A stretch of 64,000 nt of DNA, taken from positions 1-64,000 of the forward strand of contig NZ_HG942064.1 of assembly GCF_000612665.1 (NCBI RefSeq), read 5' to 3'. Below, piece after piece: positions 1 to 64,000 of this stretch; positions within the stretch are counted from its first letter, which is position 1, and the number at the start of each line of letters is the position of its first letter. A model generated the notes under the pieces. That model was not told the DNA's origin. It did not search any database and saw only the letters and a list, made by a program, of their open reading frames with translations. Origin of the DNA: Neobacillus dielmonensis (lineage in GTDB: Bacteria; Bacillota; Bacilli; Bacillales; Cytobacillaceae). The position numbers were made by a program, and so were the translations under genes.

Positions 1-141
1 CTCTTCCCAGACATGCCGTTGAATGAGCTTCTGATGATTTTGGCTTTGAGTACATTGAGATAGAAGTGGGCAATCCTTACACTTTGCAGGATTGGAAAAG
101 TACTGCCGATAACCTTCCTTAGTAGTTGTCCTATATTTAAT
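1..141 (-). pseudogene. IS1182-type transposase, fragment
   Basis: Read on the minus strand, this stretch encodes about 46 residues including IKYRTTTKEGYRQYFSNPAK, then a Cys cluster (KCKDCP, QC) and QRHVWEE. This is the pattern near the C-terminus of IS1182-family transposases, which have a YRTT..EGYR..Y(K/F)S(N/D)P segment followed by a Cys-rich motif and RHIWE. The reading continues off the left edge. Upstream of it (higher coordinates) no N-terminal half of a transposase can be found before the terminators of the next gene, so this is a remnant. It could be part of a longer broken copy outside the window. The family call rests on motif memory. Confidence 0.55.
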
Positions 142-216
142 CCAAAAATGGCATAAAAATTGACCCCAAAGGGGTCGGTTGGAATAAAAATCTATGGTAA
201 AAAGGGTCATAATTAG

Positions 217-291
217 AAAAAGGCACCCAAATGGGGACATTCGGAAGGCCTTTTGTCTACAATCTGAACTCCTCATTTCAATGAGGAGTTC
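217..291. terminator. Two hairpins downstream of the PrsW-like gene
   Basis: Two inverted repeats follow the minus-strand PrsW-like gene. One at 266-291 is a perfect 12-bp stem (GAACTCCTCATT) with a 2-nt loop. The other, 217-254, pairs AAAAGGC with GCCTTTT around an imperfect inner stem and has a T run on the minus strand (A run on the plus strand). The second is the better intrinsic terminator. A short GACCCC/GGGGTC palindrome lies at 162-176. Confidence 0.5.
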
Positions 292-307
292 TCATGTCTA
301 TGCTCGA

Positions 308-1366
308 TTAAGCCGTTAATTTTCGATTCCCAATCTCCTTTAGCCCCGCACGGATGAGCAAGAAAACGACTACCCATGATGCAAGCGTTAAAAATATATG
401 GCCAAACGGAAACATTCCTTTGATTGGCGTGTCCCATAAAGCATGCATCACCACAACCAGGGCAAAAACACGCCAAAATTTAAAGCGGAATAAAAATTTA
501 AGGTTAAACGGCTGTTCCCCTTGAACTCGGCAGAAAGCCGCACCGGTCAAGGCTGCCCAGGCGACATGTCCACCGGGAGCAAAAAAGCCTCGCCACAGGA
601 TGGTATTAAAGAGATTTTGGCCGTCCCCGGACAACAGCGACCTTAATGCATATCCAGCCGTTTCAAATGCGGCAAAGCCTGCACCAACAGCAGCGCCAAT
701 TAAAAGCCCGTTCAAGATATACTTGTATTTTCGATATCTGACAAAGATAATGACTGTTATTGCTTTCGCCAGTTCCTCGGCAATTCCAATCGTGACCGGG
801 TTGATAATATTTCGAAGAATGTCAAAAAACAAGAGCGCGGCTAGCATCGAGAGAATCCCGCCGACCAGCACATAATAAATCACCCGATAAAAGGCAATAT
901 TTTGCGGAGCATTCATCTCCCAGAAAAAGATCAACGTCGTAAATGGAACCGCAAAAGCGCCAACAATAATCAGTCCCGGTATAAAATTAATGTTGTGGAA
1001 ATAGCTAACGCCTATGTAAAAACCAGCAAAGGCAAGCAGCGCGATGATAAACACTCTGGCAAACAGCCAAGGCTTTGGCCAGGTGTCTTTGACTTCTGTA
1101 ATTCTCGGCGTCGTTAATGCCGTGCCTACAATAAACAGCCGCTCTGCCTCCAGTTCACTATGATTTCGGAACACACGCGAAAATACATTTTGAAATTTAG
1201 GCTCAATTGACCGTTCCAGCTTAGGAACCGCATCCACATAATGGGCGAATTCATAAAAAAAACTGGTGTCATCCTCAGGCGTATTCGTTTTAATAAACTT
1301 TTCGCCACAGCTTAAACAGAACTTCACCCCATCTGGATTCGAATAAACACATTGTGGGCATTTCAA
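308..1366 (-). CDS. PrsW-like membrane protease with zinc ribbon
   Basis: About 352 residues. The N-terminus is a zinc ribbon with two CxxC pairs (CPQC and CLSC), followed by a cytosolic stretch of about 80 residues and then seven or eight hydrophobic segments. The PrsW hallmarks are seen: GIAEELAKA (paired Glu) in the middle, GHVAWAALTGA and a late HALWDTP. PrsW family members are intramembrane proteases; in B. subtilis PrsW cleaves an anti-sigma factor. The start is probably the second of two adjacent TTG codons (1366), which sits about 7 nt after GGGGTG. No anti-sigma gene is adjacent, so the substrate is unknown. Confidence 0.75.
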   Translation of the reverse strand: MKCPQCVYSNPDGVKFCLSCGEKFIKTNTPEDDTSFFYEFAHYVDAVPKLERSIEPKFQNVFSRVFRNHSELEAERLFIVGTALTTPRITEVKDTWPKPWLFARVFIIALLAFAGFYIGVSYFHNINFIPGLIIVGAFAVPFTTLIFFWEMNAPQNIAFYRVIYYVLVGGILSMLAALLFFDILRNIINPVTIGIAEELAKAITVIIFVRYRKYKYILNGLLIGAAVGAGFAAFETAGYALRSLLSGDGQNLFNTILWRGFFAPGGHVAWAALTGAAFCRVQGEQPFNLKFLFRFKFWRVFALVVVMHALWDTPIKGMFPFGHIFLTLASWVVVFLLIRAGLKEIGNRKLTA

Positions 1367-1454
1367 CAAAGTTCACCCCTCTATACCTTCATACAAAGAG
1401 TATGCCCCACTTTTGGATAAAGATGTAAAGTACAGGATGACCATCCCGTGCGTT

Positions 1455-2336
1455 TCATGTCAAATAAAGCTTCAGTGTTTGAATGAACTGCTGCACGGCC
1501 TTTGTTTCAAAAGAGGAGTGCCTCAATATCGTAAAATTTCGTTTATACGGCAGCCCGTTTGCCGGGATGATTCCCATATCACCATTACGCAGCTCTTTTT
1601 TAATTGCCCAGATGGACAGCAAACTGACCCCAAGGCCTGCCTCAACCGATTCCTTGATAATCTGCGTGCTGCCAAACTCCATGATTTTTTCGGGAGTAAG
1701 CTGTAAGTCTCGAAATAAGGTATCTGCTGCTTCCCTTGTCCCTGAACCTTTTTCACGCAGAACCCAGGTTTCATGCTCTAATTCCTGCAAGCTCACAGTT
1801 CCGGACCTTTTTACCAACGGATGATGCCCAGACGCCACAATCACCATGTTATCTTCAGACACAACCTCGGCATGATGCACCTTTCCGTGCAAATTTCCTT
1901 CCACAATACCGATGTCTAATTGATAGGTTTGTACCAAATCCGCAATCTCCTTTGTATTGTGGATTTGGATAGTCGGAGTAATCTCTGGATACTGCTGTAG
2001 CAGTCGGGCAATGATGTGCGGCAGAACATATTCACCAAACGTGTAGCTGGCTCCAATGGAAATTGGACCGCTTATTTTGTTCGTTATGTCATCAACCAAG
2101 TCTTGCATTCTGGAATAGAGTGACAGAATTTCTTTCGCATGATGATAGACAATTTCCCCTGCTTTATTGAGACGGACATATTTGTTGCTTCGTTCCAAAA
2201 GCCTTGTCCCGATGGTCTCCTCCAGAACCTTAATATAATGGCTGACCGCAGGCTGCGTCATGTGAAGCTCCTCAGCTGCCTTTGAAAAATTACCTAGCTC
2301 CACTACTTTTACGAACACTCTCAAATGTTGTTCCAT
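1455..2336 (-). CDS. LysR-family regulator
   Basis: LysR-type regulator of about 293 residues. The winged-helix N-terminus is clear (FVKVVELGNFSKAAEELHM, then TQPAVSHYIKVLEE), followed by a periplasmic-binding-like effector domain. The start was set at the ATG at 2336, preceded by AGGGGGAAGTGG, and not at the more upstream in-frame codon at 2366. It is divergent from the YeiH-type transporter gene at 2465, with an AT-rich 128-bp intergenic region. LysR plus YeiH pairs are common (for example YeiE/YeiH in E. coli), so local control of the transporter is likely. The inducer cannot be read from sequence. Confidence 0.85.
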   Translation of the reverse strand: MEQHLRVFVKVVELGNFSKAAEELHMTQPAVSHYIKVLEETIGTRLLERSNKYVRLNKAGEIVYHHAKEILSLYSRMQDLVDDITNKISGPISIGASYTFGEYVLPHIIARLLQQYPEITPTIQIHNTKEIADLVQTYQLDIGIVEGNLHGKVHHAEVVSEDNMVIVASGHHPLVKRSGTVSLQELEHETWVLREKGSGTREAADTLFRDLQLTPEKIMEFGSTQIIKESVEAGLGVSLLSIWAIKKELRNGDMGIIPANGLPYKRNFTILRHSSFETKAVQQFIQTLKLYLT

Positions 2337-2464
2337 CCACTTCCCCCTCTGGCTAGGCAAATTCATATATCAATTTACTTATTATCAATATTTTATATTA
2401 TTATTTTTCTTATACATAGAAAAAGAGTAATCTAGAAGTACAAATTTTGCAATGAGGTGATGAG

Positions 2465-3526
2465 ATGGAGAGCAACACATCAAAAGACCTGCCGCTTTCA
2501 GAGGGTGGAAAGCAGCTTTCAGGCACGCCCAAATCAACAGCTGCAGCCCGTTCATGGTTAGGGGGAGTGATGTTTACGCTTGTGTTGGCGGCAGGAGGAT
2601 TTGTCCTGTCTGCTGTCCCTGGTTTTAACCGGGTCGGACCGATGGCCTGCTCCATCATCCTAGCCATCCTGTACCGTCATTTTTGGAGGTATCCTCAAGC
2701 TATACAATCAGGTATTCAATTTTCGGCGAAACACTTTTTACGGTTTGCCATTGTCCTATACGGGTTAAAGTTAGATATCCATCTCATTCTAGCATCTGGT
2801 CCAGTGCTAATCCTCCGGGATGCAGGTGTTATTATCTTTTCCCTTATGGCCACAGTCTGGCTGGGCAGAAAGGTAAAAGCAGACCGTATGATCTCGTTGC
2901 TTCTTGGAGTCGGTACGGGGGTATGCGGGGCAGCGGCGATTGCGGCGGTGGCACCAATTGTCAAAGCAAAGGAGGAAGACACTGCCATTAGCGTCGGAAT
3001 CATCGCCTTGGTTGGAACTATCTTTTCAATTGTTTATACGGTCATCCGTCCGGTTCTTCCTTTGTCTGTCACTGAATACGGCATATGGAGCGGGAGCAGT
3101 CTTCACGAAATTGCTCACGCTGCGTTAGCGGGTGCCGTTGCAGGTATGGATGGTCTGACAATGGCCCTGCTGGCAAAGCTGGGGCGGGTCTTGCTGCTGG
3201 TCCCTCTATGTTTTGGCTTCATGTATTGGATGAAGCGGAAAAATAAGAACCATACTGTGGATACCAAGGTGGAATTCCCCTGGTTCCTCGTTGGCTTTAT
3301 GATAATGAGCTTGTTTGGCAGTTTTGCATTAGGACGGTGGATTCCTGTCTCACCCATGATGATGGATGGACTGTCGCAGGCTACTACCTACATTCTTTCT
3401 TCTGCAATGGTTGGGCTGGGATTAAACGTAAACCTCCGACACTTACGAACAAAAGCACTCCGCCCTCTGGTAGCCATGCTTGTTACTTCAATTTTACTTT
3501 CCATTCTTACATTCTTACTTGTATAA
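2465..3526 (+). CDS. YeiH-type putative sulfate exporter family protein
   Basis: Integral membrane protein, 353 residues, about ten hydrophobic segments. It matches the YeiH/UPF0324 family: GVGTGVCGAAAIAAVAPIV with the charged KAKEED loop, the SLHEIAHAALAGA segment, and the C-terminal SSAMVGLGLNVNLRHLR. The family is named putative sulfate exporter, but the substrate is poorly established. The ribosome site GAGGTG lies just before the ATG. The divergent LysR gene is the likely regulator. The N-terminal 30 residues are a polar cytosolic tail, slightly longer than in many relatives. Confidence 0.8.
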   Translation: MESNTSKDLPLSEGGKQLSGTPKSTAAARSWLGGVMFTLVLAAGGFVLSAVPGFNRVGPMACSIILAILYRHFWRYPQAIQSGIQFSAKHFLRFAIVLYGLKLDIHLILASGPVLILRDAGVIIFSLMATVWLGRKVKADRMISLLLGVGTGVCGAAAIAAVAPIVKAKEEDTAISVGIIALVGTIFSIVYTVIRPVLPLSVTEYGIWSGSSLHEIAHAALAGAVAGMDGLTMALLAKLGRVLLLVPLCFGFMYWMKRKNKNHTVDTKVEFPWFLVGFMIMSLFGSFALGRWIPVSPMMMDGLSQATTYILSSAMVGLGLNVNLRHLRTKALRPLVAMLVTSILLSILTFLLV

Positions 3527-3651
3527 AGCATGGGAATGTTTTTGTGCCTAAAAAAATAAATGTCCAAGGTCATTTCCTTTTCATTCAAATTTTGATAAAG
3601 AAATAGTAGGAAGATAAAACAATGGATGAAAAGCTGATCACAATAATGCCA

Positions 3652-3955
3652 TTACGTAATATGCTTGGATGACGGCAGTCCTACTGGGACAAATAACAAC
3701 AGTATGCCTGTTATAACAAAGATTTCCCCGCCTAACCGATGTGTTTTTTTCCATACTTCTTCACTGGCCAGAGTCCAAGGTGTACTGATGCCGACAAAGT
3801 AATTTTAATTTACGGACTTAAGTTTCGAAATAGTGGTCGGGAACCTCTTTGTAATTCCAGTGCTCCGCCACCTGATTCGGTAAATAAGGATATACTATCA
3901 CCGTTCCAATGATGGTCAATAGTAGTAATGCCAAACCAAACCACTGCTTTTTCAT
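3652..3955 (-). pseudogene. SdpI-like immunity protein, decayed
   Basis: The minus strand starts with a strong ribosome site (GGAGGGAGAA) and ATG at 3955, then MKKQWFGLALLLLTIIGTVI and VYPYLPNQVAEHWNY, the start of a DUF1648/SdpI-type protein. It stops at a TAA soon after (about codon 42). In another frame the SdpI-domain signature follows: YFVGISTPWTLASEEVWKKT then HRLGGEIFV, ending at a stop at 3652-3654. The central part (roughly 60-80 residues) and the C-terminus are missing. SdpI is the membrane immunity and signalling protein against the SdpC toxin in B. subtilis. This is a deletion-damaged relative. Confidence 0.75.
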
Positions 3956-4000
3956 TTCGTTTCTCCCTCCTCATCCATCGTCAGAAAATCTATAAATTAA

Positions 4001-4188
4001 TCACTGCTGCCCCTTTTTCTCAGAGTCCACCAAACCTGCCTGCTTCAATAAATTCATAGTGTGAAATACTGGGCTTTGACATACTGAAATGGTCGGCAAT
4101 TTCGCCGGCAGACAAAATCTTGTTTCTTTAACAAGTGGAGAATCTTTCTTCTGCTGGGATCAGCCAACACCTTAAAAGCATCATTGAT
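4001..4188 (-). pseudogene. SdpR/ArsR-like autorepressor, decayed
   Basis: Segments of an ArsR-family repressor lie in three frames on the minus strand: INDAFKVLADPSRRKILHLL, then SAGEIADHFSMSKPSISHY, then NLLKQAGLVDSEKKGQQ and a TGA. At least two frameshifts separate them. The expected start codon position reads ATC after a good AGGGAG ribosome site, so the start also seems lost. The order (repressor then SdpI-like gene) and the sequence match the sdpRI immunity operon of B. subtilis. A 22-bp palindrome just upstream is the likely operator. Confidence 0.75.
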
Positions 4189-4226
4189 AGCACTCTCCCT
4201 TTTCTTCTGAAAATGTTTTCCTTTGT

Positions 4227-4248
4227 TATTTAGATAATTATCTAAATA
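4227..4248. promoter_or_regulatory. 22-bp perfect palindrome, probable ArsR-type operator
   Basis: TATTTAGATAAT followed by TATCTAAATA forms a perfect 22-bp palindrome about 40 bp upstream of the decayed SdpR-like gene. ArsR-family autorepressors bind such sites at their own promoters. The operator is intact although both genes are broken. Confidence 0.6.
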
Positions 4249-4289
4249 TAGAATATTTTAACCCAAAAATATTGTCACCTCCCTCAATA

Positions 4290-4333
4290 AAAAAGGTGAA
4301 GCACGAGAACCGTCCCCCTGTTTCAACCTTTTT
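4290..4333. repeat. GGGACGGTTCT repeat, copy 1, in a terminator-like hairpin
   Basis: Copy of the dispersed repeat (plus strand GAAGCACGAGAACCGTCCCC at about 4299-4317) flanked by AAAAAGGT at 4290-4297 and ACCTTTTT at 4326-4333. The flanks pair, so the element lies in a hairpin with A/T tracts on both sides, like a bidirectional terminator. Confidence 0.65.
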
Positions 4334-4351
4334 CGGAAACTATGCTATAAT
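4322..4351 (+). promoter_or_regulatory. Probable sigma-A promoter of the permease gene
   Basis: TGCTATAAT gives an extended -10 (TATAAT at 4346-4351). A weak -35 TTCAAC at 4322-4327 lies 18 bp upstream, inside the edge of repeat copy 1. It is 40 bp before the permease start. Confidence 0.45.
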
Positions 4352-4390
4352 CGTGGGGGTCAAAAAGAGCTTTTCAAGGAGTATATCAGC

Positions 4391-5761
4391 ATGAAAAACA
4401 ACAATGAGTCAACAGAACTGCAGCGTGGTTTGGAGAATCGGCATATCACGTTAATGTCGCTTGGTGCTGCAATTGGAGTCGGCTTATTTCTCGGTTCGGC
4501 TTCGACCATTCATACAGCGGGCCCCGGAATCCTCGTGGCCTATGTGTTGAGCGGCATCGTCATTTTTATCATTATGAGGGCACTCGGGGAAATGGCGATT
4601 GAAGAACCCGTCGCAGGTTCCTTCACCCAATATGCCCACGATTATATCGGACCACTGGCCGGATTCCTGACGGGATGGAATTACTGGTTTCTTTGGGTCG
4701 TCACATGTATGGCTGAAATCACCGCCGTCGGCATCTATATGGGGTATTGGTTCCCTGACGTTCCACAGTGGATATGGGCGCTTGCCGCTTTACTACTGAT
4801 GAGCATGATTAACATCCTAAGTGTCAAGGCTTTTGGGGAATTAGAGTTTTGGTTTGCTCTCACTAAAATTGTCACCATTTTATCAATGATTGTCGTCGGT
4901 GCGCTTTTAATCCTAGGTTTATGGAGCGGGATAGAGGCGACAGGGATTTCGAACCTTTGGGAGCATGGCGGCTTTTTCCCGAACGGACCAAAAGGGGTTG
5001 TATTATCCATACCTATGGTTGTGTTTGCCTACTTGGGGATTGAAATGATTGGGGTTACCGCAGGAGAAGTTAAAAATCCGGAGAAAACACTAGCACGGGC
5101 AATTGACACGGTGTTTTGGCGAATTTTGCTTTTTTATGTAGCATCCTTATTTGTCATTATGAGCATCTACCCGTGGGCCGAAATTGGCACAAAAGGCAGC
5201 CCGTTTGTGCTTACTTTTGAAAAAATCGGCATCAAAAGTGCAGCGGGGATTTTAAATTTTGTGGTGTTAACGGCAGCACTGTCGTCCTGTAACAGCGGTA
5301 TTTTCAGCTCCGCCCGGATGCTGTACTCGCTTGCCCAGCAGGGTGAAGCACCCCAGAGATTGGGGAAAGTCACGAAGTCAGGGGTACCGGGAGCTGCGAT
5401 AATCGTAACAGCTGCTGCATTGTTGATTGGTGTTGGGCTCAATTACCTGGTTCCAGCCAAGGTGTTTACCTGGGTGACCAGCATCGCCACGTTTGGAGCG
5501 ATATGGACCTGGGGAGTGATACTCATCTCCCAGCTTCGCTACCGGAAAACTTTAAAACCTGAAAACATCCAACAGATTAAGTACAAGCTGCCGTTATTCC
5601 CATACACCTCCTACTTCGCCCTAGCCAGCCTTGTACTCATAGTGGGCCTCATGGTCTACAACCCAGACACCCGGATTGCCTGCATAATCGGCCCACTATG
5701 GCTCATCCTCCTCACAGCCATATACCGAGCGAAGCGCAGGGATGGTTCTCGTGCTTTATAA
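4391..5761 (+). CDS. Amino-acid permease (APC superfamily)
   Basis: Permease of 456 residues with about twelve membrane segments. The family signature is at the N-terminus: LQRGLENRHITLMSLGAAIG, then GVGLFLGSASTIHTAGPGIL, as in AapA/ProY/RocC-type amino-acid transporters. The conserved GEVKNPEKTLARAID loop follows TM6. The ribosome site AAGGAG is 9 nt before the ATG. The specific amino acid cannot be read. The last residues (RRDGSRAL) and the stop codon lie in the left arm of repeat copy 2, so the native C-terminus was probably changed by the repeat. Confidence 0.8.
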   Translation: MKNNNESTELQRGLENRHITLMSLGAAIGVGLFLGSASTIHTAGPGILVAYVLSGIVIFIIMRALGEMAIEEPVAGSFTQYAHDYIGPLAGFLTGWNYWFLWVVTCMAEITAVGIYMGYWFPDVPQWIWALAALLLMSMINILSVKAFGELEFWFALTKIVTILSMIVVGALLILGLWSGIEATGISNLWEHGGFFPNGPKGVVLSIPMVVFAYLGIEMIGVTAGEVKNPEKTLARAIDTVFWRILLFYVASLFVIMSIYPWAEIGTKGSPFVLTFEKIGIKSAAGILNFVVLTAALSSCNSGIFSSARMLYSLAQQGEAPQRLGKVTKSGVPGAAIIVTAAALLIGVGLNYLVPAKVFTWVTSIATFGAIWTWGVILISQLRYRKTLKPENIQQIKYKLPLFPYTSYFALASLVLIVGLMVYNPDTRIACIIGPLWLILLTAIYRAKRRDGSRAL

Positions 5762-5792
5762 AATGAAGCACGAGAACCGTCCCCCTGTTTCA
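5739..5792. repeat. GGGACGGTTCT repeat, copy 2, inverted pair
   Basis: Two inverted arms: GGGATGGTTCTCGTGCTT at 5739-5756 and AAGCACGAGAACCGTCCC at 5766-5783, separated by 9 nt, forming an 18-bp stem with one mismatch. The left arm encodes the end of the upstream permease. The right arm, read on the minus strand, begins TGAAACAGG at 5792, and that TGA is the stop codon of the minus-strand gene at 5790. The hairpin can act as a convergent terminator. Confidence 0.8.
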
Positions 5793-6488
5793 CTCCACAT
5801 AATGGACGTCAAGGTTTTCTGATATCAAGTCAAGGTTTTGTGGAATGGAGAGGTATAGGATGTTGGCGCCTCCTATGGAATAGGAGGAATAACCTGTACT
5901 GGAGCCCTCTTTGAATTGTTTGACTGAAAAGACACTGGTATAGGCGGAGAATTTTAGTTTGCCTGTCATTGGTTTGAGTATGAAAAGGGTGTCGCCTGAC
6001 AGTTTCAGCTTCGGCCGGTCGAGCAGCTTTGTGATATCATAACCATCCATGCTGTATTTGGACCGATAGTAGGCGGCCTCAATTTTCCCGTCCTGATTGG
6101 CTTTTCTTTTCACCATAACTGGCATTATCATATTGTCATCTTGAAAAGTCAAATTCAGCCGCTGCTCCGTATAATCAAAGTTCCACTTCTTCTCTATAAA
6201 CTCCGCATCTACCTCTTCGAATTTGCCGTCCTTAGCCATTCCATATAACCGTTGGCTATCCTTTTCAATATCTTGGTCTTTCACACGTTTCACTTCTACC
6301 GACCCCTGCGAAGGAAGCAGGATGCTGACCATCGTGGAAATGACTAACACCGCCAAATAGCCCACAAACAACCTCTTGATCCGCTTTTGGTAGGAATAGG
6401 TTCCCCGTTTCCCCCCACTTCCATTGATCCCCTTTGTAATGATTAACGTTAATCCAACAATTACAACAGCCAGTATTAAAAGGCTCAT
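5790..6488 (-). CDS. Membrane-anchored protein of unknown function in GntR/ABC operon
   Basis: Protein of 232 residues that I do not recognise. Two hydrophobic segments lie at about 3-20 and 40-60, followed by a soluble, beta-rich C-terminal region of about 165 residues, probably outside the membrane. The start overlaps the stop of the ABC permease gene by one base (TGATG), so translation is likely coupled. It is the last gene of the operon and may be an accessory part of the transporter. The stop codon comes from the edge of repeat copy 2. Confidence 0.65.
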   Translation of the reverse strand: MSLLILAVVIVGLTLIITKGINGSGGKRGTYSYQKRIKRLFVGYLAVLVISTMVSILLPSQGSVEVKRVKDQDIEKDSQRLYGMAKDGKFEEVDAEFIEKKWNFDYTEQRLNLTFQDDNMIMPVMVKRKANQDGKIEAAYYRSKYSMDGYDITKLLDRPKLKLSGDTLFILKPMTGKLKFSAYTSVFSVKQFKEGSSTGYSSYSIGGANILYLSIPQNLDLISENLDVHYVE

Positions 6489-7240
6489 CAGGAGCGGACC
6501 TCCAATCGGTTGGACAAACCAGCCGAAACTAAAAACAGCACGCCGGCGGTCACCATTACTTTTACTGTAAATAGAAGAATAGAATGCTCTGAATGGTAAA
6601 ATTTAAACACTTCTGCAAACACCCCGGCCCTTCCGTCCGCCAAATCCAAGAACAAACTTCCCAGAAAGGCTGCCGGAAGCAGCACTACGAAAGATTTATG
6701 GACCTGCACCAAGGTTCCTGCCAAATACCCCAACATACAGAAAAGCAGGATATACAGGAATGCCGAAAACATGCCCAACAGGACTTCCACTGGATCCTTC
6801 AATACGGGTGTATTGTTGATAAAATAATCGCTGCCAAACAGGTTCACAACGATGCTCAGTAAATAAAAAGACAGGATAGCGGTAATCGCTCCTATTAAAC
6901 TTGCCGTCAACAAAAATAGCATATTTGATAGATTGCTTGTGAATCGATTGGTGACAAATAGAAAATCATCGTTACGGTAAGCCCTCGTGGTAATCAGAAC
7001 GGCACTAATAAAGCCCCACAGCATAGTAAAAACCACTACCAAATCCGCCGAATAATAACGGATCTCCATATCCACCATGCCCCCACTTGTTCCCATCGTG
7101 GCCACTCCCGATAACGAAAATAGAACGGCAATCAATTGCAGGAAAAGAAGAGAAAAGAAAACTTGGATATATGCCTGCAATTTATAGATGTATTGCTTTT
7201 TAATGACCTCCGTCATCGTCATGCTGGCCAAAGACATCAT
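6488..7240 (-). CDS. ABC transporter membrane subunit
   Basis: About 250 residues with six hydrophobic segments, no signal peptide, typical of ABC-2-like permeases in GntR(YtrA)-type operons. It directly follows the ATPase gene and overlaps its 3' end by about 40 bp. AGGGGGG lies just before a TTG ATG ATG cluster at 7243-7235; ATG at 7240 is chosen, though later in-frame ATGs at 7222 and 7216 are possible. Likely partner of the ATPase in export or antibiotic resistance or sensing; the substrate is unknown. Confidence 0.75.
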   Translation of the reverse strand: MMSLASMTMTEVIKKQYIYKLQAYIQVFFSLLFLQLIAVLFSLSGVATMGTSGGMVDMEIRYYSADLVVVFTMLWGFISAVLITTRAYRNDDFLFVTNRFTSNLSNMLFLLTASLIGAITAILSFYLLSIVVNLFGSDYFINNTPVLKDPVEVLLGMFSAFLYILLFCMLGYLAGTLVQVHKSFVVLLPAAFLGSLFLDLADGRAGVFAEVFKFYHSEHSILLFTVKVMVTAGVLFLVSAGLSNRLEVRS

Positions 7241-8120
7241 CAATCCCCCCTGTTGATTTGCTCGTTAAATAAACACATAGGTCGCTTGTTGTGACCGGCG
7301 ATAACTCGATCCCCACTTCACGGGAAAGCTGCCGTTCCTTAGCCGAGAAATCATTTTTCACAACCGTAAGCATCTGGTCATCGCCGACTTTTTTTGAATA
7401 AATGATTTGCTTGTCGTTCGTCCATTCCTTTACAACCGGCGCCTTTCCTTGAACGGTCATCGCCCAATCCTGCAGCTCAGCAACGGGCATATGAAGCAGC
7501 TGCTTGCCTTCTTTTAGAACCAAAATCTCCTCCAATAAATCCTCGATTTCATCCAAATAGTGGCTTGATAAGATGATGGTTCGGGGATGTTCGATATAGT
7601 CCTTCAACAGCGCACGATAGAAATCTTTTCGGACGGCGGCATCCATTCCGGTTGTTGGTTCATCAAACAAGGTTAACGGACAGCGGGCCGATAAACCGAG
7701 AATCATGTTAAAAGTGCTTTTCATGCCTTTGGACAGGCCATGATAATATTGGAATGGATGAAAGGAAAAGTAATTAAATAGACGATTGGCTAGTTCATGG
7801 TTCCAGTTGGGGTAAAAACTTCCTGTTGTCTGTAGGATTTCTTTTAGGGTTAGAGCGGTTGGCAGATTGACTTGGTCATGGAGAAAAATGATGTTCGCCG
7901 ATACCGTTAAGTTGTTGAAAGGCTCCAGGGAAAACACCTTGACCTCCCCCGATGTTTGTCGCAAATGGCCGGCGATTATTTTTAACAGAGTGGTTTTTCC
8001 AGCCCCATTACGTCCAATCAGACCGGTTATTTTATTTTCCTCGATGGTGCAGCAAAGGTTGTCGAGCGCCTTTACCCTTCCATAAGACTTGGTTATTTCC
8101 TTACATTCAATCACATTCAT
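7200..8120 (-). CDS. ABC transporter ATP-binding protein
   Basis: ATPase of 306 residues. Walker A GRNGAGKTT at about residue 37-45, a degenerate signature (GLSKGMKST), Walker B CPLTLFDEPTTGMD, and the switch His in ILSSHYLDEIEDL. After the ATPase core is an about 90-residue tail, as in drug/bacitracin-type exporters. The start ATG follows GGGGG and overlaps the upstream GntR stop codon by 4 bp (ATGA). With the GntR gene and permease it resembles the ytrABC-type operons of Bacillus, which respond to cell-wall antibiotics; that role is inferred. Confidence 0.85.
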   Translation of the reverse strand: MNVIECKEITKSYGRVKALDNLCCTIEENKITGLIGRNGAGKTTLLKIIAGHLRQTSGEVKVFSLEPFNNLTVSANIIFLHDQVNLPTALTLKEILQTTGSFYPNWNHELANRLFNYFSFHPFQYYHGLSKGMKSTFNMILGLSARCPLTLFDEPTTGMDAAVRKDFYRALLKDYIEHPRTIILSSHYLDEIEDLLEEILVLKEGKQLLHMPVAELQDWAMTVQGKAPVVKEWTNDKQIIYSKKVGDDQMLTVVKNDFSAKERQLSREVGIELSPVTTSDLCVYLTSKSTGGIDDVFGQHDDDGGH

Positions 8121-8497
8121 TCTTCTGTCCCCCCTGTCATGGCTCCCTTAATCATCTCGATTAGTTCCTCTTTGCTCACATCGAGACGTCTGGCTTCTGC
8201 CGCTAATTCCTCGACTAAACCCGTTAAGGTTTGTGTTCTTCGTTTGGTCAGAATGATTGATTTTGCTTCATCTGAAACAAACATTCCAAGCCCCCGCTTT
8301 TTATAAAGGACATTTTCTTCTGCGAGTATATTTAACCCCTTAGCTGCGGTTGCCGGGTTGATATTAAATATTTCTGCAAGTTGGTACTGGGAATAGATTT
8401 TTTGTCCACTATCAAAATGGCCATTCAATATCTCGTTTTCTAGCCACTCCGCTAACTGAACATAAATCGGCTTCGATCCGTCCAGATTCAGAACCAA
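8117..8497 (-). CDS. GntR-family regulator, YtrA type
   Basis: Small GntR regulator of about 126 residues. It has a winged helix with PIYVQLAEWLENEILNG and NPATAAKGLNILAEENVLYK, and the short C-terminal dimer helices of the YtrA subgroup. The start was set at the TTG at 8497, which has an excellent AAGGAGG site 7-8 nt upstream; an in-frame ATG at 8530 would lie almost at the predicted transcription start. First gene of a four-gene operon, probably autorepressing. Confidence 0.85.
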   Translation of the reverse strand: MVLNLDGSKPIYVQLAEWLENEILNGHFDSGQKIYSQYQLAEIFNINPATAAKGLNILAEENVLYKKRGLGMFVSDEAKSIILTKRRTQTLTGLVEELAAEARRLDVSKEELIEMIKGAMTGGTEE

Positions 8498-8528
8498 GGC
8501 AGGTCCTCCTTCCTTACCAACATAGTGC

Positions 8529-8573
8529 ATTACTGTTGTAATGTAGTATATAATAAATGGTAATATCAGTCAA
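8529..8573 (-). promoter_or_regulatory. Sigma-A promoter and operator of the GntR/ABC operon
   Basis: On the minus strand: -35 TTGACT (8573-8568), 17-bp spacer, -10 TATACT (8550-8545). Immediately downstream is ATTACaacaGTAAT (8542-8529), a perfect inverted repeat over the expected transcription start. This is a fitting place for a GntR dimer to block transcription. Confidence 0.75.
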
Positions 8574-8596
8574 TACTGGAAATAAAATAAAACAAA

Positions 8597-8660
8597 GGGA
8601 CGGTTCCCTTGCTTCACTTTCCCTTTCGAAATGAAGCAGGAGAACCGTCCCCCGAGTTCA
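8597..8660. repeat. GGGACGGTTCT repeat, copy 3, inverted pair
   Basis: Arms at 8597-8616 (GGGACGGTTCCCTTGCTTCA) and 8632-8651 (TGAAGCAGGAGAACCGTCCC) face each other. On the minus strand the right copy begins TGAACTCGGGGG at 8660; that TGA is the stop codon of the GGDEF/EAL gene. Confidence 0.8.
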
Positions 8661-10355
8661 TCCCCCTAATTCATAAAGTCGTTGAATGGCGTCTGCCGTT
8701 ACTGGCATACTCCAGTAATAGCCTTGGCCTTCATCGCAATATTGTTGGAGGAGGTAATTTAGTTGTTTTTCGTTTTCTATACCTTCAGCTAACACATTGA
8801 GCTTTAGGTGTTTCCCCATACTGATAATGGTGTTTACTATAATTTCATCATCGATATCAATGTCATCTATAAACGACTTATCAATTTTTAAGGTGTCAAT
8901 GGATAAACGTTTTAAATAGTTCAGGGAGGAATAGCCAGTTCCAAAGTCATCTATGGCTACTTTTATTCCCAGTCTTTTTAATTCAGTCAGGATTTTAGAT
9001 GAAACTTCTACATTTAGCAGTGTTCCCTCTGTGATTTCAAATTCTAACAATTGAGGCTCTATTTGTGTTTCATTTAGAATTTGCTTGATGTCGTTCAAAA
9101 AGTCGTCAGCTGTAAATTGAATCGGAGATACATTTACGGAAACCCGCTGTAAATACACTCCGTTTTCCTGCCATCGTTTTAGTTGTTTGCAGACTGTTTT
9201 AAGAACCCAATTACCTATCGGAATAATTAATCCCTTTTCCTCCAGCAATGGAATAAATTCAGACGGAGAAACAGGGCCCACTTGTGGATTATTCCATCGC
9301 AGCAAAGCCTCAGCTCCTACCATCCTATGACTCCTCAAATCAATCAAAGGCTGATAGAGGATATAGAACTGGTTCTCAGTTAGTCCATGTTTAATTTCTT
9401 CCTCTAGCAAATAATATCTTTTCATTTGTGTATTTTGGTTAGGGGTAATAAATTCATACGTATTTCCCCCCAGTTTTTTGGCATGATACATGGCAGTATC
9501 TGCTTGTTGAATCAGTGTTTCCAAAAGATGACAAATATCATCTTTTGTTCCTTTTAAACGCTCTTTACTTATGCCAATACTTGTTGTCGTGATAATGATC
9601 TTGTCGTTAACATAGAACGGTAGAGAAACCTGCTCTTGAATTTTTACGACTACTTTAATAATATCCTCTTTGTCGTAAAGACCATTTAAGATGATAATAA
9701 ATTCGTCCCCACCTTGGCGTGAAATGAAATCTGATCTTCTAAGACATAGTTTCAGCCGCCTGGCAGTTTCTTTTAGTACTAAGTCCCCAATTTGGTGGCC
9801 AAAGTTGTCATTAATTGATTTAAAGTTGTCGATATCCAAAAATAAAACTGTCAACTGGTTATGGCATTGAATAACATGCTCTGTAATCCATTTTTGGAGT
9901 AAATTGCGGTTTGGCAATAGAGTAAGTGAATCATAATATGCCATCAGCTTAATTTTCTCTTCATATTCTATCCTTTTCGTAATATCATGGCGGATGGCAA
10001 TATACTGGTAAGGTTTCCGGTTTTCATTGAGGAAAGGAACAATGGTGGTATCTACCCAATAGTAAGTCCCATCTTTTGCTCTATTTCTAATTTCGCCTTT
10101 CCACACCTTGCCATTGCCAATCGTCCGCCACATGTCTTGAAAAAACTTTCTGCTATGATAACCTGAGTTGACGATATTTTGGTTGCTCCCAACTAACTCT
10201 TCTTTACTATATTTAGAAATTTCACAAAATTTGTCGTTCGCAAACTGAATCATTCCTTTGTTGTCTGTAATCGCAACAATTGAAGACTCATTTAGAGCTA
10301 ATTCTATATCCCTTAATCTTTTTTGTGCCTTATCCAGTTCCACTTCCATTTTCAT
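8658..10355 (-). CDS. PAS-GGDEF-EAL cyclic-di-GMP protein
   Basis: About 565 residues. A PAS domain (roughly 25-130; FANDKFCEISKYSKEELVG and YIAIRHDITKRIEYE) is followed by GGDEF and EAL domains. The cyclase motif is intact (RQGGDEF), with an RxxD inhibitory site (RRSD) five residues before GGDEF. The EAL domain has GAEALLRWNN, EITEGTLL, DDFGTGYSSLNYL and LKIDKSFI, so the main phosphodiesterase residues are present. The net activity cannot be predicted. The PAS domain probably senses a small ligand or redox state. The start was set at ATG 10355 behind AAGGGG; upstream in-frame ATGs (10388) have a poor ribosome site. No membrane segments. Confidence 0.85.
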   Translation of the reverse strand: MKMEVELDKAQKRLRDIELALNESSIVAITDNKGMIQFANDKFCEISKYSKEELVGSNQNIVNSGYHSRKFFQDMWRTIGNGKVWKGEIRNRAKDGTYYWVDTTIVPFLNENRKPYQYIAIRHDITKRIEYEEKIKLMAYYDSLTLLPNRNLLQKWITEHVIQCHNQLTVLFLDIDNFKSINDNFGHQIGDLVLKETARRLKLCLRRSDFISRQGGDEFIIILNGLYDKEDIIKVVVKIQEQVSLPFYVNDKIIITTTSIGISKERLKGTKDDICHLLETLIQQADTAMYHAKKLGGNTYEFITPNQNTQMKRYYLLEEEIKHGLTENQFYILYQPLIDLRSHRMVGAEALLRWNNPQVGPVSPSEFIPLLEEKGLIIPIGNWVLKTVCKQLKRWQENGVYLQRVSVNVSPIQFTADDFLNDIKQILNETQIEPQLLEFEITEGTLLNVEVSSKILTELKRLGIKVAIDDFGTGYSSLNYLKRLSIDTLKIDKSFIDDIDIDDEIIVNTIISMGKHLKLNVLAEGIENEKQLNYLLQQYCDEGQGYYWSMPVTADAIQRLYELGG

Positions 10356-10475
10356 CAGCAGAATCCCCTTAAGCAACATTTCCATCATCTTTATTATATT
10401 AAAAGATGCACACTTTGTTTGTGATATAAGTCACTCGAAACTGTGAGCGTCATCCCACACTCGGCCGTTTTGGAC

Positions 10476-10514
10476 AAAAAAAAAGCACAACTAGCTGTTA
10501 TTAGCTTGTTATGC
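10476..10514 (-). terminator. Intrinsic terminator after the KinB-like gene
   Basis: On the minus strand an imperfect hairpin (GCATAACAAGCT paired with AGCTAGTTGTGC) is followed by nine T residues. It lies about 80 bp after the stop of the histidine kinase gene. Confidence 0.65.
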
Positions 10515-10569
10515 CATCCACACGGAGAATACACTGATTTAATTGAGGGTTCATCCTGCTGTTTAAAAC

Positions 10570-10597
10570 GAAGCACGAGAACCGTCCCTCCGCTTCA
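10570..10597 (-). repeat. GGGACGGTTCT repeat, copy 4
   Basis: Single copy, read on the minus strand as TGAAGCGGAGGGACGGTTCT followed by CGTGCTTC. The first TGA (10597-10595) is the stop codon of the KinB-like kinase gene. Confidence 0.8.
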
Positions 10598-11836
10598 CTT
10601 TCTTAAAGGCAAGACAAACCGAAATAGGGTCCCGGTACCTTCTTCGCTTTCGACGTAGATTTTTCCTTCCATGGCTCTAATGATGCTGTAGACGACCATC
10701 ATTCCGAGGCCAGTGCCTTTTGAGCCTTTAGTAGAGTAATAGGGCTCGCCTAGTCTTTGTACTTGTTCTTTGGACATGCCGATTCCTGTATCTTTTATGG
10801 TTATGCTAATAGAGGATTCTGTGGTTTGGGTTTCGATTAGAATGAAACCGCCGTGCGGCATGGATTCTATCGAATTTTTTATGACATTGATGAAGCATTG
10901 ATGGAATTTTTGTCGGTCGCCATAGACATAGGAGCTGACAGCCAAATTCGTGATAATCTTTGCAGAGTGTTTATTGGCTGTCGGTTTTAGTATTTTGACA
11001 ACCTGCTGCAATTCTCGATTTACATCAATTGACTCGATTTTATCCAAAGTTGGTTTTGAAAAAGTCAAGTAATCCTGAATGACCCGCTCGGCAGATTCAA
11101 GTTCTCCTCGTATAATCGATAAATATTCCTGCCTTTTGACCGGAGTGAGATTATGCTCTTGTAATAGTTGAACAAAACCAATCGCAGCGGTTAACGGGTT
11201 GCGGATTTCATGAGAGATTGCGGCTCCCATCTGCTCAACCGCATGCAGCTTCTCCGTTTGAACCAGTTCTTGCCTCATTTGTGCATTCTTACTTACAAAC
11301 TCTACAGCATAGGAAATCATCCCAAGGCCCATAGAGGGAATCACTAGATAGGCAAAATAGGCATCCAGTCTGTTTTCTGGAGGGCTGACAATTTCTATAA
11401 AAATAATTGTGAGTATGTTTAAAAGAATTCCTGCCATAAGGGTTAACAACCACCGCCGTCTTGGGGATTGTGCCCAAAACCATGGATGGAGCTTCCATAA
11501 AAAAAAAGCGAGTGATAGGTATAAGAGCGTATTAAGTAGAAAACCGGCATCCAAACCGTAAAAGCCACGGATAACAATAACTGAAATGCAAAGTAAGGGA
11601 CCTATTCCAAAATAGAGTCCGCCTATTAGTATAGGAATGGACCTTAAATCCAAATAGATATAGTTATCTTTATGATAAGAAAATACAAGACACGACGCTA
11701 ACAGGGCCAGGAACCATAAATAGAGCCAAAACTTAGAAATCGCCTTCCCCTGTTTTTTCTCAACCCAAATTAAACTAAAAAACAAAATAATCATCAATAG
11801 CGATAGATTAAAGAAAAAATGTTTGGTAATTTCCAT
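10595..11836 (-). CDS. KinB-like membrane sensor histidine kinase
   Basis: Kinase of 413 residues. The N-terminal half has six hydrophobic segments of the 5TM-LYT type (DLRSIPILIGGLYFGIGPLL), as in KinB and LytS-type receptors. The kinase core is complete: H-box AISHEIRNPLTAAIGFVQLL, N-box NVIKNSIESM, G1 DTGIGMSKEQ, F-box EPYYSTK, G2 GTGLGMMVVYS. KinB-type kinases feed the sporulation phosphorelay through Spo0F. No response regulator gene is next to it, which fits an orphan phosphorelay kinase. A TTGACA promoter lies upstream. The ligand is unknown. The stop codon comes from repeat copy 4. Confidence 0.85.
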   Translation of the reverse strand: MEITKHFFFNLSLLMIILFFSLIWVEKKQGKAISKFWLYLWFLALLASCLVFSYHKDNYIYLDLRSIPILIGGLYFGIGPLLCISVIVIRGFYGLDAGFLLNTLLYLSLAFFLWKLHPWFWAQSPRRRWLLTLMAGILLNILTIIFIEIVSPPENRLDAYFAYLVIPSMGLGMISYAVEFVSKNAQMRQELVQTEKLHAVEQMGAAISHEIRNPLTAAIGFVQLLQEHNLTPVKRQEYLSIIRGELESAERVIQDYLTFSKPTLDKIESIDVNRELQQVVKILKPTANKHSAKIITNLAVSSYVYGDRQKFHQCFINVIKNSIESMPHGGFILIETQTTESSISITIKDTGIGMSKEQVQRLGEPYYSTKGSKGTGLGMMVVYSIIRAMEGKIYVESEEGTGTLFRFVLPLRK

Positions 11837-11891
11837 TGGGCACCCCTAACAAGTTGGACTAAAGGCAGAAGAGGAAAATCATATTAATCTA

Positions 11892-11920
11892 ATTTTGGAA
11901 TATTTTAAAAAATATGTCAA
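11892..11920 (-). promoter_or_regulatory. Probable promoter of the KinB-like gene
   Basis: Minus strand: perfect -35 TTGACA (11920-11915), 17-bp spacer, weak -10 CAAAAT (11897-11892), about 55 bp before the ATG. Confidence 0.5.
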
Positions 11921-11960
11921 TTAAAAATATCACAGGACGATTTTTGGCGATTTATACCAA

Positions 11961-11981
11961 GAACCGTCCTTTTGCACTTCA
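11961..11981 (-). repeat. GGGACGGTTCT repeat, copy 5
   Basis: Degenerate single copy, minus strand TGAAGTGCAAAAGGACGGTT. The first TGA (11981-11979) is the stop codon of the DUF456 gene. Confidence 0.65.
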
Positions 11982-12464
11982 TATAATAACATCTGCCACA
12001 AATACACCGATCATAATCAGTTGAATGACCGCTTTGGCCAATGTTCCACTTAAAAAGGCAATGAGTGTGGCGAATGCTACCTTTAATGCTTCTTGGAAGG
12101 GTTTCTTTTGCAGCCATTCAATGAGAAAAACCAAGACAAACGGCACAATAATGACGCCAAACGGAGGAATCACAAAGCTGCCCACGATCAGGCCAATAGT
12201 CGCGGCACGCATCCCCCATTTAGAGCCTCCTGCTTTATCCACAAAATGCAGATTTGCCAAATAATCAGCCAGAAACAATAAAACCGTCAACAGTACCAGC
12301 ATCGTCCACGTAACCCAAGACAGCTCATTGGAATCAATTCCAAACTGATACACCAACACCCCTGCCCAAATCACCAACACTGACGGGATAATCGGGTAAA
12401 CCAAACCAACAAAACTAAAGATAAAACACGCAATTACAACAACCCATAATAGTACATTAACCAC
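11979..12464 (-). CDS. DUF456 membrane protein
   Basis: About 161 residues and very hydrophobic, with five or six membrane segments. It matches DUF456 (YqgC-like): glycine- and proline-rich first helix pair (FVGLVYPIIPSVLVIWAGVL), ADYLANLHFVDKAGGSKWG, and the second PPFGVIIVPFVLVFLIEWL segment. Function unknown. The start was set at GTG 12464, six nt after GGAGGTG; a further upstream GTG (12479) would overlap the ribosome site. Monocistronic and flanked by repeat copies on both sides. Confidence 0.75.
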   Translation of the reverse strand: MVNVLLWVVVIACFIFSFVGLVYPIIPSVLVIWAGVLVYQFGIDSNELSWVTWTMLVLLTVLLFLADYLANLHFVDKAGGSKWGMRAATIGLIVGSFVIPPFGVIIVPFVLVFLIEWLQKKPFQEALKVAFATLIAFLSGTLAKAVIQLIMIGVFVADVII

Positions 12465-12499
12465 TACATTCACCTCCACATACCATTATAACCAATTAG

Positions 12500-12580
12500 A
12501 AGCAGAGGGACGGTTCTCCTGCCCCACCCTACTTTTATTAAGCAGCGGAATTGATGCAGGAGAACCGTCCCCGTGTTTTA
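12500..12580. repeat. GGGACGGTTCT repeat, copy 6, inverted pair
   Basis: Perfect 16-bp arms GGGACGGTTCTCCTGC (12507-12522) and its complement (12556-12571) with a 33-nt middle. On the minus strand the right copy begins TAAAACACGGGG; that TAA (12580-12578) is the stop codon of the murR-like gene. Confidence 0.8.
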
Positions 12581-13426
12581 CTTTTGTTTCGGTTTGATGT
12601 TATCTCTTAGGATGTCGATCATTTCTCTTGTTTGGTCCAGGTGTTTGATGGTTTCTTCGTATGCTTGTGATGCTACGCACATGAAGAGGATGTCGATGAC
12701 GTGAAGCTGAGCAATTCGGGAAGAGGTTGCGCCGCTTCGGAAGGTTGGTTCTCTTGTGGCGGATGTGTATAGCTTGATGTCAGCCTGTTCCGATACTAGT
12801 GAAGAACCATATTTCGTCAAGCTGATAGTATGGGCACCTTTTTTATTGGCCAGTTCGAGAATTTTCGCGACCTCAAAGGTTTTTCCGGAGAATGAGATTC
12901 CCACTACGACGTCATTTTTGTTGGCGTTCGCAACTAATGTGGCGGCCATGTGGAAATCTGGAAACGCGGTAGCCTTTTTATCAATCCGCAGAAACTTTTG
13001 CTGTGCATCCTGGGCGATGATGCTGGAGGCTCCAACACCGAAAAAGTGAATGGTTTCCGCGTTTTGGCATAACTTCACGGCCCGTTCCAGCTCTTCATAG
13101 TCTAGTAGCTCCGCTGTTTCGCGAATCGTTTGAACACTATTGCTGGTCATTTTTTCAATAATCGATACAGCGGACTCGTTTGGCTCAATGTCACGGAACC
13201 CGACCGCCCTATTTTTTTGCAAATCTCCGGCAATACGAAGCTTGAGATCCTGAAAGCCTTTTAACCCAAGTGACTTGCACAGTCGGATTACGGCGGCACT
13301 GCTGGTTGAGCTTCGCTTCCCCAGTTCACTCGCGGTTAAAGAAATGGCTTCTTGTGGATGCTCTAGGATATATAATGCTATTTTTTCTTCAGATGGAGGA
13401 AGTTTCGGATGCATTTCTGATAGCAT
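12578..13426 (-). CDS. murR: MurR/RpiR-family regulator of the salvage operon
   Basis: About 282 residues. An N-terminal RpiR-type helix-turn-helix (SLTASELGKRSSTSSAAVIR then LCKSLGLKGFQDLKLRIAGD) is joined to a SIS sugar-phosphate-binding domain (FFGVGASSIIAQDAQQKFLR; VVVGISFSGKTFEV). In MurR of E. coli and B. subtilis the ligand is MurNAc-6-phosphate. It is the last gene of the operon, which fits autoregulation. The start ATG 13426 has GGAGG 7-8 nt upstream. Palindromes near 26.9 kb, at the operon promoter, are the likely operators. Stop codon lies in repeat copy 6. Confidence 0.85.
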   Translation of the reverse strand: MLSEMHPKLPPSEEKIALYILEHPQEAISLTASELGKRSSTSSAAVIRLCKSLGLKGFQDLKLRIAGDLQKNRAVGFRDIEPNESAVSIIEKMTSNSVQTIRETAELLDYEELERAVKLCQNAETIHFFGVGASSIIAQDAQQKFLRIDKKATAFPDFHMAATLVANANKNDVVVGISFSGKTFEVAKILELANKKGAHTISLTKYGSSLVSEQADIKLYTSATREPTFRSGATSSRIAQLHVIDILFMCVASQAYEETIKHLDQTREMIDILRDNIKPKQK

Positions 13427-13476
13427 CACGAGTCCTCCTGTCATAAATGACATAGTCATCAACTCTCTTAGTTGGT

Positions 13477-14424
13477 TTAGATCGTTTTTTTCATTACATG
13501 AAACCGGCGTGTGATTTCAAATCCGGTGTTTTTGTAAAGGTATCCGGCAGAGCTTTTCTCGCCTGTCCAAAGAAACCAAGCGCCATGCAGCCCTTCAGAG
13601 CGCATCTTTTTCAAGCACTCATGCAATAAGATTTTCCCCAGACCCTTTCCTTGTTCATCAGGGTCCACGCCAAATGGGCCAAATCGGTCCGGTATTCCTT
13701 CATATCCACCATAGATGCAAAAGCCAACCAGCTTGCGGCCGCTTCTGGCAACCAAAATGCGATCCATCGGAAGGCCTTGCAGTACCCCTTCACGGATGGC
13801 ACGGCCCCAATCTGGATTAAATTGAAGGTTGGCGAATTGGATCACTTCGTACAGATCCTGATCTTGAGCAGTTGCAAAAGAATACCCTTCCTGCTCGCGT
13901 TGTTTTTTCAGTTTGATTACCGCCTCGGAAGGAGCATAGCCAACCAGGCTGCGGTCCATCGCAACAGGCGAATACTGTTTTTCAAAACCTTGACTTAAAA
14001 GAAAGGCAAAGCCTTCTGGATAGGTTTGTTCATCGATTCCAGGCAAAATATAGTTGGGTGCATAGGAGGCAAAAAAGACATGTTTTCGGCCTTCGGAAGC
14101 AAGAAAATCAACGGCTGCCTTCATTAACGCTTCCCCTACTCTAGACCCTCGATAGTCTGGATGGACAAAAAAGAACGGAATCCAGCCATTTTCTGGTTCT
14201 AGGTCTGTACCGAACATCGGCAGCAGCCTTCTTACAGCATACACACAGCCAACCAATCTGTCATCTTCTACGGCCAAGCGCAGCCCTTTTGGATCAAAGT
14301 TGGCATCCAACAACACGAGATTGCGGAATCGCTTGGAAGTAATCGGGTCCTTTGTAAGAGTTTCGTTCCAAAGGTCGACTATTTTTCGTTCATCACCAGA
14401 TTCATAATAACGATAGAATACCAC
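13477..14424 (-). CDS. Tandem-GNAT acetyltransferase, GlmA-like
   Basis: About 315 residues with two GNAT domains. The first has FFVHPDYRGSRVGEALMKAA, the second FGVDPDEQGKGLGKILLHEC; both are the acetyl-CoA pyrophosphate-binding R/Q-x-x-G-x-G/A region. The start is probably GTG 14424 after AAGGGG. Double-GNAT proteins such as GlmA of Clostridium acetobutylicum N-acetylate glucosamine and glucosaminides during cell-wall recycling; Bacillus walls contain de-N-acetylated sugars, so this role would fit the operon. Substrate remains inferred. Confidence 0.65.
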   Translation of the reverse strand: MVFYRYYESGDERKIVDLWNETLTKDPITSKRFRNLVLLDANFDPKGLRLAVEDDRLVGCVYAVRRLLPMFGTDLEPENGWIPFFFVHPDYRGSRVGEALMKAAVDFLASEGRKHVFFASYAPNYILPGIDEQTYPEGFAFLLSQGFEKQYSPVAMDRSLVGYAPSEAVIKLKKQREQEGYSFATAQDQDLYEVIQFANLQFNPDWGRAIREGVLQGLPMDRILVARSGRKLVGFCIYGGYEGIPDRFGPFGVDPDEQGKGLGKILLHECLKKMRSEGLHGAWFLWTGEKSSAGYLYKNTGFEITRRFHVMKKTI

Positions 14425-14461
14425 AATTACTCGCCCCTTTTGAAATTCTGTGGATTGGTTT

Positions 14462-15613
14462 TTATTTATACAAAAGATACGGATTTCTGCGAATGTTGAA
14501 AGCCTCGGTCTGTTCCGCACAGTGGTCTAAAAATGCCTGGGTTTGACCGTTCCTGATTTGATCTCTTAACTGTTTGCTGCCAGCCAGCAGATCAAACATG
14601 TATCTTGGGTTTTCGCCGTACTGGACGAACTGGAAGTCATTCTGATACATGTTCGCAATCATTTCAATTAAGGTCAATCCGGTTTTTAAGGAATGGACCT
14701 TTCTCCGGTCAACCACGTGAATCTGCACCCCTTCGCAAGCCGCGTCCTTGTGTTTGGAGTAGGTTGGGACAAACGTGATGGGGCGTGCCACAACACCGGG
14801 CAATTGCTTTTCATTGAACGCCTTTGCCAAACGATAGCCATCGATAAAGGGGGCCCCGACATATTCAAACGGTCTTGTTGTTCCACGTCCTTCCGATAGA
14901 TTCGTCCCTTCCACTAAACATGTACCTGGATACAAAGCAGCCATATCGATGCTTGTCGTATTCGGGGAGGGCGGCACCCAAAACAATCCTGTTTCATCAT
15001 AATATTGTTCCCGGTTCCAGCCCTCCATTGGAATGACCGCAAGATTGCAGTTAAGTCCGAATTCATGCTTGTATAGCAGAGACAGTTCCCCGACTGTCAT
15101 GCCATGCCTGTTAGGGATTGGATACAGTCCGACGAATGACCGAACGTCTTCTTCCACCAAATTTCCTTCCACGGCTGTTCCGGAAATCGGGTTGGGGCGG
15201 TCAAGGACAACAAACTTTTTCCCGTGTTCGGCACAGGCCTCCATCATATAGGCCATGGTGTAGATATACGTGTAATACCTGGCGCCAATGTCCTGCAGGT
15301 CAAAAAAGACGACATCAACGGGATCCAACATGTCTTTGCTCGGCTTCTTGGATGTTCCGTATAGACTATAAACGGGCACGTTTGTATAGGGGTCGACAAA
15401 CGAATCGACTCCTTCGCCTTCTTTGGCACTGCCGCGGATTCCGTGTTCCGGTCCATACAATGCGGTCAAATGTAGGTCGGGATGCTCGTGGAATAGGTCG
15501 ATTGCCGGGATGAGCTTATGATTGACTCCCGTCATGTTCGTGACAAGACCGAGTCTTTTTCCTTTGTACTCTGAGACATTTTTTTCAAAAAATACATCTA
15601 GACCAATTTTCAT
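14462..15613 (-). CDS. namZ: Exo-beta-N-acetylmuramidase NamZ (DUF1343)
   Basis: Full-length DUF1343/YbbC protein, 383 residues. Family segments seen: RLGLVTNMTGV, TALYGPEHGIRG, VFFDLQDIGARYYTYIYTMA, LDRPNPISG, WVPPSPNTTSIDMAALYPGT, and LVEGTNLSEGRGTTRPFEYV. NamZ of B. subtilis removes MurNAc from the non-reducing end of glycan fragments, after NagZ removed GlcNAc. Unlike the secreted B. subtilis enzyme, this protein starts directly with MKIGLDVFF and has no signal peptide, so it should act in the cytoplasm. It follows the ABC permease genes and precedes the GNAT gene, overlapping none. ATG 15613 has GAGG upstream. Confidence 0.85.
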   Translation of the reverse strand: MKIGLDVFFEKNVSEYKGKRLGLVTNMTGVNHKLIPAIDLFHEHPDLHLTALYGPEHGIRGSAKEGEGVDSFVDPYTNVPVYSLYGTSKKPSKDMLDPVDVVFFDLQDIGARYYTYIYTMAYMMEACAEHGKKFVVLDRPNPISGTAVEGNLVEEDVRSFVGLYPIPNRHGMTVGELSLLYKHEFGLNCNLAVIPMEGWNREQYYDETGLFWVPPSPNTTSIDMAALYPGTCLVEGTNLSEGRGTTRPFEYVGAPFIDGYRLAKAFNEKQLPGVVARPITFVPTYSKHKDAACEGVQIHVVDRRKVHSLKTGLTLIEMIANMYQNDFQFVQYGENPRYMFDLLAGSKQLRDQIRNGQTQAFLDHCAEQTEAFNIRRNPYLLYK

Positions 15614-15660
15614 TTAGTATTCCTCTTTTCACAAACAGCGAACTTTGGATGATCCAGGCT

Positions 15661-15783
15661 TAACTACCTTCGCATGCTTTACTAACCGGCATGGGCGTTA
15701 GGCAGCTCCTCTAACTACCTTAGTAAGCTATTTCAAGCCGGGCCAGGCATTAGAAGACCTCCTATTAATTACCTTATCTATTG
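15661..15783. repeat. 51-bp imperfect tandem repeat between permease and namZ
   Basis: Two units of 51 bp (15661-15711 and 15712-15762) both start TAACTACCTT and share AACCGG/AGCCGGG, GG(C)GTTAG/GGCATTAG and an A/CTCCTC end; a third partial unit starts at 15763 (TATTAATTACCTTATC). On the minus (coding) strand each unit holds an AGGAG followed by a very short open frame. Function unknown. Confidence 0.5.
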
Positions 15784-15785
15784 AA

Positions 15786-16742
15786 TTATTCTTTCACGCC
15801 GCCCAAGGTCAAGCCTTTGACAAAGTGACGCTGGAATAAAATAAACACAATAATCATTGGTATGGAAGCGATCGCAGCCCCGCTCATCAACAGCTTAAAG
15901 CTTGCCAGGTTCGCATCCTGCAAGGTCTTTAAACCAACCGGCAGCGTGTAAAGATTCGCATCATTCAAAACAATGATTGGCCATAGGAACGAGTTCCAAA
16001 CGTTCATAAAGGTGAAAATGCCGAGCGCGGCCAGGCCTGGTCTCGCTAATGGCAAAACGATACTCCAATAGGTTTTCCATTCACCGGCGCCGTCAATTTT
16101 AGCAGCATCCAACAGCTCATCCGGAACCGAATACATAAACTGCCGCATTAGAAACACACCAAATACCATCGACAAGTCAGGAAAAATCAGCGCCCAATGG
16201 GTATCCATAATGCCTAAGTTTTTCACCATCATGAACATTGGAACTAGAGTTACTTGCCCGGGAATCATCATCGTTCCTACGATCGCGTAAAAAATCAGGT
16301 TCTTTCCCGGAAACTGTTTCTTGGCGAGCACATACCCTGCCATCGAGTCAAATAACAATATCCCCAACGTTACCACGACGGAAATATAGCCACTATTTAA
16401 GAACCAGCGGCCAATGTTGTTCTTTTGGAACAAGGTCGTAAAGCCGGAAAAAGTATCCTTCACAATTGCATCCATGATTTCCCTGTGTTGGGCGGCCGCC
16501 TTGTCATCCCCGGCCTTTTCAGCATCACGGGCTTTGCCCCAGTGCTCGAAATATTCCGGGACACCCATCGGATACATTTTCGGCGGATTGGAGTCGACAT
16601 AGGAAACCGATTGTTTCAAGTCTTCATCCTGGTATTTGCTTAATTGTAAGGATGTAGAAAATACCCAATACAACGGCATGAGGGAAACGATAGAAAAAAC
16701 TAATAATGCTACATAGATGATGGTTTTGTTTAATTTCGCCAT
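15786..16742 (-). CDS. Sugar ABC transporter permease (MalG type)
   Basis: Permease of 318 residues, six hydrophobic segments. The EAA-type loop is present: ELLDAAKIDGAGEWKTYWSI then VLPLARPGLAALGIF. An unusually long hydrophilic stretch of about 70 residues, probably extracytoplasmic, lies between TM1 and TM2 (rich in Lys/Asp/Ala). It pairs with the permease at 16755 and the binding protein at 17758. No ATPase gene is in the operon; a shared MsmX-like ATPase elsewhere in the genome would be needed. Likely imports amino-sugar glycans or muropeptides in this context. Confidence 0.85.
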   Translation of the reverse strand: MAKLNKTIIYVALLVFSIVSLMPLYWVFSTSLQLSKYQDEDLKQSVSYVDSNPPKMYPMGVPEYFEHWGKARDAEKAGDDKAAAQHREIMDAIVKDTFSGFTTLFQKNNIGRWFLNSGYISVVVTLGILLFDSMAGYVLAKKQFPGKNLIFYAIVGTMMIPGQVTLVPMFMMVKNLGIMDTHWALIFPDLSMVFGVFLMRQFMYSVPDELLDAAKIDGAGEWKTYWSIVLPLARPGLAALGIFTFMNVWNSFLWPIIVLNDANLYTLPVGLKTLQDANLASFKLLMSGAAIASIPMIIVFILFQRHFVKGLTLGGVKE

Positions 16743-16754
16743 GGTGTTTCCCTC

Positions 16755-17684
16755 CTAATCGTCGTACCGAAGCACACGGAATTGAATAATCGAGAATATT
16801 AAAATAATCGCGAACAGGACAATCGACTGCGCCGAGGCATAACCGAATTCAAAATCACGGAAGCCTGTTTTATAAATTAAGTGGACAAGTGTTTCCGTCG
16901 CCGAACCTGGTCCACCGCCCGTCATCATGATGATTTGGGTAAATACCTGGAACGAGCCAATCGTGCTTAACAATACCAAATAAAGGGTGGTTGGCTTCAA
17001 CAACGGGATGGTGATACGCAGCCATTTTTGAAACCCGTTCGCTCCGTCAATAGTGGCCGCTTCGTATAATGAGTGTGAAATCGAGCCCATCGCAGCGAGG
17101 TATAAAATGATTCCAACCCCAAATGGAATCAAACATTGCATGATGATCAACGACCAAAGCGCGGTTGAGGATTGTCCCAGCCAGTTAACCGGATCCATTC
17201 CAAACAATCCCAGCACATAGTTGAACAATCCGAAATCTTGGTTATACATCCAGCGCCAAACCATTGCCACAATAACCATGGAGGTAACGGTTGGCAGATA
17301 AAAAGCTCCTCGGAAGAAGCTCTGTGACCATTTGCCAAGGGGATGAATGAGAGAAGCAATAATGAGTGCACTTATGACATTAAATGGTACCGTTACGACG
17401 GTAAAAAGAAACGTGTTCTTTAACGCATCGTAAAAGGCACTGCTTTGAAAAACCTTCACGTAGTTTTCAAAACCGACCCACTCGCTTCCAAAAATTTTGT
17501 ATTCCTGGAAGGATGATACGAATGCCCATACCACTGGTATCATAATAAATGCCACAAACAGGATTAGTTTTGGAAGTAAAAAGAGGTAGGCGGCATAGTT
17601 CTTTTTGATTTGGGTCCATACAGAAGTTTTTCTTGCCAAATCTACTGGTTTGGCTGCATTGGTTACCTGTTGAACGGGTTTCAA
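16755..17684 (-). CDS. Sugar ABC transporter permease (MalF type)
   Basis: 309 residues, six membrane segments after a 30-residue cytosolic N-terminus. EAA loop: SLYEAATIDGANGFQKWLRI then TIPLLKPTTLYLVLL. The start is TTG 17684 behind GGGGGAG. It is separated by only 12 bp from the next permease gene. Forms the heterodimeric channel with it. Confidence 0.85.
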   Translation of the reverse strand: MKPVQQVTNAAKPVDLARKTSVWTQIKKNYAAYLFLLPKLILFVAFIMIPVVWAFVSSFQEYKIFGSEWVGFENYVKVFQSSAFYDALKNTFLFTVVTVPFNVISALIIASLIHPLGKWSQSFFRGAFYLPTVTSMVIVAMVWRWMYNQDFGLFNYVLGLFGMDPVNWLGQSSTALWSLIIMQCLIPFGVGIILYLAAMGSISHSLYEAATIDGANGFQKWLRITIPLLKPTTLYLVLLSTIGSFQVFTQIIMMTGGGPGSATETLVHLIYKTGFRDFEFGYASAQSIVLFAIILIFSIIQFRVLRYDD

Positions 17685-17757
17685 GTTAACTCCCCCAATC
17701 TTGATTGAAACTTGGCAGCCCCTGCATTACTCGCAAGGGCCCCAAGCCTGTTACTGC

Positions 17758-19086
17758 TTATTTCAGCAGCTCATCTACTTTCTTTTGAGCCTCATCCATC
17801 GCTTGTTTGGCGGTTTTTTCACCGTTAAATACAAGCTGTAGTTCTGTTTGGATGGCTTCATCAATTTTTTTCCATTCAGGATGGCGTGGAAGCATCACAA
17901 CTTGTGAAGACATTTCCTGGGCACGTGCCATTTGTGGATTGTCTTTGTATGGATCTTTGTCAGCTGTGCTGATACGTGCTGGGAAGGTACCATATTTGGT
18001 GGCCATCTCGAATTGTTCATCCGTTGTATTGATAAACTTCATGAATTCGCCAACCATCATCTTCTTGCCAGCATCTTCCTGGTGGAACATCGTCCAGCCG
18101 CCTACACCGCCAATGGTAACTGGTTTGCCGGATTTTCCAGTTGGGTAGTTAGCAACAGCGAAATTGGTAGGGTACTTACCTTGTGCAGCACCAATTGCCC
18201 ATGTTGCCCAAGGCTGCATAGCAACTGTTCTTTGCTGGGCATTGGCCCATGCTTGGAACGTGCCGCCAACATCAGCGCCGCCTGAAGATTCAGGAGAAAC
18301 TTTATCTTTTAGTTTTAAATCAGCCAGGCGTTGTATCGCGTCAACTGCTTTCGGGTCATTAAAGGTAAATTTCTTCATATCCTTGCTTAATGGACTTCCG
18401 CCATCGATATAGAAGAATGGCCATGCTTCATAATAACCAGGCAGGATGTAGGTAGAGAAACCATATACATCGGTTTTGCCGTCGCCATCGCGGTCAAACG
18501 TCAATTTCTCAGCTGTATCCAAGAATTCATCCCAAGTCCATTCACCATTTTTCGGCGGTTCTACGTTACGCTCTTTAAATAGGTCAAGGTTCAACAGCAT
18601 GGTGTGAACGGTCATGGAGTTAGGGATACCATATAGCTTGCCGTCATATTTGTAGGCATCAAGTGCATTTGGATAGAAATCTTTTAATTCTTCTTTTGTA
18701 TAAAGATCATCAACCGATTCAAGAACGCCTTGGTCGATTTGGTCGATTGAAACCGCACTTCCGCTAATATCTACTGGTGCGATATCAGGCCAGGATTTTC
18801 CGGCAATGGATACGCCAAGTTTGTTTGGAAGTTCCGCCCATGGAACTTGGACAAGCTCGACCTTAACCCCTTTATGTTCTGCTTCGAATTCCTTGATTTT
18901 TGCTTCCATCCAGTGGAATTTATTATCTTTATCATCTGGCCAGCGCGGACCATCCCAAACGGTGATGGTGCCTGTCCAATCCTTGCCGCTATCAGTCTCT
19001 TTTGAAGCTTCTTTGTCACCAGAACATGCTGCTAGAGTTCCGACACTTAAACCAGCCGCAAGAACAAGGCTAAGCATTTTCTTCAT
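17758..19086 (-). CDS. Sugar ABC transporter substrate-binding lipoprotein
   Basis: Lipoprotein of 442 residues; signal peptide with lipobox LAAC at about residue 17-20. Family 1 solute-binding fold: GTITVWDGPRWPDDKDNKF, VELVQVPWAELPNKL, PDIAPVDISG, then NGEWTWDEFLDTAEKL and the DRDGDGKTDVYGF calcium-like loop. First of the three transport genes in transcription order. Given the operon, the ligand is probably a GlcNAc-MurNAc glycan or muropeptide, but the sequence does not show this directly. Confidence 0.85.
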   Translation of the reverse strand: MKKMLSLVLAAGLSVGTLAACSGDKEASKETDSGKDWTGTITVWDGPRWPDDKDNKFHWMEAKIKEFEAEHKGVKVELVQVPWAELPNKLGVSIAGKSWPDIAPVDISGSAVSIDQIDQGVLESVDDLYTKEELKDFYPNALDAYKYDGKLYGIPNSMTVHTMLLNLDLFKERNVEPPKNGEWTWDEFLDTAEKLTFDRDGDGKTDVYGFSTYILPGYYEAWPFFYIDGGSPLSKDMKKFTFNDPKAVDAIQRLADLKLKDKVSPESSGGADVGGTFQAWANAQQRTVAMQPWATWAIGAAQGKYPTNFAVANYPTGKSGKPVTIGGVGGWTMFHQEDAGKKMMVGEFMKFINTTDEQFEMATKYGTFPARISTADKDPYKDNPQMARAQEMSSQVVMLPRHPEWKKIDEAIQTELQLVFNGEKTAKQAMDEAQKKVDELLK

Positions 19087-19194
19087 TGGATTTTCCCCCT
19101 TAATGATTGTAAAATAAGTTCATTTTTCATTATCAAGCAACCATACACCGCTATCTTTCCGGCCCTCGCCCCCTTTCAATGTCCATCCTATCTT

Positions 19195-20361
19195 TTAATA
19201 GGCAATTTTCCCCATGATGACTGGATGTCTCGCCCCTGTAGCTGACGGCAGATTATTGAACCGTTTCATGAAACATTGATAACCGAGCAGGGCAAACACA
19301 GCGGCTTCCTTCGCGTCGCCTGAAATGCCAAGGTCATCAGTGCTGCCTATTTTGATCGCATCGGGCAGCTGGCTTCTCAACCGGTTCATCAAAGTCCGAT
19401 TATGCCACCCCCCGCCGCTTACAAAAACTTCTTTAATGTGATGGCTTTCTATTAATCTGGCAATATCGGAAGCAAGCGTCCGTGCTGTTAACTCCGTGAT
19501 GGTGGCTAATTTATCAGCAGCAGGACAGCTTGATTGTTCCCACAAGGTTTGGGCATACTCGATTCCAAACAGCTCCCTGCCCGTGCTTTTTGGGGGCGTT
19601 TGTTTGTAATAATCATGTGCTAGCAGTTCCGCGAGCCAGACTTCATCCACTGTTCCACTTGCCGCAATGGAACCATTTGCGTCAAAGGTTTGCTTTCCAT
19701 CCGTAGCCCAGCCGGCAAAGGCGTCGATAATCATATTGCCTGGCCCTGTGTCAAACGCAAGAACGGGCTTTTCGCTATCTGCCGGCGGCAATACGGTGAT
19801 ATTGGCGATTCCACCGATATTCACCAATACCCGACCAAAGTCTTTTTTTCGAAAAAGCAGATTGTCGGCGTAGGGTACTAGCGGCGCACCCTGGCCGCCC
19901 GCAGCCATGTCCCTCGTGCGAAAATCGCCAACGGTCATGACACCGGTGCGTTCTGCAATCATGCCAATGTCGCCGATTTGCAGCGTCGAGGCAACAGAAT
20001 GTCCGGCGATTTCCACTTTTTCAGGCTGATGGAAAATTGTTTGGCCATGGGAACTGATAAGATCGATATCGTCGAATGTGAGGTTAGCCTCGGAAACTAC
20101 TTTTCTAGCAGCATCAGCGAACAGTTTACCGAGCAGCATGTTCATCGCTGATATCTCTTCGATTCGTGCGCGATTGGGATCGCACAGGCCTAATATTTTT
20201 CCTCTCATCCTATCTGTATAGGGCAGTGTGGTGAAATGCACCAGCTTCAGTTGCGGGGCGCCTGCTTCCTCTGTAACCGAAACCACAGCTGCATCGATTC
20301 CATCTAACGAAGTTCCGGACATCAGACCGACAACCATTTTTCCGCCAAGATTCTTATTCAA
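19195..20361 (-). CDS. anmK: Anhydro-N-acetylmuramic acid kinase
   Basis: About 388 residues. AnmK signatures: VVGLMSGTSLDGIDAAVV at the N-terminus (phosphate-binding loop), SSHGQTIFHQ, GDFRTRDMAAGGQGAPLVPY, VNIGGIANIT, AFDTGPGNMIIDA and VSGGGWHNRTLM. AnmK turns 1,6-anhydroMurNAc plus ATP into MurNAc-6-phosphate, the MurQ substrate. AnhydroMurNAc is made by lytic transglycosylases, which may be why a SpoIID-family gene lies divergent to this operon. The start was set at TTG 20361 after GGGAGG; in-frame codons further upstream (20394) lack a good site. Confidence 0.9.
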   Translation of the reverse strand: MNKNLGGKMVVGLMSGTSLDGIDAAVVSVTEEAGAPQLKLVHFTTLPYTDRMRGKILGLCDPNRARIEEISAMNMLLGKLFADAARKVVSEANLTFDDIDLISSHGQTIFHQPEKVEIAGHSVASTLQIGDIGMIAERTGVMTVGDFRTRDMAAGGQGAPLVPYADNLLFRKKDFGRVLVNIGGIANITVLPPADSEKPVLAFDTGPGNMIIDAFAGWATDGKQTFDANGSIAASGTVDEVWLAELLAHDYYKQTPPKSTGRELFGIEYAQTLWEQSSCPAADKLATITELTARTLASDIARLIESHHIKEVFVSGGGWHNRTLMNRLRSQLPDAIKIGSTDDLGISGDAKEAAVFALLGYQCFMKRFNNLPSATGARHPVIMGKIAY

Positions 20362-20430
20362 TTTTCCTACCTCCCGCTTCAGAGTTCCCACCAAAAAGCG
20401 ACATTTTTCTAGAATTTTCTAAAAATTCTA

Positions 20431-22026
20431 TCACAGTGAAATGGTTACTGGCAACCGTCCTTTTACCTGTTCCTGCCCATAGATGGCTTTAGCGGCCATC
20501 TTTAGTGCCGGATACGAAAACTCGTAGGTGCAAATATACGCAGAGATATCTGGTAAATAGGTCAAATCATAAGGGCTCCTCGTGGCCACTACCACAATTG
20601 GCACACCTGTTTCGTACAGCTTTTCTACCAGCTTGGATTGAGCATCGCCCGGTTTCGCAGTTAACGTGCCAATGATGATGACGTCATAATCCTTTGCTGC
20701 CACTGCTGCCCTGTCGATTTCTTCTTCTGTCGCCGGATTGGATAACTCCAACACTTGTGCCTCCCGATCGATTTCCTTGATTGCTTCGCCAAGGTGCATC
20801 GACGAGTAGCGCTTATCCTCAACTTGCATGGTGTATTTATTTTCTGAATAAACCACAAGAACTTTTTGACTTCCGCCATTCTGCAATGGCAATAGACTCT
20901 TGTTCTTCACCAACGTGACGCCCTGTTTATAAACCTCGGCTGCCAGTTGTTCATGCTCCCTGCAGCCGACAACAGTTGGAACGGGCGCATCTTTTTCAAG
21001 GTTCAACCCTTGCCAATGAAGGTATTGCTCTTTCAATCTCTTAACTCGCGCAAAAGCAGCATCAATCACTGCTTCGTCGATTTCTCCGGCTTCCACAGCA
21101 GCGACAATTTTATCGATGGTATCTTTTTGCAGGTGATGCTGATGGGAAACCATGACCAGGTCCACACCCGCTTTAATCGCTGCCACACCACCCGCTGCGG
21201 TTCCAATTGTATTGGCAATTGCATTCATTTCCATGCAATCCGTTGTGACAACACCATTAAAGCCTAGCTGTTCACGGAGAAGTCCGGTGATTACTTTTTT
21301 CGACAATGTCGCCGGCACGCCTGGTTCGTCTTCAATCGCTGGAAAATACACATGGGCGGACATAATCGTATCAGCACCAGCTTTTATGCTTTCGACAAAT
21401 GGTTTTAACTCGATCTCCTGCAGCCGTTCCATCTTGTGGGTAATGACTGGCAGATCCAGGTGGGAATCCACATTTGTGTCGCCATGCCCTGGAAAGTGCT
21501 TTAACGTGGTAATGACTCCAGCATCCTGCATGCCTTTGACAGCCATTTGACCAAACAAACTCACCTGTTCAGGCGACTCACCATATGACCGGACCCCGAT
21601 GACCGGATTTTCAGGGTTATTGTTAACGTCTACTACCGGCGCCAGGTTCCAATTAATGCCCAAGGCTTTTAGCTCTTTTCCGGTAGCCAAGCCAATCTGA
21701 TAGGCGTTTTCCGGCTGGCCGGTTGCCCCCAAGAGCATCGCGCCTGGAAAAATCGTTGCCCCTTCACCAAGCCGGCGGACCACCCCGTTTTCCTGATCGA
21801 TGCAAATCAACAGCGGCTGTTCATGCCCCGCTTCCTTTGCTTCCCTTTGAAGCTCGCTCGTCAGATTCAAAATGTCTTGAGGAGTCCCTATGTTGCGGCC
21901 AAACAGGATAATTCCCCCGACATGGTGCTCTCTAATTAGTTCTTTTATTTCTTCGGAAGCTGCTGTTCCTTTAAACCCCGCAACTAACAGCTGACCGACT
22001 TTTTTGCGCAACTCGCTGCTATTCAA
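20431..22026 (-). CDS. nagZ: Beta-N-acetylhexosaminidase NagZ, GH3, cytoplasmic form
   Basis: 531 residues. GH3 fold with GGIILFGRNIG, CIDQENGVVRRLGEGATIFP, the NagZ His/Asp dyad loop KHFPGHGDTNVDSHLDLP and the nucleophile Asp in GVVTTDCMEMNAI. A second alpha/beta domain follows from about residue 350, as in Gram-positive NagZ. It removes non-reducing GlcNAc from muropeptides or glycan. There is no signal peptide: the protein starts MNSSELRKKVGQLLVAGFKG, unlike B. subtilis NagZ, which is exported. Start TTG 22026 follows AAAGGAGG by 9 nt. Confidence 0.9.
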   Translation of the reverse strand: MNSSELRKKVGQLLVAGFKGTAASEEIKELIREHHVGGIILFGRNIGTPQDILNLTSELQREAKEAGHEQPLLICIDQENGVVRRLGEGATIFPGAMLLGATGQPENAYQIGLATGKELKALGINWNLAPVVDVNNNPENPVIGVRSYGESPEQVSLFGQMAVKGMQDAGVITTLKHFPGHGDTNVDSHLDLPVITHKMERLQEIELKPFVESIKAGADTIMSAHVYFPAIEDEPGVPATLSKKVITGLLREQLGFNGVVTTDCMEMNAIANTIGTAAGGVAAIKAGVDLVMVSHQHHLQKDTIDKIVAAVEAGEIDEAVIDAAFARVKRLKEQYLHWQGLNLEKDAPVPTVVGCREHEQLAAEVYKQGVTLVKNKSLLPLQNGGSQKVLVVYSENKYTMQVEDKRYSSMHLGEAIKEIDREAQVLELSNPATEEEIDRAAVAAKDYDVIIIGTLTAKPGDAQSKLVEKLYETGVPIVVVATRSPYDLTYLPDISAYICTYEFSYPALKMAAKAIYGQEQVKGRLPVTISL

Positions 22027-22041
22027 GATTTGGTGCCTCCT

Positions 22042-22758
22042 TTATAAATCAAACCCTGGAATGCTTGGTCCTCTTCTGATATTCGCTCCTGTCGGAAACT
22101 TCAACGTTTGGGCATAAGAGGTCCGATTGAGACAGCCTCGCATCGTGCCGAGTGCCTTATAATAGTCGTAATAACGGAAATCCTTTGAGTTCATGATGAA
22201 CCAATATTGCGATAATGCTTCTAGGTACGTATCAAATTCATCGGTCACGTCCACATAAATATCAGGAATGTACCCCTCCATGTCCTCCCAGTTCTCGCTA
22301 TGGAACATTCTTGTTAACGAATGCGGCGGAAGCCCTTCCAAGTCAAAGCCTGGAAGCGCACCCTTTAACCATGCCGCTTGAACAATTTTTGGACATAGTG
22401 CGTGGTCGGGATGCATGCTATTTTCCCAATGAGTAATGACGACATTCGGTTTTAGCCTTCTGAACAAGGTGGCCACACGAGAGATCGTTTCATCGTCTTC
22501 CTTTAATTCCGCGTCCTTATAATCAAGAGTAATGCTCTTTGCGCCCAGTACTGCTGCCGCTTTTTCAGCTTCCTTTATCTTTTGCTCGCGATACGCTTCG
22601 ACAGATACCCCGGCCGGCGTGCCCTTTTCTCCAGCTGTTAAATGCAATAAAGTAACTTCATGTCCCGCTTTGGCATATTTATGGGCAATCGCGCCGGCTT
22701 GCAGCTCGACGTCGCCGCAATGGGCCCCAACGAGCATAAGGTGAATCTTCTCACTCAT
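22042..22758 (-). CDS. PIG-L/LmbE-family protein with altered zinc motif
   Basis: About 238 residues of PIG-L/LmbE fold. These enzymes de-N-acetylate sugars such as GlcNAc conjugates, using AHPDD: the His and second Asp bind zinc, the first Asp is the general base. Here the motif reads AHCGDVE, so His and the zinc Asp remain but the general-base position is Gly. The second site HPDH is present. Function may be changed, or another residue may serve. Start ATG 22758 is preceded by AAGGGGG and lies just after the AmiE-like stop at 22776. Likely acts on amino sugars of the salvage pathway. Confidence 0.7.
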   Translation of the reverse strand: MSEKIHLMLVGAHCGDVELQAGAIAHKYAKAGHEVTLLHLTAGEKGTPAGVSVEAYREQKIKEAEKAAAVLGAKSITLDYKDAELKEDDETISRVATLFRRLKPNVVITHWENSMHPDHALCPKIVQAAWLKGALPGFDLEGLPPHSLTRMFHSENWEDMEGYIPDIYVDVTDEFDTYLEALSQYWFIMNSKDFRYYDYYKALGTMRGCLNRTSYAQTLKFPTGANIRRGPSIPGFDL

Positions 22759-22775
22759 GTCTACTTCCCCCTTGG

Positions 22776-23825
22776 TCAATTAAAATGTGACCGGATGATG
22801 TTGTGTAATCTCGGCCGCAGCCGCAGAATAGGATCTTTTCTTCCAAAATGGACCCGATTGGTCAGTAAGATGACATGCAGCTGAATCTCCGGGTCAAACC
22901 ATATGCTCGTGCCGGTAAAACCTGTATGACCGTAGGACGATTCCGAAAACAGATCGCCGCAGCTTGAATTCTGGGGACTTTTTAAAATCCAGCCTAAGCC
23001 CCTGAATTCCTGACTAAATGGGGAATAATTCTTTCGGGCAATCCTTAGTGATCCCTTGGATAAAATCCGCTGTCCGTTAAAAACTCCCTCGTTTTCAATC
23101 ATCGAAGCATAGTTGGCCAAATCATGGACGGTTGAGAATAAACCGGCATGCCCGCTGATTCCGCCCATACTTTCGGTATTTTCATCATGGACAATGCCGA
23201 GCTTATAATCGTTTAGCTTGTCACTGTACTCAGTGGCAGCATATCTTGAGCGTTCGAATGATGGGCGAAACCCTGTTTCAGCCATGTCCAGCTTGTCGAA
23301 CAGTTCTCTTTTAACAAATTCCTCAAACGGTTCACCCGTAACGATTTCCATCAATTTGTATAGCGTAATAAATCCGAGGTCACTATAAGTCATTTTCTCG
23401 CCGATGCCCGCCACAAGCTGATCGTCATAAATCCTCTCAAGAATTTGTTCGGTGTTTAAATTTTCACGAAAGTATTCATAGTGGGAAGCAAGGCCTGACG
23501 TGTGGGTCAATAAGTGTTTAATGGTGATTTCCGACTTGCCATTTTTTCCGAACTCTGGCAAGAAGCGGGCCACTTTATCATCAAGATGCCATTTCCCCAA
23601 TTCCATTAACTTCAACACCATCGGCATGGTGGCAACCAGTTTTGTCAAGGAAGCCAAATCAAAAACAGTATCTGCCTGCATTGGCTCCTTAGACGGGTAA
23701 ATGGCTCGATAGCCGACCGCTTCTTGCACCAAGCTTTGTCCTTGATGGGACACAGAAATCACTGCCCCAGGAATATGCTCTTGTTCGACTTCATTTTGAA
23801 GAAAATCAAGAATTTGCTCTTTCAT
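22776..23825 (-). CDS. AmiE-like serine hydrolase (beta-lactamase family)
   Basis: 349 residues, class C beta-lactamase/PBP4* fold. Active-site motifs: SLTK (SxxK) at about residue 58, YSD (YxN-like) in GEKMTYSDLGF, and HTG in YGHTGFTGTS. In B. subtilis the same family member in the mur operon (AmiE/YbbE) is an amidase that strips peptide from MurNAc. The position between murQ and nagZ supports that role. No signal peptide is seen, unlike the B. subtilis protein. Alternative: an esterase or D-aminopeptidase. ATG 23825 follows AAGGGAAG. Confidence 0.7.
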   Translation of the reverse strand: MKEQILDFLQNEVEQEHIPGAVISVSHQGQSLVQEAVGYRAIYPSKEPMQADTVFDLASLTKLVATMPMVLKLMELGKWHLDDKVARFLPEFGKNGKSEITIKHLLTHTSGLASHYEYFRENLNTEQILERIYDDQLVAGIGEKMTYSDLGFITLYKLMEIVTGEPFEEFVKRELFDKLDMAETGFRPSFERSRYAATEYSDKLNDYKLGIVHDENTESMGGISGHAGLFSTVHDLANYASMIENEGVFNGQRILSKGSLRIARKNYSPFSQEFRGLGWILKSPQNSSCGDLFSESSYGHTGFTGTSIWFDPEIQLHVILLTNRVHFGRKDPILRLRPRLHNIIRSHFN

Positions 23826-23831
23826 GCAGGG

Positions 23832-24746
23832 TTACTTCCCTTCTTTTGCTAGTTCCACAGCCTGCCGGGTAAAACCATTTGCTTGCTGTATGGCGTCATT
23901 TGCCTTTTCTACGGAAACCCCCGCCATGATCATGACGATGGCCGGTTTTACTTTTTGATTGGTTTTATTGAGGGTCTCCTCTGCTTCTTCATAGGAAACA
24001 CCGGTAATTTCCATAACAATCCGTTTGGCTCTTTCGACTAACTTTATATTACTTGCATGCAAATCTACCATAAGGTTGTCATATATCTTGCCAAGCTTTA
24101 TCATCGTGGTCGTTGACAGCATGTTTAAAATCATCTTTTGGGCTGTTGCTGATTTTAACCTTGTGGAGCCTGAAAGAACTTCCGGCCCGACTACGACTTC
24201 CATTTTATGGTCAGCATGTTTGCTGATCTCTGCATTTTGGTTACAAGCTAACGAGATAGTGACGGCGCCAAGCTTTCGGGCATACTCTAATGCCCCAATG
24301 ACATAGGGGGTTCTTCCACTTGCGGCAATTCCAACCACCACATCGGATGAGGTAAAGCCCCTGCTTTCCAGATCCTTTGCTCCCTGTTCCAGATCATCTT
24401 CTGCCCCTTCAACGGCAATAAACATCGCTTGTTCTCCTCCGGCAATGATCGCCTGCACCTGCTCCGGAGGGGTACAAAAGGTCGGAGGGCATTCCGCCGC
24501 ATCCAGCACGCCAAGTCTGCCGCTCGTACCCGCACCAACATAAAATAGTCGGCCCTTTCTTTGGAGTGCCCCAACAATTGCTTCAATGGCTGCTTCGATT
24601 TGTGGCAAAGCCACTCCAACAGCAGCTGCAACCGTACTGTCTTCATGATTCATAAGCTGTATAATTTCAAGCGTTGAAAGCTGATCAATATTGCGTGACC
24701 GTTCATTTCGCTGCTCAGTTGTTAACGTCGTAATGTTCACATTCAA
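23832..24746 (-). CDS. murQ: N-acetylmuramic acid 6-phosphate etherase
   Basis: About 304 residues. Typical Mur[21 protein letters not shown] at the N-terminus, SIS domain with [47 protein letters not shown] and [20 protein letters not shown]. It cleaves the lactyl ether of MurNAc-6-P, giving GlcNAc-6-P and D-lactate, and is the committed step for MurNAc use. Start taken as TTG 24746 downstream of GGAAAGGTG; a GTG at 24758 sits inside that site. The gene order MurK, GNAT, MurQ, AmiE-like, PIG-L, NagZ, AnmK shows one pathway. Confidence 0.9.
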
Positions 24747-24806
24747 ATTTCGACACACCTTTCCAATATACTTTATAACGGTAAAAGCTCTTGCTCTTAG
24801 AAAGGA

Positions 24807-25760
24807 TTACAAGTCTTTATAAAAAGGCTGATACTCTTTCCATACTTGAAAGCCCAGCCTGCCATAAAATTCGGTTAATCCGGTCCAATCAATGACGATT
24901 ATATGGATACCTCTTTCCCTCAAAAAGGATACAGCTGCTTCCACGATTGCTAATCCATAGCCATTTTTCCGCTCGGCCCGGTCGATTCCAAGCGGGCCAA
25001 TTCCGCCTAGCGGTTCCTTAAACAGAGGCGCCCAGTATACATTTTGGGCGATAAAGGGAGAATTGAGATCGTTGATTCGGCAGAATCCAATGATGTTCCC
25101 CGCCTTTTTTATCACCACAAACTCTCTTCCATTGCCGCCCCGTTTAAAATAATGAAAGGCTTCATATTCCCATCTTCCAGGAAAGCAGCGGCGCAAGAAG
25201 GAAAGCAAGGTTTCCTTTTCTTCCACTCGAAGAAGTGAAATTTTTATATCGTCTAACTCGTTTCTAAAGCTTTTTTCGTGCGGCATATAATGATGAATTA
25301 GGTCTGATTCTTTTTCACCAGAATGATAGCCTTTGTGTTCAAACCAGCTTCTAGTACGCTCGTATTCGATTGGCACTCCAGGAAAGTAATGATATGGGTC
25401 ACGTCCTAACAGCACCCTCTTGCAGTTGTGTTCCCTAAGGGCAGATTCGGCTTCTCTTAATAAAGCGCTTCCAATCCCCCTTCTGCGAAAGGAGGAACGG
25501 ACCAGTAATACCTGAATCCAGCCTGTCTCTTGATCTATTGATATATTTATTTTTTCTCTCCAACATTTTGAAACGATGAAGCCTGCCACCTGGTCCTCAT
25601 CGTTGATCGCAATCAACGACCCTTCTGGCAGGATGTTTTCATCCTCAAAGCTGTTTTGTTTAAAAAGTTCCCCTGTCATGGGAAATTGCGAACCAATCTC
25701 GGAGTTCCATAGGCTTACTAATTGTGGTAACCTTTGTATATCCCACGGTATATATCTCAT
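24807..25760 (-). CDS. Tandem-GNAT acetyltransferase, GlmA-like
   Basis: About 317 residues with two GNAT domains (LLVRSSFRRRGIGSALLREA and GPLGIDRAERKNGYGLAIVE). It is a distant paralogue of the GNAT pair protein at the other end of the operon. The motifs HYFPGVP and FEHKGY in the linker are shared in type with that protein. As with C. acetobutylicum GlmA, it may N-acetylate glucosamine or glucosaminides so that NagZ and MurQ enzymes can process them. Start ATG 25760 lies behind AAAGGGG. Substrate is inferred from context. Confidence 0.65.
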   Translation of the reverse strand: MRYIPWDIQRLPQLVSLWNSEIGSQFPMTGELFKQNSFEDENILPEGSLIAINDEDQVAGFIVSKCWREKINISIDQETGWIQVLLVRSSFRRRGIGSALLREAESALREHNCKRVLLGRDPYHYFPGVPIEYERTRSWFEHKGYHSGEKESDLIHHYMPHEKSFRNELDDIKISLLRVEEKETLLSFLRRCFPGRWEYEAFHYFKRGGNGREFVVIKKAGNIIGFCRINDLNSPFIAQNVYWAPLFKEPLGGIGPLGIDRAERKNGYGLAIVEAAVSFLRERGIHIIVIDWTGLTEFYGRLGFQVWKEYQPFYKDL

Positions 25761-25880
25761 CCAGGCAACCCCTTTTTCCAAATAGCTCCTAAGGTCCTAT
25801 TAGATATTTTCATTATATCAAGCCACTGGTTAAATTGAAATAAAAAGTCATAAACTATTTGGTAACTTTGTACTATCATT

Positions 25881-26846
25881 TCAAACTTCTTTCATATTTT
25901 CTACAAAACTATTATCAATTTCTTGATGGATACTGGCGAATCCTGCAATGACGGCGCCCCCGACAGGAGCCATTCCCGGCTTGTTAAACTGGACATGGAC
26001 GTTTTGTTCTTGCAGCTTTAATTGGATAATCGGCACGAGTAAATCCGCTCGGTTAAACACCCCACCAACGATGACCACAGGAATCGGTTCAGATACATTT
26101 TTAAATAGGGATCTACTTAAACCTATAATCGATTGGGCTAATTTGCTGCCGGTTCGCTCGATAATTTGTTTGGCGACTTTGTCGTTTTGATCTGCCGCGG
26201 CTGAAACATATTGACTAAGCGGTGCAATGACCATTCTGGATTTTCCAGCTTCATAGATGAATCTGACGAGCTCTGGCGGTTGATGAACTTGGAAGTGTTT
26301 AAGGATCATTTGTGTCAGAAGAGTATTTGGTCCTCTGCCATCGTATGCCTTAAATACACTGTTAAGGGCAGCCCTTCCCATGTCGTAGCCACTGCCTTCA
26401 TCATCAATTAAGTAGCCCCATCCTCCTGCTCTTTTCCGTTCGCCCTTAGCATTTATGCCAAAAGTGATCGAACCAGTACCGGCTATTTGCACAATTCCCG
26501 GTACGCCTAATGTGCCTGAGTACAAGGCGTTCACCGCATCATTGTCGATGATAATCCTTGCACGAGCGGGGATGAATTTTTCCAGGATGGTTTTCATGGC
26601 CTCCTTCTCCTCAGGTCGATCGGCCCCGGACATTCCTGCAAAAACTGCCTGCAGCATTGAAAATACCTGATTGTTTTGGTTCTTTAGAGAAGTAAATAAT
26701 GCTGACAGTTCTTTTTCCACCTCTTGGATTTCAACACCATTTTGGTTGGTCGCGCCGACGGTTGCACTCGCATAAACCTTTCCGAAACGATCTGCAATCA
26801 CGCCTTTTGTCTTCGTTCCACCACCGTCAATTCCAAGTACATACAT
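25881..26846 (-). CDS. murK: N-acetylglucosamine/N-acetylmuramic acid kinase (BadF/NagK family)
   Basis: About 321 residues, ASKHA sugar kinase. Motifs: VLGIDGGGTKTKGV (phosphate 1), AGMSGADRPEE, IIDNDAVNALYSGTLG, QIAGTGSITFG (phosphate 2), RAGGWGYLIDDEGSGYDMGR (zinc-free family loop), and VVIVGGVFNRADLL. MurK of C. acetobutylicum, of this family, phosphorylates both MurNAc and GlcNAc. That would complete the route: free MurNAc from NamZ to MurNAc-6-P for MurQ. First gene of the operon. ATG 26846 is preceded by GGGGG 8-10 nt away; an upstream ATG at 26864 has no good site. Symbol is tentative. Confidence 0.75.
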   Translation of the reverse strand: MYVLGIDGGGTKTKGVIADRFGKVYASATVGATNQNGVEIQEVEKELSALFTSLKNQNNQVFSMLQAVFAGMSGADRPEEKEAMKTILEKFIPARARIIIDNDAVNALYSGTLGVPGIVQIAGTGSITFGINAKGERKRAGGWGYLIDDEGSGYDMGRAALNSVFKAYDGRGPNTLLTQMILKHFQVHQPPELVRFIYEAGKSRMVIAPLSQYVSAAADQNDKVAKQIIERTGSKLAQSIIGLSRSLFKNVSEPIPVVIVGGVFNRADLLVPIIQLKLQEQNVHVQFNKPGMAPVGGAVIAGFASIHQEIDNSFVENMKEV

Positions 26847-26889
26847 GCACGAAACAGCCCCCATGAACCATTCTTTATTTCACACTTTC

Positions 26890-26919
26890 ATTATACATGG
26901 GGTTGAAATATTATTTCAA
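26890..26919 (-). promoter_or_regulatory. Promoter of the salvage operon with overlapping palindrome
   Basis: Minus strand: -35 TTGAAA (26919-26914), 18-bp spacer, extended -10 TGTATAAT (TATAAT 26895-26890). The -35 sits in a perfect 17-bp palindrome TTGAAATATTATTTCAA (26903-26919). A MurR/RpiR-type repressor binding there would block the promoter. Confidence 0.7.
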
Positions 26920-26944
26920 TTATTTTTTTATAAAATAAAATTAA

Positions 26945-26973
26945 ATTTCATTTATTTTTGAAATAAAATTTCA
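26945..26973. promoter_or_regulatory. Second TGAAAT/ATTTCA inverted repeat, possible MurR site
   Basis: TGAAATaaaATTTCA at 26959-26973, with another ATTTCA half-site at 26945-26950. The same half-sites form the palindrome at the operon promoter. It lies between the two divergent promoters, 30 bp upstream of the spoIID-like -35. Confidence 0.5.
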
Positions 26974-27003
26974 TAGGTCTTTAGTTCTAACTAAAATATT
27001 GTG

Positions 27004-27033
27004 TTGACTATCCTGATTTTGGTTACCTATAAT
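27004..27033 (+). promoter_or_regulatory. Promoter of the SpoIID-like gene
   Basis: -35 TTGACT at 27004-27009, 18-bp spacer, perfect -10 TATAAT at 27028-27033. The start codon is about 110 bp downstream. Confidence 0.65.
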
Positions 27034-27103
27034 TTAATTGTCAGGAATGATAGTTTAGTAGAAAGGTGGGTAGGTAGGAGAATGTATTTAGCACTTTTTT
27101 CAC

Positions 27104-27117
27104 AGAAAGCGCTAACA
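27104..27117 (+). promoter_or_regulatory. Possible CcpA (cre) site
   Basis: AGAAAGCGCTAACA matches the cre consensus TGNAARCGNWWNCA at all but the first base. It lies between the promoter and the SpoIID-like start, where CcpA binding would act as a roadblock. Confidence 0.45.
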
Positions 27118-27143
27118 TTAATAAAATTACTAGGGGGGTAAAT

Positions 27144-28928
27144 ATGGCTGCCAAAAGATTTGTTAGTATGTTGTCGATTGCATTTATTGTTTCGGCTCTC
27201 TTCTTTAGCTTTTTCTCCAGCAATTCAACTGTATCTGCCGCAAAACCACAACTGAACTTTACTGAAAAAATTATGGCCAAGGATGCCTCGGCATCCACCT
27301 TAGAATTAGAGTATCAAGGAACTTTAAAGCTTGCGGAGGACTACACGATCCAACAATGGGTTGATGGTAAGCAATATCCAAAGACGCTTCAGGATGTAAG
27401 AGTTGGCGCTGAAAATGTGACCGTTAAGGTGAATCCTAACCGCGAAATCACCAAAATCGTGATTAATGGAGTTACTCCTATTGATAACATGAGAGTTGGA
27501 ATTATGACAACCGGTTTTGGCACAATGGAACATGACCAAATCAAGTTAAGTTCACCAGCGGGGTTAACCATTGTGGACAAGCTTGCCAATGTCACGTATG
27601 AGGAACCTGCTAATGAAGTGATTACCTTCAAATCAGCAGATGGCACGGTTTCTGTTGTGAAGGCAGATGGGTCTGAAATTTATTCTACAAAAAATAGAGT
27701 TTATGTCTCTACCAAAGACTCTAGCAAAATTAAAGTCGCCAATATAAGTAGAGCACAAGGTGTCCCTGAGTATAGAGGCACTTTTGAAGTTACTTCTGTT
27801 ATGGGAAATAAGCTGCATTTAATTAACGACGTTGATTTAGAAGAATACCTCTATCAAGTAGTACCTAGCGAAATGCCATCTTCCTTTGGCCTTAATGCTT
27901 TAAAGGCACAAGCGGTTGCGGCAAGAACCTATGCATTGGGTGATTACCTAGGGGACCGTTTCGCCAAAGACGGTTATTTCGTTCTTGATAGTGTCATGAG
28001 CCAGGTGTATAACAATTCAGCTGAAAATGCGCTTACCACTCAAGCGGTTCAAGAAACAGCAGGTAAAATTATGTTTGGAACTGATGGCAGCTTAGTAGAT
28101 GCAAGATACTATTCTACTTCTGGGGGATTCGGCGCTTCCAGACACCAGGTTTGGTCTGATGGGGATGGTTCGTTCCCTGGACAACCGGCTGCTTACCTGT
28201 TAGCAAAGAGCTATACGTTTGATCCAACTGATTCATCAAAAATGCTGCAAATCGATGTACACAATGAGGAGCAGGTTCTTAATTTTTACAAAAACTTGTC
28301 ATACAGAGGCTATGATGATACTTCCTTATATTTCAGATGGAAGATAGGTCTTACCAAGCAAGAGTTAGCAAACACGATTAATAAAAACATTGGCTCTAGA
28401 TATAGCGCTGATCCAAAATTCGTTCTAACCCAAAATGAAGCCGGCGAGTTTGTAAGCAAACCAATTCCTGCAGAGGGTATCGGCGAATTTAAAAACATGT
28501 ACGTAGCCAAGCGTGGTGATGGCGGTAATATTATGGAGCTTGTCATCGAAGGTTCCACGGGCACCTATAAAATTGTAAAAGAATACAATATCCGCTTTAC
28601 GATTCGCCCTCAAGCAACATTCACTGGTGGACCAAATGTGATTGTATATCGCGCCAAAGGCGGAAGCACCAACTATACAGATACGTCATTAGTCAACTAT
28701 TCTATCCTGCCATCAGCCTTCTTCAGCTTTGAGATTAATGACCAAACTGGAGTTACTTTCTATGGCGGAGGTAATGGGCATGGTGTTGGCATGAGCCAAT
28801 ACGGAGCTTCCCAGCTTGGCTTAGCAGGTTGGACCTTTGAGCAAATCTTAACATCTTACTATTCAAATATGAATCTTGTAGATGTTTCCGTGGTTGGGGC
28901 ACCTGAACCAAAAGGCAATAGCAAATAA
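27144..28928 (+). CDS. Exported SpoIID/LytB-domain protein
   Basis: 594 residues. A signal peptide covers about residues 1-32 (hydrophobic core then VSAAKP). The SpoIID domain runs from about residue 210: NDVDLEEYLYQVVPSEMPSS (with the catalytic-type Glu in SEMP), LKAQAVAARTYAL, DARYYSTSGG and the C-terminal GNGHGVGMSQYGASQLGLAG. SpoIID proteins cut glycan strands as lytic transglycosylases, leaving 1,6-anhydroMurNAc. It is longer than classic SpoIID because of an N-terminal region of about 170 residues and an insertion. It is divergent from the salvage operon carrying anmK, which uses that product. ATG follows AGGGGGG. A cre-like site lies upstream. Confidence 0.8.
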   Translation: MAAKRFVSMLSIAFIVSALFFSFFSSNSTVSAAKPQLNFTEKIMAKDASASTLELEYQGTLKLAEDYTIQQWVDGKQYPKTLQDVRVGAENVTVKVNPNREITKIVINGVTPIDNMRVGIMTTGFGTMEHDQIKLSSPAGLTIVDKLANVTYEEPANEVITFKSADGTVSVVKADGSEIYSTKNRVYVSTKDSSKIKVANISRAQGVPEYRGTFEVTSVMGNKLHLINDVDLEEYLYQVVPSEMPSSFGLNALKAQAVAARTYALGDYLGDRFAKDGYFVLDSVMSQVYNNSAENALTTQAVQETAGKIMFGTDGSLVDARYYSTSGGFGASRHQVWSDGDGSFPGQPAAYLLAKSYTFDPTDSSKMLQIDVHNEEQVLNFYKNLSYRGYDDTSLYFRWKIGLTKQELANTINKNIGSRYSADPKFVLTQNEAGEFVSKPIPAEGIGEFKNMYVAKRGDGGNIMELVIEGSTGTYKIVKEYNIRFTIRPQATFTGGPNVIVYRAKGGSTNYTDTSLVNYSILPSAFFSFEINDQTGVTFYGGGNGHGVGMSQYGASQLGLAGWTFEQILTSYYSNMNLVDVSVVGAPEPKGNSK

Positions 28929-28940
28929 GTTCTGTATAAG

Positions 28941-28969
28941 CAGGGGCAGCCAGTTGCTGGGTGCCCCTG
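28941..28969 (+). terminator. Terminator of the SpoIID-like gene
   Basis: CAGGGGCA-g-CCAG-ttg-CTGG-g-TGCCCCTG forms a strong hairpin 12 bp after the stop codon; a short T-rich tract (TTTACTAGTTTT) follows. Confidence 0.75.
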
Positions 28970-28983
28970 TTTACTAGTTTTGC

Positions 28984-29109
28984 TTACCGGCGTTTTAGCC
29001 TAGTTTACCGGCAAAGTTCACAATTCCACCGGCACTTTTCGGGGATTTACTGGCGGACCGACCCCTGGTATCGACCATTTTGGCCAACTTACCGGCACTT
29101 GGTATTATA
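28984..29109. repeat. 21-bp periodic repeat, six degenerate units
   Basis: TTACCGGC occurs at 28984, 29005, 29026 (CCACCGGC), 29047 (TTACTGGC), 29068 (GTATCGAC, degenerate) and 29089, exactly 21 bp apart. The rest of each unit is poorly conserved. The spacing equals two helical turns or seven codons. It fills the gap between the SpoIID-like gene terminator and the glcD leader. Confidence 0.7.
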
Positions 29110-29227
29110 TTTTAAAAGAATTACATATTTTTTAAAAATTTCCCATACATAGCAGGCATGGACCTGTCTTTTTTATTATCATAGATTCATAGAACATCAT
29201 TTACTGTTCAAACGGGAGGAAACCATC

Positions 29228-30640
29228 ATGCTTTCCAATGAAGTAAAACAAAAACTGATCAACATCGTAACCGAGGAAAACTTCGCCGATTCCAAAACAG
29301 AACGGTTAGTCTACTCGTATGATGCCACACCCAACTTTCAATCATTGCCGGATGCTGTCGTCAGCCCAAGGAACACAATCGAAGTTTCCGAGATTGTAAA
29401 ACTCTGCAACGAACACAAAGTACCGATTGTTCCGCGCGGCTCGGGGACCAACCTTTGTGCCGGCACCTGCCCCACCCAGGGCGGAATCGTCCTTCTTTTT
29501 AAACATATGAATAAAATCCTCGAAATCGATGAGGAAAATTTAACCGTGACCGTTCAACCCGGACTGATTACGCTGGATTTAATCAATGCTGTCGAGGAAA
29601 AAGGGCTGTTCTATCCGCCTGACCCTAGCTCAATGAAAATCTCAACCATCGGCGGCAACATCAACGAAAACTCTGGGGGTCTGCGCGGCCTTAAGTATGG
29701 AGTGACCCGCGATTATGTCATTGCCCTGGAAGCCGTACTCCCGAATGGCGATCTCATCCGCACTGGCGGGAAGCTGGCAAAAGATGTGGCCGGCTATGAT
29801 TTGACTCGCCTCTTAGTTGGCTCGGAAGGGACGCTCGGCATCATCACGGAGGCCACACTGAAGCTGATTCCGATACCAGAAGCGCGGAAAACCATGTTGG
29901 TTCACTACCATGACCTGGCAGCTGCCGCTAAATCTGTTTCCAAGATTATTGCCAATAAGATTATTCCGGCAACCCTCGAGTTCCTAGATCAGCCGACATT
30001 AAAGGTGGTCGAGGATTTTGCCCGAATCGGCTTGCCCACTGATGTGGAAGCAGTTCTCCTCATTGAGCAGGACGGCCCCCTTGAAGTGGTTGAACGGGAT
30101 ATCAAAAAAATTGCGGAAATCTGCCAACAGGAACAGGCTGTTTCTGTAAAAATTGCTGCATCGGAGACGGAAGCGGATGCGTTACGGACCGCACGGCGCG
30201 CCGCCCTTTCCGCTGTCGCCCGGTTGGCGCCGACGACTATCCTTGAGGATGCGACGGTCCCTCGTTCAGAAATAGCCAACATGGTCAAAGCGATCAATGA
30301 AATCACCGAAAAATATCAGCTGACGATTTGCACGTTTGGACATGCCGGTGATGGCAACCTCCACCCCACTTGCGCCACCGATTCAAGGAACCATGAAGAA
30401 ATGGAACGAGTGGAGAAAGCATTTGCGGAAATTTTTGAAAAAGCGATTGAACTGGGCGGCACGATTACCGGTGAACACGGGGTTGGCGAGATGAAAGCCC
30501 CTTATCTTGAATGGAAGCTGAAAAAAGAAGGAATTGCTGCTATGAAGGCGATTAAACAAGCATTTGACCCTAACAATATCATGAATCCCGGCAAGGTATT
30601 TGCCAAGGAAACAAGAAAACGCGTGGTGGTGGCAAGATGA
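29228..30640 (+). CDS. glcD: Glycolate oxidase subunit GlcD (FAD-linked oxidase)
   Basis: 470 residues. FAD-binding type 4 domain: IVPRGSGTNLCAGTCP, FYPPDPSSMKISTIGGNINE, NSGGLRGLKYGVTRDYV and GSEGTLGIITEATLKL. C-terminal cap with GHAGDGNLHPT and GTITGEHGVGEMK (metal/substrate-binding His residues). It oxidises glycolate or a similar 2-hydroxy acid with GlcF. Bacillus versions (YsfC/YsfD) lack a separate GlcE, as here. ATG follows GGGAGG. Overlaps glcF by 4 bp, so translation is coupled. D-lactate released by MurQ is a possible alternative substrate; this is a guess. Confidence 0.85.
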   Translation: MLSNEVKQKLINIVTEENFADSKTERLVYSYDATPNFQSLPDAVVSPRNTIEVSEIVKLCNEHKVPIVPRGSGTNLCAGTCPTQGGIVLLFKHMNKILEIDEENLTVTVQPGLITLDLINAVEEKGLFYPPDPSSMKISTIGGNINENSGGLRGLKYGVTRDYVIALEAVLPNGDLIRTGGKLAKDVAGYDLTRLLVGSEGTLGIITEATLKLIPIPEARKTMLVHYHDLAAAAKSVSKIIANKIIPATLEFLDQPTLKVVEDFARIGLPTDVEAVLLIEQDGPLEVVERDIKKIAEICQQEQAVSVKIAASETEADALRTARRAALSAVARLAPTTILEDATVPRSEIANMVKAINEITEKYQLTICTFGHAGDGNLHPTCATDSRNHEEMERVEKAFAEIFEKAIELGGTITGEHGVGEMKAPYLEWKLKKEGIAAMKAIKQAFDPNNIMNPGKVFAKETRKRVVVAR

Positions 30641-31965
30641 CAACCGTAGAAGAACAAGCAAAAATCCAGGAACAATTCAAAGCACGGATGGACGAAAATG
30701 AGCTATTAAACTGCATGCGCTGCGGCTTTTGCCTGCCTTCCTGCCCAACCTATATTGAATCGGGTTTTAAAGAGTCTCACTCCCCCCGCGGCCGGATTGC
30801 CTTAATGAAGGCCGTGGTTGATGGCTTGTTTGAACCGGATGATGACTTTGAACGTTCACTTGACCTCTGCCTCGGCTGCCGAGCCTGTGAACCCGTTTGC
30901 CCTTCCGGCGTAAACTATGGTCACTTGCTGGAAGAAGCCCGGGATATCATCAATCAAAATAAGAAGCATTCTTTGCCAGCAAGGGTAGTCCGAAAAACTG
31001 TTTTTGAAGGGCTATTCCCGCACCAAAACCGGATGAGGAGTTTAACAGGACTGCTTGGTTTTTACCAACGTTCCGGCCTGCAGACTTTCGCAAGAAGGAT
31101 TCACTTTTTGGGACTGCTGCCTGAGAATCTCGCCACCATGGAAAAAGTGCTTCCTAAAGTGCCAACCATGAAGGAAATGAAAAATCGTCCTGAGCATCTG
31201 CCAGCGCTAGGCCAGCAGGTACACCGGGTAGCGTTTTTCAGCGGCTGTTTAATGGATACCATGTTTTTGAAGACCAACGATGCGACCATGAAGCTGCTGC
31301 AATTAGCCGGCTGTGAAATTGTCAATCCGCCAAGCCAAACCTGCTGCGGGGCATTGCATGGCCACAGCGGTGAGAAGTCCTCCGCCAAGGAACTGGCAAA
31401 AAGAAATATCGCCGCATTCGAGGACTTGCAGGTAGATTTTATCATTACCAATGCCGGGGGCTGTGGAGCCTTTTTAATCGAATATGACCATTTATTGAAA
31501 GACGACGTGGAATGGAAGGATCGGGCAAAGAGGTTCACAGAGAAAATTAAGGATATTTCGGAGATATTAGTGGCGGTTGGGTTCCATGAGAAGGTGAAAC
31601 TGGAGCTTCCGCCACAAGTCATTACCTACCAGGATTCCTGCCATCTTAAAAATGTCATGAAAACAGAGTCAGCTCCAAGAATCCTGCTGCAATCCATCCA
31701 AGGCGTGAAATACCAGGAAATGAAGGACGCCGGACGCTGCTGCGGCTCCGCTGGGATCTACAATATCATCGAATCAGAAAGCTCGATGGTTATGTTGGAC
31801 TACAAAATGACCCAAGTGAGAGCCACTCAAGCCACCGCCATCGTCACCGCCAACCCCGGCTGCCTGCTCCAAATGCAGCTCGGAATCGAAAAAGAAGGCC
31901 TCAGCTCAAAGATGAGAGGAGTGCATATCGTGGACCTATTGCTGGAGGCAGTGAAGCAAGGGTGA
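30637..31965 (+). CDS. glcF: Glycolate oxidase iron-sulfur subunit GlcF
   Basis: 442 residues. Two 4Fe-4S motifs near the N-terminus: CMRCGFCLPSCP and CLGCRACEPVCP. Two CCG domains follow: SGCLMDTMF...TCCGALHGHSG and SCHLKNVM...GRCCGSAGIYN, the heterodisulfide-reductase-like cysteine motifs. Transfers electrons from GlcD to the chain. Its ATG overlaps the glcD stop (ATGA). The end of the gene (VKQG, then TGA) touches repeat copy 7. Confidence 0.85.
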   Translation: MTTVEEQAKIQEQFKARMDENELLNCMRCGFCLPSCPTYIESGFKESHSPRGRIALMKAVVDGLFEPDDDFERSLDLCLGCRACEPVCPSGVNYGHLLEEARDIINQNKKHSLPARVVRKTVFEGLFPHQNRMRSLTGLLGFYQRSGLQTFARRIHFLGLLPENLATMEKVLPKVPTMKEMKNRPEHLPALGQQVHRVAFFSGCLMDTMFLKTNDATMKLLQLAGCEIVNPPSQTCCGALHGHSGEKSSAKELAKRNIAAFEDLQVDFIITNAGGCGAFLIEYDHLLKDDVEWKDRAKRFTEKIKDISEILVAVGFHEKVKLELPPQVITYQDSCHLKNVMKTESAPRILLQSIQGVKYQEMKDAGRCCGSAGIYNIIESESSMVMLDYKMTQVRATQATAIVTANPGCLLQMQLGIEKEGLSSKMRGVHIVDLLLEAVKQG

Positions 31966-32046
31966 AGCAAGGGTTCATGAAGTACAGGGGCGGTTCCTGC
32001 GGCTCTTTAGGCCCATCAGAACCGTCCCCCTGGTCCCAGTTACTTA
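31966..32046. repeat. GGGACGGTTCT repeat, copy 7, inverted pair and convergent terminator
   Basis: AGGGGCGGTTC at 31986-31996 pairs with GAACCGTCCCCCT at 32019-32031 between the convergent glcF and ALDH genes. Both neighbouring stop codons lie at the repeat edges (TGA at 31963-31965, TAA at 32046-32044). Confidence 0.7.
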
Positions 32047-33519
32047 TCCAATTTCGATGACACAAGCTTTTTCGCGGGTATTTTCTAAGATAGAGTCCTT
32101 GCCAAAGCCGCTTTCTTTAAATCCACCAAATGGCAGCTCGACTCCAACCCTGCGGTAGGTATTCACCCAAACAGTACCGGATTCCAAGGCGCTTATCATT
32201 CGCTGTGCACGTGCAAGGTTGGTGGTCCATACTCCTGCTCCAAGACCATAGGCTGTATCATTGGCGATTTCAATCGCCTCTTCTTCTGTCTCAAATGGAA
32301 TCACAACAGCCACCGGTCCGAATATTTCCTCCTGGCAAACGCGATAGGAGTTTTTATCTACCTGAATTAACGTTGGTTCCACCCAGTATCCTTTGGAGTA
32401 CTGTGGTTGTCCCGGCAGCAGAATTTCCCCTCCGCGTCTGCCGCCAAAGATAATCTTTCCACCTTCCTTAACCCCCAAATCTAAATAGGAGCAGACCTTC
32501 TCATATTGCGGCAAGTTGGCTATTGGCCCCATTGTAGTGGTAAAGTCCAAGGTATCTCCCAGTTTAAGCGGTTCTAAGGTTTTCGCTTTCATCAAGGTTA
32601 ACATTTCATCAAATATAGATTTTTGGATTAAAATTCTTGAACCAGCCACACATAGTTGCCCTGCATTACCGGTAAAGATTCCATTCGTCGTAACTCCTTC
32701 TGCTGCTTTTTCAAGGTCCGCATCCTCAAAAACTATGTTTGGGGATTTGCCGCCTAATTCCAGTGTTAATGGTTTCGGGTCTCTTGCGGTCGATTGTATA
32801 ATTGACCTAGCTGTTCTTCCTGAACCGGTCAAACTAACACGATTAATTCCCTTGTGCGCCACAAGGCAATCCCCAATTTCATTGCCTAATCCGGAAATAA
32901 CATTTAGTACACCAGGAGGCAAAATTTCCGCCAGAATCTCTCCATAGCGGAGCGGCCCCACAGCAGCCAATTCCGAAGGTTTAATAATGACAGTATTACC
33001 AGCTGCCAAGGCATAGGCTGCCTTGACGGTGAAGGTAAACAATGGAGCATTCCATGGAATAATGCCAAGCACAACGCCTAACGGTTCACGGATGGTATAG
33101 CCGAAGGAAGTAGGGCCTAGCGGAACCGTTTCCCCCTTACAGGCAACAGTTGCGGCACCAGCCGCATCATACCAAATTTGTTTCAAAACGGGGATTAATC
33201 CATAAATGGATTCCCGGATCACCCAGCCAGTATCCATCGTTTCCATTTCCGCGAGTTCTTGACCATACTTATCGATGATATTTCCGATTTTCCTTAAATA
33301 TTCCGCACGTTCCCCTGCCGAAAGTCCAGTCCAAGCCGGAAAAGCCCTGCGTGCAGCGGCAACCACTGATTCTACATCTTCCTTCGAACTTAATGGAATC
33401 CTTGCCCAAACATCACCCGTTGCAGGATTAATGGCATCCATTGTCCGCTCATCAGATGACGACACCAATTTTCCGTTTATAAGATTTTGATACTGTTTGA
33501 TTTCCTTCGTAACCTCCAC
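32044..33519 (-). CDS. NAD(P)-dependent aldehyde dehydrogenase
   Basis: 491 residues. ALDH motifs: GIIPWNAPLF, IIKPSELAA, RVSLTGSGRTARSI, catalytic Glu in LELGGKSPNIVFEDAD, catalytic Cys in NAGQLCVAGSRI, and EEIFGPVAVVIPF. It oxidises an aldehyde to an acid. As the last gene of the acyl-CoA operon, it could take the aldehyde released by the thiolase-like/DUF35 retro-aldolase. A weak terminator-like hairpin lies between it and the CoA ligase gene, so expression may be partly separate. GTG start after AAAGGGTGAAGG. Confidence 0.85.
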   Translation of the reverse strand: MEVTKEIKQYQNLINGKLVSSSDERTMDAINPATGDVWARIPLSSKEDVESVVAAARRAFPAWTGLSAGERAEYLRKIGNIIDKYGQELAEMETMDTGWVIRESIYGLIPVLKQIWYDAAGAATVACKGETVPLGPTSFGYTIREPLGVVLGIIPWNAPLFTFTVKAAYALAAGNTVIIKPSELAAVGPLRYGEILAEILPPGVLNVISGLGNEIGDCLVAHKGINRVSLTGSGRTARSIIQSTARDPKPLTLELGGKSPNIVFEDADLEKAAEGVTTNGIFTGNAGQLCVAGSRILIQKSIFDEMLTLMKAKTLEPLKLGDTLDFTTTMGPIANLPQYEKVCSYLDLGVKEGGKIIFGGRRGGEILLPGQPQYSKGYWVEPTLIQVDKNSYRVCQEEIFGPVAVVIPFETEEEAIEIANDTAYGLGAGVWTTNLARAQRMISALESGTVWVNTYRRVGVELPFGGFKESGFGKDSILENTREKACVIEIG

Positions 33520-33563
33520 AATCCTTCACCCTTTCTATCATTTGAATGAGTAACAAAAGAAGA

Positions 33564-33588
33564 GGGTCGCCTACATTCTGAGCAACCC
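33564..33588 (-). terminator. Weak intrinsic terminator between CoA ligase and ALDH genes
   Basis: Minus strand GGGTTGC / GCGACCC hairpin (33588-33564) followed by TCTTCTTTTG. One G-T pair and a broken T tract make this a partial terminator at most. Confidence 0.4.
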
Positions 33589-33601
33589 CATCTGTTATAG
33601 A

Positions 33602-35164
33602 CTAAGAGATCCTTGAATCCATTTTTTGAAGTTCATCCCTTAAATTCCGTTTTAAGATTTTCCCTACTCCGTTTCGAGGCAAACTTTCCACAAACAAAAC
33701 CCGTCTCGGAGATTTATATTTTGCGAGTTTTTCTTGTGTATAACGGATGATTTCCTCCTCCGTTACCTCTTTCCCAGGTTTTTTCACGACACAGGCGACC
33801 ACCTCTTCGCCCATCCTTTCATCCGGCAAGCCAATGACGGCAACATCTGATACCGCCTCATGTTTACTTAAAATCTCTTCTATGTCCCGCGGATAAATGT
33901 TAAACCCGCCGCGAATGATTAAATCTTTCTTACGGTCTACGATATAAATGTAATCCTCGTCATCCATCATCGCTAAATCACCGGTGTATAACCAACCATC
34001 TCTAATCGCCTTTTCCGTTTCCTCCGGCAAGCCATAATAACCTGGAGTGATAGCTTCCCCTTGAACGATAATTTCACCAATTTCTCCTTTGGGAAGTTCC
34101 TTACCGTCTTGGTCGACAATCTTTACATTTACATAAGGATACGGCGTCCCTGCAGAGCCTCGTTTAACGGGCACACCTTCTCGATGTCCTGAAACACCGC
34201 CAGTAGCTGTTTCAGAAAGTCCATATGCCTCCAGTATTTCCGCTTGGTACCTTTTTTCAAAGGTCTCGATGACCGATAGCGGCAAATTGGCTGAACCGCA
34301 ATTCACACTTTCCAGGCTGGAAAGATCATATCGGTCGGGAATGGGACTAAACGCCAAATCGTGAACCATGGTCGGCACCACGGCAAATTGTTTGACTTTA
34401 AACTTTTCAATCGTTTCACAGACTTTTTCCAGGTCATATTTTGAAAAAATTACAATCGAATCCCCGAACATGAGATTGGTGATCATGACACCAAAGCCAT
34501 AAATATGGGCTAAAGGTAAGACACCAATGGTAGTTCCACGTTCAGTGTTGCCCTGGTTCACTTTCATTCGATACAAGTGCTCTGGTCCGACTGTAAGATT
34601 TCTATGGGTAAGCATGACCCCTTTTGGTCTTCCAGTAGTTCCCGATGTATAGAGAATGACGGCAACATCTTCTTCATTTGCGCTTTCAAATTGCTCTTCC
34701 CCGATATCAATCGTTTCGAGGGCGGAATATAGCTCAATAATCTCATGACCATGATAGGCGTCCTTGTCTTCTATTTCATCAATAACGAAGTATTTAATAG
34801 TGTAGTTTAAACTTTGGGCAGCAGTAATCAGTTTTGGTAAAACTTGAGCAGAGGTAAACACAGCCTTTGCCTGAGAGTCGTTCATAATATAGTGCATTTC
34901 ATTCGAATTTAAAACATACATAACGGGGATGACAATGTTGCGAGATCGAAGGATGCCCTGGAAAGAAAAAATCACTTCGGGATTATTTTGCATACTAACA
35001 ATGACTCTTTCACCATCAAAAATTCCGTGACTTTTTAAGAGAATCGCGATTTTCTTGGCGAAGCTGTCAACTTCAAGGTTGGTGTAGACTTTTTCATTGT
35101 GAAATAGAAAGGGATACTCCCCATACTGTTGCTTTGTGTGGTGGATCAAATCTGTCAGCAGCAT
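33602..35164 (-). CDS. Acyl-CoA synthetase (AMP-forming)
   Basis: 520 residues of the ANL superfamily. P-loop-like ILYTSGTTGRPKGVMLTHRN, EAYGLSETATGG, YTGDLAMMDDEDYIYIVDR and the C-terminal GGFNIYPRDIEEIL plus the catalytic Lys region NGVGKILKRNL. It activates a carboxylic acid to its CoA thioester, the first step of this operon. Chain preference cannot be read. ATG after GGAGGAATGTT. Confidence 0.85.
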   Translation of the reverse strand: MLLTDLIHHTKQQYGEYPFLFHNEKVYTNLEVDSFAKKIAILLKSHGIFDGERVIVSMQNNPEVIFSFQGILRSRNIVIPVMYVLNSNEMHYIMNDSQAKAVFTSAQVLPKLITAAQSLNYTIKYFVIDEIEDKDAYHGHEIIELYSALETIDIGEEQFESANEEDVAVILYTSGTTGRPKGVMLTHRNLTVGPEHLYRMKVNQGNTERGTTIGVLPLAHIYGFGVMITNLMFGDSIVIFSKYDLEKVCETIEKFKVKQFAVVPTMVHDLAFSPIPDRYDLSSLESVNCGSANLPLSVIETFEKRYQAEILEAYGLSETATGGVSGHREGVPVKRGSAGTPYPYVNVKIVDQDGKELPKGEIGEIIVQGEAITPGYYGLPEETEKAIRDGWLYTGDLAMMDDEDYIYIVDRKKDLIIRGGFNIYPRDIEEILSKHEAVSDVAVIGLPDERMGEEVVACVVKKPGKEVTEEEIIRYTQEKLAKYKSPRRVLFVESLPRNGVGKILKRNLRDELQKMDSRIS

Positions 35165-35210
35165 AACATTCCTCCTCCATTCAAATCATCTTTATAGATT
35201 CATAGAACTT

Positions 35211-36347
35211 TTACCAATTTAAGGCCACTGCAGCTTTTTCCCGATAATGCTGAATACTGCCCAGATAATTTTCATAGTACCGCGCCCGCTTTAAATAAAG
35301 CTGGCAATCAAGTTCCTCCGTGAATCCAATTCCGCCATGGATTTGGATGCTATGAGAGGCTATGCGAATATAAGCTTCCGTTGTAAAAGCACGGGCGCTG
35401 AAAATAGCCGCTTCCCGATCCGCCGCATTTGTTTCAAGTGCCCAGGTGGCGTAGTAGCTTAACGACCTGGCCGTTTCTAAATCTGTTTTCATATCGGCGA
35501 TTCGGTGTTTGATTGCTTGGAACCGGCCAATCGGCTGACCAAATTGAACGCGAATTTTTGCATACTCTGCCGTCATTTCAACTAGACGGTCCATCCCGCC
35601 AATCATCAGTGAACACAGGGCTGCATTGATATGGAGCAAACCCTCCTGTAAAATGGACCAGCCTTGATTGATTTCCCCTAATACGCAGTCAGTCGAAACA
35701 ATAACTTTTTCAAACGTGACTTCAGCTAACATCCGGGTTTCATCAAAGCTTTTTTGCTTACGAGTTTTCACCTTGATTTCATCCCTGTCCACTAGGACTA
35801 AGGATAACCCTTCCCCATCTGTTCCGTCTGAAGTCCGTACAAGTAACAAATACGTATCAGCAGTTTCCCCTTCAGGGACTGACGATTTTGTTCCATTAAT
35901 GACAAGTGAGGTTCCTTCGATTGAAGCAGAAGTCTGTACTTCATTGGGATGATAGCCTCCCTTTGGCTCTAACCAGGCCAGTGTCACCGTTCTTGAACCT
36001 GTTGCGATCTGCGGCAAATACTTTTGCCTTTGCTGTTCTGTCCCGTACTTTTCGATTAAAGGAACCGAAAATGCAAGCGTTTCCAAATAGATCCCAGGTA
36101 AATGGGCGCGCCCTAATTCCTCGAGAACTGGAACCAAATCTAGGGATCCCAGTTCAGCCCCTTCATATTTCTCCGGAATGGTAATGGCCGTACAGCCTAG
36201 CCCCGCTAGACCCGCAAGTGCTTTCTCTAATGATGATCCGTCTCCCCTGATAAAATCACGGGCAATTTGGGTTGATCCATTTCCATCTAGAAATTTTCGG
36301 ACAGAGCTTCGAAACATTTCCTGTTCTTGACTCAATGAAAAATCCAT
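35211..36347 (-). CDS. Acyl-CoA dehydrogenase, FadE28-like partner
   Basis: 378 residues. Acyl-CoA dehydrogenase fold: LAWLEPKGGYHPN in the middle domain, YAKIRVQFGQPIGRFQAIKH and HSIQIHGGIGFTEELDCQLY at the C-terminus. The typical YEGT/S region with catalytic Glu is replaced by YENYLGSIQHYRE. It is directly followed upstream by a second, different dehydrogenase gene 21 bp away. Paired genes of this kind (FadE28/FadE29 or ChsE1/ChsE2) make heterotetramers in actinobacterial steroid side-chain degradation. The same is inferred here. Confidence 0.8.
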   Translation of the reverse strand: MDFSLSQEQEMFRSSVRKFLDGNGSTQIARDFIRGDGSSLEKALAGLAGLGCTAITIPEKYEGAELGSLDLVPVLEELGRAHLPGIYLETLAFSVPLIEKYGTEQQRQKYLPQIATGSRTVTLAWLEPKGGYHPNEVQTSASIEGTSLVINGTKSSVPEGETADTYLLLVRTSDGTDGEGLSLVLVDRDEIKVKTRKQKSFDETRMLAEVTFEKVIVSTDCVLGEINQGWSILQEGLLHINAALCSLMIGGMDRLVEMTAEYAKIRVQFGQPIGRFQAIKHRIADMKTDLETARSLSYYATWALETNAADREAAIFSARAFTTEAYIRIASHSIQIHGGIGFTEELDCQLYLKRARYYENYLGSIQHYREKAAVALNW

Positions 36348-36368
36348 TTTTCCCGCACCTCCTCTTTA

Positions 36369-37562
36369 TTAACGTCCCATATCCTTCGGTAAGCCGAGGA
36401 TTCTTTCGGCAATCGTATTTCTTTGAATTTCACTTGTTCCGCCGCCAATCGTCATTCCAAATGAATACAGGTAATTTTTCTGCCAAGATGAATCCATGAT
36501 CGCATCTTCTTTCCACAATACGCCCTGGTGTCCATGCAAGGTAAGGGCGTAAGAGAACATTTCTTTGGTCAATTCACTTACGAGGAGTTTATCCATTGAA
36601 CCTTCCGCGCCAGGATAACCTCTCTTAAGCGTTGTTGTTAAATTGCGATAATAGTTTAATTGTGCTCCGCGGTTACGTGTATAAAGGTCAACCATCTTCT
36701 GGCGGACTAATGGGTCTTTAATTAAAGGACTTCCATTTTCTTGGAGCTCTTTTGCCAGTTCTACAAAATCCCCAAATTGCTGTTCCAACGTAAACAGCTG
36801 TGCCCCAATCCCTGTCCGCTCGTGCATGAGCAGGGTAATCATGACCTTCCAGCCTTCGTCGATCTCGCCAACAATATCTGCATCATAGGCAACGGCGTCA
36901 TTGAAATACACTTCATTAAAATCATGTTCCCCATCCATTTGGATGATTGGTCTTGTTTCTACACCAGGCTGGTGCATATCAACTAAAAATACCGTGATCC
37001 CTTTTTGCCTTTTCTCATGATTAGAGGTTCTTGCAAGCAAGAAACATTTGTCTGCCAAATGGCCAAAACTTGTCCATACCTTTTGGCCATTAATGATCCA
37101 GCGTTCTCCATCCTTCACTGCCGTTGTTTTGATGGCAGTAAGGTCTGAACCTGCGTTGGGCTCCGAATATCCTTGACACCACACTTCTTCCCCGGTGAGC
37201 ATTTTCTCGATGTATTTATGTTTTTGTTCCTCTGTTCCTATTTGAATCAAGGTAGGACCAACCATATGGATGCCAACGTAATTAATCAGGGGAGGTGCTT
37301 TTACCCGAACCATTTCCTGCTGATAGATAATTTCTTCCATTAAGGTTGCGTCACGTCCGCCGTATTGTTTGGGCCAAGCAATAGCCGCCCATCCACCTTC
37401 ATATAACTTTTTCTGCCAATTTCTTAAAAACTGTGAATACTCCCGATTGTCTTCAGGTAGGGCTGTTTTCCCCTCTAACCAGCCCTCAGGTAAATTTTGC
37501 TCCAGCCACTCCCTTAGTACAGATCGAAATTTTTCTTCTTTTTTTGTAAAAGAAAAATCCAT
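36369..37562 (-). CDS. Acyl-CoA dehydrogenase, FadE29-like partner
   Basis: 397 residues. Motifs: WPKQYGGRDATLMEEIIYQQ, CQGYSEPNAGSDLTAIKT, WIINGQKVWTSFGHLADKCF and FGMTIGGGTSEIQRNTIAER at the end. The GGGTSEIQRN ending with Gly at the usual Glu position is typical of the FadE29/ChsE2-like branch, where the base lies elsewhere. Likely a heteromer with the neighbouring dehydrogenase and introduces a 2,3-double bond into the acyl-CoA. FAD-dependent, cytosolic. Confidence 0.8.
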   Translation of the reverse strand: MDFSFTKKEEKFRSVLREWLEQNLPEGWLEGKTALPEDNREYSQFLRNWQKKLYEGGWAAIAWPKQYGGRDATLMEEIIYQQEMVRVKAPPLINYVGIHMVGPTLIQIGTEEQKHKYIEKMLTGEEVWCQGYSEPNAGSDLTAIKTTAVKDGERWIINGQKVWTSFGHLADKCFLLARTSNHEKRQKGITVFLVDMHQPGVETRPIIQMDGEHDFNEVYFNDAVAYDADIVGEIDEGWKVMITLLMHERTGIGAQLFTLEQQFGDFVELAKELQENGSPLIKDPLVRQKMVDLYTRNRGAQLNYYRNLTTTLKRGYPGAEGSMDKLLVSELTKEMFSYALTLHGHQGVLWKEDAIMDSSWQKNYLYSFGMTIGGGTSEIQRNTIAERILGLPKDMGR

Positions 37563-37590
37563 ACAGTCCTATCCTCCTCTTGGATTCTTT

Positions 37591-38010
37591 TTATAAAACT
37601 GCTTTCCACTGTGGAAGTGCTCTGTCTTCCGTGATATCAACCCAAACCATTTGAACAGGCATCCCGATGTTTACAGCTTCTGGTCTGCATTCAAGAATAT
37701 TTCCAATAATCCGTACACTTGGTGCCTTCTCCAGCTCAATGATCGCGATGATATGCGGAATTTCATCCTGAAAACCGGGTAAAAAAGGCCGGTAAGAAAC
37801 AACGTAGGAATAGACTGTCCCTTTAATATCACTGCCAAGGTTTTCCCAACTAAGCTCCGTACTGCCGCACTTTGCGCAGCTTGGACCTGGTGGATGGGCA
37901 TATTCCCCGCAGCATTCACACTTTTGCAAGCTAAGTTCATGGCAATCTGCCGCATCCCAATATGGATGGTTATCATGATTTTTTAACGGAATTGGTCGTT
38001 GATAACTCAT
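37591..38010 (-). CDS. DUF35 zinc-ribbon OB-fold protein
   Basis: 139 residues. Four-Cys zinc ribbon (CECCGEYAHPPGPSCAKCGS) at about residues 31-50, then an OB fold (GTVYSYVVSYRPFLPGFQDE). DUF35 proteins pair with thiolase-like enzymes. In actinobacterial steroid degradation the DUF35 domain of ChsH2 activates the Ltp2 aldolase. The gene is 12 bp after the thiolase-like gene and surely part of the same complex. ATG after AGGAGG. Confidence 0.8.
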   Translation of the reverse strand: MSYQRPIPLKNHDNHPYWDAADCHELSLQKCECCGEYAHPPGPSCAKCGSTELSWENLGSDIKGTVYSYVVSYRPFLPGFQDEIPHIIAIIELEKAPSVRIIGNILECRPEAVNIGMPVQMVWVDITEDRALPQWKAVL

Positions 38011-38022
38011 AAAAATTCCCTC

Positions 38023-39186
38023 CTAGTTTTTCAGAATCATGGCACCGGCCATATCCGGACCAGCCCAGCCAGTACAAATTCCAATTTCACAATTTTCTAC
38101 TTGACGATCTGTTCCTTGGTACTCATGGCGGATTTGCCTTACGATTTCAAGGACATTATTCATGCCATGTGTATAGCCTTCGGATAACATGCCTCCCGCG
38201 GTATTGGAAGGAAGTCTGCCTCCCATTTTCAAGTGTCCGTCTGCGACAAAATCACCTACTTCGCCTCTCGGTGCAAATCCATATGCCTCAAGCTGACGCA
38301 GGACAACCCAGCTATAGCAGTCATAAATGGAGGCCACCTGGATATCTTCTGGTTTCACTCCCGCCATTTTGAAGACTTCAGGGGCCACATAATCCGATGC
38401 CACTTGGGATAAATCGGACCAATAATGGGTGTGGGGGTGACATTGCCGCCCCGAAATTCCCATAATATAAACAGGTCTTGACTTACAATCCTTTGCTCTT
38501 TCAGCAGAAGTAACGATTATGGCATTCGCCTCATCTGATTCAAGACAAAAATCATGTTTGTTAAACGGGTACACTAGATCAGGAGTGTTCAAATATTCTT
38601 CCATCGTTAGCGGTTTGCCATTGAAAAAGGCCTTCGGATTTCGCTGTGCATGTTCATAAAAGCTGACACATACATGGCCCAGATGCTCTTTGGTGATGCC
38701 TGTCTCATGCATATGCCTAGTGGCAAATAAGCCGAACCACTGACCAGGACCTCCTGCCCCGTAAGGAATAATAAAGCTTCCACCGTCAATTGCGTTTTGA
38801 AGCAGATTCATATCCCAGCCGCCGCCGCCCATTCTTACACCAGAACGGCCATTCATGGAACGGTAAATGAGTACGGTATTTAACATTCCAGCTTCAATCA
38901 ATCCAATGGCATCGGCAATTAACATCTCTGTACTGCTGCCGCCGCCGGTAATATCCTTGACATACTTCGGTCTGACCCCTAAATAAGTGGCCAACTGATG
39001 GGAAGTACAGGAATCATTTTCATGGTAGCTCATGAATCCATCGATTTCCTTCGCACTTATTCCAGCATCAGCAATGGCAGCACGAGCAGCGTCCAAAGCT
39101 AGGTGCAGCGGACTTCTCCCCGAGTTTTTTGACCGTTCACTTTCTCCTACACCAACAATGGCATAACGGTTCGATATATTCCCCAT
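38023..39186 (-). CDS. Thiolase-like protein without nucleophilic Cys (Ltp2-like)
   Basis: 387 residues with thiolase fold: AIVGVGESERSKNSGRSPLH, LALDAARAAIADAGI, GIEGFM-like segment (GFMSYHENDS), and the C-terminal NTAGGMLSEGYTHGMNNVLE. At the place where SCP2 thiolases have the acylated Cys (usually GACSS) this protein has TGGGSSTEM, so no Cys. The usual GHPxG is GYTHG. This pattern fits Ltp2-type aldolases, which do retro-aldol cleavage with DUF35, and not true thiolase chemistry. Neighbour DUF35 gene supports this. Confidence 0.75.
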   Translation of the reverse strand: MGNISNRYAIVGVGESERSKNSGRSPLHLALDAARAAIADAGISAKEIDGFMSYHENDSCTSHQLATYLGVRPKYVKDITGGGSSTEMLIADAIGLIEAGMLNTVLIYRSMNGRSGVRMGGGGWDMNLLQNAIDGGSFIIPYGAGGPGQWFGLFATRHMHETGITKEHLGHVCVSFYEHAQRNPKAFFNGKPLTMEEYLNTPDLVYPFNKHDFCLESDEANAIIVTSAERAKDCKSRPVYIMGISGRQCHPHTHYWSDLSQVASDYVAPEVFKMAGVKPEDIQVASIYDCYSWVVLRQLEAYGFAPRGEVGDFVADGHLKMGGRLPSNTAGGMLSEGYTHGMNNVLEIVRQIRHEYQGTDRQVENCEIGICTGWAGPDMAGAMILKN

Positions 39187-39223
39187 GTAAAAAACCTCCT
39201 ATCATTCTATTAAGCAACCATTT

Positions 39224-39640
39224 TCAGTAAAATTTTAAAACCGCTTGGCCAGAACCAACTGTTTCTTCTGAAGACTTTGCAGCTGTTAATGACAAGCTGA
39301 CATACTTTTTGCCTGCCTCTTCATATAACTCTTTAACCACTGCGGAACAGGTAATCACATCGCCTGGCCGGGTCATTGCCCCAAAACGCATTCGGAATCT
39401 GGTTGTTTCAGCATTGGTTCCTGCAAGCTTCATTACATATTCTCCTAAAAATCCCATGACTAGCATACCGTGGGCAATCACCCCGTTCATGCCAATGCTT
39501 TTGGCAAACTCATCGTCTGTATGAAGTGGATTAAAATCACCTGATGCCCCGGCATATTGAACTAATTGCACCTTGGTAACCGGTTCTTTTGTCAACGGTT
39601 CAAGCACTTGCCCTTCCTTAAGTTCTTTATATTCCAACAT
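39224..39640 (-). CDS. MaoC-like enoyl-CoA hydratase, catalytic subunit
   Basis: About 138 residues, single hot-dog domain. The hydratase motif is intact: ASGDFNPLHTDDEFAKSIGM then NGVIAHGMLVMGF, with the Asp and His of the catalytic pair. It adds water to a trans-2-enoyl-CoA. Start ATG 39640 follows AAAGGAGG; an in-frame codon at 39682 would overlap the upstream gene. Probably a heterodimer with the next-door MaoC protein. Confidence 0.8.
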   Translation of the reverse strand: MLEYKELKEGQVLEPLTKEPVTKVQLVQYAGASGDFNPLHTDDEFAKSIGMNGVIAHGMLVMGFLGEYVMKLAGTNAETTRFRMRFGAMTRPGDVITCSAVVKELYEEAGKKYVSLSLTAAKSSEETVGSGQAVLKFY

Positions 39641-39656
39641 GATGAAGGTCCTCCTT

Positions 39657-40103
39657 TCATCTGGGCAACGGTCGATAAACAATGTTCATTCGGCTAATGA
39701 CGACCATTTCTCCCGCTTCATCCTTCATTTCCGTGTCAATGACCAAAAACTGCATCGTACCGCTTTTGCCTTCTTTTTCGTATAGATCTGTCACTTTCAT
39801 TTGGCAGGACAAACGGTCTCCCGGGCGAATGGGCTTGTAATAAATAAACTCTTGTTCACCATGCAGCATGCGGCGCTCATCTAGTGTAAGCGGCAAGCCG
39901 CCTCCCTCTGAACTGATCGCTACTGGAAACGTTGGAGGTGCGATTAACCCACCATAAAACGTATTTTCAGCATAATTCTGATCAGTATATAAAGGATTCC
40001 GGTCACCTATCGCATGGGCAAACTGGCGGATATGACGTTTTTCTACTTCAAAACTGAAAACCTCCCCACTAACACCGACGATACTTTGATCGAGATTCAC
40101 CAT
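39657..40103 (-). CDS. MaoC-like hydratase partner, His replaced
   Basis: About 148 residues, hot-dog fold of the N-terminal MaoC/HadA type. The motif reads AIGDRNPLYTDQNYAENT: Asp is kept, but the position of the catalytic His is Tyr. Such non-catalytic subunits pair with an active MaoC protein (as HadA or HadC with HadB, or ChsH1/ChsH2). First gene of the acyl-CoA operon. ATG 40103 is preceded by GGGA and a GTG at 40109. Confidence 0.75.
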   Translation of the reverse strand: MVNLDQSIVGVSGEVFSFEVEKRHIRQFAHAIGDRNPLYTDQNYAENTFYGGLIAPPTFPVAISSEGGGLPLTLDERRMLHGEQEFIYYKPIRPGDRLSCQMKVTDLYEKEGKSGTMQFLVIDTEMKDEAGEMVVISRMNIVYRPLPR

Positions 40104-40153
40104 TATCACTTCCCATTCGGTTAATTATTTGCTGAATATTTGTTATATTCATA

Positions 40154-40182
40154 ATTTTAGTTATGCCGGACCATAGAGACAA
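40154..40182 (-). promoter_or_regulatory. Probable promoter of the acyl-CoA operon
   Basis: Minus strand: -35 TTGTCT (40182-40177), 17-bp spacer, -10 TAAAAT (40159-40154), about 50 bp before the first MaoC start. An AAGCGCTT palindrome lies 15-20 bp further upstream (near 40201). Confidence 0.45.
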
Positions 40183-40287
40183 TGTAGGTTTTTATAAAAA
40201 AAGCGCTTATTTATTGTAAGGAATTCCAATGTCCAACATGCCTTAGGCATGCTACTAGCAGCAGATATTAAAAGTTACAAGCAAACG

Positions 40288-40320
40288 AAAACAGGAGAGG
40301 GGGGGCCCTTCTCCTGTTTT
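40288..40320. terminator. Bidirectional-looking terminator after the PucR-type gene
   Basis: AAAACAGGAGA (40288-40298) pairs with TCTCCTGTTTT (40310-40320), loop GGGGGGCCC-like. It directly follows the stop of the minus-strand regulator. Confidence 0.75.
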
Positions 40321-40326
40321 AACTTT

Positions 40327-42150
40327 CTAGTATTCGGTTGATACTCTTAAATAGCAGGCAAGCTGAAGACGAAGGACATTTTCGGTATTTTCAAAGGATA
40401 ACTGTAAAATCTCCTCAATTTTTTTCAAGCGGTGATAGAGCGTATTGATATGAATATGCAATTTCTTGGCAGTTTGGGCAGCCGATCGATTACACTCAAA
40501 ATAGGTCAATAACGTCTGTTCCAACATATTATTCCCTTGATTGGAGCGAAGCGGTTCAAACACGTCCTTTACGTAACGGTTGAGTTCATCTCCATTTTGA
40601 TTGATAAACAGCCGATTGACACCAATCTCGGAATACTCGATCACCCCAGACAACTTACGGGATTTTAAGTAGGAAAGAGCATTTTTTGCTTCCTTATAGG
40701 ATTTGTCAATAGAAGGAAGTCCATTATAAAGTGACCCTATTCCCACACCTAATTCAATGTGATTATTCTTTGTCCAATCCCCTAATAATTTACTAAGCAT
40801 TTTCTTTATCACCGCAAAGTGGGACGGTTTTGATACCCCAGCCAGTAAGGTTACTTCATTGTTATAACCAAACACCGTTTGGATATAGGGGGATAGTTCC
40901 GTTTTAATTTGAGCAATCAATCGATGAACATGTGCTTCGAGAACTTGCGGCTCTGTAAAATCATAAAACTGAAAAATAACAGAAACCAAATCCGAGTTTT
41001 CTTCGATTCCCAGCTCTCTTGCTTTCAGTTGGAGCAGTTCCATATCTTTTATTTGGAGAATTTCATTAAATAATTCCCTCTTCTTTTTATAATAGAATTC
41101 TACTAAATTTTGCTTTTTCACTAATTCTAGGGCAAGTATTGAATGGCCTTGCTCTAGTGTTATTTGGTCGAGCTGGCTGAGCTGTCTTTGGGCCCGGATG
41201 ATCAAGCAGCCGAGAATGACATTTCCCGTGCGAATTGGGTATAGATAATGACTTCCATACTGTGATTCACTTACATTATAATGGATGTTTTCACCCAGTG
41301 CTGCCAAGTAATCACATAACTCCTTGTAGGCTTTATGATCAGGGAGCCCTTTTGTTTCAGGTATACTCTCATTTTCAATCAAATCTATGAAAAAGATTGG
41401 CAAATTAATCATCCGCCTCAATTCCTGAATCACCTTTTTTGCTCCCATATTTTGAAGGGAAAGATTCGTAAGGGTGGTATGAATGTCATCCCTTTTGACC
41501 AATAACTCATTTTGTTTTTTAAGATCAGTAAAAAGTCGTGCATTCCTCATTGCAATCCCGAGCTGTGAGGTAAAACCCTGAAGTAATTGTAAGTCTTGTT
41601 CGGTCAGCAACGTTTTCGTCTTAATCTGGCATAAGATCATCACACATTCTACCCGTTCATCGATGATAATGGGTGCTGTCACCATGGATTTCACATTTCT
41701 AGGGAAATCAAGGTTAAAATCCCAATGCCGGCTATTTTCAATGGAAGTTCTCCAAATGTCATCATTCATCTCTGACAAATCGGTAAATAATTTTGGAACC
41801 TTCAATTTAAAGGTATAACCCACGAAACCTTCATCCACGCCAAACTGCATCTTCCGGATCCCTGGTACCACATTACCGACAGATGCCTTACATACATAGC
41901 GATTAAGGCCTGGGTCATAAAACCATAATGTTCCTAAATCCGCATGAGGGATGACATCCATCGTATTGGCAAGAATGGTGGAGTGTAAATCCTCTATATC
42001 CAGTACCGAGGTCGTATGACGGATGCTTTCCACAATTTTATCAATTTTATATTCGCTTGTTTTCAAGGCATAGTTGGCATAACAAGGATACAGTAAATGA
42101 AAGAGTAATTGAAAATCATTAGAATTGATGGTAATGGGTTGAAATAGCAA
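40327..42150 (-). CDS. GAF/PucR-type transcription regulator (main part)
   Basis: About 600 residues readable in this frame. A GAF domain (about 45-200; LGTLWFYDPGLNRYVCKASV), a CdaR/GGDEF-like middle domain (NEVTLLAGVSKPSHFAVIKK; GVGIGSLYNGLPSIDKSYKE) and a C-terminal PucR HTH (LTYFECNRSAAQTAKKLHIH then INTLYHRLKKIEEIL). The frame opens with TTG 42150 and no ribosome site. The protein clearly begins further upstream in another frame (see 42148-42380). It lies next to the acyl-CoA operon and is the likely activator. Confidence 0.75.
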   Translation of the reverse strand: MLFQPITINSNDFQLLFHLLYPCYANYALKTSEYKIDKIVESIRHTTSVLDIEDLHSTILANTMDVIPHADLGTLWFYDPGLNRYVCKASVGNVVPGIRKMQFGVDEGFVGYTFKLKVPKLFTDLSEMNDDIWRTSIENSRHWDFNLDFPRNVKSMVTAPIIIDERVECVMILCQIKTKTLLTEQDLQLLQGFTSQLGIAMRNARLFTDLKKQNELLVKRDDIHTTLTNLSLQNMGAKKVIQELRRMINLPIFFIDLIENESIPETKGLPDHKAYKELCDYLAALGENIHYNVSESQYGSHYLYPIRTGNVILGCLIIRAQRQLSQLDQITLEQGHSILALELVKKQNLVEFYYKKKRELFNEILQIKDMELLQLKARELGIEENSDLVSVIFQFYDFTEPQVLEAHVHRLIAQIKTELSPYIQTVFGYNNEVTLLAGVSKPSHFAVIKKMLSKLLGDWTKNNHIELGVGIGSLYNGLPSIDKSYKEAKNALSYLKSRKLSGVIEYSEIGVNRLFINQNGDELNRYVKDVFEPLRSNQGNNMLEQTLLTYFECNRSAAQTAKKLHIHINTLYHRLKKIEEILQLSFENTENVLRLQLACYLRVSTEY

Positions 42151-42380
42151 ACGATGATTTGGTAATTACCTGGATAGTTGAAAGATAGGTAGGTTTTATT
42201 GTCTTGAATCGATTGAGACAGTTCTAAAGAGGAGATTTGTTGTGTAAGTTCCCCGCTGCCCTCGATACTTGTATCAATAATAATGAAATTGGGCATTCCT
42301 GGTGCAGTTAACCAAATTTGATAAGCGGTTTGTATACCTATTTGTCTCAGAAATGATTGGAAGAAGGTTCGATTAAACAT
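42148..42380 (-). pseudogene. 5' part of the PucR-type regulator, frameshifted
   Basis: The minus strand from ATG 42380 reads MFNRTFFQSFLRQIGIQTAY and on to YPGNYQIIV, then the frame should change to LFQPITINSNDFQLLFHLL. The join near 42148-42155 needs a one-base change. There is no homopolymer longer than three bases at the point. The gene is either inactivated by a real frameshift, or there is a sequence error. Confidence 0.6.
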
Positions 42381-42385
42381 TTCGC

Positions 42386-42729
42386 CCTGCTTACTAGATA
42401 ATCGGCAAGCAGGATGTCACACCCTTTCATAAGTATTGAAAAAAGGAGTACTATAATTCCATATTTTTATATTATAATGGCCTTCCTTGTAATAGCAAGA
42501 ATACTTTCTAAAAATTCAATTTATATCGTTGTTTGGGTTCCAAAGGGAAGTCTCCCCTGCAAGAAACCCATTACGATCAGTTTTGAAGGCAGTATACACT
42601 GGAAAGTTTCCTCTTGTCATTCGGGAAAAACACAATAGCCTGTTTCAGGGTCCTTTTTCCTAATAAACTAGGACAATAGCATTATATGGAAATAGGAATA
42701 TTGCTGGTTAGAGTTTATTCTTCTATAAT
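42386..42729 (+). promoter_or_regulatory. Intergenic region with hairpin and promoter of the glycine-zipper locus
   Basis: At 42386-42413 CCTGCTT/AAGCAGG forms a hairpin. The promoter is -35 TTGCTG (42701-42706), 17-bp spacer, perfect -10 TATAAT (42724-42729), 68 bp before the TTG start of the next gene. Between them no convincing gene is seen; a 31-codon minus-strand frame near 42520-42625 (FPVYTAFKTDRNGFLAGETS) has no ribosome site. Confidence 0.5.
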
Positions 42730-42796
42730 CTGATTATTGGTAAATTATTTTAATTTGGTCGTTCTCAATCTTTTTTGATAAAGGGTGTGAAATTTA

Positions 42797-44086
42797 TTGT
42801 CCTCGAAAATTATTATACATACGGATGTTGTGAAGCAATCAATTTCCGAATTAGACAAAGGCGTCGCCAGGTTACTTGATGCCCAGAGAGAGGCAGCTGG
42901 AGTAAGACATGGTCTCGACCCGAGAGTATTAAGACGAAATGCGATTAGTTCGAGATTAAACGCAGTAAGTGCCTCAATTGGGGAGGTTGAAAACAAAGTA
43001 AATCAACTGAAATCCTTTGTATCCAGCTCAGTGAGCCAATATAAAGCAGTTGAGTCCCGTTTGAATCAATCGGCGGATGCCCTTGAGGAAGAATTAACAA
43101 AGCTCGTAAACAATCATACTGCCAGTAACACATATGAGCTTTATAACAACACGGTCGGCCGGTTGCAGGATTTTTTACATGCGATGCAATATTCTGCTGG
43201 AGCTGGTGTTCTTCATCTATTAGGATTTACATTTCCCAAGGTGGATAATTTATTATACCGCTTTGAGCTGGCAGATGAAGTCATGATTGGAAAAGCAAAA
43301 ATACCGGTTGGGAAAGCGATTAGGGGAATTGAAAATTCAAAGCTTAACTTTTTAGCGAGGGTTTTGGCAAAGCCCAAGACCCTACTAGGTTTTTATAAGG
43401 ATAAATCATTGGCGGATTTGGTTTATAAACGATTTACGCACCTTTTTCCTAAAGATTTAGTCAATCTAAGCAACAATATGGCATTGTTTAAGAAAGACCT
43501 TTCTCGGTCTGCCACCAGCATTAAAAGCACACTAAATGCTGTCAAAACCCACGCAGGATCGATCGTAAAGTCATCCTTGAAGGTCGGCAAGGCCAACGCA
43601 TTAGCCGCTTTTGTGATCACGGCAGGAACAGAGGCAGTCGGTGCCGGGATCAAAATAACTGAAAACTACTCCATCTATCGCGGAAATGTTGAAAAACTGA
43701 AGGAAGAAAACGCCAAGGTTGTTGGACGCGCGGTTTACAAGACCGGGGTCGTAACCGCAACCTCAGTTGGAGGAGCGGTGATTGGCGGCGCTATCGGAAG
43801 TATTGCCGGGCCAATCGGTACCGTAGCGGGAGCAAGTATTGGCGGCTTCATTGGCAGCTGGGCTGGGGATAAGATTTGTGATAAGACACCAGCTTTCGTG
43901 GATAAAGCCGCACTGCATTTTAAAAATGGCATTTACAAGGGAACAGAGGCCATCGCTTCGGGAGTGGAAAAAGTGAAGGATGGGTATCACGCGGTGAAGG
44001 ATGGATACAATGCCGTAAAAGACCACGCTGCCAATCTATTAAATAGCTCGAAAAAGTTCCTTGGAGGATTGTCGTTTGGCCATTAG
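42797..44086 (+). CDS. Glycine-zipper protein with T7SS-effector-like N-terminus
   Basis: 429 residues, not clearly recognised. Residues 1-95 are helical and resemble the LXG/YwqI-type N-terminal domains of type VII effectors (VKQSISELDKGVARLLDAQR; ISSRLNAVSASIGEVENKVN; SVSQYKAVESRLNQSADALE). The middle is basic and helical. About residues 315-355 are a glycine zipper: GGAVIGGAIGSIAGPIGTVA then GASIGGFIGSWAGDK, typical of membrane-inserting or pre-toxin segments. Followed by imperfect KDGY(H/N)AVKD repeats. No signal peptide. TTG start with AAGGG about 10 nt upstream. First gene of a three-gene operon. Confidence 0.6.
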   Translation: MSSKIIIHTDVVKQSISELDKGVARLLDAQREAAGVRHGLDPRVLRRNAISSRLNAVSASIGEVENKVNQLKSFVSSSVSQYKAVESRLNQSADALEEELTKLVNNHTASNTYELYNNTVGRLQDFLHAMQYSAGAGVLHLLGFTFPKVDNLLYRFELADEVMIGKAKIPVGKAIRGIENSKLNFLARVLAKPKTLLGFYKDKSLADLVYKRFTHLFPKDLVNLSNNMALFKKDLSRSATSIKSTLNAVKTHAGSIVKSSLKVGKANALAAFVITAGTEAVGAGIKITENYSIYRGNVEKLKEENAKVVGRAVYKTGVVTATSVGGAVIGGAIGSIAGPIGTVAGASIGGFIGSWAGDKICDKTPAFVDKAALHFKNGIYKGTEAIASGVEKVKDGYHAVKDGYNAVKDHAANLLNSSKKFLGGLSFGH

Positions 44087-44095
44087 GAGGAAATC

Positions 44096-44869
44096 ATGAA
44101 TCAACTATCATTATCTATTGAAGAATTAATTTATTGCTTTTACTCGGAAGGGTTTTTTGAGCAGGGCAATGCGCTCAAGCAGGTCTATTTTGGCGATTTA
44201 GATGACGAGAAAATGGACCTTCTCTTGCAAATCACCTGCAGGTCCTTACTTGCGAAAAATGTATTATCCTATAAAGATCATAAATTCACCCTGATTCCGG
44301 AGCTGTCTGAGGTGATTTCAATCCTTAATTTTTCCGAACTGTCGATAAAAGGCTCACGGCACTCTGCAGCTGCAGAGGAAGAATCTTTATCCTTTCATTT
44401 TGGAAAAAATCGTATTATCCAACATGTCCTGCAATATGACGAACAGGTACATACCTTTACGTCTGTCGAGTTAGATGAGGTATCCCGCATTCTTGGGGAA
44501 TTTTATCATGTGGGGACGGAACCTGTTTTAAGTGACTCCTCCTGTTCACTGACCCAGGAAGAGTTTGAGGAGCTTCTTTCCATTTTGGAAGATAATAACA
44601 AACAATTTGACCGCCCAACGTTTCACGGTGAAAAAGAACTTTTTTACAGGATATTAAAGGAAACCAACGGGCTGCTTAATACGCTTTTGTTCCTAGAATT
44701 TAATGACCAGAAGGAACCGGTAGCCAAAAACGTGGTGATGTTCACCAATAAACAAGAACAAAATTGGCAGATTGAAAAAACGGATGGCCTTTTTAATGTG
44801 AAACCATGTAATCAATCCATGATTCAGCGATTACTGGAAGAGAATGTAATGGTCTACCAAAAACGATAG
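44096..44869 (+). CDS. EspG/DUF5081-like helper protein (tentative)
   Basis: 257 residues, soluble, acidic. Starts MNQLSLSIEELIYCFYSEGF and ends with a region of alternating beta strands. No catalytic motif is visible. Size and placement directly behind a T7SS-type effector gene (9 bp gap) recall the EspG-like/DUF5081 proteins that accompany such effectors; this is by memory and not proven. ATG follows TAGGAGG. Confidence 0.5.
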   Translation: MNQLSLSIEELIYCFYSEGFFEQGNALKQVYFGDLDDEKMDLLLQITCRSLLAKNVLSYKDHKFTLIPELSEVISILNFSELSIKGSRHSAAAEEESLSFHFGKNRIIQHVLQYDEQVHTFTSVELDEVSRILGEFYHVGTEPVLSDSSCSLTQEEFEELLSILEDNNKQFDRPTFHGEKELFYRILKETNGLLNTLLFLEFNDQKEPVAKNVVMFTNKQEQNWQIEKTDGLFNVKPCNQSMIQRLLEENVMVYQKR

Positions 44870-44884
44870 AAAAGGAACCTTCTT

Positions 44885-45403
44885 ATGGAAAATAATATAA
44901 AAGTAACAAACGGGAAAGTGGAGATTGTGTTTTTGCCAATTTGGGCAGGATGTATGGTGTTTGGGACAGGTTTAATGACACTAGCGGGGTTATTTATTCT
45001 CTTCTATATCGTACCGGATTCTAGTATCGCAAGAGCTTTTGCCGGAATTATCATCGGCATTCCAGCCACCCTATTTTTTGCCACGAAATTATTACAACTT
45101 CTTTCTGCGATTTTAGCTGGAAAAACATTAATCGCCATTGAAAACGGAGTCGTAATAGGCAGGAAAAACCAAGTAGCCATCCAAGACATTAAGGACATCT
45201 ATTGGAGTGGACTTTCCTTCAAGATACTAAATATCCATACCACCAACAATAAACGAATCAAACTTAACACCTACAACTTGTTGTCGGAGGACGTCATTGA
45301 ACACGCCATAGAAACCTACATCATTCCTCAGGCCACACCTGAACTAAAGAACAACTGGGAAAAGCGGGTGAAGCAGGGGGACGGTTCTCCTGCATCAAAA
45401 TAA
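44885..45403 (+). CDS. Two-TM membrane protein, STM3941-like, candidate immunity protein
   Basis: 172 residues. Two hydrophobic segments (about 13-42 and 47-77), then a soluble PH-like part (LIAIENGVVIGRKNQVAIQD). It resembles STM3941-family small membrane proteins. As the last gene of the glycine-zipper locus, a membrane protein is what would be expected for immunity against a membrane-acting toxin. The C-terminus (VKQGDGSPASK) is encoded by repeat copy 8, so it has been replaced or extended by the repeat. Confidence 0.55.
   Translation: MENNIKVTNGKVEIVFLPIWAGCMVFGTGLMTLAGLFILFYIVPDSSIARAFAGIIIGIPATLFFATKLLQLLSAILAGKTLIAIENGVVIGRKNQVAIQDIKDIYWSGLSFKILNIHTTNNKRIKLNTYNLLSEDVIEHAIETYIIPQATPELKNNWEKRVKQGDGSPASK
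45369..45397 (+). repeat. GGGACGGTTCT repeat, copy 8, inside coding sequence
   Basis: TGAAGCAGGGGGACGGTTCT followed by CCTGCATCA. The ends TGAAGCAGG/CCTGCaTCA pair to a 9-bp stem with one mismatch around the loop core. Here the initial TGA is out of frame, so the reading frame runs through the repeat to a TAA at 45401-45403. Confidence 0.75.
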
Positions 45404-45467
45404 AATACAGCAACCGCTCTTTTAGCCCTTTTGGGAGGAAGATGAAAGAAATCGCTGCACATAACAT

Positions 45468-45509
45468 AAAAAGGCACAACGAGCATTTTACAGCTTGTTG
45501 TGCCTTTTT
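45468..45509. terminator. Bidirectional terminator between convergent genes
   Basis: AAAAAGGCACAAC (45468-45480) pairs perfectly with GTTGTGCCTTTTT (45497-45509). It has A and T tracts on both sides, so it can end both the glycine-zipper operon and the LysM gene. Confidence 0.85.
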
Positions 45510-45531
45510 GCGTGCCTCTGCTCCATGGTTT

Positions 45532-46926
45532 TTAGTAAGGAGATTTGGCGCCTAGGTATCTAGTTTTCCAATAGGTTGATGTCATATCGGAGATGACAAC
45601 GCCTGTAGATGCTGCGCTAATGAATTTGTTGTTTCCAAGGTAGATTCCTACATGGGATGGTCCGACTTTGTAAGTTTGAAAGAAAACTAGGTCGCCCACA
45701 CTTGGTGAACTTACCGGTGTGGTTGCATCCCATTGGGTTGCTGCTGTTCGTGGCAGACTGATTCCCACTTTATCAAATACATATTTGGTATAGCCACTGC
45801 AATCAAAACCGTCTGGCGTGTTTCCTGCCCATTTATATGGAGAACCGATATATTTCTGGGCTTCTGCTATCACATCGTTCACAACAGAAGCTGATGATGC
45901 TGCTGCAGGTTTTTGGGCTGCCTCAGTTGCTGGTGCAGGGCTTTGAGCAGCTTCAACTGGTGCAGCTGGCGTTTTAGCAGCTTCGGTTGAACCAGAAGTT
46001 TCCGGTGCTGGCTCTGTTGTTTTTGTGTTGGATGGTGCAGGTGTAGCTGCCTGTGCCTGTGTACTAGGTGCAGCCGCCGGTTTTTCGGCTGGTGTGGCCG
46101 CTGATGCTGCAGTACTAGATTGAGCTGGTGCTGGTTCCGTTGTTGGCACACTGGATTCAGCTGGTGTCGCATTTGGTGCCGCTGGTGCTGGGTTTGTTGT
46201 GGTTTCACCTGAAGCAGCCGGTGCATTGGCCTCTACTGTATTTTGAACTGCAGGGGCTGTTACCTCTGTTTTTGCTTCTGACACTTCCCCTGTTGTGGCA
46301 CCTGAAGCGGCCGGGGTTGTTGCATCAGAAGTTACAGTCGTATCTCCACTATCTGCAACATTGGTTTCCGGAGTGCTTGCTGCTGTTGTAGCAGAAGCAG
46401 TTTGTTCAGAATCCGACACAACGTTGCTGCTTACATTTAACGATTTTCCAGCATATATAGTATCAGAGGTTAATTGATTCATAGATTTAAGTTGAGATAC
46501 AGTTAGATTAAACCGCGCCCCAATTTCAGAAAGAGTATCGCCCTTCTGAATCGTATAAGAAGAAGGACTTAAGTCTGATTCTGCCATTTTCAATTGTTGT
46601 CCTACTTGTAGGTAACCAGAAGTTATCCCATTCAAGCGTCTTAATTCACTTACGGTTGTCCCATTCTCTTTGGCAATCTTCCAAAGACTATCCCCTTTTT
46701 TAACAGTATAAGTAAGGGAAAGTTTTTGATTGACATAGATGGTATCGGTTTTAAGAGCATTCCACTCTTTTAATTGATTAATAGACAAATGACTGGTTTG
46801 AGCAATTTTCCAAAGGCTGTCTCCTGGATGAACCGTGTATGTGGGTTCTTCTGCACTGGCTGTGGCTCCAAAAGCAGTAAGGACAAGCCCAGCCGCGGCT
46901 GCTGCTGTTACTACATTTTTCTTCAC
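45532..46926 (-). CDS. LysM-NlpC/P60 cell-wall endopeptidase (LytE/CwlS-like)
   Basis: 464 residues. Signal peptide (1-25, ending ATASAEE). Three LysM domains: about 28-71 (YTVHPGDSLWKIAQTSHLS), 73-115 (YTVKKGDSLWKIAKENGTT) and 123-167 (YTIQKGDTLSEIGARFNL). An about 180-residue low-complexity linker of Ala, Pro, Thr, Glu follows. The C-terminal NlpC/P60 domain has the Cys of DGFDCSGYTKYVF and the His of PSHVGIYLGNN. It cuts the D-Glu-to-diamino acid bond in wall peptides, as LytE/LytF. GTG start; convergent with the glycine-zipper locus. Confidence 0.9.
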   Translation of the reverse strand: MKKNVVTAAAAAGLVLTAFGATASAEEPTYTVHPGDSLWKIAQTSHLSINQLKEWNALKTDTIYVNQKLSLTYTVKKGDSLWKIAKENGTTVSELRRLNGITSGYLQVGQQLKMAESDLSPSSYTIQKGDTLSEIGARFNLTVSQLKSMNQLTSDTIYAGKSLNVSSNVVSDSEQTASATTAASTPETNVADSGDTTVTSDATTPAASGATTGEVSEAKTEVTAPAVQNTVEANAPAASGETTTNPAPAAPNATPAESSVPTTEPAPAQSSTAASAATPAEKPAAAPSTQAQAATPAPSNTKTTEPAPETSGSTEAAKTPAAPVEAAQSPAPATEAAQKPAAASSASVVNDVIAEAQKYIGSPYKWAGNTPDGFDCSGYTKYVFDKVGISLPRTAATQWDATTPVSSPSVGDLVFFQTYKVGPSHVGIYLGNNKFISAASTGVVISDMTSTYWKTRYLGAKSPY

Positions 46927-47114
46927 TTCTTATATTTCCTACCTTTCCTTAATTTACTACAATAGACATATTAATGCTTTTTTCGACAAAAGAACATCCG
47001 CCAAAAGTGGTAGTTTGATAGGAATCTATTAAAGTAAATGATGAAAAAGTAGAACTTTAGTTAAAGATAAAAATGTCTAAATGGGAATCTGGCTTACTTC
47101 TTTGCACATTAACG

Positions 47115-47153
47115 CTTTAGCAGAGTGGGGGACTGTCCCCCACTCTGCTAAAG
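47115..47153. repeat. 39-nt perfect palindrome
   Basis: CTTTAGCAGAGTGGGGGAC-T-GTCCCCCACTCTGCTAAAG: 19-bp arms with a single central base. Core GGGGGACTGTCCCCC resembles the GGGACGGTTCT repeat in composition but is different. Lies between the LysM gene and the FAD oxidoreductase gene and can form a strong hairpin. Confidence 0.8.
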
Positions 47154-47222
47154 TACTGCATTGCTGCAAGAATAAAGTTGGTGACCCGGCCTATTATCTA
47201 TACAGTGAATTATTTCATGGTG

Positions 47223-47267
47223 AAAAAAATATCCAGCTACCGGAAAAATATTTTCTGGTAACTGGAT
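47223..47267 (-). terminator. Terminator of the FAD oxidoreductase gene
   Basis: Minus strand: ATCCAG-TTACC...GGTAG-CTGGAT hairpin (47267-47231) followed by ATTTTTTTC (47230-47222). About 105 bp after the stop codon at 47373. Confidence 0.7.
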
Positions 47268-47372
47268 ACCTCCTATTAATCTTATATAGTTTTATAAAAT
47301 TCTATACATACTAGCTAAAATTGAATATACTTTTTTGGGTAAGTGCCCCCATGTTTCAATTAAGGGAGACAC

Positions 47373-49619
47373 TTATTTTAAACGAATGGCCACGACTTCT
47401 GCAAAGGATGAGCCATTCGTGGCTTCAATCACTAATCTAATGGCTTCCGTTTCAATGGGCTGTTCTAGTTGAAATTGTCTTCTTCGGGTATGATTTTCTT
47501 TTTCTGTGACAATCACCTGCCATTGGTCATTGATAAGGGCCTCGATTCTAAAATCCTTCACCAATTCTGGGAAGGCCTCGAATGGAGTTCGTTTGTCATG
47601 CAGGTTATTTAAATCTTCGTTCACATCATTATTAAAGACCACTTGTATTTCAGAAACAGCTCGTGTTTCAGGCAGCTTCAGTTCTAGCCATTCTTCTTTC
47701 CCTTCTTCCAATTTAGCGGAAGACCACATATTTGGGCCGCCATATGGGCGAAGAAAGCCGTTTAATACCTGCTCTGGTCTAAAAGCACTCGTTTCATCAT
47801 GCAACCGAATACAGAAATGATCACGGCCGATTGGCTTTTGGCTCCATTGGACAATTAACTGTTCATTGTTGATGGCTTGAAGCAGTCGCGATATATTGGC
47901 CGATTTTTCACGTATAAATCCAAGTGTCCCTGTTTGTGGCGCTGCAGACTGGTGAACAGCTACAACCGGATTCTCCCGAATAATGATAAAGGCATTTTGC
48001 GGTTTATTAGGCTTCCATGGGAGTTCCGCTGTTACCCATTGCTTTTCCCCTTTTGGAACAGCTACCTTATCACTCACCTGCAGGACATTGGGAATGTAAT
48101 TTTCTAAACGTCCCGTATCCCACAACTCAACCTTGATCTCCGTCTCCTCTGACGAATCTACTAAAATATCAACTTTCGTGATACTCGGATTAACTGGCAT
48201 GATGAGGCCAATATCATTCGTTAATGGCATGGCCTGCTTAGACGCCGGCAACGAAATTTCTGTAAGATAACTTGAAGCCTCCACTGTTGCTCCCGTTGTT
48301 AAGTCCTGTTCATATGGAATACCTAGAATGGCAGCATCGTTCCAAAGGAGTTTCTGCTGTAACTCGGCCATATGATTTTGATAGATCTCTCGAGGGGTAA
48401 CTCCTTTTTCTACAGCCAATGCAGCACCTGCACCCACTGCTTCGCCCATGACAGAACAAGTACCCATGACCCGGGTTGCACCAAAGGCAACATGTGTAGC
48501 ACTAATATTTCTTCCAGCAAACATTAAATTGTTGACGTTCTTAGAGTATAAGCTTCTAAATGGGATTTGGAAATTGCCATCCGTGCAGAATAATTTTGAA
48601 ATATACTCGCTGGCGTACATTCCCTCTGGTGGATGAAGGTCAATGGACCAGCCTCCAAAGCCGATATTATCTTCAAACGTACTCTGGTTTACTAAATCAT
48701 TCTGCGTTAATATATAATCCCCTACAAACCGGCGGTATTCGCGTTTTCCTGGAACGCTGCCCACCCACTCAAGTGTCATATTCTCTGCATCGAACTCACC
48801 TGAATTTTTGATAAAGTCCCAAATCCCGTAAATGACAGACCATAATTCGTCCCGTATATGTTCATTATCATAAAGTGTATCTAAATGCGCCTCTCCGCCC
48901 CATTCGATCCACCAATAGTAACAGCCATTGTCACCTGCTTTAAAAACACGCTTCATAGGAATCGGTGTTTTAGTAATATCCTGGGCAAAGCTAGGTGCAA
49001 CAAATTTGACAGGATGGCCAACATCCTTCGTATAAAAGAACATCGTACTACCTAACGTGATATTATCTGAGACCTCAGGTGCCCACTCTTCATGAAACTC
49101 ATCAAATGATTCACGGCCTATACGATATTTAGCCCCTGCCAGAAAACCAACAAATCCATCCCCAGAGCAATCCAAAAACATAGGACTCTCAAATCGAATC
49201 TTGCGTTCAGATCCCATCATGAAGCCGGTCACCGAATGAATCTGCCGGTTATCTTCATCACCATCTGCTTCCACCTCATACACATTTGTATTTAAGAAAA
49301 GCTGAATATTCGGTTCACGGCGGACTGCTTCCAATACGACTAGGTCCCAGTAGTATGGATTCCCATCCGGATTTAAGAATTGATTTTCTGTTAACATCTC
49401 GCCAATAATCCCTGTTTCGCGGGCATAACGGTTTACCCCTAAGCCCGTGGCCCCTAACACCCATACGCGGATTTCACTACTGGAATTTCCGCCAAGAACA
49501 GGTCTGTTTTGAACAAGTGCAACCTTTTTTCCCAATCTTGCAGCGGAAATGGCTGCAGAAACTCCAGCTAATCCTCCACCTACAACTGTAATATCCGATC
49601 GAACCGTTTCGTGTCTCAT
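47373..49619 (-). CDS. FAD-dependent oxidoreductase with C-terminal discoidin-like part
   Basis: 748 residues. N-terminal FAD_oxidored (PF12831-type) domain: ITVVGGGLAGVSAAISAARL and LGGNSSSEIRVWVLGATG, FLDCSGDGFVGFLAGA and, later, MFAGRNISATHVAFGATRVM for FAD binding. From about residue 590 a beta-sandwich region (WLELKLPETRAVSEIQVVFN and IRLVIEATNGSSFAEVVAIR) is like discoidin/galactose-binding modules. No signal peptide, so cytosolic. Proteins of this type sit in glycan-use loci; the substrate is unknown. Own promoter (TATAAT near 49730) and own terminator, separate from the upstream operon. Confidence 0.75.
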   Translation of the reverse strand: MRHETVRSDITVVGGGLAGVSAAISAARLGKKVALVQNRPVLGGNSSSEIRVWVLGATGLGVNRYARETGIIGEMLTENQFLNPDGNPYYWDLVVLEAVRREPNIQLFLNTNVYEVEADGDEDNRQIHSVTGFMMGSERKIRFESPMFLDCSGDGFVGFLAGAKYRIGRESFDEFHEEWAPEVSDNITLGSTMFFYTKDVGHPVKFVAPSFAQDITKTPIPMKRVFKAGDNGCYYWWIEWGGEAHLDTLYDNEHIRDELWSVIYGIWDFIKNSGEFDAENMTLEWVGSVPGKREYRRFVGDYILTQNDLVNQSTFEDNIGFGGWSIDLHPPEGMYASEYISKLFCTDGNFQIPFRSLYSKNVNNLMFAGRNISATHVAFGATRVMGTCSVMGEAVGAGAALAVEKGVTPREIYQNHMAELQQKLLWNDAAILGIPYEQDLTTGATVEASSYLTEISLPASKQAMPLTNDIGLIMPVNPSITKVDILVDSSEETEIKVELWDTGRLENYIPNVLQVSDKVAVPKGEKQWVTAELPWKPNKPQNAFIIIRENPVVAVHQSAAPQTGTLGFIREKSANISRLLQAINNEQLIVQWSQKPIGRDHFCIRLHDETSAFRPEQVLNGFLRPYGGPNMWSSAKLEEGKEEWLELKLPETRAVSEIQVVFNNDVNEDLNNLHDKRTPFEAFPELVKDFRIEALINDQWQVIVTEKENHTRRRQFQLEQPIETEAIRLVIEATNGSSFAEVVAIRLK

Positions 49620-49830
49620 CCTAACGCTCCCCTATAGTTTTATTGCACATAGCCAACATGTACGGAAAATTAAGTTGATCGATAGGATTTCCTTACCTCC
49701 ATCAACATTAATTTATTTCATTATAGACAGCATATTTAACTAATAACATGCACTATATTAGTCATATTTCATATATTCTCTTTCATAAAAATTGAATAAG
49801 GTAATCCGTTAGCTGATAAGTAATTAAATA

Positions 49831-49863
49831 GAAAAAAACGGTTTGCTTGTGACAAACCGTTTT
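49831..49863 (-). terminator. Terminator of the metallophosphoesterase operon
   Basis: Minus strand AAAACGGTTTG/CAAACCGTTTT hairpin (49863-49835) with seven T residues after it. Ends transcription before the FAD oxidoreductase gene. Confidence 0.85.
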
Positions 49864-49876
49864 AATCATCCTCGCT

Positions 49877-52800
49877 TTATTCAGAAGCGGTTGTAAAGCT
49901 TTGGAGATCAGTCATCACCCAACCGTCGTATCGATCTTCTGCGACCGCATACCAATAGTAGGTTTGACCTCCTTTTAAGCCCTTCCATTGAAACTCCGCA
50001 TTTTGTCCACTCTTAACATGTTTCACACTGCCTATTTTCTTATTTTTATAGACACGAATGTTAATAGAATCGGTTGCTACCTGCTTAGTAGTAGGCGTTA
50101 AATCCAAATCAAGGGTATATTCCCCTTTACCAGGCAGCACATGATTGGGATCATAATCATCCAAATACGGTGAATACGTCTGAACGTTTACTTTGTTGCC
50201 CTCAGGATTAAATTGGAGCAATTTCATATAGCCGGAACCACCGTCAGCTGCACCTTGATAATCAGAGAGAATTTGATAGACGTTGCGGTCAGGGATTTTA
50301 TCCCCATTATCATCAATGGCACTTGTCAATATCCCGCTTCCCGTATAATGCCCTGATAAAACCATGGCAACATTTTTATTGGGAACAACGACCTCATCAA
50401 AAATCTGCTTGCCATTGGCTGGCTCCAATTGACCATTGCTGTGCAAATATTTATGGAAGTTCAAGATGGCTGTTCGATTTGGATAGGCGGCCAATACCTG
50501 ATTCATCCACTCAATATCCTCTTTCAGCCAATTCGGGTTCGGGTCGCCATCTCCCCAGCCCATATACACCATAATATAATCCTTGCCATTCGCGGAAATT
50601 AAATCATAATGGCCGCGATTATTTTTATAACTGCCGCCGTAGTAAGACTTACCTTCAAATCTGGCTTGACCGAAGTATTTATAAAAGTTGGAGTAATCAA
50701 AATTTAGAATATACCCTTGTCCCATATCATGATTGCCCGCAAGAACGCCATATGGAATATTATAAAGATCAAAGGTGCGCAAATACTCATCTGCTAATTT
50801 CCACTGAGTTTCCTCAAAAGTTCGATTAACAATATCGCCAGTATGAATTACGTACTTAATATCTCTATCATCGATATTGTCTTTAATCCAATCGATTTGG
50901 GACTTGAGAATATGCGGAGAAGCTTCTACATTATATTGGGTGTCGGTGATCCAAGCAAAGGTATAATCATTAGCTTTTGATAATGAAAAGGACTTAAAGG
51001 ACGGAACATTCACATAATCCTGATCCTGAATCATAAAATTCACTTTATCACCAAGAACATAATCTTGAATCGGAACATCTCCTGTTAATGTTGATAGGTC
51101 CCCTTTTTGGGTCATTGTATCATCAATAACTGTCCATGCATGCTTTTGATGATTCCACGCCATCAGCGTCAGCCTATGCCCATTCAACGTTTTCCCTTCC
51201 CAATGCAATTGGATTTTATCCCTTTTATCCACATGTGAATCAATCGCTGCTTCCAAACGAAGATATGGGAATTGATTAGACTCTGACGTAAAGACATCTT
51301 GGTCACCATTTAGAATCTTTTCGTATTCCTCCTGAGTCAGCTCCCTTTCGCCCTCAGGAACCAATTTTTGAGCTGGGGCACTGGCTGTCTCTCCCACAAA
51401 CACTTTTACTTGTTCACGATTAGTAACCTGGTATTGCTCCCCTTGATAAAAAGTAACATCCATCTCATCATTGGTTGGGTCCGAAACTTTTACGTTTAAT
51501 CCCACATTTTGATTAGTAACAACTGTTCCATCGACTGGCGATTGAATTTCAGATATGACGGGTGTTTCTTCCACCGTGGTAAAACTAATCGCTTGTTCAC
51601 TTTTATTCCCGGCACCATCTACAGTCCTGATTTGTAAGAAATGATCCCCTGATGTCAGCTTTGCAGAGGATGTCTTATAAGGTACTTCAATGGGTTCTCC
51701 ATCTAACAAAACTGTTTTGTTTTGGATACCAGAAAGCTTTTCAGTAAATTGCGCCTGAATTGTGAAATCTCCCTTGTATTGCTTGCCGGCTTCGATATTC
51801 GTTTCAATGATCGGTCCGTGATTATCCACCGTGATAGTAGACTCGGCAGACTTCCCATCTTTCGTTTCCACTTTGATGACGTGTTCTCCATCGGTCACTT
51901 GGCTCGTATCCCATTGATACCCTATAGCATCCATCTTTTCTTGAGGTATATTAAAGGAGAACTCCCGTAAAGGTGGATTGGTACCACCAATTCGGTACTC
52001 TTTACTCGGATTTGGGTAGTTGGAATCCCTTAGGATCGTGCCATCGCCAAGGAGCAGGCGAAAGTCCTTTACAATGAAGGTATTTAATTTACCTTCAGGC
52101 ACATCGTCAGCGTAATACGTCTTATGATAATCTCCTGAACGGATTTCAACCTTATTTGCGCCTGCTGTTAAGCCTTTGGATAGAGGGACATTGATTAACC
52201 CGCTAGGAGCCTCATTCATGAGAAATAGCATTTCCTTTCCCATCGTGACAGAATTATTGTATCCCTTATCCATGGCGTCCCCTTGAAACAGGAAATAAGC
52301 TGTGTCTCCTATTGTTGGATAACCTTCCACCGGTACTCCATCAATCGACAATTGAATTTCATCCGGCTGCAGGTCTCTGGCAGCCCCTTTTATGAACTGA
52401 CTCCCGCTGATCATTTGTTGGTCCGTGACATTTAAAAATGGTTGGTTGTCCCGTCTGATTTCTGTTTGATATGTCTCACTTGTTACTGAAAATTCGTTAT
52501 TGGAAGCAGCCATATAATACTGAATTTGCTTGCTGCCTAGTACTCTAGCTAAATCATTGATCCGATAATGATAGAGGGAATCCTCTTCACTATAGTCAAA
52601 AGGAACTTCGGTGTAATTCTGGTCATCATCAATCTTATAATAGAGAACTAAATTCTTGATCATCTTGCCGTTTTTAGAACCCACAACAAACTCCACGCCA
52701 TTTTCCGGATGATTTTGGATCTTCTGTGTCGGATTTTCGAGTTTAGGCGTCCTATCCTGCTCGAAGGGGATTAATTTTGGCGGAACTTGGTTACTGCCGA

Positions 52801-53431
52801 CAGAACCAGGCGTTGCCGGCTGTGCTGCTGGGCCAAGCTTCACCATTTTGTTGGTCCCATCTTTAGGGTATTGATAAAATACCCCGTTATTGGCTTCGGC
52901 GTCATTCGAAGCATCGTTGAAATCAGCTGCCGCAATTTCATGACCAGATTTTGTCGCGATAACAATCGTCCGCATTCGGTCATTATTCAACGATTCGCCT
53001 TCAATCTTTTGAAGATTCACTCCTTCTTCTAAGAGGGACCCATAGTTCGCATTAAAATCGGCTGCGGTAAGCTCCAGATTTTCCGGGTTCCCAATCCAAA
53101 AGACAAAGGGTTTCCCTGGTTCGATGATCAGATTTTCTGGCAGGGGCCAAACCTTATCATCAACATTTTCCGGATACCGGTAAAGAAGGTTATAATCTTT
53201 TAAATGAATGATTTGATTAGTAGGATTGTAAATTTCCACAAATTCATATCCATCACTACCATTCACAGGTGTGGATTCAGCAACGATTTCGGTAATCAAT
53301 AGATGTGGAATCTCGTTTCCTTCCCCATGGACCGTTACTAGGTTTTGAGGATAGGGCAAGACAACACTTGCCAGAACAAAGACGGAAAGTACAACAATCA
53401 TAAATCGCGACCGCAACTGATAAAGCTTCAT
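49877..53431 (-). CDS. Secreted lamin-tail/metallophosphoesterase multidomain protein
   Basis: 1184 residues. Signal peptide about 1-36. A lamin-tail (LTD) domain covers about 40-160 (LLITEIVAES; YEFVEIYNPTNQIIHLKDYN). Several Ig-like modules follow (about 220-800). The metallophosphoesterase domain lies at about 822-1090: DTQYN (usually DxH), HTGDIVNR, GNHDMG, NFHKYLH, SGHYTG (usually GHxH). The C-terminus is an FN3-like module (about 1100-1184; GLKGGQTYYWYAVAEDRYDG). No LPXTG or S-layer domain. Probably an extracellular phosphodiesterase or phosphomonoesterase that supplies the transporter encoded upstream. Separated from the binding-protein gene by a hairpin that may lower expression. Confidence 0.8.
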   Translation of the reverse strand: MKLYQLRSRFMIVVLSVFVLASVVLPYPQNLVTVHGEGNEIPHLLITEIVAESTPVNGSDGYEFVEIYNPTNQIIHLKDYNLLYRYPENVDDKVWPLPENLIIEPGKPFVFWIGNPENLELTAADFNANYGSLLEEGVNLQKIEGESLNNDRMRTIVIATKSGHEIAAADFNDASNDAEANNGVFYQYPKDGTNKMVKLGPAAQPATPGSVGSNQVPPKLIPFEQDRTPKLENPTQKIQNHPENGVEFVVGSKNGKMIKNLVLYYKIDDDQNYTEVPFDYSEEDSLYHYRINDLARVLGSKQIQYYMAASNNEFSVTSETYQTEIRRDNQPFLNVTDQQMISGSQFIKGAARDLQPDEIQLSIDGVPVEGYPTIGDTAYFLFQGDAMDKGYNNSVTMGKEMLFLMNEAPSGLINVPLSKGLTAGANKVEIRSGDYHKTYYADDVPEGKLNTFIVKDFRLLLGDGTILRDSNYPNPSKEYRIGGTNPPLREFSFNIPQEKMDAIGYQWDTSQVTDGEHVIKVETKDGKSAESTITVDNHGPIIETNIEAGKQYKGDFTIQAQFTEKLSGIQNKTVLLDGEPIEVPYKTSSAKLTSGDHFLQIRTVDGAGNKSEQAISFTTVEETPVISEIQSPVDGTVVTNQNVGLNVKVSDPTNDEMDVTFYQGEQYQVTNREQVKVFVGETASAPAQKLVPEGERELTQEEYEKILNGDQDVFTSESNQFPYLRLEAAIDSHVDKRDKIQLHWEGKTLNGHRLTLMAWNHQKHAWTVIDDTMTQKGDLSTLTGDVPIQDYVLGDKVNFMIQDQDYVNVPSFKSFSLSKANDYTFAWITDTQYNVEASPHILKSQIDWIKDNIDDRDIKYVIHTGDIVNRTFEETQWKLADEYLRTFDLYNIPYGVLAGNHDMGQGYILNFDYSNFYKYFGQARFEGKSYYGGSYKNNRGHYDLISANGKDYIMVYMGWGDGDPNPNWLKEDIEWMNQVLAAYPNRTAILNFHKYLHSNGQLEPANGKQIFDEVVVPNKNVAMVLSGHYTGSGILTSAIDDNGDKIPDRNVYQILSDYQGAADGGSGYMKLLQFNPEGNKVNVQTYSPYLDDYDPNHVLPGKGEYTLDLDLTPTTKQVATDSINIRVYKNKKIGSVKHVKSGQNAEFQWKGLKGGQTYYWYAVAEDRYDGWVMTDLQSFTTASE

Positions 53432-53468
53432 AACATCCTCCTATGGTTTTCCTAGTTCAAGTTTTTGA

Positions 53469-53520
53469 AAAAATATAGGAAATCTTAAAATAGAATGAGT
53501 GTCCTATCTAAGATTTCCTA
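53469..53520 (-). terminator. Partial terminator between binding protein and metallophosphoesterase genes
   Basis: Minus strand TAGGAAATCTTA (53520-53509) pairs with TAAGATTTCCTA (53487-53476), 21-nt loop, followed by TATTTTTTC. Read-through would explain lower expression of the downstream gene than of the abundant binding protein. Confidence 0.6.
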
Positions 53521-53545
53521 AACCATTCTTGCCTCATTTAATTGT

Positions 53546-55186
53546 CTATTTTTTAGAATTCTTCATGTACGTGTTATAGGCATCCTGATAAACTTTCTTA
53601 TACTCTTTCAATCCCATTTTATTCAGGGTTTCGACATATTGATCCCAATCTTTGTCAATATCACTTGAACCGGTAATCCATTTTGCGGCCATTTCATCGG
53701 TATATTGCATGATATCCGTTTCGTATTGACCGATTTGATTATATTGGTCATTTGTGAATAACACCTGCGGATAAATCCATTTTTTCAGGTTCGGCTTTTG
53801 CAGCTTAAACCATTCATCACTATCCGGATCCAAATGGCCTGCCTTCAGATTGGATAAATCCATCATATCCCGCATCGCCTGCGTCACGGCATATGGGAAA
53901 CTGTTATATGGAGTTTCTTTTACACGCCATTCTCCCGCCGTCACGCCTTCCGGTTCAGGAACAATTTCAACTTTTCCGTTATCCAGTTTCTTGATTCGGT
54001 TCGGACCTTCACGGAGCTTTAACGACATATCAGGATCATATGCCTTGTCTACCCAGCGAATCGTAGCGGCAGGGTATTTATTGACCTTCGTGATTGCGAA
54101 TATGGCAGGATCAAGTACCGGATTCAAATAGCCTCTGGCCTGGTCTCCTTTTGGACCTTTCAGCGCTGTAATCGGAGAGTCATAATCCCACTTGTACGCC
54201 GTATTGGTAATTTGGTCCGGGCTCCATGCGAAGAAAGCCCCGGCAGTTGCTTTTTCTCCGGATGACAATTTGGAAATTAACGCTGACTCATCGAGGGAGA
54301 AAACCTCCTGATCGATTAGTCCTTCTTGGTAAAGTGACCCGAGATATTTGATGACTTCCTTATATTCAGGGGAAGTTCTGACGAATTCCACCTTTTTATC
54401 TTTCACGAGGAATGTTTCGTCAAGGGTACCAAATGACCCGAACAAGAAGCCAAAACCATGCAGGCTGTCACCATAAATCCCTGTCAGAGGAATTTCATCT
54501 TTCTTTCCATTTCCATTCATATCTTGAGCTTTAAAAGCCTCAAGGGCGGCTTTGAATTCATCCGTTGTTTTTGGCATATCCATGCCGATCTGCTCCAGCC
54601 ACTTCTTGTTAATCCATAAAGTATTCCCGCTTGCCCGCTTATACTCTTGCATATTGGCTTGCGGAAGCGCGTAAATATGTCCATCCGGTGCTGTAATTCC
54701 TGCCCTTACCTCAGGATTTTCATCTAAATACTTTGTAAGATTTGGAGCATACTTGTCAATCAAATCCTCGAGCGGAATAAAAATCCCCTGTGATCCGCCT
54801 TTGATGACATCAGCTGGACGAAGTTTCAGGATGACGTCTGGAAGGTCGCTGCTTGCCAGCATCAAGTTTCTTTTTTCTGCCCAATCAGAACCAGGACTAA
54901 GCTTCCAATCAATATTGACATTCGTATCCTTATTGATTTCTTTAAACGTCTCAAGGCTGTTCCAATCGGAACCCGTTCTGGCATCGTAGCTGCCTGCAAT
55001 CGTCAGTGTAATCGGTTTGTCTACAATTGGCAGGCCTGTTGCATTCACATTATCCTTAGACGCTTTGTCACCACCTGCTTTGTCGCCGCTTGCTTTTTCA
55101 TTTCCCCCACTTTTACACCCAGCCAAAGCTAGTGTAATGGTCAATAGCATTACCAGCATAAAAACAAGGCTTTTTTTCTTTTTCAT
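53546..55186 (-). CDS. LplA-type sugar ABC transporter binding lipoprotein
   Basis: 546 residues. Lipoprotein signal with lipobox LAGC at about residue 21-24, then a Lys/Gly/Asp-rich linker. LplA/YtcQ-type large solute-binding protein: NVNIDWKLSPGSDWAEKRNL, LASSDLPDVILK, IPLEDLIDKYAPNLTKYLDE, NTLWINKKWLEQIGMDMPKT and a DMNGNGKKDEIPLTG calcium-like loop. These bind oligosaccharides. Ligand unknown; the phosphoesterase neighbours suggest a phosphorylated or phosphodiester glycan. Confidence 0.85.
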   Translation of the reverse strand: MKKKKSLVFMLVMLLTITLALAGCKSGGNEKASGDKAGGDKASKDNVNATGLPIVDKPITLTIAGSYDARTGSDWNSLETFKEINKDTNVNIDWKLSPGSDWAEKRNLMLASSDLPDVILKLRPADVIKGGSQGIFIPLEDLIDKYAPNLTKYLDENPEVRAGITAPDGHIYALPQANMQEYKRASGNTLWINKKWLEQIGMDMPKTTDEFKAALEAFKAQDMNGNGKKDEIPLTGIYGDSLHGFGFLFGSFGTLDETFLVKDKKVEFVRTSPEYKEVIKYLGSLYQEGLIDQEVFSLDESALISKLSSGEKATAGAFFAWSPDQITNTAYKWDYDSPITALKGPKGDQARGYLNPVLDPAIFAITKVNKYPAATIRWVDKAYDPDMSLKLREGPNRIKKLDNGKVEIVPEPEGVTAGEWRVKETPYNSFPYAVTQAMRDMMDLSNLKAGHLDPDSDEWFKLQKPNLKKWIYPQVLFTNDQYNQIGQYETDIMQYTDEMAAKWITGSSDIDKDWDQYVETLNKMGLKEYKKVYQDAYNTYMKNSKK

Positions 55187-55220
55187 CTCTTTTCCTCCCC
55201 TTTTTGTGGAATCTACCAGA

Positions 55221-56129
55221 TTACCCTTTTATAGAACCAATCATGACTCCCTTTACAAAGTACCGCTGTAAAAATGGATATAAAATTAACACAGGAATAC
55301 TAGATACAATAATTAATGAGTATTTAATCAGCTCTTTATATTGCTGCTGTTCGGCAATAACATCCGGGTCAATCGCACCATCTGTTACTTGTGCCGCATC
55401 TCGGCTTGCGACCAGAATACTCCGTAAGATCAGTTGCAGCGGGTATAACGCTTGATCCTGCAAATAGATAAGTGCCGGAAAATAGGAGTTCCATTCACCC
55501 ACCGCGGTAAACAAAGCCATGACCGCAATGATTGGCATTGAAAGCGGAAGTACAATACTGAAGAAGAATCTTGTTGTGGAACAGCCATCTATTTTAGCGG
55601 CTTCTAGCAATTCATCTGGGATGCTCGTTTGAAAAAAGGTCCTCGTGACAATCAAATTATAAGCAGAGACTGCTGAGGGAATCACCACAGCCCATATCGT
55701 GTTCATCATATGCAGCTGTTGAATAAGTAAATAAGATGGAATTAAGCCGCCGCTAAAAAACATTGTAAAGACAATCGCAAACATGAAGAAGTTTCGGCCG
55801 ACTAATTCCTTTCGTGACAAGGCATATCCAGCGGAGATGGTGAGCGAAACCCCGATCGCAACCGAAAGAACTACGTATAGCAGTGAATTTCGATAGCCCC
55901 TCCACACATCCTTATTCTCTAGTAAAATTTCATACCCTTTCAGTGTAAAACCTTTTGGCCAAAACACTACTTTTCCAGCGGTTACCGCCAAAGGATCACT
56001 TATGGAAGAGATAATAATTAAATATAGCGGGTAAAGCACAATTAAAAGAATAATCGTAAGAATCCCATAATTAAAAAAGTCAAAGAGTTTGTCGTTTTTA
56101 GTCCTTGCTACTCTAGCTAAATTCGTCAC
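55221..56129 (-). CDS. ABC transporter permease, LplC/YtcP type
   Basis: 302 residues, six membrane segments. EAA loop: PDELLEAAKIDGCSTTRFFF then SIVLPLSMPIIAVMALF; ends LQRYFVKGVMIGSIKG, the standard C-terminus of LplC/YtcP proteins. Partner of the permease encoded 11 bp upstream. Confidence 0.9.
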   Translation of the reverse strand: MTNLARVARTKNDKLFDFFNYGILTIILLIVLYPLYLIIISSISDPLAVTAGKVVFWPKGFTLKGYEILLENKDVWRGYRNSLLYVVLSVAIGVSLTISAGYALSRKELVGRNFFMFAIVFTMFFSGGLIPSYLLIQQLHMMNTIWAVVIPSAVSAYNLIVTRTFFQTSIPDELLEAAKIDGCSTTRFFFSIVLPLSMPIIAVMALFTAVGEWNSYFPALIYLQDQALYPLQLILRSILVASRDAAQVTDGAIDPDVIAEQQQYKELIKYSLIIVSSIPVLILYPFLQRYFVKGVMIGSIKG

Positions 56130-56140
56130 CCCTTCACCCC

Positions 56141-57127
56141 CTAGAACAGACTTTGTTGTTTCATCTTTTTGGCAAATTGATTCATCATAATTAACAGGAT
56201 AAAGTTAATGGCGTTTTCAAAAAGACCAATGGCTGCGGCATAGCTAAACTGTGAATTCAAGATACCTGACTTATAAACATACGTTTGAATGACTTCCGAT
56301 GAGCCGATATTCAAGTCGTTTTGCATTAATAGGATTTTTTGATAGCCCAATGTGACAAAGTGCCCGATTTGTAAAATCCACATAATCATGATGACTGGCA
56401 TGATACCTGGTAAATCGATATGCAATACTCGCTGAAATTTACTAGCTCCATCGACAATGGCTGCTTCATGCAGGTTGGGATCAATAGAGGTAAGTGCGGC
56501 GATATAAATGATGGCGCTCCATCCAGTGGTCTGCCAAATCTCCGACCCTACATATACTGATTTAAACCATGACTCGCTTCCCATAAAATAAATCGGTTCT
56601 CCACCAAACAATTGAATGAAATTATTAACAAACCCACTGGATGGAGATAAGAAGAGCAAAATCATCCCCACAAGAACGACTACCGAAATAAAATGGGGAG
56701 CATATGTGACCGTTTGTACCAATTTCTTGAACCTGGTGTGGGTCACTTGATTCAGCATTAAGGCAAAGATGATCGGTAACGGAAAAGCAAAAATGAGTTG
56801 ATACGTGTTAATTAATAGTGAATTTTTTAATAGATCCCAAAATTTGTAGGATTGGAAAAACCTCTGGAAGTGATCGAAACCTACCCAGGGACTGCCCCAA
56901 ATACCATCGACCGCGATAAAATCCTTAAAGGCAATTTGCAAGCCGTACATCGGAACATATTTAAAGATGACAAAGTAGAGCAATGTTGGTAGAAGAAATA
57001 GATATAACTCCCAGCTTTTCCCCATCTTTTTAAAAATAGCCAGAGGATTCCTTTTTGTATGCGCTTTAATTTCGGGGTGGGAAGGCGTCTGGATTTCTTG
57101 CACGGGCTGTGCTTTTTCTAAATTCAT
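56141..57127 (-). CDS. ABC transporter permease, LplB/YteP type
   Basis: 328 residues. After a cytosolic N-terminus of about 40 residues, LLPTLLYFVIFKYVPMYGLQ and IAFKDF mark the LplB/YteP family. EAA loop: HEAAIVDGASKFQRVLHIDL then PGIMPVIMIMW. No ATPase gene is in the locus; a shared MsmX-like ATPase is expected. Confidence 0.9.
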   Translation of the reverse strand: MNLEKAQPVQEIQTPSHPEIKAHTKRNPLAIFKKMGKSWELYLFLLPTLLYFVIFKYVPMYGLQIAFKDFIAVDGIWGSPWVGFDHFQRFFQSYKFWDLLKNSLLINTYQLIFAFPLPIIFALMLNQVTHTRFKKLVQTVTYAPHFISVVVLVGMILLFLSPSSGFVNNFIQLFGGEPIYFMGSESWFKSVYVGSEIWQTTGWSAIIYIAALTSIDPNLHEAAIVDGASKFQRVLHIDLPGIMPVIMIMWILQIGHFVTLGYQKILLMQNDLNIGSSEVIQTYVYKSGILNSQFSYAAAIGLFENAINFILLIMMNQFAKKMKQQSLF

Positions 57128-57183
57128 ATTTTCCCCTCTTTACTCATAAATTGTGTCCTCTATCTACTATATTTGGAGATGCT

Positions 57184-58068
57184 TCATGATGGATGAGAGG
57201 TCATTTTCTCGGTTGTGTTTGCACCTGGCCTGTTGTTTAAGGTGTCTAGAACTAATCCATCGTAAGCACATCTTACCCCCATTTTTCCGAGGATTTCACT
57301 CATTTCATCATGTGATGGGCAATGCTTATGGGTAAAATGAGTGGCACAGATGGCGGTTTGATCGGTAATGGCATTCAATGCTTTCATCTTATTAATCATG
57401 TATTCAACACCGTCTATACTTAAATGGCGTGTCTGTCCCGCTTTGAAACTGGTATTGGTTCCTACGGTACATTCAATAATTAATTGGTCCAGTTGGAGAT
57501 TCTCTAGATGCGGCCATACTTCATCTTTGTAAACGGCTGTATCGGAAGCGATGAGGACTTTGGATGTGCCATCATCGATAAGATAAGTGACCGCATCACC
57601 CACCGTAGGATAGTGGGTGGCTTTAAGGGCTTTGACTTGATAGGGAGGTAAATCAATACTGTCAAATGGTAAAACGGGAATCCTCCTAATCCCCAATGAG
57701 GAATCACTAACACCCGTTTGATTTAATAATTCCATTACAGATGGCGGAGCGACAAAGTCCATTTGCGGCGGTTTTTCCCGCCCTGGAAACCCTTGTTTCC
57801 GAACGACTAAACTCGCAGCATCATAATGGTCCCGATGGCTGTGGGTCACTAAGGTATATTTAACATTCATGAGATGGACGTCATGCATGGAACAAGCCAC
57901 TAGCAAATCAGGTCCGATATCTACTAATAAATCATCATTAATCAGGTAACAGCACCGTTTTCTTACATCAGGCCCACGGTGTGTTCGGGCATGGGTGCAT
58001 CTTGGACAGTCACAATACGGAGAAGGTATTTGATCGGCGGCGGCTGTTCCTAAAAAGGTAATTTTCAT
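57184..58068 (-). CDS. PhnP-like metallo-beta-lactamase-fold phosphodiesterase
   Basis: 294 residues. Metallo-beta-lactamase motif THSHRDHYD with downstream SDTAVYKD (Asp) and ATHFTHKHCPS (His). The N-terminal Cys set CDCPRCTHAR matches the structural zinc site of PhnP, which hydrolyses 5-phosphoribosyl 1,2-cyclic phosphate. Here there are no phn genes, so the substrate is probably another cyclic phosphate or phosphodiester. It sits between the histidine phosphatase and permease genes in one operon. No signal peptide. Confidence 0.75.
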   Translation of the reverse strand: MKITFLGTAAADQIPSPYCDCPRCTHARTHRGPDVRKRCCYLINDDLLVDIGPDLLVACSMHDVHLMNVKYTLVTHSHRDHYDAASLVVRKQGFPGREKPPQMDFVAPPSVMELLNQTGVSDSSLGIRRIPVLPFDSIDLPPYQVKALKATHYPTVGDAVTYLIDDGTSKVLIASDTAVYKDEVWPHLENLQLDQLIIECTVGTNTSFKAGQTRHLSIDGVEYMINKMKALNAITDQTAICATHFTHKHCPSHDEMSEILGKMGVRCAYDGLVLDTLNNRPGANTTEKMTSHPS

Positions 58069-58140
58069 TCTTTATTCCCCCTTGTTCACCAATTTTGATA
58101 GATACATAGGCTAGTTGCTTATAAAAGAAGATGAACCAGT

Positions 58141-58734
58141 TTAATTGGTTATTTCTTCAGTCTTCAGATGGCTAGTACTGTTATACAGAAGGTATTCCCA
58201 GCCGTTGTTCTTACTTCTAATGATGGTTATAGAGGTATTATCTAATGCATCTTTTTCGTTTGTTTCATTTGGACATAGCTCATATAGCATATGAATCAGA
58301 AAGAAACCGTGAGTAACCACTAAGATTTTTTTGTCAGGATAACGTTGGTATAAATCCTCAACGAATTGTCTGCCTCTTTCCCTTAAGGATTGGTAACTCT
58401 CCTGCCAAAGATTGAGGCTTCTCCAATCCTTCCCCCAAATTTGGATTCTTTCCTCCTCGATGGTCCCTTCGATCTCGCCCCTGTTTCTTTCTCTTAATCT
58501 CTCATCATATAGGATGGGCAATCCTATACGGGATGAGATGATTTCAGCCGTTTGTTTTGCTCGCAATAAATCGCTCGAAAGTAACAAATCCCATTCTTCC
58601 TTGGCAAGCCGCTCCGCAACTGCTCTCGCCTGTTTGAAGCCTGTTTCGTTTAAAGGATTATGTGAATGGCCTTGTGCCCGCTTCTCAATATTCCAATCTG
58701 TATTTCCATGTCTAACAAACGCGATGGTCGTCAT
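58141..58734 (-). CDS. Histidine phosphatase (phosphoglycerate-mutase-like)
   Basis: About 197 residues. Catalytic RHGNTDWN at the N-terminus, LLSSDLLRAKQTAEII, DERLRERNRGEIEG (second catalytic acid region) and VVTHGFFLIHML (second His). A cytosolic phosphomonoesterase. First gene of the Lpl-type transport operon. Start ATG 58734 after AGGAG; a GTG at 58743 overlaps that site. Upstream on the minus strand a TATAAT (about 58780) is present. Confidence 0.8.
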   Translation of the reverse strand: MTTIAFVRHGNTDWNIEKRAQGHSHNPLNETGFKQARAVAERLAKEEWDLLLSSDLLRAKQTAEIISSRIGLPILYDERLRERNRGEIEGTIEEERIQIWGKDWRSLNLWQESYQSLRERGRQFVEDLYQRYPDKKILVVTHGFFLIHMLYELCPNETNEKDALDNTSITIIRSKNNGWEYLLYNSTSHLKTEEITN

Positions 58735-58743
58735 TGCTCTCAC

Positions 58744-59100
58744 TCCTGTAGCTAAATTGTCTTACCTTTAGTCACTCATTATAGGACTAATAGTTCGATT
58801 TTTTTGAAAATTATAATTATATTGGTTTAAATTATAAGGAGCCAAATAGTAAATGACCATGCAGATTTAAAACAATTCACATATACTTTATTTCTGCTTA
58901 ATCAAGAAAACAGGAAAATAGAGCTAGTCCAAATCTGGCATTCTACTGTGAAAATATAACAATTCACTTTTTCCCTTTCATATGTATTCATCCTCTTTCA
59001 GAAGACCGCCTACATGAAACAGGATAAGGGATGAGTTTGAATCTCGTATTAATATAATATAAATTTTTCGTAAAATTACTTTTAGGAAAATAGGAGACAA
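58744..59100. other. Gene-free region upstream of the histidine phosphatase operon
   Basis: AT-rich spacer of about 360 bp. It holds a minus-strand -10-like TATAAT near 58780 and no open frame with a ribosome site. No other structure was recognised. Confidence 0.4.
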
Positions 59101-59151
59101 ACAGGGGGGCTGCCAGCAAAAACACTTATCCATAGGATCAAGCACCCCTGT
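59101..59151 (-). terminator. Hairpin after the YesL-like gene
   Basis: Minus strand ACAGGGGTGCT (59151-59141) pairs with AGCCCCCCTGT (59111-59101) with one mismatch, long loop, then TTTGTC. Probable weak terminator 20 bp after the stop at 59172. Confidence 0.5.
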
Positions 59152-59171
59152 GCATGGATTATTTTACGCTC

Positions 59172-59804
59172 CTACTTAGACAATGTTTGGTAAGTGTCTC
59201 CGCTGTAGGCAGAGAATGTGCGATAGGCGCACCACATTAAAACATAGGACGAACCGCTCCCTAGGATAAAGAGGATTAACCCCGGCATCAAATTCTTCAC
59301 GATAAAATACTCAGCAGCCAAGCCTGCTGCCATGAGACAGGTGATAATTGGATGAGAAATCCCAATAATTAAAGACCACTTTAAATAGTGGAGTATCTTA
59401 GTTTCAAAATGAACAAATAGGGGAAAGACATATAATACGATAATAAAATAGATAAAAAATAATCCCAGAATGGCATAGCTTAGGAATTGAAATAGCAGTC
59501 CTTCTTGTAATCTTACATATTGAAGATCGATATAGAGAATATACCCAATGGCAAATAACAAATACCCTAAGATATTTCCTTTCATGAATTCCTTTTTAAA
59601 AGATTTCCAAAATGTTTGAAAAATAGGGACATCCCTCTCCCCTGTGATCCACTTTCTAACAACCGCAAACATGGCGATTGTTGAAGGAAAAGCTCCCAAC
59701 ACCAGTAACCCTGCAATAGAAAAACCAATCCATAGTAAATTCAAACTGACCAATTTCATCATCCATGTACAAAAACGATAGTAACCTGCTGCAAAATTCC
59801 CCAT
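59172..59804 (-). CDS. YesL-family (DUF624) membrane protein
   Basis: 210 residues with about five hydrophobic segments: LNLLWIGFSIAGLLVLGAFP, STIAMFAVVRKWITGERDVP, FWKSFKKEFMKGNILGYLLF and so on. This is the DUF624/YesL pattern; YesL genes accompany Lpl/Yte-type ABC importers and their regulators in Bacillus and Paenibacillus. The biochemical role is not known. Downstream of the AraC gene in the same direction (70 bp gap). Confidence 0.8.
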   Translation of the reverse strand: MGNFAAGYYRFCTWMMKLVSLNLLWIGFSIAGLLVLGAFPSTIAMFAVVRKWITGERDVPIFQTFWKSFKKEFMKGNILGYLLFAIGYILYIDLQYVRLQEGLLFQFLSYAILGLFFIYFIIVLYVFPLFVHFETKILHYLKWSLIIGISHPIITCLMAAGLAAEYFIVKNLMPGLILFILGSGSSYVLMWCAYRTFSAYSGDTYQTLSK

Positions 59805-59874
59805 GAGTTTCTAAGCCCTTCCTTTCCATATGGTAGTTCTCTCTACTTTTAAGCCTTTCACCCCTTGGCAGCCA

Positions 59875-60696
59875 TTAAACTCGGTTTTGCTGTCGGTATT
59901 TAGATGGACTTATTCCCATGTAGCGGGTAAAGACACGGCTTAAATAAAAGCCGTTATCATAACCACAGCGTTCCGCGATTTGGTCCAATGTTAATTCGGA
60001 ATCCAACAGCAGCTTAGCGACTTTCCGAATCCGTACCGACCGGACTAATTCAGAAGGACACATATTAAAAGCTTTCTGAAAACGGCGTGTGAACTGAACC
60101 GGGCTTAAACTAATCAGTTCAGATAATTCACTCATACTAAAGGAAGTATAAGCGTTGCGAATGAGCCAATTCATAGCCCATTTCATTTGCTGATCATCCG
60201 TATGGGTCATGAAGGCTATATCATCATACCTCGGCAGCATCATACTCCAGTCTTCGCACGCTAATTGCCATAAATCATTAAGCATCCATTGTTTTCGAAA
60301 CACACTTCGCTGATCCATTGATAAATGCAGGGTGCGCAAATAAGAAATATTGGACATCAGGCGATTACGATCAGCTGGTTGCGACTTAAATGTTGGCATC
60401 TGGAATTCATTATTAATCTTTTTCAAGGGAACCTCAAAATCAAATGCAATGAAATGGAGAGTCAGCGGAGATAGTGCCTCCCGGTGAAAGGCATATCCGG
60501 GTGGACAAAAGACTAATTCATCGTGTTCTACCGTTCCCGTTTCTTGCCCAATTTGATATTGGAAGCTTCCTGATTCTACGATAAACACCACCCAAGATGA
60601 ATACGTATCACAACTCAATTTAAATCGCTCTTTCTTATCCCAGTAGGCATGGGAAATAAATTGTAGAGTGTTCTCCCATAGGTCTTTTGTTTTCAT
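59875..60696 (-). CDS. AraC-family regulator
   Basis: About 273 residues. N-terminal cupin-like sensor domain (SGSFQYQIGQETGTVEHDEL; VFCPPGYAFHREALSPLTLH), C-terminal two-HTH domain: SMSELSELISLSPVQFTRRF and QKAFNMCPSELVRSVRIRKV, then LTLDQIAERCGYDNGFYLSR and GISPSKYRQQ. Likely controls the transport operon and perhaps the divergent Dpp/Opp-type genes. Start ATG 60696 follows GGAG by 8 nt; an upstream in-frame codon at 60735 is not supported. Confidence 0.85.
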   Translation of the reverse strand: MKTKDLWENTLQFISHAYWDKKERFKLSCDTYSSWVVFIVESGSFQYQIGQETGTVEHDELVFCPPGYAFHREALSPLTLHFIAFDFEVPLKKINNEFQMPTFKSQPADRNRLMSNISYLRTLHLSMDQRSVFRKQWMLNDLWQLACEDWSMMLPRYDDIAFMTHTDDQQMKWAMNWLIRNAYTSFSMSELSELISLSPVQFTRRFQKAFNMCPSELVRSVRIRKVAKLLLDSELTLDQIAERCGYDNGFYLSRVFTRYMGISPSKYRQQNRV

Positions 60697-60735
60697 ATAC
60701 ACAACTCCATATCTAGAGTGAAATAAAGTATACAA

Positions 60736-61044
60736 ATTTATGATCTATAACTGCATGTTGGTTTTCAAGGATATTTTATATAATGAATTGAATTAAAATT
60801 CAGATATCTTTGGACGAAAATTCACACGTGCTTATATTTGCTCATTTATAACAACATATTATCATATATTTCCAATATAATGAACACGAATGAACAAAAA
60901 GATTACTATTTTATGGGGGGTGAAAATCTATTTTGGTAGATTGAATATTCAAACGACTTTGGTAACAATTGACAGCACTCTCTAATTTGTTTGTTAGTTT
61001 ACTTGCTTTAGTGGTTGTCAGAGTAATTCGAAGGGAGCAGTACT
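60736..61044 (+). promoter_or_regulatory. Divergent intergenic region with possible promoter
   Basis: AT-rich. A perfect TTGACA lies at 60969-60974 with a poor -10 (TGTTAG, 60992-60997) 17 bp away. A TATAAT at 60876-60881 has no good -35. A tiny frame (ATGGGGGGTGAAAATC at about 60914) has 8 codons. No longer gene is seen. Confidence 0.4.
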
Positions 61045-61971
61045 ATGGCAAATTATTTAATTCGCAGGCTCATCTACTCACTCTTTGTCATCTGGGGAGC
61101 CATAACGATTATTTTTATGGTGGTCCGTGTTATACCAGGCGATCCGGCGGCTGTTATGCTAGGAAGCAATGCGACACAGGAACAGATTCATGCTTTAAAT
61201 GAATCACTTGGATTGAACGAGCCGTTATTTGTTCAATATAAGGACTACCTTCTCAACGTCTTGCGTTTTGACTTCGGTGAATCATTCAGACTAGGCGGAT
61301 CAGCTATGGCACATGTCTTGGAGAGGTTGCCTTTTACATTTACGCTAGCTTTTACTGCCATTCTTTTTGCTATCATCATCAGTTTCCCGCTTGGCATTCA
61401 AGCCGCACGAAAGCCAAATGGATTGATGGATAAAGTGATTTCGTTTGTTTCACTTTTCGGTCAGTCTTTACCTACCTTTTGGGTTGGCATCGTTTTAATC
61501 CTTATTTTTTCTAGATTACTTGGCATTTTACCAAGTGCCGGTTCAGGGTCGATCCTGCATCTGATTATGCCGGCTTTCACTCTGTGCCTGCCGTTCATTG
61601 GCATGATTGTCAGATTAGTGCGAAGCGGCATTCTCGAGGAACTGCGGCAGGGATATGTCCAAACAGCCCGTTCAAAAGGGTTAAAGCAAAACTTCATTTT
61701 GTATATTCACGTCCTTCGCAACGCCCTTATACCTGTTGTTACTGTATTAGGTCTATTATTAGGAGAATTCATTGGAAGCGCCATCATTATCGAGGTTGTA
61801 TTCTCTTGGCCTGGTCTTGGAAGGCTGTTAATCAATTCTATCCTTTATCGGGATTACGCAGTGGTTCAAGCTGCCATCGCTATTATTGCGGGAATCTATA
61901 TCATCCTGAATCTTATAGTGGATATTTTATACGGCTATATAGATCCGAGGGTTCGAATGGAGGAATCGTAA
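61045..61971 (+). CDS. Dpp/Opp-type ABC transporter permease B
   Basis: 308 residues. DppB/OppB family: MANYLIRRLIYSLFVIWGAI, then VVRVIPGDPAAVMLG, FGESFRLGGSAMAHVLERLP, and the EAA-like LRQGYVQTARSKGLKQNFIL then YIHVLRNALIPVVTVLG. Ends with EVVFSWPGLGRLLINSILYR. Imports peptides, nickel or small glycans in the family; no substrate clue here. ATG after AAGGGAG. Confidence 0.9.
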   Translation: MANYLIRRLIYSLFVIWGAITIIFMVVRVIPGDPAAVMLGSNATQEQIHALNESLGLNEPLFVQYKDYLLNVLRFDFGESFRLGGSAMAHVLERLPFTFTLAFTAILFAIIISFPLGIQAARKPNGLMDKVISFVSLFGQSLPTFWVGIVLILIFSRLLGILPSAGSGSILHLIMPAFTLCLPFIGMIVRLVRSGILEELRQGYVQTARSKGLKQNFILYIHVLRNALIPVVTVLGLLLGEFIGSAIIIEVVFSWPGLGRLLINSILYRDYAVVQAAIAIIAGIYIILNLIVDILYGYIDPRVRMEES

Positions 61972-62858
61972 TGGATGACTTAAATGTAAATAGACTTTTA
62001 GATTCAGAACAAGAAATCATTCCTGTCATGAAAAAGAAAATCAATTGGAAAATGACTTTGCTTAGCCTCCCCATTGTATTCTTTGTTTTGATTGCCATAT
62101 TTGGACCGATGATGGTGGAGTATAATCCGGTTCAAACCGATACGGCCCACAGGCTGCTGCCTCCAGGGTCAGAAATTGGTGATTCGACAGCATGGCTTGG
62201 CACAGATCAAACCGGCCAAGATGTTCTCGCCCAACTTATCCATGGAGCAAGGATTTCCTTATATGTAGCGGTCGCGACGGTTTTAATAGGCGGCGGGATT
62301 GGTGTCATTCTTGGGTTGCTCTCCGGGTACTTCGGGGGTTGGGTCGATACCATCATTATGCGGATCGCAGATATTCAGTTATCGTTTCCCGCCATTCTGC
62401 TCGCTATTTTAATCGCCGGTGTCCTAGGTCCTAGTGTGACCAATGTCATTATCACTCTTTCCATTACTCGTTGGGTTACATTTGCCCGAGTGATTCGGGG
62501 GGCAACACTTGCCGCCAAAAATAAGGATTTTGTGGACTCAGCCAGAGTGATCGGTGCCTCCAATTTTCGGATACTGACGAAATACATACTACCTGTATGC
62601 CTGTCACCTTTATTGGTTGTGGTAACGGTACAAATCGGTTTGGTTATCATCTCAGAAGCTTCACTTAGCTTTCTTGGCTTAGGCACACCTCCAGACAACG
62701 CGTCATGGGGATTGCTCATCTCGCTTGGCCGCGACTATATTAGTACAGCATGGTGGATTTCCGTTATGCCCGGTATTGCCTTAGCTATTTTAGTAGTTTG
62801 TGTGGGATTTTTGGGAGATGCATTGAGAGATGAATCTGATCCATATTTAAACAATTAA
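61971..62858 (+). CDS. Dpp/Opp-type ABC transporter permease C
   Basis: 295 residues. DppC/OppC type: FGPMMVEYNPVQTDTAHRLL, WLGTDQTGQDVLAQLIHGAR, then ISLYVAVATVLIGGGIGVIL and the EAA loop KNKDFVDSARVIGASNFRIL. ATG 61971 overlaps the TAA of the upstream gene by one base and has GGAGG before it. An open frame extends upstream to 61584 but is not used. Confidence 0.9.
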   Translation: MDDLNVNRLLDSEQEIIPVMKKKINWKMTLLSLPIVFFVLIAIFGPMMVEYNPVQTDTAHRLLPPGSEIGDSTAWLGTDQTGQDVLAQLIHGARISLYVAVATVLIGGGIGVILGLLSGYFGGWVDTIIMRIADIQLSFPAILLAILIAGVLGPSVTNVIITLSITRWVTFARVIRGATLAAKNKDFVDSARVIGASNFRILTKYILPVCLSPLLVVVTVQIGLVIISEASLSFLGLGTPPDNASWGLLISLGRDYISTAWWISVMPGIALAILVVCVGFLGDALRDESDPYLNN

Positions 62859-62867
62859 CTTTGTTGA

Positions 62868-62971
62868 TTGGAGCGGAAGGCGCTCGACTTCTGTAGGAGT
62901 ACCGGGCTTGGGAGGCTTCCCGGCACACCGCAGAAAGAGAGCGACTAAAGCGGAAATCAACAGCCAAGTTT
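62868..62971. repeat. Bacillus-type intergenic palindromic element
   Basis: About 100 bp: starts GTTGATTGGAGCGGAAGGCG at 62873 and ends GCGGAAATCAAC at 62961. The ends GTTGATT and AATCAAC are inverted. A GGAGGCTTCC hairpin lies in the middle. Elements of this composition (ATTGGAGCGGAAGGCGC) recur between genes of many Bacillaceae. It separates the permease gene from the binding-protein gene. Confidence 0.6.
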
Positions 62972-63007
62972 AACATATCCAAACAATTAATAAGAGGGGG
63001 AATGTTT

Positions 63008-64000
63008 GTGAAAAAAGTGAATCTACTGTTTCTGTTTTTATGTATTTTTGTCCTAATCGCTTCAGGTTGTGCCGGAATAAGCAGCGATTCGGGCACTTCC
63101 ACTGACGGGGCTTCAGAGGGAAAAACCAGCAAAGAACAAAAGATGACCGTTGCCAGTGATGTAGGCATTATTTCCTTGGACCCATACGGTTCTGCTCACG
63201 GTGAACCATCTACGATTCTGGCAGCCACCCAAATATATGATACCTTGGTGATTAAAGATGGCGACACCTTTACGCCTAGCTTAGCAAAGGAATGGAAGCA
63301 ACCCGATGACAACACTTGGGTATTTACCTTACGTGATGATGTCACCTTCCATGATGGCAGCAAATTAACAGCAAAAGATGTCAAAGCATCGCTTGACCAA
63401 CTGGTGCAGCGGAAGGAATCCCCATTAACAGTTCTTTGGGCCCAGCTTGACTCGGTTGAAGCAACAGATGACACAACTGTTACCATTAAAACGAAAACCC
63501 CACTCGGTAATATGCTTTATAACTTAACCTTACTGTTCATCACACCAGCAGACCAAGCAACGAAAGACGACTTTTTCCGAAAGCCAATCGGCAGCGGCCC
63601 ATTCAAGGTGGTATCCTTCCAGCCTGAACAAGATCTAGTGCTATCAGCCAATAAAGATTATTGGAATGGGGCTCCAAAATTAGATTCCGTAACAGTTCGA
63701 AATATACCTGAAACCGCAGCAAGAATGACCGCTATCGAGACAGGTGAAATTGATGCTACCTGGACGATTCCGGCCGATCAAATCAATCAATTAAAACAAA
63801 ATAAAGACATTAAGATTGTTGATACCCCAAGTTATTTTTACTACTTTAATTGGTTTAACAGCAGTCAAAAGCCATTTGATGATGTCCGCGTACGGCAAGC
63901 CATGTGGTATGCCATTGATACGAAGGCCATTGTCAATGACTTGTTTGGTGATACAGCCGAAGTGATGAAAGCACCAATCCCTTCTTCCGTTTTTGGTTTT
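63008..64000 (+). CDS. Peptide/nickel-type ABC substrate-binding lipoprotein, 3' end cut
   Basis: 331 residues to the window end, no stop reached. Start GTG 63008 behind AGAGGGGG; ATG 63002 is too close to that site. Lipobox IASGC at about residue 16-20, then a Ser/Thr/Gly linker. Family 5 solute-binding fold: SLDPYGSAHGEPSTILAATQ, LAKEWKQPDDNTWVFTLRDD, VTFHDGSKLTAKDVKASLDQ, and GSGPFKVVSFQPEQDLVLSA. Works with the two Dpp/Opp-type permeases. The ATPase genes are presumably downstream, outside the window. Confidence 0.9.
   Translation, partial: MKKVNLLFLFLCIFVLIASGCAGISSDSGTSTDGASEGKTSKEQKMTVASDVGIISLDPYGSAHGEPSTILAATQIYDTLVIKDGDTFTPSLAKEWKQPDDNTWVFTLRDDVTFHDGSKLTAKDVKASLDQLVQRKESPLTVLWAQLDSVEATDDTTVTIKTKTPLGNMLYNLTLLFITPADQATKDDFFRKPIGSGPFKVVSFQPEQDLVLSANKDYWNGAPKLDSVTVRNIPETAARMTAIETGEIDATWTIPADQINQLKQNKDIKIVDTPSYFYYFNWFNSSQKPFDDVRVRQAMWYAIDTKAIVNDLFGDTAEVMKAPIPSSVFGF

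Follow-up and report, generated by a model that had tools for sequence, protein, structure and literature searches.

A conserved Bacillota operon of Neobacillus dielmonensis with a predicted retro-aldol step in carboxylic acid shortening

An operon of eight genes in the soil Bacillus Neobacillus dielmonensis probably serves the catabolic shortening of a carboxylic acid that is bulky or hindered at the beta position, by a route that resembles beta-oxidation and ends in retro-aldol cleavage. The operon lies on contig NZ_HG942064.1, in the 64,000-nt stretch of DNA analysed here (the window; its genome is labelled G000), and occupies the minus strand from 40103 to 32044, with gaps of 12-82 nt between the genes. 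From the observed gene order, conservation, residue patterns and fold similarity we infer a set of reactions and complexes that would act on such a substrate: The ligase would convert the acid to its acyl-CoA, a heteromeric dehydrogenase with the catalytic Glu in one subunit would form the enoyl-CoA and deliver electrons to ETF, and a MaoC heterodimer would hydrate the product to the 3-hydroxyacyl-CoA. This would then be cleaved by the thiolase-fold protein together with its DUF35 partner to acetyl-CoA and an aldehyde (with alpha-methylation of the substrate, propionyl-CoA; with a tertiary beta carbon, a ketone in place of the aldehyde), and the aldehyde dehydrogenase (ALDH) would turn the aldehyde into the shortened acid. 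The genes are:

39657..40103, minus strand: MaoC-1, predicted non-catalytic hydratase subunit with Tyr for His (FAS1_DH_region/MaoC)
39224..39640, minus strand: MaoC-2, predicted catalytic hydratase subunit with an Asp/His dyad (MaoC match; HadB-like)
38023..39186, minus strand: thiolase-fold putative retro-aldolase with Gly83, Tyr288-Asp-Cys290-Tyr291 and Tyr338 (likeness to TcLtp2)
37591..38010, minus strand: DUF35 protein with zinc ribbon and OB fold, predicted aldolase partner (Pfam zf-ChsH2, OB_ChsH2_C)
36369..37562, minus strand: acyl-CoA dehydrogenase 1, predicted catalytic subunit with Glu248 (alignment with 4x28_A)
35211..36347, minus strand: acyl-CoA dehydrogenase 2, predicted non-catalytic partner (catalytic positions without Glu)
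33602..35164, minus strand: AMP-forming acyl-CoA ligase (AMP-binding; PRK06187 above cut-off)
32044..33519, minus strand: aldehyde dehydrogenase with Glu254 and Cys290 (Aldedh)

All eight members of the set that a preliminary description had placed at 32044-40103 are thus present on the minus strand. A Pfam scan of nine proteins recognized the CoA ligase (AMP-binding), the DUF35 protein (ChsH2 OB and zinc ribbon) and the ALDH at the operon end (Aldedh), as well as two acyl-CoA dehydrogenases, Thiolase_C_1 and two MaoC-type proteins; neither a 3-hydroxyacyl-CoA dehydrogenase nor Thiolase_N was found among the nine. A canonical thiolase is absent from the operon, and four Thiolase_C proteins are encoded elsewhere in the genome. 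As judged by eye from the sequence, MaoC-1 likely starts at the ATG at 40103. For MaoC-2, the probable start is 39640 and not the TTG with which the mechanically called ORF opens. The glycolate-oxidase-like pair that adjoins the operon (29228-31965) was rejected as a part of it, with no orthologue in 48 related loci; a single 24% match to its Fe-S subunit occurs in locus L088. Across the 64-kb window, Rfam gave no match at gathering score.

The 48 loci comprise 44 from Bacillota and four from other phyla, and several of them duplicate genomes that also carry G labels (e. g. L042 is G022). High-GC loci were poorly gene-called, and operon content was therefore recounted by tblastn with identity thresholds. 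A six-gene core is present in all 44 Bacillota loci, which belong to 15 genera by name, and this recurrence argues against a chance arrangement. The distribution of the core is patchy, with 7/60 Neobacillus genomes and 8/397 genomes of the order. Around this constant core, the enzyme that would form the acyl-CoA comes from one of three unrelated families. An ALDH orthologue of at least 45% identity was found in 33 of the 44 Bacillota loci but not in the examined stretch of the other 11, which include the two loci sharing the ligase type of the window (L042 and L067) and a truncated contig (L077); in four of the 11 there are only distant ALDHs (26-35%). Genes for EtfBA adjoin the operon in 9/44 loci, two of which add a gene for an Fe-S oxidoreductase. 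The four non-Bacillota relatives have the aldolase and the DUF35 protein, and no MaoC or dehydrogenase orthologues were found near their aldolases at the thresholds used. One of these loci (L082) has an ADP-forming type synthetase near the aldolase, another (L087) ligase and dehydrogenase genes with 25-33% identity. The constant core, the interchangeable activating enzymes, the EtfBA neighbours and the 33 loci with an ALDH orthologue favour the proposed route; the 11 loci lacking such an ALDH and the reduced sets of the four non-Bacillota relatives count against it. In our view the chances are about even that the set is a widespread, previously undescribed catabolic module of Bacillota outside steroid metabolism, with exchangeable activating enzymes and an aldolase that keeps both proton donors, perhaps an ancestral state.

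The thiolase-like putative aldolase

The putative aldolase had been described as a Cys-less thiolase-like protein. This holds for the nucleophile, as Gly83 occupies its position in 46/46 entries of the residue table and, by tblastn, in all 48 loci, where a thiolase-family protein of Rhodococcus in the alignment carries Cys. It does not hold for the XDCX motif, the Cys of which (Cys290) is kept in 46/46 and 48/48. The motif, YDCY at residues 288-291, reads YDCY or YDCF, and YDC and Tyr338 are invariant in the table and the loci alike. Because an exact IYDCYSW or YTHGMNN motif was the criterion for choosing the 48 loci, the conservation of Cys290 or Tyr338 is overstated in them; free of this bias are 13 close orthologues found without motif selection, all of which have the residue pattern. 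The table omitted rows below 45% identity or too short, and its aldolase row lacks L070, L084 and L087, which were read separately by tblastn. Two distant matches have YDCF with Tyr (40% identity) and YDCF with His (38%), and in other Neobacillus paralogues (33-40%) the motif is YDA, YDS or YDC and Tyr338 is often missing.

Both by sequence and by fold, the best match of the protein is TcLtp2 (36-37% identity), and the nearest solved structure is the Ltp2-ChsH2(DUF35) complex of Thermomonospora curvata (6OK1; fold comparison with Z 50.4 and 2.2 A across 368 residues). The two proteins share the Tyr that is the catalytic base and a second Tyr (344 there, 338 here), and each goes with a DUF35 protein, here a predicted partner, whose zinc ribbon carries four Cys. 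They differ in the motif (YDC here, YDH there), in their clade, in the steroid context, which is absent here, and in the DUF35 protein, which has its own gene here but is fused to a MaoC domain there. With respect to the defining residues, the nucleophilic Cys of SCP2-type thiolases is missing, YDCY/F stands in place of the YDHF of Ltp2 even though the second Tyr is present, and Tyr338 is found where Sal, which has the same YDCY motif, carries Gln352. AU tests spoke against a single clade of the Bacillales aldolases with TcLtp2 and Vibrio Ltp2 (p 2.9e-5) and against grouping them with CtSal (p 1.3e-5), which is a long branch; the groups were named by the finding, and the tests were run after the first tree had been viewed. 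The Bacillales aldolases and Ltp2 do share a larger starred group of the tree. By the tree tests, the protein falls outside both the Ltp2 and the Sal clade; it unites Cys290, which corresponds to the acid residue in Comamonas Sal, with Tyr338, which corresponds to that in Ltp2. In the proposed cleavage, Tyr288 would act as the base, and Cys290 and/or Tyr338 would be the proton donor.

Several observations favour retro-aldol cleavage over thiolysis: the nucleophile is missing, YDC and Tyr338 are conserved, a predicted DUF35 partner is present, the dehydrogenases and the MaoC proteins each form a pair of one catalytic and one non-catalytic member, and the operon lacks a 3-hydroxyacyl-CoA dehydrogenase. 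Dehydrogenation, hydration and retro-aldol cleavage, as suggested in the preliminary description, are thus the best reading of the gene set. The protein might instead be an acyl transferase or a thiolase with an unusual residue, given that complexes of DUF35 and thiolase-type proteins also perform thiolysis and Friedel-Crafts acylation (7pxp, 5m3k; PMC12329534). We consider this improbable, as the Gly at the nucleophile position, the invariant YDC and Tyr338, and an operon that has hydratase and dehydrogenase pairs yet lacks a 3-hydroxyacyl-CoA dehydrogenase all argue against it.

Paired enzymes and related systems

The DUF35 protein has Cys31, Cys34, Cys45 and Cys48 in 44/44 sequences, its best PDB match is 6ok1_B, and it is the only PF01796 match in the whole genome. 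The two MaoC proteins were expected to be one His-less and one catalytic subunit, and this is what the residues show: MaoC-1 carries Tyr41 (numbering of the 150-aa ORF) at the position of the His in 43/44 sequences, with Phe in one, and MaoC-2 has Asp49 and His54 (152-aa ORF) in 40/40, as in heteromeric MaoC hydratases, where one subunit has the Asp/His dyad and the partner Tyr for His. Among solved chains, MaoC-1 scored 33 bits against HadA and 24 bits against both ChsH1 and ChsH2; for MaoC-2, HadB was the closest (76 bits), and no ChsH chain was among the six matches at E <= 1e-8. The pair is therefore nearer to the Had chains than to ChsH1-ChsH2, and the DUF35 protein is a separate, unfused gene product. 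HadA/HadB is a (3R)-hydroxyacyl dehydratase that helps to build the long fatty acids of mycolic acids (PMC11321319), whereas the MaoC pair described here sits beside a putative aldolase.

The acyl-CoA dehydrogenases are indeed adjacent and different, and the catalytic Glu is found in only one of them, as in alpha2beta2 enzymes; the complex is a prediction. Glu248 of dehydrogenase 1 aligns with Glu247 of 4x28_A, its best PDB match, and is kept in 43/43 sequences. Dehydrogenase 2 has Ile240 and Leu362 at the catalytic sites, with Glu at neither in 44/44; Ile240 presumably corresponds to the isovaleryl-type Glu, as matched by eye. This arrangement resembles the paired dehydrogenases ChsE4-ChsE5 and PimCD, and PimC and PimD are the best NCBIfam models of dehydrogenases 1 and 2, albeit far under the cut-off. 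Unlike in those systems, dehydrogenase 2 is closer in sequence to ordinary homomeric enzymes. The best PDB matches of the ligase are the ancestral luciferase AncLamp and 4-coumarate:CoA ligases. The ALDH, with Glu254 and Cys290 in 32/32 sequences, is nearest to gamma-hydroxymuconic semialdehyde dehydrogenase.

By analogy, the closest whole-pathway counterpart is the proteobacterial deacetylation of C5 bile-acid side chains by Sal-Shy(DUF35) and Sad (Comamonas, Pseudomonas) rather than the actinobacterial C3 step. The entire set is shared, i. e. ligase, dehydrogenase pair, hydratase, aldolase, DUF35 protein and ALDH, and the ALDH suits the C5 route better since the C3 step yields a ketone. There are differences, however: two MaoC proteins are found here but one fused to DUF35 there, the aldolases are only 29% identical, and the zinc ribbon has four Cys here but Cys3His in Shy. 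The identity of the set with FadE28/29, ChsH1/H2 and Ltp2, as proposed in the preliminary description, could not be upheld, given the position of the aldolase outside the Ltp2 clade in the AU test, the HadA/HadB-like MaoC pair, the affinities of dehydrogenase 2, the separate DUF35 gene and the ALDH. In the literature consulted, thiolase-fold retro-aldolases are described from steroid-degrading Actinobacteria and Proteobacteria, and one trypanosome protein has been proposed as well; we found no earlier report of such a Bacillota operon in the open-licence literature.

Ring-degrading enzymes of the host and candidate substrates

KshA, one of the steroid-ring enzymes that mark a steroid-degradation locus, was not found, as profile searches gave no match to KshA_C or Ring_hydroxyl_A in the host genome. 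KshA_C matched in 8/60 genomes, with full length in G007, about 154 positions in G019 and fragments of about 60 positions in the remainder; the operon carriers G000 and G010 had none and G022 a fragment (5e-4), and the 60 genomes did not include four other Neobacillus carriers. Ring_hydroxyl_A was present in 8 and absent from 6 of 14 carriers, and PaaA_PaaC was present in 7 of the 14. The host genome has no match to PaaA_PaaC or to an intradiol dioxygenase; it encodes one LigB-like protein, by eye of the DODA/YgiD kind, next to DoxX-like and esterase-like genes. The ring-degradation families thus differ among the carriers and point to no substrate. The absence of KshA_C, Ring_hydroxyl_A, intradiol dioxygenase and PaaA makes growth of the host on steroids or aromatics by these routes unlikely, and we rejected steroid use by the host on the two empty steroid-related profiles.

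These results bear on two other substrates. An operon for steroid or bile-acid side chains of the ChsE1E2-ChsH1H2-Ltp2 or Sal/Sad type, perhaps clipping side chains in co-metabolism, would have an identical enzyme logic; the aldolase and the DUF35 protein are nearest to Ltp2 and ChsH2, dehydrogenase 1 is nearest to 4x28_A and Tcur3483, both from steroid degraders, and some operon hosts are dung genera. We regard it as quite doubtful, since the aldolase groups with neither Ltp2 nor Sal, the MaoC pair scores higher with HadA/HadB, KshA_C and Ring_hydroxyl_A have no match in the host genome, and Ring_hydroxyl_A is missing from 6 of the 14 carriers. Somewhat less remote, though still unlikely, is a 3-arylpropanoate, i. 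e. a phenylpropanoid-type acid that would be shortened via the aryl aldehyde to the aryl acid. The predicted aldehyde product together with the ALDH, the nearest relative of this ALDH, and 4-coumarate:CoA ligase among the top PDB matches of both AMP-ligase types hint weakly in this direction, but the aryl acid would be unusable by the routes searched in this genome, with its single LigB-like protein. Our guess is an acid of the alicyclic, branched or aryl-alkanoic kind, consumed otherwise than through degradation of a steroid or aromatic ring. The conservation of the set in Bacillota, and its presence in a genome where the steroid-ring enzyme searched for was not found, suggest that retro-aldol chemistry of this kind is broader than steroids. 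The Bacillota set could yield C-C lyases for biocatalysis, and with both proton-donor residues in one aldolase, point mutants could probe how a thiolase active site was rebuilt into that of an aldolase.

The regulator and a putative promoter

Upstream of the operon, the window contains:

42132..42380, minus strand: N-terminal piece of a PucR/CdaR-type regulator, in a frame that differs from the remainder (72% to orthologue residues 1-79)
40327..42150, minus strand: PucR/CdaR-type regulator with GAF, GGDEF-like and HTH_30 (Pfam)
40154..40185, minus strand: putative operon promoter, with ACATTGT overlapping the -35 (TTGTCT), 17 nt and TAAAAT (consensus scan)

Compared with an intact 685-aa orthologue from the carrier genome G022, positions 42147-40339 match residues 75-679 (84%), and a frameshift splits the regulator gene in the N. 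dielmonensis assembly, which makes expression of the operon in this strain uncertain. Among the carriers, Neobacillus citreus has an intact regulator gene. A palindrome at 40238-40250 was rejected as operator: in the other loci for which MaoC-1 was called, it was not found upstream of this gene. The promoter call is weak by itself, since the consensus scan found 33 promoter-like sites in the stretch versus 22.7 in shuffles. In a count that left out five further loci, ACATTGT was found upstream of MaoC-1 in none of 33 other loci having a called MaoC-1 and in 10 of the 11 loci with a PucR/CdaR-type regulator.

An eight-gene operon with a conserved core

The operon comprises eight closely packed genes with intergenic gaps of 12-82 nt, and has the following surroundings:

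40103-32044, minus strand: operon, in the order MaoC-1, MaoC-2, thiolase-like protein, DUF35 protein, acyl-CoA dehydrogenases 1 and 2, AMP-forming CoA ligase, aldehyde dehydrogenase (ALDH)
42380-40327, minus strand: PucR/CdaR-type regulator, upstream of the operon, split by a frameshift
29228-31965, opposite strand to the operon: oxidase pair, adjoining the operon

The operon is a real, conserved module and, with the chemistry that we infer for it, a variant of known retro-aldol side-chain systems. A single scan of the genome_contigs collection yielded 48 related loci. All 44 Bacillota loci, from 15 genera as titled in the records (among them Neobacillus, Sporosarcina, Kurthia, Virgibacillus, Oceanobacillus and Planococcus), contain the six-gene core of MaoC-1, MaoC-2, the thiolase-like putative retro-aldolase, the DUF35 protein and both dehydrogenases. 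The four remaining loci, from betaproteobacterial, acidimicrobial, deltaproteobacterial and Rokubacteria assemblies, all encode the aldolase and the DUF35 protein, and MaoC or dehydrogenase orthologues were not found in them at the thresholds applied. The aldolase family is patchy: of the 60 genomes of the genus, 7 carry a strong orthologue, and of the 397 of the order, 8 do, the host's own genome being counted in both cases; such a pattern may reflect transfer as well as loss. We found no earlier report of such an operon in the open-licence literature, and its active site and host phylum are noteworthy for specialists.

The rim of the operon is variable. The acyl-CoA-forming enzyme comes in three unrelated kinds: the window's ligase type, shared by two loci; a longer AMP ligase with about 30% identity to it, present in 10 loci; and an ADP-forming type synthetase, which 30 of the 44 loci carry. 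The gene list of the Bacillus testis locus (L069) contains no such enzyme, and a sigma-54 activator adjoins the core there; another locus, L077, is a short contig. The core is accompanied by an ALDH orthologue in 33 of the 44 loci, by an MFS transporter in 21 and by EtfBA in 9; the fetched stretches of both loci sharing the window's ligase type lack the ALDH orthologue. None of the 48 related loci contains an orthologue of the oxidase pair.

As compared to an intact orthologue, residues 1-79 of the regulator match one frame and residues 75-679 another. This split is either a mutation or an assembly error; the regulator is intact in a relative. The motif ACATTGT, overlapping a promoter-like -35 region, precedes MaoC-1 in 10 of the 11 loci whose regulator is of the window's type, and in none of the 33 further loci in which a MaoC-1 gene was called; five loci were skipped in this comparison.

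Predicted active sites of the putative aldolase and its partners

Both by sequence (36-37% identity) and by fold, the best match of the thiolase-like protein is TcLtp2, the Ltp2 aldolase of Thermomonospora curvata: a fold search with the AlphaFold2 model (mean pLDDT 85.8) retrieved 6ok1_C with an E-value of 7.3e-41, and comparison with the TcLtp2 structure gave Z 50.4 and 2.2 A over 368 residues. At position 83, the Cys of an aligned Rhodococcus thiolase-family protein is replaced by Gly, thus indicating that the thiolytic nucleophile is missing. Tyr288-Asp-Cys290-Tyr291 corresponds to the YDCY motif of the Comamonas bile-acid aldolase CtSal, in which Tyr acts as the base and Cys as the acid according to excerpts of PMC12329534. 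Tyr338, replaced by Gln in CtSal, aligns with Tyr344 of TcLtp2, which the same excerpts name as the acid of that enzyme (PMC12329534). Gly83, Tyr288, Asp289, Cys290 and Tyr338 are kept in 46 of 46 orthologues and, by tblastn, in 48 of 48 loci; since these loci had been selected by motifs covering the same positions, the independent conservation figure is 13/13, from close orthologues found by whole-protein search. The combination of Cys290 and Tyr338 also occurs outside the clade of the window's protein, in Bosea, Novosphingobium and one Rhodococcus relative, and two Neobacillus paralogues adjoining the Ltp2 clade have Ala in place of Cys.

In the aldolase tree, a starred group unites the Bacillota proteins with one beta- and one deltaproteobacterial relative and is nested in a larger group with Ltp2, separate from CtSal, the exact place of which is unsure because it forms a long branch. 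A single clade of the Bacillota proteins with Ltp2 was rejected (p 2.9e-5), as was one with CtSal (p 1.3e-5).

For the partner proteins, residues were counted in the orthologues of the fetched loci including the window. MaoC-1 has Tyr at the position of the catalytic His in 43 of 44 cases and Phe in one; ChsH2 carries the same Tyr-for-His change according to a portion of PMC11321319. The Asp/His dyad of MaoC-2 (40/40), four zinc-type Cys of the DUF35 protein (44/44) and both Glu and Cys of the ALDH (32/32) are kept. Dehydrogenase 1 has Glu248 (43/43), aligned with Glu247 of 4x28_A, which we take to be the catalytic base of 4x28. Dehydrogenase 2 lacks Glu at both usual positions (44/44); in steroid heterotetrameric dehydrogenases, as described in excerpts of PMC8399759, only one subunit carries Glu.

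Proposed pathway and substrate

The anatomy of the operon fits a pathway in which an acid would be activated to its acyl-CoA, dehydrogenated, hydrated and finally cleaved by a putative retro-aldol reaction to an aldehyde and acetyl-CoA. That three quarters of the operons include an ALDH favours an aldehyde product with release of acetyl-CoA. The preliminary description had regarded the actinobacterial steroid C3 side-chain step as the counterpart; this step, however, yields a ketone according to a portion of PMC12502768. The described pathway with the whole set of the operon is instead the proteobacterial deacetylation of the C5 bile-acid side chain, for which excerpts of PMC8399759 name a ligase, Scd1AB, Shy, Sal and Sad. 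In its predicted heteromeric MaoC pair and in the second Tyr of its aldolase, the operon resembles the C3 system, and it thus mixes features of both.

Family searches count against steroid mineralisation in this host: its genome has no match to KshA_C, Ring_hydroxyl_A, intradiol dioxygenase or PaaA_PaaC, and its single LigB-like protein adjoins genes that, judged by eye, are DoxX-like and esterase-like. Ring_hydroxyl_A matches occur in 8 and PaaA_PaaC matches in 7 of 14 operon carriers, thus neither accompanies the operon throughout. This leaves alicyclic, branched or aryl-alkanoic acids as candidates; the relatives of the ligase and the ALDH are too generic for deciding between substrates.

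Related clusters and neighbouring genes

A second Neobacillus cluster (loci L022:9093-15750 and L029:5984-19352) encodes ligase, dehydrogenase, MaoC, thiolase-like and DUF35 proteins. Next to these lie class III CoA-transferase genes, of which Pfam identifies three in L022, and genes that by eye resemble enoyl-CoA hydratases. The thiolase-like protein of this cluster shows 37-40% identity, has YDAF and Tyr without the Cys, and is sister to the Ltp2 clade. Related aldolase genes are plasmid-borne in L107-L111, most of them adjoined by an OB-fold or zinc-ribbon gene; by annotation, the Vibrio alfacsensis plasmid (L109) carries an apparently full ChsE-ChsH-Ltp2 set.

Within the window, three genes beside the regulator (42797-45403) encode products of 429, 257 and 172 aa, in that order, and resemble, by eye only, an LXG-like effector with its partners; the 429-aa protein has only weak Pfam matches, below the cut-off, and its C-terminal part is glycine-rich and hydrophobic. 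Finally, 12578-26864 is an apparent MurNAc-recycling cluster, with NamZ and AnmK assigned by Pfam and NagZ, MurQ, a regulator, an ABC transporter and a BadF-type kinase by eye only.
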